Positions 1 to 22,867 of a stretch of 22,867 nucleotides of DNA are shown one piece after another. The stretch's first letter is position 1. Each line of letters starts with the position of its first letter. The DNA comes from a virus, in the IMG/VR virus record IMGVR_UViG_3300009481_000110, positions 1 through 22,867 of that record; one strand, written 5' to 3'. A program made the translations under genes and the position numbers. A model generated the notes under the pieces. That model worked only from the letters and a program-made list of their open reading frames with translations. It was not told the DNA's origin and did not search any database.

Positions 1-230
1 GTGCTATCAATATTGTAAGTAGCGGTGTCTTTGACCATAGCAACTGATTTTTGTGCGATAGTCCATTGATTCAAGCCTCTATTTGCCCACTCGGCAAGCA
101 TAATGTTAAGACTTCTAGTAGCACTTTTTAAATCATACCCGGTGCGTAACTCAATACCACAACGCTCAAAAGCTTCTTCAATATACTCTGCTACGTCTGG
201 TTCAAAATTTTTACTACTACTCGTTGCCAT
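1..230 (-). CDS. P22 gp4-like tail accessory / head-tail protein (N-terminal part)
   Basis: This frame opens with ATG at 230 and runs to the window edge without a stop, giving 76 residues of a longer protein. The start reads MATSSSKNFEPDVAEY, followed by an IEEAFERCG helix and a segment containing RTGYDLKSATRSLN and AEWANRGLNQW. From memory this N-terminus is very common in marine phage genomes and belongs to proteins compared with the P22 gp4 tail accessory factor, a ring protein between portal and tail. The start overlaps the end of the preceding gene by 14 bases, typical of translational coupling. No strong ribosome binding site is visible. The family name comes from pattern memory and only the first third or so is visible, so the exact role is tentative. 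Confidence 0.6.
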   Translation of the reverse strand, partial: MATSSSKNFEPDVAEYIEEAFERCGIELRTGYDLKSATRSLNIMLAEWANRGLNQWTIAQKSVAMVKDTATYNIDS

Positions 231-912
231 CTTTGTCCTCTTGAGCGTATAGATTGTTGAAAGTTATTTCGGGATCCATATAGCTCTCATGTTGTTCTGC
301 TGAGTGAGTCCATTGCGAAGGCATAAAGTCTGGTGCGCCTTCGCCAACTCGCCACAATGCAGGATTTGTTGCTCTAACTCTATTGTTAGGTAAAGCGACA
401 AAGTTGCCCGTAAACTCGCCAGCGTCAGTTAAATATAACACATGTGATTGTTTATGTTGAGCGGGATCGTCAGCAATAGAGTGTTCGGTGTAATCCACCG
501 TAAATAAATACTTACCCGTGTAAAACTCACCACCAATTTTACAAATCCAAGGGGAGCTACTAACCCTATCCATGGTTATAACCGAGTGATGATGGCTCAA
601 ACAGTCCCATGGTTGTGCTAAATGGTCTTCCATAGGTTCTGGCCACTCTGCTAAGGGAATATCGGCTATAAGAGCTTGTATGGGCATCCTAGCCCACATA
701 GCACCACCGTGTATGTTTTCATCTGGATAGTCTTCAAAATCTGTTTCGCAACCAGTAAAGACCACTTGGAAGGAAAGCGATCTGTCTGGCAAAGTGTTCA
801 CTGCAAAAACTAAGGCGTGTAGATACTCGCCATGATATTTTTGATGGTTAGCAGTAAATTCTTTACGCACCCAACACTTAAACTGAGGTATGTTTGAGAT
901 TAAATATGCCAC
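217..912 (-). CDS. Conserved marine-phage protein of unknown function, 231 aa
   Basis: The frame most likely starts at a GTG at 912-910 (MAYLISNIPQF); I see no ATG near that point and no Shine-Dalgarno sequence. The protein is soluble, with no signal peptide or membrane segment. It is rich in Trp and His (for example EWPEPMEDHLAQPW and LSHHHSVITMD) and ends in an acidic tail. I have the impression of having seen this protein in many uncultured marine phages, but I know no function. Its place between the basic small proteins and the gp4-like gene, in the structural part of the late operon, suggests a virion or assembly role. That is inferred from location only. Confidence 0.75.
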   Translation of the reverse strand: MAYLISNIPQFKCWVRKEFTANHQKYHGEYLHALVFAVNTLPDRSLSFQVVFTGCETDFEDYPDENIHGGAMWARMPIQALIADIPLAEWPEPMEDHLAQPWDCLSHHHSVITMDRVSSSPWICKIGGEFYTGKYLFTVDYTEHSIADDPAQHKQSHVLYLTDAGEFTGNFVALPNNRVRATNPALWRVGEGAPDFMPSQWTHSAEQHESYMDPEITFNNLYAQEDKDGNE

Positions 913-930
913 AATATTTAATTAGTTTAT

Positions 931-1305
931 TTATTTACCGTACAGTCCGCGACCACCTTTTGCCATACCTTTGGCTCGTTTCATAGAACCGCCTTTAGCC
1001 ATACCTTTTGCTTTTTTTAACATAGGTGTTTGACCTTGAGCTCTAGTACCTTCGCCCATCAAAGCTGACATTACTGATTTAGGCATATTGCTCATGCCAG
1101 AATTAGCTTTCATTTCAGCACGAGCTGCACCACCTATAGCCATGTACTTTGTGCCTTTCATAGCACCGCCCTTTGCCATACCTTTGGTGCCTTTCATTGC
1201 TCCGCCTTTAGCCATGCCTTTAGTGCCTTTCATAGCACCACCTTTAGCCATGCCTTTCGTACCTTTCATAGCACCACCTCTTGCCATATATTTACGACCT
1301 TTCAT
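931..1305 (-). CDS. Lys/Gly/Met-rich repetitive basic protein, 124 aa
   Basis: The protein starts with ATG at 1305, seven bases after a clear AAGGAG. Residues 1-60 are five tandem 12-residue units of the form M-K-G-T-K-G-M-A-K-G-G-A, and the C-terminus carries two more divergent units (KGMAKGGS, KGMAKGGR) before ending in GLYGK. It is strongly positive, has almost no acidic residues and lacks a hydrophobic core, so it is probably disordered. I do not recognise a named family. The charge suggests binding to nucleic acid or to an acidic capsid surface, as for a minor virion or DNA-condensing protein. It is the first in a run of four adjacent basic proteins and shares a GLYG(K/R) ending with the next one. 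Confidence 0.7.
   Translation of the reverse strand: MKGRKYMARGGAMKGTKGMAKGGAMKGTKGMAKGGAMKGTKGMAKGGAMKGTKYMAIGGAARAEMKANSGMSNMPKSVMSALMGEGTRAQGQTPMLKKAKGMAKGGSMKRAKGMAKGGRGLYGK
1126..1305 (-). repeat. Five tandem 36-bp direct repeats inside the basic repeat protein gene
   Basis: Five consecutive units of 36 bases encode the 12-residue repeat M-K-G-x-K-x-M-A-x-G-G-A. The middle units differ mainly at third codon positions, so selection appears to act on the protein rather than the DNA. The first (KGRKYMAR) and fifth (KGTKYMAI) units are the most divergent. The in-frame period makes unit number likely to vary by slippage or recombination. Confidence 0.85.
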
Positions 1306-1307
1306 AA

Positions 1308-1616
1308 TTAACTCCTTCCGTATAAACCCATATTAGGTTTGGTTTTAATAATACCACCTTTTGCTGCAAAAGTTTTAACATTAGTTGGTTTACCGCCAAC
1401 GCCTTGTTTTTTTGATCTTTTTCTTTTGACAGCAGAAGCTATTTGACCTTTTGACATGTTCCGAGCTTGTGATCTCGGCACACATTTGGGATATTTTCTT
1501 TTTGAGCCTTTAGTGGATTTACGTCCACAAGCTTGAAACTTACCATCTTTTTTGGGCGCACCAATGTCTACCCAATCACCTTTGGAACCTTTACCAAACC
1601 AAGTTTTTAAAGACAT
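1308..1616 (-). CDS. Small basic conserved phage protein, 102 aa
   Basis: The ATG at 1616 shares one base with the stop of the preceding gene (TAATG), so translation is probably coupled. Near the N-terminus are GDWVDIG and a Cys-containing FQACGRKSTKG, followed by KRKYPKCVP with a second Cys, a basic KGQIASAVKRKRSKK helix and a C-terminal GLYGRS. The protein is about one third Lys plus Arg. The CGR ... KYPKC pattern occurs in small basic proteins of marine phages and large viruses, but I know of no experimental role. The two Cys could bind metal. Structural or DNA-binding function is inferred from charge and neighbours. Confidence 0.7.
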   Translation of the reverse strand: MSLKTWFGKGSKGDWVDIGAPKKDGKFQACGRKSTKGSKRKYPKCVPRSQARNMSKGQIASAVKRKRSKKQGVGGKPTNVKTFAAKGGIIKTKPNMGLYGRS

Positions 1617-2068
1617 TAGCTTCTAGGCACTTTAGTCATTTTTTGTTTACCGGGCATAATGGCACCACAACCACGAGCTTGGACCATGACTGCACCACCG
1701 CTTTTCATAAAACCCATTTTGTTTCTTACCTTAGTAGGCAGTTTTTTAAGACCTTTATTATCAGCTGGTATTGGTTTTAAATCTTTTTTGACCTCTCCGC
1801 CTTCAGCTTTCTTCTTGCCCTTATATTTACCGCCCATGCGTTTGTATTCTTGAACCATGTAACCAGAAGCATAAGCACTTGGAAACACGTCAAATTTAGC
1901 CTTAGCTTTGGCTTTCGCTTTTCTATACAAAGCTGGGTTTGCTACGTTAGATGGCACACTACCACCCTCTTTCATTCCTATTGATTTTAAAGTTTTAGCT
2001 TGACTAGCATGGGTTTTACTAGCTTTTTCTAACCCTTTGATAACTTTTTTAATTTTTTGTTTTGCCAT
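1616..2068 (-). CDS. Lys-rich basic protein with conserved C-terminal Cys motif, 150 aa
   Basis: The start is ATG at 2068, six bases after the stop of the upstream gene, with no clear ribosome binding site. An N-terminal Lys-rich region leads to a KAKAKAKAKFDVFPSAYASG segment and an EYKRMGGKYKG motif. The C-terminus reads GFMKSGGAVMVQARGCGA and ends KVPRS. The tail (MVQARGCGA then basic PRS) looks like a conserved ending of marine-phage basic proteins. The FDVFPSAYAS segment is the only part likely to fold as a helix. Function is unknown; it sits within the run of basic proteins from 931 to 2368 in a late structural operon. Confidence 0.7.
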   Translation of the reverse strand: MAKQKIKKVIKGLEKASKTHASQAKTLKSIGMKEGGSVPSNVANPALYRKAKAKAKAKFDVFPSAYASGYMVQEYKRMGGKYKGKKKAEGGEVKKDLKPIPADNKGLKKLPTKVRNKMGFMKSGGAVMVQARGCGAIMPGKQKMTKVPRS

Positions 2069-2074
2069 AATAAT

Positions 2075-2368
2075 TTACCAGTTTTTACAAGACCAATAAG
2101 AAGCAGCAAAAACATCTTTCTTTTTTTCCACAGCGTCACAGCCATGTCTAGCTCGAAATGATTTGCGTCTTTTCGGTTGGTCTTTTTTGATTGACAAGTT
2201 TGGATCGCCATACCTAACAATCTTAACTTGGTCGCCTTTTTTTGCTAACACAGCAAATTTTTTATTTTTGCCAGGCGTTCTTTTTTGTTGATTGTAGCCA
2301 GAAAAAGTCTCCCCACGATAAGATAATCTACCGCTAGGGAGTCTTTTTACATCACTTGTGTCAGCCAC
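2075..2368 (-). CDS. Small conserved phage protein with KSFRARH ... YWSCK ending, 97 aa
   Basis: The start is probably GTG at 2368 (MADTSDVKRLPSG), directly after the stop of the previous gene. Residues 35-60 form a strand-rich stretch (KKFAVLAKKGDQVKIVRYGD). The C-terminus has the motif RRKSFRARHGCD, then ASYWSCKNW. I associate the RKSFRARH-Cys ... YWSCK ending with small head or prohead-associated proteins of T4-like cyanophages and other marine phages, but the assignment is from memory. Two Cys and a His lie close together and could form a metal site. The protein is basic like its downstream neighbours. Confidence 0.7.
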   Translation of the reverse strand: MADTSDVKRLPSGRLSYRGETFSGYNQQKRTPGKNKKFAVLAKKGDQVKIVRYGDPNLSIKKDQPKRRKSFRARHGCDAVEKKKDVFAASYWSCKNW

Positions 2369-2370
2369 AC

Positions 2371-2772
2371 TTAAAAGTTTTTGTTCAAAACCAAAATGAT
2401 GGAGTAAGCATCGCCATTGCTATGGCCTATGGTTGTGAAATCTATATCACCAGTTACCCCACTGCCAGCATTGTTTGGAATACCAGAAAATAAATCATAG
2501 TATTCATCGCCAGTGCTATCAGCTGGTAAAGTGGTTGCTAGTACGTTGGTGGTAGCGTCAAATTCAATATCAACACCCATGCCTCGACATGCCCAATATA
2601 TTCTAGCTATAGATACAGAAGTACATGCTTCGCCTCGACTATTAGTAGTCAAGGCTGAAACATCTACTTTTTTTACAGCCGCTTCGCCTGTGCCATCACT
2701 CTCGTTAGTGAATTTAAGCACGGCAATTCGCTCACCATCTTGTATTGTCTGACTTGTTACTGTATCAGCCAT
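2371..2772 (-). CDS. Putative virion structural protein, 133 aa
   Basis: ATG at 2772 follows a good AAGGAG, one of the repeated AGGAGTAA-type sites in front of structural genes here. The protein is beta-rich, acidic and Thr/Ser/Gly-rich, with ERIAVLKFTNES, an IARIYWACRGMGVDIEFD segment and a C-terminal YSIILVLNKNF. No signal peptide or membrane segment is visible. Similar short beta proteins lie beside capsid and decoration genes in marine phages. It follows a probable lectin-like structural gene with a ten-base gap. I expect a capsid or tail surface component, but no catalytic or family-defining motif confirms this. Confidence 0.7.
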   Translation of the reverse strand: MADTVTSQTIQDGERIAVLKFTNESDGTGEAAVKKVDVSALTTNSRGEACTSVSIARIYWACRGMGVDIEFDATTNVLATTLPADSTGDEYYDLFSGIPNNAGSGVTGDIDFTTIGHSNGDAYSIILVLNKNF

Positions 2773-2782
2773 GTGTTACTCC

Positions 2783-3493
2783 TTACAGTTCTGTGGCAGC
2801 AGTACGTTCTTTGCTTGCACCGATGTAATCGACAGTCAAAGTTTTTGCAGCAGCAGCACCATTTTGTATGCCAAACGAAAGAGTTAATTCTTCGTCATCT
2901 GGAGCATTAGTGCTAACAACTGTGCCAGCTAATACATTGTTTTGAAAGACATGAAACTTTTGATCTTTAGGATCGTAAACGAATCCTATAGTCATAAAAG
3001 TATCGTCAGCCAATGAATTAGGCAGAGTCAATGTTGACTGTGTGCTGTCTTTTTCAACAATGAAGCTGATTGTTGCAGCTCCATCTGATTTCAAAAAGAA
3101 GATGCCGTCTGTGACATCTAATGGCGATGTATCAGTCAGTTGTAAACCAGCAACAATGTCAGACTGGGTAGCATCACTGGTTTTAAATCGCATGTTAAAT
3201 GCTAACTGTTTGCCAGCCTCGTACTTATAACCTTCTTTTACAAGCTGGAAAAAGTCGTGGTCATTATCTCCAGCTGCGTTGGTTACTAATAGTAAACCAC
3301 CGTCGCCATCAGCTAATGCCTCAGTTGCGGATCCTGTGCCATCCTCTGTTGTTGTAATTGTCCAATCGGACGCTAAGTAAGTATCAAAATCATTAAAATA
3401 AGTATGATACTTATGGGGTGCAGGTGCTTTAAGTTTACCTAATGTTGAATCGGTCCCAACATTGGTAACACCCGAAGTAAAGTGCGTAGTCAT
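2783..3493 (-). CDS. Putative virion structural protein with beta-sandwich (lectin-like) pattern, 236 aa
   Basis: I place the start at ATG 3493 (MTTHFTSGVTNVG) because a perfect GGAGG sits seven bases upstream; the frame is open further up but without such a site. The sequence has YFNDFDTYLASDWTITTTEDG, then alternating strands (LAFNMRFKTSDA, IVAGLQLTD, MTIGFVYDPKDQKFHVFQNN) and ends KTLTVDYIGASKERTAATEL. The order of strands and the final TVDYI strand resemble concanavalin/LamG-type sandwiches used for surface decoration or glycan contact. This is a fold impression, not a proven match. The gene is preceded by a candidate promoter at 3559-3587. Confidence 0.7.
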   Translation of the reverse strand: MTTHFTSGVTNVGTDSTLGKLKAPAPHKYHTYFNDFDTYLASDWTITTTEDGTGSATEALADGDGGLLLVTNAAGDNDHDFFQLVKEGYKYEAGKQLAFNMRFKTSDATQSDIVAGLQLTDTSPLDVTDGIFFLKSDGAATISFIVEKDSTQSTLTLPNSLADDTFMTIGFVYDPKDQKFHVFQNNVLAGTVVSTNAPDDEELTLSFGIQNGAAAAKTLTVDYIGASKERTAATEL

Positions 3494-3558
3494 AATCAGC
3501 CTCCTTAAATTTAGCCATTGCAAACACCATGTCTGCAACAATTAGTTCTACAAGTCTG

Positions 3559-3587
3559 ATAATACTACTTGCCTATAAGTTTGACAA
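3559..3587 (-). promoter_or_regulatory. Candidate sigma70-type promoter for the structural genes below 3493
   Basis: On the minus strand TTGTCA (3587-3582) and TATTAT (3564-3559) are separated by exactly 17 bases, each one or two mismatches from consensus. Transcription would begin near 3552, leaving a leader of about 60 bases before the GGAGG and ATG at 3493. The surrounding gap (3494-3605) has no gene. The AT-rich background makes chance matches common, but the spacing and position in one of the few gaps support it. Confidence 0.45.
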
Positions 3588-3605
3588 CTGAGAGGTAGAT
3601 TTAGA

Positions 3606-3830
3606 TTATTCGCCGTTGGTTCTCTTAAAATGCACTCGCACAAAGTATTTTCTTAACAAAGAAACCAAAGTAAACACTATTGTTTGAAATACTGCCGTGG
3701 TAGTAATGCTCAGTCCCAACCAAGTAGAAAAAGAGAGTACCCCTAAAGCAACCGGGAAAGCTAAGAAAAAACCTACGCCAACATCGGTTATTGCTTCATA
3801 GGCAGCTGATTTGTCGTATAAATTTTTCAT
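3606..3830 (-). CDS. Small two-helix membrane protein, 74 aa
   Basis: The start is ATG at 3830 (MKNLYDKSAAYEAITDVG); no strong ribosome binding site is seen. Two hydrophobic helices, roughly residues 18-39 and 43-61, are followed by a basic cytoplasmic tail (LLRKYFVRVHFKR). The pattern 'N-terminal amphipathic segment, two helices, RKYFVR' recurs in small phage membrane proteins of unknown role, some grouped as DUF7220-like in my memory. It lies alone between a terminator and a promoter, an unusual placement that suggests separate expression. A holin or inner-membrane role is possible, but the protein is far from the lysis genes. Confidence 0.65.
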   Translation of the reverse strand: MKNLYDKSAAYEAITDVGVGFFLAFPVALGVLSFSTWLGLSITTTAVFQTIVFTLVSLLRKYFVRVHFKRTNGE

Positions 3831-3851
3831 GTTTATAATATTTTGTAAATT

Positions 3852-3879
3852 ATTATAAATTATTATACAACTATGTAAA
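3852..3879 (-). promoter_or_regulatory. Candidate sigma70-type promoter after the capsid terminator
   Basis: The minus strand has TTTACA (3879-3874) and TATAAT (3857-3852) with a 16-base spacer, directly after the intrinsic terminator and just ahead of the small membrane protein gene. The -10 is a perfect consensus. The region is extremely AT-rich with several overlapping -10-like hexamers, so the exact start is uncertain. Confidence 0.4.
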
Positions 3880-3880
3880 T

Positions 3881-3905
3881 AAAAAAAAGGACTCTTTCGA
3901 GTCCT
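3881..3905 (-). terminator. Rho-independent terminator downstream of the major capsid gene
   Basis: On the minus strand the arms AGGACTC (3905-3899) and GAGTCCT (3894-3888) form a perfect 7-bp stem closed by a GAAA tetraloop and followed by eight T (3888-3881, the first being the last stem base). It lies about 45 bases after the capsid stop codon. Read on the plus strand there is no comparable T tract, so it works in one direction only. Confidence 0.9.
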
Positions 3906-3948
3906 CTTCTTTGTAATACTGAGTTAAAAACTGTACTACGAGTTCTTG

Positions 3949-4866
3949 TTATGCACCTTGAGATCCATAGATTCCTCTCCAATCAGAGAAACCAAAGGAA
4001 TATCTTTCTCTTGCTTTATAACGGATGTTGCCAGTAGCAAAGTCTGGTTCCATGGATGTTTCCATCGCAGTTCTTTGGAACATTTTAAGACCTTCTCCTT
4101 GTGCCGTTATTGAAGTAAGGATGAAGAAAGCATCTGGGTCAGTAAGATAATGATTTACTGAATAACCGCCCGGTAGAACATTAGTGTTCTTGATAGCGTT
4201 TATATCATTATCTGCTGTGCCAGACCTTTGTGGTGAATTAAGTATTCTGTCAGCAACAAAAACAAGTTGCGGTGGGATAATAAGTTTATCCGCTTGGACA
4301 GAGATAATTAATCCTTTATCATCTGTGAAAGTTGATATGTCAATCAACGCATCTTCTAAAGACGTTTCATTAAGATCAGCCATAGAAGTAGCTCTGTTAG
4401 CTACTGAACCACCGCCAGCTAAGGGGTGATCTGTTGCTATCAAAGATTTACCATCTCCACCTAAAAAACTAGATGAAAAAGCGTTGTTTAATACGTCTGC
4501 ACCTTTAACCTCTTTGGTGTTAGCCATAGATTTTGCTAGTGCTTTGACATACCTTTTACCCAAAGAATCGTAGAGATTGTCTTCTACAGCTTCTTCTGTA
4601 AGTGCAAACGCTAAGGCCACAGTATCGTGGGTGTATCTTGCGCTGTAACTTTCAGAAGCGTTGTCAAAAACAACTCCTTGTCCTTCGGACTTTGTTGGTG
4701 CCGAGCCGAATCCTGTAATTAGGACTTCTTCCTCGAACGCTCTACTAGAATCTTCTATTGCAAAGATTTCTTCGTATTCACGGTCGTATTCATCATAAGA
4801 AAGTCCAAATAAAGAATTTAGTCCAGGCTCTAACTCTTTAGCGAGTTGTGCTCTTGAAATTGCCAT
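3949..4866 (-). CDS. Major capsid protein, Mu gpT-like HK97-fold type, 305 aa
   Basis: The start is ATG at 4866 with AAGGAG upstream. The N-terminus MAISRAQLAKELEPGLN is followed by YDEYDREYEEIFAIEDSSRAFEE, typical of Mu gpT-family heads. ALAFALTEEAVEDNLYDSLGKRY in the middle matches the long spine helix, DHPLAGGG and RNILP-like regions follow, and the C-terminus has ETSMEPDFATGNIRYKARERYSFGFSDWRGIYGS. Length is as expected for this family (about 300 residues), with no separate delta domain visible beyond the N-terminal helix. Context agrees: scaffold candidate and portal upstream, strong terminator downstream. Family recognition is by eye; the role as main head subunit is well supported by order and pattern. 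Confidence 0.88.
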   Translation of the reverse strand: MAISRAQLAKELEPGLNSLFGLSYDEYDREYEEIFAIEDSSRAFEEEVLITGFGSAPTKSEGQGVVFDNASESYSARYTHDTVALAFALTEEAVEDNLYDSLGKRYVKALAKSMANTKEVKGADVLNNAFSSSFLGGDGKSLIATDHPLAGGGSVANRATSMADLNETSLEDALIDISTFTDDKGLIISVQADKLIIPPQLVFVADRILNSPQRSGTADNDINAIKNTNVLPGGYSVNHYLTDPDAFFILTSITAQGEGLKMFQRTAMETSMEPDFATGNIRYKARERYSFGFSDWRGIYGSQGA

Positions 4867-4880
4867 TATTTATTTACTCC

Positions 4881-5468
4881 TTATGCTAAACCAGCACCTT
4901 TTTGTCCCATGATGTGATTCTGAATCACACACAGTACATTGGTGTTGGATGATGATACATCATCGTTATCGGGATCCTGAGAGATGTCGAGAGCTTTCAA
5001 AGGCAAAGTCGCTGTTGTAGCGCCAGTACCTACGTCAAGTTCTGCGTTCGATCTTCCAGACTTAGTATCGCCTACGGGTGAGTTTTCCACGATGTCAAAA
5101 TTTCCGAACAAGTCAGCTACAGGCATAGCTGCATCTGCTTGTACTTCAAATACGACATTAGGATCGTCAACGACGCTTGCGATTATATCCGAAGCAGCAA
5201 TACTGCCCGGATAATAGTTCTTAAATACTTGTTCGCCTGTAGTGGGGTCAGTGTATTGAACTCCGTTAAACACTCCGACAATCGGAACGGTTCCAGTTGC
5301 GGCGTGTCTACCTATAACTCCAGCTGTTAGTTGGGTAACTAAGTCGCCTTGAAATATAGGTGTAGTCGCTCCACTTGCAATTCTGTATCGGCTTTGACCG
5401 CCAGAATAAGGTGCACCACTCATCATACGAACAGGTTTTAAGCCAAATGGACTATCATTATTAGCCAT
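4881..5468 (-). CDS. Putative capsid-associated (decoration-type) structural protein, 195 aa
   Basis: ATG at 5468 follows AGGAGTAA. The protein begins MANNDSPFGLKPVRMMSG and includes YRIASGATTPIFQGDLV, VPIVGVFNGVQYTDPTTGE, VVDDPNVVFEVQAD and a C-terminal VLCVIQNHIMGQKG. It is beta-rich, has no membrane segment, and is immediately upstream of the capsid gene in transcription order. Proteins with the 'SPFGLKPVR' start are found next to major capsid genes in many marine phages. A capsid surface or head-completion role is therefore likely, though not proven by any motif. Confidence 0.75.
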   Translation of the reverse strand: MANNDSPFGLKPVRMMSGAPYSGGQSRYRIASGATTPIFQGDLVTQLTAGVIGRHAATGTVPIVGVFNGVQYTDPTTGEQVFKNYYPGSIAASDIIASVVDDPNVVFEVQADAAMPVADLFGNFDIVENSPVGDTKSGRSNAELDVGTGATTATLPLKALDISQDPDNDDVSSSNTNVLCVIQNHIMGQKGAGLA

Positions 5469-5493
5469 AAGATTTACTCCTATTTATTGAGTG

Positions 5494-5970
5494 TCACTTT
5501 TTTCCAAAAGTAACATTCGATCTACGGTCAGAATCATACTTGACGTATCGACTTTCCTTGTTCGTTTCATTGAACATGTTGTTGTCCAATGCTTCCTTTG
5601 CTTGACGACTTTTGTCAGCATAGTAGGCATTACGTTCGTTTTTAGTCTCAACAGGTATTTTTGCTAAAAGTAGACCTTCGTTATATACAATACCAACATG
5701 TCTGCCAGAATCCATGGTAGGTAATTCAAATTCAGCAGGTAGATCTGTGCCTCTTACGAGTTCATAACCTTCCCTTAGTCTTCGACTTACATTACCTCTA
5801 TCCTCTTGTCCCAACATGGATTCTCTTATCCAACGATATTCATATCCTTCTGGAGCTGGAGGGGTTTCTAGCTTTCTTACTGGTCTCCATGGTTGTCTAC
5901 GAGTCGTTTTAGCGTGTTGCTCGGATTCACGAGATTGCCTAGTGGTTACATTCTCTTTTTCATCAGTCAT
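5494..5970 (-). CDS. Conserved head-region protein of unknown function, 158 aa
   Basis: The ATG at 5970 overlaps the stop of the scaffold-like gene by one base and has a strong GGGAGG. A charged, Arg-rich N-terminus (residues 1-35) precedes PPAPEGYEYRWIRESM, NVSRRLREGYELVRG, IVYNEGLLLAKIPVETKNERNAYY and a C-terminal RRSNVTFGKK. The order 'PPAPEG-x4-RWIR ... LREGYELVR ... LLLA(R/K)IP ... RNAYY ... VTFG' is a pattern I associate with proteins found beside phage capsid genes. No enzyme motif is present. It may be an assembly factor or minor head protein. Confidence 0.72.
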   Translation of the reverse strand: MTDEKENVTTRQSRESEQHAKTTRRQPWRPVRKLETPPAPEGYEYRWIRESMLGQEDRGNVSRRLREGYELVRGTDLPAEFELPTMDSGRHVGIVYNEGLLLAKIPVETKNERNAYYADKSRQAKEALDNNMFNETNKESRYVKYDSDRRSNVTFGKK

Positions 5971-6917
5971 TATTTTGCCTCCCTTGCGGAAATTTTTTGT
6001 TTTTCTTTAGCAACAGACTTCAACCACGCGTCTTCCGACATATTGTGTGGCTTTAGTCCTCTGAGACGTTCGACTTCTGCTTTGGAGAAAGTCACTCCGT
6101 TCTTTTTGCCTTGTGTTTTTTGTCGGCTTCCTACGGAAGTAGAGGTAACTCTTTGCACAGCGGGTTTTTCCTCTTCTTGCGCGACACTTTGCCCTGATAA
6201 AATATCTGGGTAAACTTTGCCTACACGAGCATCAAGCTCATTGTAATAATCTTCTGAGTCGGCTTCAAAACCTTCATTGATTAGATTGTAATGAGTGAAA
6301 TAAGCATATTGCGTGGCTTGTAAATTATCTTGGTTGGCAGTATCGCCATACCAAGTATTTTTCGAGTGCCAAGCTTTTGCTTGTTCGGTAGGTACTATTT
6401 CTTGTTGTTGTTCTGGTTGAACAAAATTCTCTTCTACAGGCGTAGATTCGGCTGTAGGCATTTGCTCTGCTTGTTGTTTAGCAATTCTTACTTTTTCTTT
6501 TTGAATAGATAAATCACTTTTGAGCGTGTCTGCTTTCGACATCAATTCAGCATCGCCAGACGCAACTGCTTTTTTATACAATTCATCAGCTTGTACTTCT
6601 TTGGCTTTCAACGCTTCTTCTTCTTTTTCAATCAAAGCCGATTGGCTTTTCAAACTTTCTTGTTTGAAAGCTGCGTTTTCTCTCTGACTTTGTAATAAAG
6701 CTTGCTCTAATTTAGCAGCTCTTTCTTCGGCCGCACGATGTCTTTCGTTAAGCTTGTTAATTCTTTTTGAAACACCTTTGGTGTAATTATCAAGTTCTTC
6801 TTCTGGACTGATAGCAGTTTCAGTTGCAACTGCCTCGGTTGGTTGATCTTCTACCTGTATTTCTAGCTCTTCTTCTGGTGTATTTGGAGCTGTGTTACTT
6901 TCTTGTTCACTCATCAT
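5970..6917 (-). CDS. Probable capsid scaffolding protein, 315 aa
   Basis: The ATG at 6917 overlaps the preceding stop as ATGA. Residues 1-45 are acidic and disordered; about 46-155 form a long charged coiled coil (SKRINKLNERHRAAEERAAKLEQALLQ and on); a Gln/Glu-rich linker follows; the last 50 residues are basic and end in a helix-turn-helix-like segment (VTFSKAEVERLRGLKPHNMSEDAWLKSV). An acidic N-terminus, coiled coil and basic C-terminal helix are the hallmarks of phage scaffold proteins that bind the capsid protein through the C-terminal end. Position between portal/GroES-like genes and capsid genes is as expected. No protease domain is seen. Confidence 0.75.
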   Translation of the reverse strand: MMSEQESNTAPNTPEEELEIQVEDQPTEAVATETAISPEEELDNYTKGVSKRINKLNERHRAAEERAAKLEQALLQSQRENAAFKQESLKSQSALIEKEEEALKAKEVQADELYKKAVASGDAELMSKADTLKSDLSIQKEKVRIAKQQAEQMPTAESTPVEENFVQPEQQQEIVPTEQAKAWHSKNTWYGDTANQDNLQATQYAYFTHYNLINEGFEADSEDYYNELDARVGKVYPDILSGQSVAQEEEKPAVQRVTSTSVGSRQKTQGKKNGVTFSKAEVERLRGLKPHNMSEDAWLKSVAKEKQKISAREAK

Positions 6918-7345
6918 AAACTCACTATGTCGTCTGGATCAAGAATGGTGGCTATCACTTCATCATCATTGATGATGCGAACTTCTGCACCGTCCTCTAA
7001 TTTAAACCTAGAGCCAGAATAGCGCCCTATTAAAACCCATTGTTTTTCTTCACACCAGGGGGTTTCTCCGTATCTAGCTTTATCGTTGTAGCATTGTGGA
7101 CCTTTCTTTACCACATAAGCCACTACTGTCGCTAAAGCTTCTCGATTGACTGTTTCGTTTGCCAGAATAATACCGCCTTTCGTTTTAACTTTGCCAGCAT
7201 AAGGCAAAACTAGAATACGCCAACCTGTTGGTTGAGGCATGCGGTCTATTAAAGAATTATCCAATAAACTAGGATCTAAAACCCTAGCGTCTTGTTCAAC
7301 GTAAGCATCAGCAACAATTTCATCTGTTGATTTAAGTTGGCTCAT
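6914..7345 (-). CDS. GroES-like co-chaperonin, 143 aa
   Basis: After a 35-residue N-terminal extension the protein shows the Cpn10 barrel: TGWRILVLPYAGKVKTKGGIIL with a shortened mobile loop (KTKGGIIL), then ETVNREALATVVAYVVKKGP, EKQWVLIGRYSGSRF and DGAEVRIINDDEVIATI. Standard GroES is about 95 residues; the extra N-terminus and an insertion with two Cys (QCYNDKARYGETPWCEEK) are phage features. Like T4 gp31 it probably partners host GroEL to fold the capsid protein; no large chaperonin subunit is in the window. It overlaps the scaffold gene by four bases, which fits co-expression with head assembly. Confidence 0.85.
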   Translation of the reverse strand: MSQLKSTDEIVADAYVEQDARVLDPSLLDNSLIDRMPQPTGWRILVLPYAGKVKTKGGIILANETVNREALATVVAYVVKKGPQCYNDKARYGETPWCEEKQWVLIGRYSGSRFKLEDGAEVRIINDDEVIATILDPDDIVSL

Positions 7346-7349
7346 CTAC

Positions 7350-7535
7350 TTAGTTGTTATCCTTAAAATGTTCTTGCAGTTCATTGGTAATATAGTATAA
7401 AGCAGAAAGTTCGCCTTGCAAATATTTATAATGTTCTATATCTTTCAGCGAACCAGACATTAAAGTTTCTTGTATTTGGTTTTCCCGGTCTTTTATCTTT
7501 TTTTTGACAAAATCCATCAGTGTAACTTCATCCAT
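7350..7535 (-). CDS. Small helical hypothetical protein, 61 aa
   Basis: The ATG at 7535 shares one base with the stop of the upstream gene (TAATG). The whole protein looks helical and charged (FVKKKIKDRENQIQETLMSG, then HYKYLQGELSALYYITNELQEHF), consistent with a short coiled-coil hairpin. There is no membrane segment. I do not recognise a family. Overlap and a four-base gap to the GroES-like gene show it belongs to the head-assembly operon. Confidence 0.6.
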   Translation of the reverse strand: MDEVTLMDFVKKKIKDRENQIQETLMSGSLKDIEHYKYLQGELSALYYITNELQEHFKDNN

Positions 7536-7783
7536 TATGATGCTTTTTTAGGCCTACCTCTGGTTTTTTTTGTAGTTTTCTTTGCTGTTGTTTTTTTAGC
7601 TTTAGGCTTTTTGACTTCATCGCCACCAGCCAAACGCTTAATTTTTGCAGCTATGCGTTCGTCACTTTCTTTTTGCTCGGCCGCTTTTTGAGCATTGGCT
7701 TGTGATATAGCTTCTGCTTCGGCAGTTCTTGCTGCCTCTTTTTTTGCTTTTAATTCTGCTAAAAACTTCTCCCTAGTATTCAT
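7535..7783 (-). CDS. Basic AT-hook-like small protein, 82 aa
   Basis: The start is ATG at 7783 with GAGG upstream, one base after the portal stop. Residues 1-48 are an Ala/Glu/Lys helix; from about residue 58 the chain becomes a histone-H1-like Lys/Thr/Pro tail (KKPKAKKTTAKKTTKKT) ending in RGRPKKAS. RGRP is the core of an AT-hook, which binds the minor groove of AT-rich DNA, and this genome is AT-rich. A role in binding packaged or replicating phage DNA is inferred. Low-complexity tails of this kind can arise independently, so homology should not be assumed. Confidence 0.68.
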   Translation of the reverse strand: MNTREKFLAELKAKKEAARTAEAEAISQANAQKAAEQKESDERIAAKIKRLAGGDEVKKPKAKKTTAKKTTKKTRGRPKKAS

Positions 7784-7784
7784 A

Positions 7785-10271
7785 TCATCCTCTCATTTTT
7801 TGTTCTAATTCTAACAATTTAAGATTGGCGTTTTGTGCCAATCTATCCACTGCTACTTGTAGCTTATCATCTGCGATGTCTTTCTGTACATCGATACGTT
7901 TTTGCGCCAAGTCTGATTCCATCATTTTTTCTTGAGCTCGTTGCTCTTGTTTGGTGTCAAATTGTTGGGCTTCTAAATCTAACTCTTTATCTCTTAGTTG
8001 CAGTTCTGCTTTTCTAATATCTACTAATGGGTCGCTACTAGCACCTTGACCGATGGATTGTAAAAAGTTATCAGTCAACTCTGCTAAGATTGGCGCACTA
8101 AATTGATCTAATATCATCTGTATTTCAGTCGCTATCTGTTGAGCTTCCATAGGGGAAACTTGTTGTATCTGGCTTTGGACCTCTTGGATTCTAACTAAAA
8201 CTTCTTCTGGGATAGTTTCCTGTGCTAATTCTGTGGATAAAAACTGCAAATGTTGCATGCAATGACTTATTATCATGGATTGTATCTGTGGATTTTCTTG
8301 AACCACTTTGGTTAAAAATAAACTGCGATGTGTTTCTAAATGCGCTTGATGGTTTTGTCCAGCAAATGCTTGAGCTGGTTGACCTAGTAATAAACCAGAA
8401 TTTTCAGTGCCCGCATCGATCGGTCGTGGCGTCGTGTCAGGTGGTGCTTGTATCAAGGCTTCGACGTTATCAATACCTAAAGCTGCGTACATACGACGAT
8501 AAGCTTCATAGATACCGTTCAGACCATGCACTTGTGGATTTGATTGCACCATCTGTAATAACTCTTGAGCCAAAGTAACTCTTTGACTTTGTGAGAAAAT
8601 ATTAGGATCTGATACCGGGATAACATCTATGCGACCATCAAAGTCAGATTGCTTGATTTCAGCTGGTGCCGATCCTGTCTGAAAGTCATAAGCTGGTGGT
8701 AAATATTCAGCAAATACTTTTGATAGAAGTTTAAATTCTAATCTTTGCGCATAATGCAGACGTTTGTGTATGGCACTCATTACCTTCGTACCACGTTCCA
8801 ATAGAGCTACCGTAGTACCAACAGGCATATTTGCGTTAGCATCGCCAATATTCATATCCGCAATAGCAGCAAATCTTTTACCAGAATCCACTAACAAACC
8901 AAGTAATTGCATCAACACGTTGCTTGGTTCTTTGATTGGTAGCGGTATTAGATTTTCTCTCAAGGTACCACCTGTGGTATCAATATCTCTAAATTCGCCA
9001 GGTTGTAAAGGCTCGTCTTCATCTCTGATACGCATGCCTCTAGCTTTAAAACCAGCTGGTAGATTAGCTAAAGTACCTGCGTCTATAAGCTGTCTTAGAA
9101 TAGAAGTAGAAGCTTTTGATAAGCCACCAATCATGTGTGACAACCCAAGGCCATAAAAACCTAAGCCCGGTAAAAACTTATATTGCACAAAATAATTAAT
9201 TTTATTTTTCAACATGTCGTTTTCGACAAAGTTTCTTCTAATCGCTAGAACTCGTTGTGAAGCCTCGTCAATCGTCACTATGTAAGGCAGTTTTAAACCT
9301 GTTGGATTCCCATTTTGGTCAATGTCTTCAAAGCCCTCAATGTCTAAAACTGTATGAATTTCATAAATAATTCGGTTTCTATCTTCTTTGTAACTTGCTT
9401 CAATACCTTGAATTTGGTCAATCTCGTTTTCTATCTCTGAATCTTCGTCACTATAAGCATCTTCTGGTATATCGACATTGGCATAAAAACCAGTCAGTTG
9501 TTGTTTTTTGACTTCATTGAGTGACATGCTAATTGCATGCGTGACTCGTTCAGCAGAGGATAAATCAGCAGCTTCATAAGGCACAATCAAGTCTTCTGGT
9601 GGGATGAACTTAGAAACAGCTTTGTTGGTCACAAAATCAAAATAAACTTTTTTAAAGGCAGAACCAGCTAAAGGTAAGTAAAACAACAACATGTCTAGTT
9701 CTGGGTCATAGTCTTCCATTACATTCATAATGTAATAATTCATAAATTCTTGGATGCGCTCGGCTTGATTTTCGGTATCTATTGTTCGAGCTCCGATTAT
9801 TTCGGTTTTGACTGGACCTTTGGCTGGCAACATTTCTTTGTAAGCTTGGGCTTGAAACTGTGTGACTGCTTCTGCCAAGATAGGGTGTATTACGCCAGAA
9901 CTACCTTCAAATGGTTGCGAACGGCTCTCGTCAAATTTCATGCCTAGATATTGCAAACCGTCTTTGTAAGTTTTTTCCCACTCGCTTCTTGATTGTTTGT
10001 CGCTCTCTACTGAACTAATTAAATCGGATGCTAACTTTTGCAAAACTATTGGATCAATAAAATCTACTAAATTGGAATTGAAATCCATAGGTGGCATTTC
10101 AGCTTCCATACCTATTTCGCCATCTACTAATATTTCTTGTTCGCTTACTAAGATTTCGGCCGCATTTTTTATTTGATCCGAACGTGATTCTTCTGGCATC
10201 ACCTCTACAGCTGAACCAGTTTCTCTGACATCAGGGTTATTTTCTGTTCCTAACGGTTTGTCAATAGCCAT
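7785..10271 (-). CDS. Portal protein, 828 aa
   Basis: This is the largest complete gene and lies two short genes after the terminase, the standard portal position. It starts at ATG 10271 (MAIDKPLGTENN). After an acidic N-terminus, residues ~80-160 include EWEKTYKDGLQYLGMKF and a Pro/Gly-rich FEGSSGVIHPILAEAV segment seen in long podovirus-type portals. A central region (KFIPPEDLIVPYEA, FYGLGLSHMIGGLSKASTSILRQLID) gives the wing and stem, and the last 90 residues form a Gln/Lys coiled coil (ELQLRDKELDLEAQQ onward) that would make the barrel. Length fits P22-like portals (about 725 residues) with an extension. It forms the dodecameric DNA entry ring in the head. Confidence 0.85.
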   Translation of the reverse strand: MAIDKPLGTENNPDVRETGSAVEVMPEESRSDQIKNAAEILVSEQEILVDGEIGMEAEMPPMDFNSNLVDFIDPIVLQKLASDLISSVESDKQSRSEWEKTYKDGLQYLGMKFDESRSQPFEGSSGVIHPILAEAVTQFQAQAYKEMLPAKGPVKTEIIGARTIDTENQAERIQEFMNYYIMNVMEDYDPELDMLLFYLPLAGSAFKKVYFDFVTNKAVSKFIPPEDLIVPYEAADLSSAERVTHAISMSLNEVKKQQLTGFYANVDIPEDAYSDEDSEIENEIDQIQGIEASYKEDRNRIIYEIHTVLDIEGFEDIDQNGNPTGLKLPYIVTIDEASQRVLAIRRNFVENDMLKNKINYFVQYKFLPGLGFYGLGLSHMIGGLSKASTSILRQLIDAGTLANLPAGFKARGMRIRDEDEPLQPGEFRDIDTTGGTLRENLIPLPIKEPSNVLMQLLGLLVDSGKRFAAIADMNIGDANANMPVGTTVALLERGTKVMSAIHKRLHYAQRLEFKLLSKVFAEYLPPAYDFQTGSAPAEIKQSDFDGRIDVIPVSDPNIFSQSQRVTLAQELLQMVQSNPQVHGLNGIYEAYRRMYAALGIDNVEALIQAPPDTTPRPIDAGTENSGLLLGQPAQAFAGQNHQAHLETHRSLFLTKVVQENPQIQSMIISHCMQHLQFLSTELAQETIPEEVLVRIQEVQSQIQQVSPMEAQQIATEIQMILDQFSAPILAELTDNFLQSIGQGASSDPLVDIRKAELQLRDKELDLEAQQFDTKQEQRAQEKMMESDLAQKRIDVQKDIADDKLQVAVDRLAQNANLKLLELEQKMRG

Positions 10272-10277
10272 AATTTT

Positions 10278-10472
10278 TTAGTGTAGCACTTTCGGTCTAT
10301 CAAAGTCATTAATTGCAATCAAATCTGTCAGCTCGCCCTCTAAAATCAAGCCTTGCATTTCAGCTATCAATTCAGCTTGTTCAAAGCTTTCAGCGTGAAT
10401 ATCTGGACCCACATACTCAAGTTCATCGTGTATAAATTTAGTCACAAATATTTTTAGTTCTTTCACTGGCAT
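10278..10472 (-). CDS. Small hypothetical protein between terminase and portal, 64 aa
   Basis: I start this at ATG 10472 (MPVKELKIFVTKF), which overlaps the terminase stop codon; a TTG one codon upstream is also possible but less likely. The protein is acidic, helix plus strand, with HDELEYVGPDIHAESFEQAELIAEMQGLILEGEL. The 'A-x-S/F-x-A-E-x-A-E' region resembles short phage proteins sitting beside terminase genes, but I can name no function. It is too short and lacks the DNA-binding features for a confident small-terminase call. Confidence 0.6.
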   Translation of the reverse strand: MPVKELKIFVTKFIHDELEYVGPDIHAESFEQAELIAEMQGLILEGELTDLIAINDFDRPKVLH

Positions 10473-11956
10473 CAATAGTAAATAGTTCTGTTTTTACGCA
10501 AAAGTCTTGCTTCCTCTTGATAATCTTCCTTCAAAGATAAAAACCCACCTTGACGAAAACGCATCAAAGCCATGGTTGCACTATCGCAATAATCATCGTA
10601 ATCGCCATAAGGGAAACTAGCCATCTCTTCGATAACTTCATCAGCAAACTCGTGCTCTGGTGCCCAGACCATACCAGACTCAAAGATTGGTGCGACACTG
10701 TTCATTCGAGCTACTTTGTCTTGACCTCGACTTGGTGAGTAAGCCGTAACGGGTATGCCCATCCTTCTAAGCTCGTGGGTCAAAGGAGTCCCAGACGCTT
10801 TGGCTTCAATTAGCACACAATCTGGCTCCCAATAACGATACTCTTCTAAAGCTATTTTTTTTAGCTCTGGAAAATCAACTCTAACTCTTTTTGCGTCTAA
10901 TAAGATTATTCCTTCTGGATTGTCGTCTTTGTCGCCAAAAATAGCCCAGGTAGTGATAGCAGAATAATCTGCTGTGTCCTTTTTAGAAAAAGCCGTATCA
11001 TAACTCTGGATGACGTAATTATACTCTGGTACTTCATCTTCTTCCCATCTGCGCCACCACTCACGCTTAACTATACTGCCTTCCTCAGCAGTGGGGTTTT
11101 GTAACCATTGACTGTTCCATTTAGGTAAAGGCAAAGAAGCTTTGACTGATAGTAACTCTTCTTTTTGCCAAAATTCTGGCCACAAAGGTGCTTCGGACTC
11201 TGGCATGATGGCAGGAAACTCAACTACTTCCCATTGATCGGCATTTTCTTCGCCTTGTTTTTTTAAAACTTTACCAACCAAGTCTTTGGTGCTCCAGCGT
11301 GTCATTACTATGACAATCGTGCCACCGGGTTGTAAACGCTGTCTAGGTCCAGACGTATACCATTCGTAAGCTGATTCCATAGCTTTTGGCGACATGGCAT
11401 CTTGTTCAGAATGAGGATCATCAATAATTAACAAATCGGCACCACGACCAGTAATAGCACCACCAACACCAGCATAGTAACTTTCGCCTTCTTGATTAGT
11501 TGTCCAACGACCAGCAGACTTATTATCGGCTTGTAATTTAAGCTCTGGGAAGATGTGCTGGTACTCTTGACTGTCAATAATGTTTCTAACTTTTCTACCA
11601 AAACGCACGGCTAATTCAGCGGTGTGCGTGGTTTGTATTATTTTTAAATCACCTTTTCTACCCATCATCCATGCAGGAAAATAAGTAGAAGCAAATTCAG
11701 ATTTTGAGTGTCGAGGCGGTAAACAGACAATCAACCTTTTTAGTTTGCCTTGAGCAATGCGATTGAACTTATCGCTGATAATTTTATGGTGTCTGCCCTC
11801 GATAAATTCTGGCCATAAATGTTTTACAAATTTAATAAAATCGTTTTGACACTCATCTTGTTTGTCAATTTGTTCGTATCTATTAAGTAAGGCAAGTGCT
11901 TCTTGTTTGTCTTGTTCAGACAGAATATCAAAGTCTTTAAGTTTGTTAAGATCCAT
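10472..11956 (-). CDS. terL: Terminase large subunit (packaging ATPase-nuclease), 494 aa
   Basis: All landmarks are present. The Walker A-like CLPPRHSKS is at residues 78-86, followed by the motor signature ATPase region; Walker B LLIIDDPH is at 175-182; the coupling-type MTRWSTKDL is near 218-226. The RNase H-like nuclease carries Asp320 (QSYDTAFSKKDTADYSA), Glu384 (LIEAKASG) and Asp458 (DDYCDSA). Length is normal. It pumps DNA into the prohead through the portal and cuts concatemers. The start at ATG 11956 lacks a Shine-Dalgarno and lies ten bases after a long hairpin. No small terminase subunit is recognisable next to it. Confidence 0.95.
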   Translation of the reverse strand: MDLNKLKDFDILSEQDKQEALALLNRYEQIDKQDECQNDFIKFVKHLWPEFIEGRHHKIISDKFNRIAQGKLKRLIVCLPPRHSKSEFASTYFPAWMMGRKGDLKIIQTTHTAELAVRFGRKVRNIIDSQEYQHIFPELKLQADNKSAGRWTTNQEGESYYAGVGGAITGRGADLLIIDDPHSEQDAMSPKAMESAYEWYTSGPRQRLQPGGTIVIVMTRWSTKDLVGKVLKKQGEENADQWEVVEFPAIMPESEAPLWPEFWQKEELLSVKASLPLPKWNSQWLQNPTAEEGSIVKREWWRRWEEDEVPEYNYVIQSYDTAFSKKDTADYSAITTWAIFGDKDDNPEGIILLDAKRVRVDFPELKKIALEEYRYWEPDCVLIEAKASGTPLTHELRRMGIPVTAYSPSRGQDKVARMNSVAPIFESGMVWAPEHEFADEVIEEMASFPYGDYDDYCDSATMALMRFRQGGFLSLKEDYQEEARLLRKNRTIYY

Positions 11957-11966
11957 ACAATTAAGC

Positions 11967-12007
11967 GGGTTGCACGATTAGGTAGTGACATAGTAATCGC
12001 ACAACCC
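11967..12007 (-). promoter_or_regulatory. 14-bp stem hairpin in the terminase leader
   Basis: Arms GGGTTGTGCGATTA (12007-11994) and TAATCGTGCAACCC (11980-11967), as read on the minus strand, enclose a 13-base loop. In minus-strand RNA all 14 positions pair, two as tandem G-U. On the plus strand those two become C/A mismatches, so the structure favours the transcribed strand. There is no T tract, so it is not a normal terminator. It ends ten bases before the terminase ATG and could control its translation, be an RNA processing site, or mark a packaging or protein-binding site. Confidence 0.7.
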
Positions 12008-12043
12008 TAAGCATAAAATGCCTAGAGTCAGTATCGCATATCG

Positions 12044-12487
12044 CTATACTTCGTGCCATTCTTTGCCTTGAAATAAAAGGGCTTCGGCTTCTCTTCTTCT
12101 AATCAAACCTTCTAAAACCTCGCCACCAGCTTTGTTCCATCTTTTTATCTGTGCTGGTACTTCGTTTTTTTTATCCTGATTCAAAACTTTGAGCAAAGTT
12201 GAAGAACCTAAGTTTGTTGGACCTAAATTAAAAGTCCAACATACAAGTGCATCAAACTCGTTTTGCTCCAGTTCTACTCTAACCATGCCATTTACATAGC
12301 TTTCAAATTCCTCTAAATCTTTAGTCAAATAAACATCTGCTTCATTTTGACTAATAGTTTTGCCTTCTTTAGCGCTTTTGATGTGTCCGTAACCTATCGT
12401 CCAGTAACCAGCTGGGCATAGATATGCCTCTAATTCACAACCTTCAAACTTTTTTATCAAAGCTTTGCCCTCTTCTGATATTTTCAT
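12044..12487 (-). CDS. T4-type phage lysozyme (endolysin), 147 aa
   Basis: I use ATG 12487 (MKISEEGKALIKKFEG) because GGGGAG lies seven bases upstream. The catalytic triad is Glu15, Cys24 and Thr30, spaced E-8-C-5-T, followed by the GYGH motif; Cys in place of Asp is known in some lysozymes of this family. Further motifs are DALVCWTFNLGP and a C-terminal LIRRREAEALLFQ, both standard. It cleaves the glycan chain of peptidoglycan. There is no signal peptide or SAR segment, so release would need a holin, and several small membrane proteins upstream qualify. The start codon shares one base with the stop of the nuclease gene. Confidence 0.92.
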   Translation of the reverse strand: MKISEEGKALIKKFEGCELEAYLCPAGYWTIGYGHIKSAKEGKTISQNEADVYLTKDLEEFESYVNGMVRVELEQNEFDALVCWTFNLGPTNLGSSTLLKVLNQDKKNEVPAQIKRWNKAGGEVLEGLIRRREAEALLFQGKEWHEV

Positions 12488-12867
12488 TAATAATCTCCCC
12501 ATACTTTGCTTTTTTTACCGCCATCGTAAACAACAGCGTGTCCTTCTTTGATTAGCATTTGACATATATCTTGTCCATCTTCAGTGTACGGTATGCCTAA
12601 AATTCTGCCGTACTTACCTTTGCCAAGCGACTTAATTTTAAAAGTTCCAACACAAAGTTCTTTGAGTCTTTCTTTAGCAGCCAAACCTAATTTTTTTTCA
12701 GCTAAATCTCGTGTTCTTGATTCTGGTGTGTCTATACCTGCTAGCCGTACTCTTTGTTTGTGCAACTTGACATCAAAACCTAAATCTAAAATTACATCTA
12801 CGGTATCGCCATCTACCACCCTATCTAACTCTGCTTGATAAACAAAAGCATCTGGATTGTCACTCAT
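12487..12867 (-). CDS. Thermonuclease-family (Snc-like) nuclease, 126 aa
   Basis: Start at ATG 12867 (MSDNPDAF) with GGAG a few bases upstream; the open frame extends further but without a site. The staphylococcal-nuclease fold is clear: LDRVVDGDTVDV (Asp21), VRLAGIDTPE with Arg41, Asp46 and Glu49, GLAAKERLKEL, GKYGRILG with Arg88, and a final IKEGHAVVY. The counterparts of the known catalytic Arg35, Glu43 and Arg87 are all kept, so it should hydrolyse DNA or RNA with calcium. There is no signal peptide, so it stays in the cytoplasm until lysis. It overlaps the lipoprotein gene by eight bases. Host DNA breakdown for nucleotide supply is a reasonable inference. Confidence 0.9.
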   Translation of the reverse strand: MSDNPDAFVYQAELDRVVDGDTVDVILDLGFDVKLHKQRVRLAGIDTPESRTRDLAEKKLGLAAKERLKELCVGTFKIKSLGKGKYGRILGIPYTEDGQDICQMLIKEGHAVVYDGGKKSKVWGDY

Positions 12868-13231
12868 CACTATTCTCCTTTTTTGGTTGATCGTAATTTC
12901 TATAATATTCAACTATAGATAAAATATTTTTTGTGTATCTAGTTATTTCAGCCATATTGACTGACAAATTTTCATATTGTTGCGTGGTTAATGCGTAATA
13001 CGGCATAGCTGGTGCTTTGCCTTCTTTAACCAAAGCTAAATATTCTTCCATGATTTCTGGTGTCAAAACCTTCCATTTGACTGGCACACCTTGTATTTCC
13101 AAAGGTAAAGGCGGGTGATACATGGGCGGTATTTCAGCTATCGTTCTGACGTCTACAGGTTGTGCCTTGGGTAGTATTGAACAGCCACCCAAGACAAACA
13201 ATGAGCTAATTATTAGGAGAGATATTTTCAT
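12860..13231 (-). CDS. Small lipoprotein, candidate outer-membrane spanin subunit, 123 aa
   Basis: The N-terminus is a lipoprotein signal with lipobox LGGC, the lipidated Cys being residue 17. The mature part has a Pro-rich stretch (IPPMYHPPLPLEIQG), then VKWKVLTPEIMEEYLALV, MPYYALTTQQYENLSVNMAEITRYTKNILSIVEYYRNY. It starts within the end of the i-spanin-like gene, overlapping by 26 bases, the same nested arrangement as in many Rz/Rz1 pairs. The C-terminal helical motif also recurs in marine phages as a conserved unnamed protein, so the spanin role is inferred from lipobox, Pro-rich segment and overlap. There is no Shine-Dalgarno; coupling is likely. Confidence 0.75.
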   Translation of the reverse strand: MKISLLIISSLFVLGGCSILPKAQPVDVRTIAEIPPMYHPPLPLEIQGVPVKWKVLTPEIMEEYLALVKEGKAPAMPYYALTTQQYENLSVNMAEITRYTKNILSIVEYYRNYDQPKKENSDE

Positions 13232-13607
13232 CTTTTACATAGGGGGATGTAATTGACATTAACTCATCAAAAACTTTTTTTGAGCCTGCATTAACTCTTC
13301 TTTCAATCAAGCCAGGCTTCATCAAAGCTAAATTGTTCAGATCGTGACGGGCAAATTTGTTTCTTAATTCTGTAACAGAACGCATGGCTTCTTGCTTTGC
13401 ATCTTCTAAAGCTGCCATTTCTTGCATGGTCTCCTTTTGTTTTTGTAGATAATTTTTGATGGATTCGTTTTGTTCGGCTATTTTGTCAGTCAATATCACT
13501 TGGTTGGCTTGTAAGATTGCGTTTTCAGACAGCAAAGACCTGATGTACATTCCAGACCCAGTTATTGTAGCTAAGAGCATTGCTCCTAATATTAGGTTTA
13601 TTTTCAT
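13206..13607 (-). CDS. i-spanin-like inner-membrane coiled-coil protein, 133 aa
   Basis: One N-terminal membrane segment (about residues 4-24) is followed by a long coiled coil (ENAILQANQVILTDKIAEQNESIKN and on to about residue 85) and a more conserved-looking C-terminal stretch (ARHDLNNLALMKPGLIERRVN). This is the architecture of an Rz-type i-spanin: anchored in the inner membrane with a periplasmic coiled coil reaching to an outer-membrane lipoprotein partner. The partner candidate is the lipoprotein gene that begins inside its 3' end. It overlaps the cyclase stop by four bases (ATGA), showing that the cyclase block is transcribed straight into lysis genes. Confidence 0.75.
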   Translation of the reverse strand: MKINLILGAMLLATITGSGMYIRSLLSENAILQANQVILTDKIAEQNESIKNYLQKQKETMQEMAALEDAKQEAMRSVTELRNKFARHDLNNLALMKPGLIERRVNAGSKKVFDELMSITSPYVKDENISPNN

Positions 13608-15367
13608 GTTGTTGTATAAACATTAAGAAGTAATTTTTTACCCTTAACCTTGATTCTAGCTTCTAAAGAGAGGTTGTGACAAGAATTAAATTGTGTGTTC
13701 TCTCCAATCAATATCCCAACACCTTGCTCTTTGGTTGCACTTTCAAGTCTTGCTGCTACATTCACAGAATCACCAATGGCGGTATAATCAAACCTTGTAT
13801 CACTTCCCATGTTGCCGATTATGGCTTCCCCAGTATTAATGCCAATGCCTATTGCAACTGGTGGTTTATTTTCTTTTGCTAGTTCAACATTTAAAAATTC
13901 TATTTCATCACATATGTCCAAAGCACATGAAATCGCACTATCCTCGTGATCTATCAAATCCAACGGTGCATTGAATATTGCCATCATTGCATCACCAATA
14001 AATTTATCTATCATTCCACCATGGAACTGAACACATTTTGTTTGCACTGACAAAACTCGGTTCATTATTTCTGTAACTGCTTGTGGTTCTAGTTTTTCCG
14101 ATAAAGCAGTGAAACCACGAAGGTCAGTAAATAAAAATGTTGCTGTCTTTTTCTCACCGCCTAATTTTAAAAGCTCAGGTTTAGACTGCAATCGTTTGAC
14201 CTGTTTAGGATCTAAATAATGCTCAAATTGTTTTTTTATTTGCAGACGCAACTTAAATTGTTCACGAAAGCGTAAATAAAAAGCCGTGGCTCCAACCAAG
14301 GTTTGACTGATAAGTGTCCAGGTTACGTCTATTAACAAGCCCATACGAATTAGATAAACGCCTAAGATTGTAGTGCCTATGAAGACCATACTAGCACTAA
14401 TCAAACCTGCGCTTATGCCTAAATAAAATAACAATAACCAAACTAAAGAAGCTGTGGTTATTAAAATTAGGAGCTCTGCAAGTAGACTGTATTCTGGAAT
14501 TATAGGTGAGTCTTGTATCAAAATGCTTTCAGACAAAGCCGCTTGAATTTTATGTGGCTCTAACAAACCTATGGGTGTAGCAAGCTGTGGCATGATACCG
14601 GGCGCTGTAATACCAACAAAAACGAAACGTCCAGCCACATTCATCTCAGCCAAATTTGTTTCGGGAGTGTTTACCCAAGAAATCCATTTGCGCCCAAATT
14701 TGTCAGTTTTAACTGGTGGTAGACCACGCACTGCTATTTCTTGTATGCCTATTTCGTTAGTGGTAATAATGTAGGAGCGAGTGCCAGTTAGGACTTTTAA
14801 GACCTCAGTACCAAAAGCTGAAACCCAACCGTCTGGTGTGCGTAAAAGCAAAGGCAAACGCCTTACTAAATTATCGACATCAACTGGTGCAACCGCTATG
14901 CCTTGAGCGGTAGCGTTTTTTAAAACTTCGGTATTTTCTATGACGCCTATGGTTTCTAAGCCTGCGACTGAATTACCTTTGATTATAGTGCCAGTCGTTT
15001 TCGGAAAAACACCAGCAGAGTTTTCAAAAGTAGCTAAGATGCTAGGTCCTAAACGCAACGAATCGGCAAACTCTTGGTCGCCATTCAAACGATCTGGTTG
15101 AGGAAAGGCTATGACCCAGCCAACGCCAGTTGCACCTTTTGCTAATAGCAATTCGTTTAGTTCTGCTAATCTGCTTCTAGGCATAGGCCAACCGCCTTCT
15201 TTTTGTAAATCTGTTTCGGTTATATTTAAAATTACAAAATTACCGCTTTCTGTTTGCGGTTTGACTAAGGTATCAAAAGTTTTTAGTTTGAGGATTTCAG
15301 TAGGGGTGCTGACAAAAACCAAAGGTAAAGTCAGTAATATAAGCAAAGGTAATATTAAATATTTCAT
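13604..15367 (-). CDS. CHASE2-domain membrane adenylate cyclase (class III), 587 aa
   Basis: The start is ATG 15367, sharing one base with the FecR stop; a TTG one codon upstream is the alternative. Residues 3-20 are a membrane segment, about 25-290 a CHASE2 periplasmic sensor (LKTFDTLVK, GGWPMPRSRLAEL, VVGITAPG-like VFVGITAPG), and about 294-366 three more membrane helices. The cyclase domain runs from about 405 to 585 with metal-binding Asp415 (FTDLRGFT) and Asp459 (IGDAMMAIF), substrate-selecting Lys455 and Thr529, and catalytic Asn536 and Arg540 in DYTAIGDSVNVAARLES. Lys/Thr points to ATP, so the product should be cAMP. The complete catalytic set argues against decay. Neighbours are FecR upstream and i-spanin downstream. 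Such a gene is very unusual in a phage; acquisition from bacteria is inferred. Confidence 0.93.
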   Translation of the reverse strand: MKYLILPLLILLTLPLVFVSTPTEILKLKTFDTLVKPQTESGNFVILNITETDLQKEGGWPMPRSRLAELNELLLAKGATGVGWVIAFPQPDRLNGDQEFADSLRLGPSILATFENSAGVFPKTTGTIIKGNSVAGLETIGVIENTEVLKNATAQGIAVAPVDVDNLVRRLPLLLRTPDGWVSAFGTEVLKVLTGTRSYIITTNEIGIQEIAVRGLPPVKTDKFGRKWISWVNTPETNLAEMNVAGRFVFVGITAPGIMPQLATPIGLLEPHKIQAALSESILIQDSPIIPEYSLLAELLILITTASLVWLLLFYLGISAGLISASMVFIGTTILGVYLIRMGLLIDVTWTLISQTLVGATAFYLRFREQFKLRLQIKKQFEHYLDPKQVKRLQSKPELLKLGGEKKTATFLFTDLRGFTALSEKLEPQAVTEIMNRVLSVQTKCVQFHGGMIDKFIGDAMMAIFNAPLDLIDHEDSAISCALDICDEIEFLNVELAKENKPPVAIGIGINTGEAIIGNMGSDTRFDYTAIGDSVNVAARLESATKEQGVGILIGENTQFNSCHNLSLEARIKVKGKKLLLNVYTTT

Positions 15368-16497
15368 CAATTACTTTGTGTGATAGTAATGGTTGAATCA
15401 CTACCGCCATTTATTTTAACAACATTAGACGTACCATCTTGTATAAATATTACAGTGTAAGCATTGTTACCATTGACATCTACCCGAGCGGAATCACTGA
15501 CCATGCGCCGTAAACTAACTTGTTGGCCTGTCACAATAGTGGTTATTTGCGTGTCTGGGTCTTGACCAAGCAAAGTGCCAGATACGTTTATCCCAGTTAC
15601 TTGTTGCAACTGGTCTTCTTCGTCACCAATCGCTAGAGCGTCTAATACATCTAACAAATCTTCTAAAAAATTTACATCCAAATAATTAATATCAAGCTCA
15701 GTAAACTCCAAATCGTCGTTGCGCAAAAAGTCTTCATCCAAATAATCTACATCTAAATCATTGAAATCTAATAAATTTGCCCGTTTGGTGCGACTTTGTT
15801 CGGTTTGCACTATTTGTTCACGCTTAGGCGGTCTAACAATCAACATGTTATCAATAGCATTTAGAGTCAAATCTAAGATGACTGGTGGCGTTGGGTTAGC
15901 TTCAAACACCGATACCGTGGTGGCTTCAAATGGCTGATTAAGTATGACTGACCCTGTGGCAGTGGTGACTTCTATCTCGCCACTAGACAAACCAAAAGGG
16001 TCTGGTAAAAGAATGATTAGACTGCGGCCTAATTCGTCTACGGTGGTTGTAAAATCTGTACCACGAATAGCTATGTTTGCTGTTGGTGTTTTTAGTTTGA
16101 TGTTTTGTTTATCAATTCTCGCTAAATTACCTGTAATGAATCGTGCTGTACCCAAACCAAAAGTCAAAGCCATCTTGGATTTTGACGGATCTGGGTCAAA
16201 GATATATTCGTCCACAATCAGTTGTGAATGTTCAGTCAGACGGACAGTGCTATCATCTAAAAAAGTAATAGCCATGCGACCATTGTTGGTTATGGCTTCA
16301 TCGTTTTGTTGAATTGAAAACTGTAACTCAGCGTCGTAAGGCTGATCTCTAACTATTTGTGCTTGACCATTGAGCTCTGATATATCGCCAATACTTTCAA
16401 CAACCTGTGCTTGTGCCTTGGTCGTTTTGAATGACACACAAGGTAGAAGCGTCATTACCAGAATTGTTTGATATAGATATAATTTTGAGCCAGTCAT
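15367..16497 (-). CDS. Secreted FecR-domain protein with curlin-like tail, 376 aa
   Basis: A signal peptide with likely cleavage after AQA (residue 30) precedes a FecR domain at about 36-200: NNGRMAITFLDDSTVRL, DEYIFDP, GTARFITGNL, KLKTPTANIAIRGTDF and the Gly-Glu-Ile strand. No C-terminal membrane helix is seen, so it is periplasmic or exported. Residues 243-294 are a striking Asp/Leu repeat (DLDVDYLDEDFL, then ELDINYLDVNFL). The last ~35 residues (IQDGTSN and ITITQSN) look like curlin strands. I use ATG 16497; ATG 16455 would give a shorter signal peptide. Either way it overlaps the curlin gene. FecR proteins often lie beside CHASE2 cyclases in bacteria, so they probably act together. Confidence 0.88.
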   Translation of the reverse strand: MTGSKLYLYQTILVMTLLPCVSFKTTKAQAQVVESIGDISELNGQAQIVRDQPYDAELQFSIQQNDEAITNNGRMAITFLDDSTVRLTEHSQLIVDEYIFDPDPSKSKMALTFGLGTARFITGNLARIDKQNIKLKTPTANIAIRGTDFTTTVDELGRSLIILLPDPFGLSSGEIEVTTATGSVILNQPFEATTVSVFEANPTPPVILDLTLNAIDNMLIVRPPKREQIVQTEQSRTKRANLLDFNDLDVDYLDEDFLRNDDLEFTELDINYLDVNFLEDLLDVLDALAIGDEEDQLQQVTGINVSGTLLGQDPDTQITTIVTGQQVSLRRMVSDSARVDVNGNNAYTVIFIQDGTSNVVKINGGSDSTITITQSN

Positions 16498-17122
16498 TGT
16501 CTTGGGTACTCAGCTGTTGAATGTTAAGAGCAGTGTTGTTTCCCGTATGGTCCCAATAAAAATAGCCTCCAGCATAGCCACTACCCGTAAAGTTTATGCT
16601 GTTTGCATTACCATCAATGTCCATAAAATTAGTTGCACCGTCGTAATTAATATTAGATGTAATCTGATTACTAGAACCGTTGATAATCCAATCTAAGTCT
16701 AACTGACTAGCTAGAGCTGAGGTTGCATGATTCAAAGTCATAGCATTAGAGCCACCAGTGACGTTGACATTGACATTTGAGCTATCAGCTCCATAAGTAT
16801 TGCTAGGGTCGGTTTGCATGGTAAAGACGTTGCTATCTCCGTCTAATTGAAAAAACCCGGTATAAGAGTCAGCCCAAATATCACCTAAAAACTTGTTGGA
16901 ATTACCAATCATGTTTATGTCAAGGGTCATGTTATTGCCATCTAAATCTAGTGGCGTCATCGAGCCAGCTGCGGCTTGTAGGCCACCGATAATATTGCTA
17001 CTACCGATTTGCTCTAAATCTATGTTGGCTTGTGTACCAGATTGATCGATGTAGATTTCGTTATCAGCCGCGTATATCGTCGCACTCATCAGTAGTGCAA
17101 GGCTTAGTAATTTCAACTTCAT
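16397..17122 (-). CDS. Secreted curlin-repeat (CsgA/CsgB-like) protein, 241 aa
   Basis: I start at ATG 17122 (MKLKLLSLALLMSATIYA, cleavage near residue 18-19), with AGGAG 11 bases upstream. The mature protein opens with an almost classic curlin unit (IYIDQSGTQAN, LEQIGSSN) and continues with at least six Gly-x-(S/N/D)-N strand-turn units: IGNSNKF, DGDSNVF, TGGSNAM, NGSSNQI, DGNANSI and TGNNTAL, spaced about 20-35 residues. Only two Cys occur, both at the extreme C-terminus (STLCV ... GC). E. coli CsgA has five regular repeats; here they are longer and less regular. It should be the fibre subunit or nucleator exported through the CsgG pore encoded just before. It overlaps csgG by 59 bases. Confidence 0.82.
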   Translation of the reverse strand: MKLKLLSLALLMSATIYAADNEIYIDQSGTQANIDLEQIGSSNIIGGLQAAAGSMTPLDLDGNNMTLDINMIGNSNKFLGDIWADSYTGFFQLDGDSNVFTMQTDPSNTYGADSSNVNVNVTGGSNAMTLNHATSALASQLDLDWIINGSSNQITSNINYDGATNFMDIDGNANSINFTGSGYAGGYFYWDHTGNNTALNIQQLSTQDNDWLKIISISNNSGNDASTLCVIQNDQGTSTGC

Positions 17123-17933
17123 GTGTCCAAAAACTCCTGTCATAACCTAAATTTATTAGTTCTAAAACAGCACTTTCAATGGCTTTCATTAAAGCTATTG
17201 TGGTACTTTCATTTCGAGCCGAACCTATTTCTATTTCAATCAACTCCGTACCAGCTTCAAAAAACTTAAATACGTCGTTGGATTTACCATAGCTAAATAT
17301 GGTCTTTTGACTGGTTACTTCTAAAAGTACCTCGCCAGTAGCAACAGAAACCATCCGTAAACTCACGCTTACCGTGTCCTCTCGGTACTGAACACTACCA
17401 CCAATGCCGAGTAGCCTAGCACCTGTGCCTCCACTCGTTAAGTTAGTATCATAACTTAGGACAGCACCCTCAAGCAAGACACCAGCAAATAAAAGTGGCT
17501 GGATGGTTTTGTCTTCTTCTTTTTCAGCAAACTGTTCTCGTGCAGATCTGATTAACTGACGTTCTTTAACTAGGTTATCTAAACCGACACGTTCAACGAC
17601 ACGAAAAAATTTACCATCGGCTGCATGTTTGAGCGCTCTAACTAGCAAAGCGCTAGGAGCTTGAGTAACAGCTGTAGAAAACAAAGCAAATTCACTGTTA
17701 CTTTTTCTTTGACCAGTCTGATCGGTAAAAGCATTGCCATAGACTGCAACGACAGGCATAGTTTTTGGTGGCAAAACCTTGAGCAGAGCTTTGGATTGCA
17801 AATCGTAAATAGTAGCTTCGGTTGTACCTTTGCTTTTGTATCTTTGCTTTTCGGTGTCCTGGATTACTTCGTGAATTGCACAACTAGAAAGTAAAAGAGC
17901 CAATAGGCAGAGAAATTTCAGTCGTATTACCAT
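17064..17933 (-). CDS. csgG: CsgG-like curli secretion channel lipoprotein, 289 aa
   Basis: Lipoprotein signal with lipobox LSSC (Cys18). The body aligns by eye with E. coli CsgG along its length: AVYGNAFTDQTGQ, FSTAVTQAPSALLVRAL (85-101), ERVGLDNLVKERQLIR (114-129), LTSGGTGARLLGIG with VQYREDTVSVSLRMV (165-194), ATGEVLLEV, SKTI-like SQKTIFSYG and MKAIESAVLELINLGYDRSFW. Length is close to the usual 277. CsgG forms a nonameric outer-membrane pore. In E. coli the channel is narrowed by Tyr51, Asn55 and Phe56 (mature numbering); here Phe85 matches Phe56, while the Tyr and Asn positions look changed (Leu84 in place of Asn) with one residue inserted. It overlaps csgF by 50 bases and has no Shine-Dalgarno, so translation is probably coupled. 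Confidence 0.95.
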   Translation of the reverse strand: MVIRLKFLCLLALLLSSCAIHEVIQDTEKQRYKSKGTTEATIYDLQSKALLKVLPPKTMPVVAVYGNAFTDQTGQRKSNSEFALFSTAVTQAPSALLVRALKHAADGKFFRVVERVGLDNLVKERQLIRSAREQFAEKEEDKTIQPLLFAGVLLEGAVLSYDTNLTSGGTGARLLGIGGSVQYREDTVSVSLRMVSVATGEVLLEVTSQKTIFSYGKSNDVFKFFEAGTELIEIEIGSARNESTTIALMKAIESAVLELINLGYDRSFWTHEVEITKPCTTDECDDIRG

Positions 17934-18396
17934 CTGGGTCTGTAATTGTTAATGTTATTGTCACGCCATCGCTAGTATAACTTATTAAGTTGTTTTCTAG
18001 CTCTAAGGTGCCAGAGGTTTTTGTCACATCGCCAAATAGGTTTTCCACGAGCTGCCTAGATAGTTGCGCATAGACTCTGGACTCTAAATTACGCACAAAA
18101 CGAGCCAACGTCGTGTTTTCTTTGTCGCGTTCAATTTCGTCTTGAATAGCTTTGAGTTCTTCTTTCAGAGTCAATCTACGAGAGTATTCTTGGTTTTCAA
18201 TCGTTAAATAGTGACTCGATGTACCGACACCATTGAAACTTGGACTTTTAAATTTATAGGTAATTTGGTCAGCAAAGACACTCTGAATTGAACCAAATAT
18301 GAGTGTAAAGATTATAAAACCCATGCCAATAAAGGCAAACCAATCTTTAAATTTTCTTTCTTGTTCCAGCGTCTTTTGGCTTTTCTGTCTTCTCAT
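17884..18396 (-). CDS. csgF: CsgF-like curli assembly factor, 170 aa
   Basis: After a long charged N-region (residues 1-19) and a hydrophobic signal (20-41, cleavage after VFA), the mature start DQITYKFKSPSFNG matches the CsgF N-terminus (E. coli TMTFQFRNPNFGG), the peptide that plugs into the CsgG channel and sets its second constriction. A charged helical region follows (LKEELKAIQDEIERDKENTTLARFVRNLESRVYAQLSRQL), then a C-terminal beta part (DGVTITLTITDPDGNTTEISLP) like CsgF. I use ATG 18396; ATG 18324 would give a normal-length signal peptide (146 aa) and no overlap with the holin-like gene. Its place just before csgG supports the call. Confidence 0.87.
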   Translation of the reverse strand: MRRQKSQKTLEQERKFKDWFAFIGMGFIIFTLIFGSIQSVFADQITYKFKSPSFNGVGTSSHYLTIENQEYSRRLTLKEELKAIQDEIERDKENTTLARFVRNLESRVYAQLSRQLVENLFGDVTKTSGTLELENNLISYTSDGVTITLTITDPDGNTTEISLPIGSFTF

Positions 18397-18637
18397 CTTT
18401 CAGCTTATTTTCCTCTTTGAGTTCCATAACTGTCCCTACCTTCTCTTTCAAGCGTATCATATCTTGGTCTAAAAGTCGTAATTGGTCAGTTAGACGTATG
18501 ATAGTAGTTTTCATTTCTTGGACAGCAGGATCTATCGTATTGGTTATCGTCTGCCAAACATAATAAACAAAATAGCCTAAACCAACGACCATAACTACCG
18601 GGAAGCCAAAGTCCGCGACTAATTGTACGACATCCAT
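18347..18637 (-). CDS. Small membrane protein, holin-like candidate, 96 aa
   Basis: One N-terminal membrane helix (about residues 7-29, FGFPVVMVVGLGYFVYYVW) is followed by a heptad-like helix (IIRLTDQLRLLDQDMIRLKEKV) and a Lys/Glu tail. The architecture is that of BhlA-type and similar small phage membrane proteins. The segment RLLDQDMIRL echoes SIMNNDMIRID in the next upstream protein, suggesting the two are distant paralogues. Holin or holin-regulator function is inferred from size, topology and position before lysis genes. It is separated from its upstream neighbour by two bases. Confidence 0.72.
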   Translation of the reverse strand: MDVVQLVADFGFPVVMVVGLGYFVYYVWQTITNTIDPAVQEMKTTIIRLTDQLRLLDQDMIRLKEKVGTVMELKEENKLKDEKTEKPKDAGTRKKI

Positions 18638-18639
18638 GC

Positions 18640-18933
18640 TTAGTCTCTACGAGCGTCGATTTTGCCGTCTTCGACAAAGTTTTCAGCCCTAGCAATGCGA
18701 TCCAAGTCGGGGGATAAATCAAGAGCGGCCGATACCAAAGTATCAATACGAATCATGTCGTTGTTCATAATCGAAGCTCTGGTAATCAACATCTGCGTTA
18801 TCCCTTGCACAGTTTTGATTTCGCCAACCAAGCCATCCATGAGTTGTTTCATCACTAAAAAAATAAAATAAGCCATAATCAAAGCACCCGCTATCGGTAC
18901 ACCTAGCTCCGCTATCAGATTAAAGACTTCCAT
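18640..18933 (-). CDS. Small membrane protein, holin-like candidate, 97 aa
   Basis: The start ATG 18933 overlaps the previous stop by one base (TAATG), with AAGG just upstream. A single N-terminal helix (MEVFNLIAELGVPIAGALIMAYFIFLVMK, about residues 5-28) leads to a cytoplasmic or periplasmic helix (EIKTVQGITQMLITRASIMNNDMIRIDTL) and a charged tail ending DARRD. The plan is the same as that of the 96-residue neighbour. The family is common in marine phages as an unnamed protein. It may be a holin, antiholin or accessory lysis factor; which of the four membrane proteins is the actual holin cannot be told from sequence. Confidence 0.72.
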   Translation of the reverse strand: MEVFNLIAELGVPIAGALIMAYFIFLVMKQLMDGLVGEIKTVQGITQMLITRASIMNNDMIRIDTLVSAALDLSPDLDRIARAENFVEDGKIDARRD

Positions 18934-19280
18934 TATTCGCCTTTAAACTTTTTACTTTGCCCGGATGTGCCAGCATAAATACCAAACACCGCTGCCATCG
19001 CACCAACCACTATAGACACTAAAGCTGACTGTTCCAGATTTGGTTCTGGCAAGGCCATAAACCAAATGACAACTTTGTAAAGTAAGACAATGTAAACGCT
19101 AACGAAGATCCTCGGAAAAATGCGCCAGGCATCTATGGTTTTAGCTAGGTGGACCCATTTTGCAAAAGGATTATCGCCGTCATTCTTAGGTGTAACGTCT
19201 ATATCGAGCTCAAGTTTTCTTTTGATCGGTGTTTCTTTTTCGACTATGGTATTGTCGGTTATTATCTTTTCTTCGTTCAT
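18933..19280 (-). CDS. Two-helix membrane protein, holin candidate, 115 aa
   Basis: After a charged N-terminal region (residues 1-50) there are two membrane helices, about 55-75 (IFPRIFVSVYIVLLYKVVIWFMAL) and 85-105 (LVSIVVGAMAAVFGIYAG), joined by a short PEPNLEQS loop, then a short Lys-rich tail. Two helices with charged ends, a Gly/Ala-rich second helix and about 110 residues suit a class II holin. The pattern DAWRIFPR ... WFMALP ... VVGAMAAVFG is one I associate with marine phages. The ATG overlaps the upstream stop as ATGA. Of the cluster, this is the best holin candidate. Confidence 0.75.
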   Translation of the reverse strand: MNEEKIITDNTIVEKETPIKRKLELDIDVTPKNDGDNPFAKWVHLAKTIDAWRIFPRIFVSVYIVLLYKVVIWFMALPEPNLEQSALVSIVVGAMAAVFGIYAGTSGQSKKFKGE

Positions 19281-19459
19281 AAAAATCTAGTGACGACAAT
19301 AGCGCCGACTATGAAAGGATAAACTCCCCAGAGTAAATTCTCTAGGCGTTTGAATTTTTCTGAGCCTTCTTCTAGGCGTTTTTCAATGTTCTCATAGCGT
19401 AACGCACACTCTTTTTCATGCGTTTCTATTTTGTGTAACGCGTCTTTGGCTGTAGCCAT
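19277..19459 (-). CDS. XhlA-like coiled-coil and C-terminal membrane protein, 60 aa
   Basis: I start at ATG 19459 (MATAKDALHKIETHEKECALRY), one base after the upstream stop; the frame is open further upstream inside the neighbour but that is unlikely to be translated. A charged coiled coil (YENIEKRLEEGSEKFKRLENLLW) ends in one C-terminal membrane helix (VYPFIVGAIVVTRFL). This is the XhlA layout (haemolysin XhlA family), a membrane-associated helper in phage lysis. Size fits. Only a weak purine-rich leader (from the poly-Lys coding end) precedes the ATG. Confidence 0.78.
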   Translation of the reverse strand: MATAKDALHKIETHEKECALRYENIEKRLEEGSEKFKRLENLLWGVYPFIVGAIVVTRFL

Positions 19460-19460
19460 G

Positions 19461-19643
19461 TTATTTCTTTTTCTTTTTTTTGCGACGCGTGTAGGCTTCG
19501 TTTTCTGGCGTGTCTGGATCGTCAGCAACGTATCGGCCTTTTTTATTTCTAGCTCTGACTGTTTCATAATCGTCTGGATTTTCTTCGACAGGTTTTGTGC
19601 TGTCGGTAATCCAGAAGTCTTTAAATTTTTGCCACCAAGTCAT
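19461..19643 (-). CDS. Small conserved protein with Lys tail, 60 aa
   Basis: ATG 19643 follows AGGAG by seven bases. The protein starts MTWWQKFKDFWI, an amphipathic helix with three Trp, continues with NPDDYETVRARNKKGRYVADDPDTPENEAY and ends in seven or more Lys. The combination 'WWxKFKDFW ... DKKGRYVADDPxTP ... poly-Lys' is one I associate with a widespread unnamed marine phage protein. The Trp-rich amphipathic start could lie on the membrane surface. No function is known to me. The poly-Lys codons double as a purine-rich leader for the next gene. Confidence 0.72.
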   Translation of the reverse strand: MTWWQKFKDFWITDSTKPVEENPDDYETVRARNKKGRYVADDPDTPENEAYTRRKKKKKK

Positions 19644-19646
19644 AAT

Positions 19647-20351
19647 TTACTCCTGTGTTTCTTGTGGTTGTGCTGGCATATCCCAACAGTTAAGGTTAGA
19701 AGCTATAGTGCGTCTTTCACCTTCACCTTTGAATGGATAAACCATGTGTTGTAACCAAGAAGGGAAAACTAATAATTTTCCTACTTCTGGTTTTATAACG
19801 AAAGATTGTGGAGGTCTTAATCTTTCCGTATTCATTAATTCATTACGCCCATATTGAAAAGCTATATAGCCATCACAATCGCCTGACGCTTGATACAAAG
19901 AATAATTTTGTGAACCAGCCGTTGGTTGCTCTAATATTTGTTGCGGTACTTTAGTCCAGCCAGTGGTAGAGATACCCATAATGGTTTTAGTGCCGTGATC
20001 GTGTATGGGGTTGTAATCGCCAGCGTAACTATGCACGGACCAAGTCTCATCAACGGCTACTGCTTTTGGATGATTTAATTGCGTGCCAGTGTTTTGACTA
20101 AAAAAATTTATATAATCCGCACCTAACGAACAAATAAAATCGGTATATTCTTTAATGCGTTTATCGCCATTGTCTAACAATAATTGTTCGCCTTGAGTTA
20201 TTTGTCCAACTAATGTATCAGCTAAAGATTTTTTATCTTCCGTTTCTTTATATTCATCTAAATAATCGTTTATATCCGTTACCATACTTAACGGCATTTC
20301 TGTTTCCATAACAAAAACAGAAGGCATATTATGTACAGTTACTTCTGCCAT
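19647..20351 (-). CDS. 2OG-Fe(II) oxygenase-like protein, 234 aa
   Basis: The C-terminal half shows the double-stranded beta-helix pattern of the 2OG-Fe(II) oxygenase group found in marine phages: WSVHSYAGDYNPIHDHG with His117 and His119 as candidate metal ligands, then FVIKPEVGKLLVFPSWLQHMVYPF with His202, and GEGERRTIASNLN with Arg213/214 as the 2-oxoglutarate-binding Arg. The N-terminal 100 residues are helical. The substrate is unknown; relatives hydroxylate proteins or small molecules. Its position directly after a fibre and a small conserved gene suggests it might modify a tail protein, which is speculation. It shares one base with the upstream stop (TTAATGG). Confidence 0.82.
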   Translation of the reverse strand: MAEVTVHNMPSVFVMETEMPLSMVTDINDYLDEYKETEDKKSLADTLVGQITQGEQLLLDNGDKRIKEYTDFICSLGADYINFFSQNTGTQLNHPKAVAVDETWSVHSYAGDYNPIHDHGTKTIMGISTTGWTKVPQQILEQPTAGSQNYSLYQASGDCDGYIAFQYGRNELMNTERLRPPQSFVIKPEVGKLLVFPSWLQHMVYPFKGEGERRTIASNLNCWDMPAQPQETQE

Positions 20352-20695
20352 TAACTAGGTACGCTAAATGCTTGATCGGGAGTGCTTGCTACTGGCGGAT
20401 TAGTTATTACTGAATCTACTTGACTAGCAAATACTGTGTCCCAGTGTGAAACAGGACAAAGAGCTACTAAATCTGCATTTGACCAACTGCTTTTAGCTTT
20501 TAACGTAAAATTAGTTGTGGTGCTGCCATCAGGGTTAGTATCGGTTTGATTTACTGTAATACTAAAAGTAGAAGTGTAATAGGTTGAATCACCTTCACTA
20601 CCATTTTCATATTTCATTTCTATAGCCCATTTATCAACTTTGCTACTGCTGTTAACGTATGGGGTACATTTTGTTATAGCTTTTGTTACTGCCAT
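20351..20695 (-). CDS. Conserved small phage protein next to tail fibre, 114 aa
   Basis: ATG 20695 follows AAGGAG. The chain begins MAVTKAITKCTPYVNSSSKVDKW and has alternating strands (WAIEMKYENG, TYYTSTFSITVNQTD, TTNFTLKAKSSWSN) followed by a helical HWDTVFASQVDSVI and a Pro-rich end. It appears to be a compact beta protein with no signal or membrane segment. I have no family name. Sitting just after the fibre gene it could be a fibre-associated or chaperone-type protein, inferred from location only. Confidence 0.72.
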   Translation of the reverse strand: MAVTKAITKCTPYVNSSSKVDKWAIEMKYENGSEGDSTYYTSTFSITVNQTDTNPDGSTTTNFTLKAKSSWSNADLVALCPVSHWDTVFASQVDSVITNPPVASTPDQAFSVPS

Positions 20696-20705
20696 TTTTT
20701 ACTCC

Positions 20706-22867
20706 TTAATTTAATTTATTTTCTAATTCATCAACTTTTGCTGATAATTCTTGTACTGCTTTGACTAAAATAGGCATCAAAGAGGCATCACCTATTCTTT
20801 GTCTGCCATCTTCTTCATCTTCTTGCCACATATCAAAACCATCTTTTAAATTATATTTATCTATAGTTTCTTTAACTTCTTGTGCTATAAAGCCATGATT
20901 GTATTTACCATTCATTACTCTTTCTTCTGAATCAGCTTTATGTAGTGTTAATTCTTCTGACACATCTTTAGCTTTTTTCCATCTAAATGTAACTGGTCTT
21001 AATTCATTTATAAATTCTAAACCTACTTGTTCATCTTCAATATCTTCTTTTAGTCTTATATCGGAAGGTGCAGTAATTGAAGTTGCTCCAAATGCTATAT
21101 TAGAATCAACGCTGCCTCGACCAAAAGTAAAGTTATCTGCACCTACCCCTGTCACGTCATAACCCATTACTATTGCATGATTAGTGTCTGTAGCTGGCAC
21201 ATCCGAATACGCACCCACTATGACATTACCAGCACCCGTAGAAAGTCCGATATTGTGATTACCCGCAACATAACCTATTAGTGTGTTGTCTCCTCCTGTT
21301 GTTACACTTCCTCCTGCGTTAGACCCAACTGCTACCCCCTCAAACCCTGTAGTAGCCGATTGAAAAGCATCCGTTCCGAGTGCTACGTTATGATTAGCGG
21401 TAGTAGCATTTACTAAGGCATTTTTACCAAGTGCAGCATTACTAGTTCCTGTAGTATTAGTAAACATAGCTTGATAACCTACAGCTGTGTTGTAATCTGC
21501 TGTGGTGTTATTTGCTAGAGCTGAAGAACCAAAAGCACTAAGACAACATCCTGTAGTGTTGTCAGTCAAACTATTATAGCCAAAAGCTGCTTGGTCACTA
21601 GCTGTTGTATTAGCGTCTAAAGAATTACCTCCTACTGATGTGTTTCTCGTGCCTGTAGTGTTTGAATTTAAAGCTGCATAACCTAACGCTGTGTTATTAC
21701 TTGCTGTGGTATTAGATGCTAAAGAACTTGTACCTACTGAAGTATTTTTACCACCAGTTGTATTGTCTTGCAAAGCAAGATCGCCCATAGCTACATTTTC
21801 TGCACCTGTAGTATTTGCTCCTAACGCATTGTACCCAAAAGCATTATTATAAGAAGCTGTAGTGTTTGCATCTAATGCTGCAGCTCCAAAAGCATTATTT
21901 CTCGTGCCTGTCGTGTTTGCTTTTAATGAATCAATACCTACTGCTGTGTTATTGTTCGCTGTGGTATTAGCTTCTAGTGCATCTCTACCTATAGCAGTAT
22001 TAGAAGCTCCTGTCGTATTTGCAGACAATGCTAATCTACCAATAGCTACGTTATCAGCTCCTGTGGTGTTTACTGCTAAAGCTGAATTACCAACTGCAAC
22101 ATTACTAGATGCTGTTGTATTTGCTCCTAAAGCAGTGTCTCCTATAGCTATGTTTGATGCACCAGTAGTATTAGCATCTAATGCAGAATTTCCTACAGCT
22201 GTGTTAAATCCACCTGTAGTTGTTGCTCCAAGAGCATCATGTCCTATAGCTATGTTTGCTGAAGCAGTTGTGGCAGCATCTAGTGCGTTAGAGCCTATTG
22301 CTACGTTTTGTGTGCCTGTAGTGTTTAAATTTAAAGCCGCATATCCAACAGCAGTATTGTTATCTGCTGTAGTTGCACTTTCAAGAGCATTTCCACCAAC
22401 TGCGGTATTATTTCCACCAGTTGAATTTGTTGTTAATGTAGCATTACCTATTCCTGTATTGTTATCACCAGTTGTAGTAGCAGTTAAAGAGTTTCTACCA
22501 ATAGCAACATTATAGTTACCACCACTTTGAATACTATCAAGTGCAGTATCACCTAAAGCCACGTTGCCTGTACCCGTAGGATAGTTTCCGTCTAATTTTA
22601 TTGTGCCACCATCTGTAACAAAGTTACCAGCGTTTGTGATGCCATCTGTTGTAGTAGCTCCATCAACGTCTAAGGCACCCGTTACAGCTAAATCCCCACC
22701 TACTGAGGCATCATCCGTAACTGTTAAATCGTCTTGTACTTTTAAATCTACTGTAGATAGACTCGCAAAAGCATCAACGACAGCAGCACCAGAACCCGCA
22801 CCATCTAAATAAATTGCTTTAGTATCTCCTGGCGGAATAGTTACATTAGCACCACTACCTTGAGAAA
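20706..22867 (-). CDS. Tail fibre with YadA-head-like repeats and S74 chaperone (5' end outside window)
   Basis: The frame is open to the window edge, so the gene starts beyond 22867; a GTG at 22562 lies inside it and is not the start. The visible N-terminal part has beta repeats (VDLKVQDDLTVTDDASVGGDLAVTG type). Then come 24 exact 17-residue units (TTG/TTA-x2-N-x-A-x-G-x2-AL-x2-N) of the left-handed beta-roll type seen in YadA heads. The last 119 residues (20709-21065) are a Peptidase_S74 intramolecular chaperone, starting SDIRLKEDI with the Ser and Lys needed for self-cleavage, then ELRPVTFRWKKA and GFIAQEV, and ending in a coiled coil. It forms a trimer for host recognition; the chaperone is cut off after folding. 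Confidence 0.9.
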   Translation of the reverse strand, partial: SQGSGANVTIPPGDTKAIYLDGAGSGAAVVDAFASLSTVDLKVQDDLTVTDDASVGGDLAVTGALDVDGATTTDGITNAGNFVTDGGTIKLDGNYPTGTGNVALGDTALDSIQSGGNYNVAIGRNSLTATTTGDNNTGIGNATLTTNSTGGNNTAVGGNALESATTADNNTAVGYAALNLNTTGTQNVAIGSNALDAATTASANIAIGHDALGATTTGGFNTAVGNSALDANTTGASNIAIGDTALGANTTASSNVAVGNSALAVNTTGADNVAIGRLALSANTTGASNTAIGRDALEANTTANNNTAVGIDSLKANTTGTRNNAFGAAALDANTTASYNNAFGYNALGANTTGAENVAMGDLALQDNTTGGKNTSVGTSSLASNTTASNNTALGYAALNSNTTGTRNTSVGGNSLDANTTASDQAAFGYNSLTDNTTGCCLSAFGSSALANNTTADYNTAVGYQAMFTNTTGTSNAALGKNALVNATTANHNVALGTDAFQSATTGFEGVAVGSNAGGSVTTGGDNTLIGYVAGNHNIGLSTGAGNVIVGAYSDVPATDTNHAIVMGYDVTGVGADNFTFGRGSVDSNIAFGATSITAPSDIRLKEDIEDEQVGLEFINELRPVTFRWKKAKDVSEELTLHKADSEERVMNGKYNHGFIAQEVKETIDKYNLKDGFDMWQEDEEDGRQRIGDASLMPILVKAVQELSAKVDELENKLN
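21252..22475 (-). repeat. 24 tandem 51-bp units in the tail fibre
   Basis: Counting from TTGDNN, exactly 24 units of 17 residues run without any insertion, ending at NHN just before the S74-proximal linker. Each unit has Asn at position 6, Gly at 10, and usually Ala-Leu at 13-14. Units start with either TTG or TTA in an irregular alternation. DNA identity between units is well below protein-pattern identity, so this is an old array held by selection. One unit (TTGCCL) has a Cys pair and lacks the Asn. Confidence 0.92.

Follow-up and report, generated by a model that had tools for sequence, protein, structure and literature searches.

A two-hairpin, apparently promoter-anchored leader RNA before the terminase gene of a pelagiphage-related phage clade

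The terL locus and its leader

The window, as the DNA analysed here is called, comprises the 22,867 bases of a virus record. A comparison of its positions 7000-19000 with 50,697 phage records gave no near DNA match, and the nearest named relatives of its TerL are 023Pt_psg01 (63%), HTVC027P (59%), DSL-LC04 (59%) and HTVC023P (57%), of which HTVC027P and HTVC023P are pelagiphages. Along the minus strand, the curli genes CsgG and CsgF, accompanied by FecR and a CHASE2 cyclase, are followed by spanins, a nuclease, lysozyme and terL, and past terL by a small gene, the portal gene and so on to the gene for the major head protein (Table 1). This curli cluster (type VIII secretion), FecR and the CHASE2 cyclase included, occupies 13604-18396 on the minus strand; a curli cluster of such make-up has already been described for HTVC023P-type pelagiphages (PMC9599517). 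Elsewhere the window carries a GroES-like gene at 6914-7345, a 231-aa ORF (217-912, minus strand) matching a PHROG labelled ferredoxin (phrog_3704, E 2.6e-31) and a repetitive ORF (931-1305, minus strand) built of repeated MAKGGAMKGTKG-like units.

The lysozyme ORF ends at 12044 and the terL ATG begins at 11956, leaving a gap of 87 bases, and in this gap lies the hairpin described by the earlier note, here called H2. Read on the minus strand, it consists of a 5' arm (GGGTTGTGCGATTA), a 13-base loop (CTATGTCACTACC) and a 3' arm (TAATCGTGCAACCC). The earlier description (a stem of 14 bp in which two G-U pairs stand in tandem, a loop of 13 bases, an ATG ten bases further on with no Shine-Dalgarno visible in the spacer, and full pairing in the transcribed strand only) proved accurate throughout: folding of the minus strand yields -28 kcal/mol, compared with -18.4 +/- 3.1 in shuffled sequences (z -3.1, 1/200 as good), whereas the fold of the plus strand is ordinary (z -0.6). 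When G-U pairs and loops of 3-20 are allowed, a perfect 14-bp stem is expected at 0.74 sites per dinucleotide-shuffled window (both strands), with at least one in 55/100 shuffles, and the window itself holds two, H2 and the terminator 3' of the capsid gene. Since a stem of this length is thus common by chance in one sequence, significance had to come from relatives.

Two other ideas about H2 were set aside. An intrinsic terminator was rejected, since GCUUAAUUGU lies directly 3' of H2, with no U tract, and terminator scans left the hairpin unflagged. An alternative pairing between loop and 5' arm (GGUAG-CUACC), seen by eye in some relatives, is absent from the window and was dropped. Nor did a search of the window for five 8-mers complementary to the loop indicate a second target for it: one of them, AGTGACAT, has a further occurrence on the plus strand at 9520, and the element is the sole site of the remaining four.

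Across relatives H2 belongs to a larger element of constant order: a -10-like hexamer, four bases, a hairpin H1, the abutting H2, a short spacer and terL. In the window the hexamer lies 8 bases past the lysozyme stop. The earlier note's idea of a functional structure before terL is upheld by conserved arms and heavy covariation (see below), but that note had neither H1 nor the promoter-like hexamer. We compared 66 distinct hexamer-to-H2 sequences. A -10-like hexamer is present in all 66 by a looser search, and in the 65 that were parsed (the tally skipped the misparsed L173) it reads TATACT in 50, TATAAT in 10, GATACT, the window's type, in 3 and AATACT in 2. H1 begins exactly four bases past the hexamer in 59/66, the other seven parses differing. 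The seventh base after the hexamer, two further in than the start of H1 at that spacing, is a purine in 66/66 (A 64, G 2); it is preceded by a pyrimidine and is itself paired, likewise in every one of the 66. A pyrimidine at -1 and a purine at +1 are usual for bacterial start sites, and this base pattern, together with the pairing of the seventh base, places the predicted transcript start at about H1's first pair. We regard the promoter and the 5' end as very probably placed as predicted. A promoter scan of the window against the consensus flagged no -35/-10 pair at the element, so an activator may be needed.

At the other end of the element, the first ATG lies 7-18 bases 3' of H2 (the foot of H2 being set uniformly) and 7-13 bases in 54/66, and a Shine-Dalgarno-like AGGA, GGAG or AAGG occurs between H2 and the first ATG in only 9/66. 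The promoter side is under the stricter constraint, and the ATG side is still constrained. The minimum-energy fold is one of two separate hairpins in 65/66 elements. In two subclades (L013-L026 and the L028 type) an A+U-rich hairpin of 7-8 bp, 3' of H2, could enclose the terL start codon; it was rejected as a general feature, the commonest best stem there having only six pairs over the 66 elements.

A strong intrinsic terminator stands just past the capsid gene in all five genomes that reach it (the window, L468, L469, L470 and L472). It is unlike in sequence and in the same place in the four relatives, and L472, which is without the leader, has it too. From terL to the capsid gene, the sense strand of those five genomes gave no terminator that passes the same filter. 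With the leader 5' of terL and the first terminator past the capsid gene, the leader would head a terL-to-capsid unit of about 8 kb. In the window a promoter-like TTTACA-16-TATAAT comes just past the capsid-gene terminator (the two together at 3852-3909, minus strand), which suggests that the terminator really stops transcription.

Table 1. Features of the terL leader and of the unit that it precedes (window coordinates)
Feature	Position	Strand	Basis
-10-like hexamer GATACT	12030..12035	-	sequence; position homologous across elements
Predicted transcription start (A)	12023	-	base conservation; prediction
Hairpin H1, 7 bp in window fold	12008..12024	-	fold, covariation; abuts H2 without spacer
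H2 5' arm, 14 nt	11994..12007	-	sequence, fold, covariation
H2 loop CUAUGUCACUACC	11981..11993	-	loop comparison across relatives
H2 3' arm, 14 nt	11967..11980	-	sequence, fold, covariation
Spacer to terL ATG, 10 bases, without Shine-Dalgarno	11957..11966	-	sequence
terL, large terminase subunit, first gene of unit	10472..11956	-	phrog_38, E 1.2e-106
Second gene, small protein of ~65 aa, between terL and portal	10278..10475	-	locus comparison
Major head protein gene	3949-4866	-	gene assignment
Intrinsic terminator 3' of major head protein gene	3876..3909	-	terminator scan; taken as unit end

Covariation and the strand under selection

The arms, whose conservation and covariation in the terL leaders of relatives the earlier note had named as the informative comparison, are conserved and covary heavily. 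In set A1, which comprises 24 of 29 distinct element sequences (the partial L014, the divergent L080 and the near-copies L033, L037 and L039 are left out, and H1 is wrongly aligned in L031 and L034), 96.6% of the cells belonging to the two hairpins are paired, and 11/21 pairs show changes on both sides. None of 500 shuffles reached any of five measures, and when the partners are slid by 1-3 columns pairing falls to 29-45%. Related sequences inflate covariation counts; the slid controls keep this relatedness yet fail. In set A2 (24 rows including one duplicate, that is, 23 distinct sequences from three divergent classes) 97.1% of H2 cells are paired and 11/12 pairs have changed on both sides, and one of five whole-structure measures was reached by 1/500 shuffles. 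H1 pairing there is 85%, a score lowered partly because of misalignment in divergent rows, L080 and L190 being one base off in H1 and class C partly misaligned in it.

In class A, 35 distinct arm pairs taken at fixed offsets pair in 479/490 cells, and they hold 109 G-U cells against 3 A-C/C-A. Since a DNA palindrome would show both about equally, the great excess of G-U points to RNA of the terL strand as the selected molecule. This asymmetry leads us to reject a DNA operator or palindrome and a cos/pac packaging site, and it tells against the DNA packaging element that the earlier note had allowed for, wobble being tolerated almost only as terL-strand RNA allows. The argument then attached to it, that no small terminase is seen nearby, carries little weight because terS lies some 3-5 kb from terL in four named relatives; the family tests covered part of the window's ORFs, so that a terS may lie among the others. 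We conclude that H1 and H2 almost certainly form a real structured RNA; comparison among relatives shows, at the level of sequence, that selection acts strongly on them as RNA structures in the terL-sense strand.

In the close set the H2 loop is a near-invariant CUAUGUCACUAYC. Divergent variants mostly have an H2 stem of 11-13 bp and a larger loop, with the core UCACUAYC at a distance of 13-14 bases from the stem's foot. Members of the wide set were gathered with TCACTAYC as anchor, so that the invariance of the core in that set is partly by choice, and elements with another core would be missed; HTVC027P-type loci (L262-L341) were excluded from it. As a separate observation on H1, class B (L080, L190, L193, L197, L210, L211, L222, L227 and L231) conserves CUCCAU in the H1 loop, and in class A the H1 loop is short and without CUCCAU.

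Distribution of the leader and the second gene of the unit

The element stands directly before terL in 59 of the best 80 of 406 TerL-scan loci and is absent there in 21/80; a scan seeded with a divergent relative gave further element variants. A motif scan of viral contigs added at least 102 new loci, of which 88, among the matches listed, have TerL (78-100% identity) directly downstream and the element right before terL, while the other 14 have no TerL and no hairpin (2-8 of 14 pairs). On 16 whole records, most of which may be fragments, the wide model R3 found exactly one copy in each of seven, before terL, and none in four records of the element-less clade, two HTVC027P-type records and three named phages. 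Bacterial genomes, scanned with a pattern that could not detect classes B and C, yielded at least 119 matches; among the matches listed none had 11/14 or more pairs, and since the best had only 10/14 they are taken as chance.

In a TerL tree of 84 rows, the 11 rows for element-less loci group as a single clade (100/100), which lies within the element-bearing group. One loss, with the element present at the base of the clade, is therefore the simplest history. GC content is 44-51% in the element-less loci vs 34-41% in the bearers measured, and by eye the terL start overlaps the lysozyme stop in the former. The element-less TerL clade (L054-L059, L061, L063, L064, L067, L070-L079 and L081), with its high GC, possibly marks a host shift.

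The second gene of the unit encodes a protein family of 59-74 residues and is present at 105/108 element loci vs 0/18 element-less loci, counting near-copies and repeats of one contig among the 126 of 132 loci that are long enough. Three loci (L228, L229 and L236) keep the leader RNA without an intact second gene, so that the gene is not an obligate partner. Moreover, the co-loss is one event, and as both features flank terL a single rearrangement could explain both. A structural model of the protein (pLDDT 80, pTM 0.55) has the order strand-strand-strand-helix-strand. T7 Gp2 is an inhibitor of host RNA polymerase, and against the Gp2 structure the model gives VIA Z 4.5 over 45 residues at 1.9 A, two PaaB entries scoring higher (5.1). 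In Pfam, Gp2 is reached at E 0.035 by 1/37 members, with the unrelated VirD5 at 0.012; PHROG 1307 is reached at E 0.017 by 1/37, with phrog_1230, whose function is not assigned, at 0.0029. A comparison by hhalign with Gp2 gave 79% probability over 34 columns, the pair being chosen after the fact. Ten members scanned singly against PHROG yielded no convincing match, and Foldseek with the model gave nothing below E 0.6, listing RNA polymerase epsilon (YkzG) without significance. We discounted a match to a PDB chain, CAP REPEAT (E 2e-4 summed over five stretches), no stretch of which is significant alone. Kinship of the second gene to T7 Gp2 is a weak lead only.

Comparable RNAs and the possible role of the leader

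Rfam 15 gave no match to the whole window at gathering score, nor to a 201-base region at E <= 10; since Rfam is also blank at gathering score on the HK022 putL stretch, it does not test put. HK022 put RNA (putL and putR, polymerase-utilisation sites) consists of two stem-loops, is about 70 nt long and paired from +3 of the PL transcript, and is bound to the zinc-binding domain of polymerase beta' (PMC9378689). Like HK022 putL (PMC9378689), the element has about 60-70 nt and two close stem-loops and stands 5'-proximal, the start being predicted here, before a long operon. The differences are considerable, however: HK022 put lies in early operons and has its contact residues in stems, junction and bulges (PMC9378689), whereas here the stems are free to change, the apical loop of H2 is fixed and the operon runs from terL to the capsid gene. 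A covariance model, R2, built from the putL regions of seven phages, recovers HK022 putL at 99 bits and, at 36.5 bits, another HK022 site that agrees with putR, and it found nothing at E <= 10 in the window or in eight element loci; R1, the element model, found nothing in the HK022 stretch. Hence, as far as these tools show, the element is not a put RNA by descent, though by analogy it may work like one.

The element and lambda nut (boxA-boxB) both place a hairpin whose loop is conserved in nascent RNA close to a promoter, the element's stem being much longer. It also resembles the T4/RB69 operator of gene 43, which encodes DNA polymerase, in being a phage hairpin with a conserved loop upstream of a gene for a DNA enzyme. 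That operator is reported to have 16-18 bases and to lie about 40 bases upstream of the start, part of it overlapping the ribosome site (PMC3014915); here, in contrast, a hairpin of 41-45 nt sits beside a promoter-anchored H1 and 7-18 bases from the first ATG.

In HTVC027P-type pelagiphages terL is likewise preceded by a gap, with a TAAAATACT/TATAATACT-like sequence recognized there by eye, but the sequences conserved in these leaders are others than in the element. R1 and R3 gave no match in the three named phages and two HTVC027P-type contigs searched whole, nor R3 in 24 of 80 HTVC027P-type loci (best E 0.25, on the strand opposite terL). All 37 of the HTVC027P-type loci examined carry GGGGTCCCA within 170 bases upstream of terL (e.g. 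L083:5885-5893), and the window does not; in those loci GGGGTCCCA is possibly a regulatory site. The element was not found described in the titles and abstracts of the open-licence literature searched. The leader seems undescribed and looks like a new searchable RNA family.

We suggest, at a probability of a little over one in three for the statement as a whole, that the element is a promoter-anchored, cis-acting 5' leader whose target is the complex transcribing the terL-to-capsid unit. A host-type promoter would fire at 12023, giving a transcript of about 8 kb that opens with H1 and H2. The folded nascent leader would then dock on RNA polymerase through the H1/H2 junction and the H2 loop, which is the uncertain step, either in direct contact, in the manner of put RNA, which suppresses pausing and termination, or by way of a bound factor, and the docked polymerase would elongate through the late unit with resistance to pausing or termination. 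What looks like a docking module is the combination of a changeable stem of constant register, a fixed loop, a transcript start and an abutting hairpin. Against an action on transcription stand the missing match to the put model and the narrow distance from H2 to the ATG, which fits translation too; the lack of an obvious terminator within the unit, moreover, cuts against a simple antitermination role. Considered from sequence, the transcription complex is only slightly ahead of translational control as the target, and the function is inferred.

The closest rival, ranked behind transcription, is control of terL translation, which the earlier note had proposed as a gate on the terminase and which we hold to be nearly as likely. 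Lying near an ATG that in most elements has no Shine-Dalgarno, H2 would hinder terL initiation as an operator or throttle, and a phage protein (TerL or another) bound to the loop would repress it further, so that few TerL molecules are made from a message that also encodes the capsid. The 7-13-nt spacing of most elements and the scarcity of Shine-Dalgarno-like sequences fit this well, as do the place of the element right before terL in the TerL-bearing motif matches listed, those without TerL lacking the hairpin, and the presence of terL and the capsid gene in one unit. A free stem with a fixed loop is moreover the pattern of a protein-bound operator, for which the gene 43 operator is a precedent (PMC3014915). 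The distance to the ATG nevertheless spans 7-18 nt, which is looser than the promoter spacing, and an H1 at +1 would be superfluous for such a throttle. The hairpins could alternatively act as a 5' stability cap, one at the first nucleotide shielding the end from pyrophosphohydrolase and RNase E and thereby prolonging the life of a long late message; the predicted +1 falls at about the start of H1, and H2 abuts H1, so that little single strand is left before the coding region, and the ompA leader is a precedent for a stabilizing 5' hairpin. We think this rather unlikely, however, considering that a cap explains neither the near-invariant 13-base loop of H2 nor the fixed register of its stem.

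The remaining two explanations appear to us much less probable. A packaging RNA, loosely analogous to the pRNA of phi29, would be made beside terL, be bound by terminase or portal and join or regulate packaging. Every copy found is linked to terL and selection is at the RNA level, as such a role would have it, but a whole terL clade (the 21 of the best 80 of 406 loci) does without the element just before terL, its member L472 keeping terL and portal, and the promoter-fixed geometry would not be required; the idea, improbable as we judge it, has no positive support beyond position. Less probable still is an RNase III site separating the lysis from the packaging messages, another proposal of the earlier note. 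The 14-bp duplex does lie between the lysis genes and terL, and an RNA reading through from lysozyme would include it; however, processing would leave the conservation of the loop unexplained, and in most of classes B and C the stem is merely 11-13 bp by the parser. With a loop so nearly invariant, we argue against processing as the main role.

Returning to action on the transcription complex, it is conceivable, though we consider it unlikely, that pelagiphage-related phages possess a second, unrelated class of put-like nascent RNA, which would lock host RNA polymerase in a processive state for the late morphogenesis unit. In that case the small, possibly Gp2-like protein encoded after terL would perhaps join in binding the polymerase.

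Finally, what had been observed as a hairpin is part of a two-hairpin, apparently promoter-anchored leader RNA of a pelagiphage-related phage clade. Pelagiphages are described as ubiquitous and highly abundant (PMC10504331), and control of their late genes seems to be little studied at the RNA level; the main text of the paper on the HTVC027P transcriptome contains none of the words promoter, UTR and terminase. A conserved leader with a working covariance model offers a direct handle on late control. Should its target be RNA polymerase, the leader would represent a second put-like class in nature; should its target be terL translation, the leader would reveal how these phages keep packaging enzyme and capsid in balance when one message encodes both.
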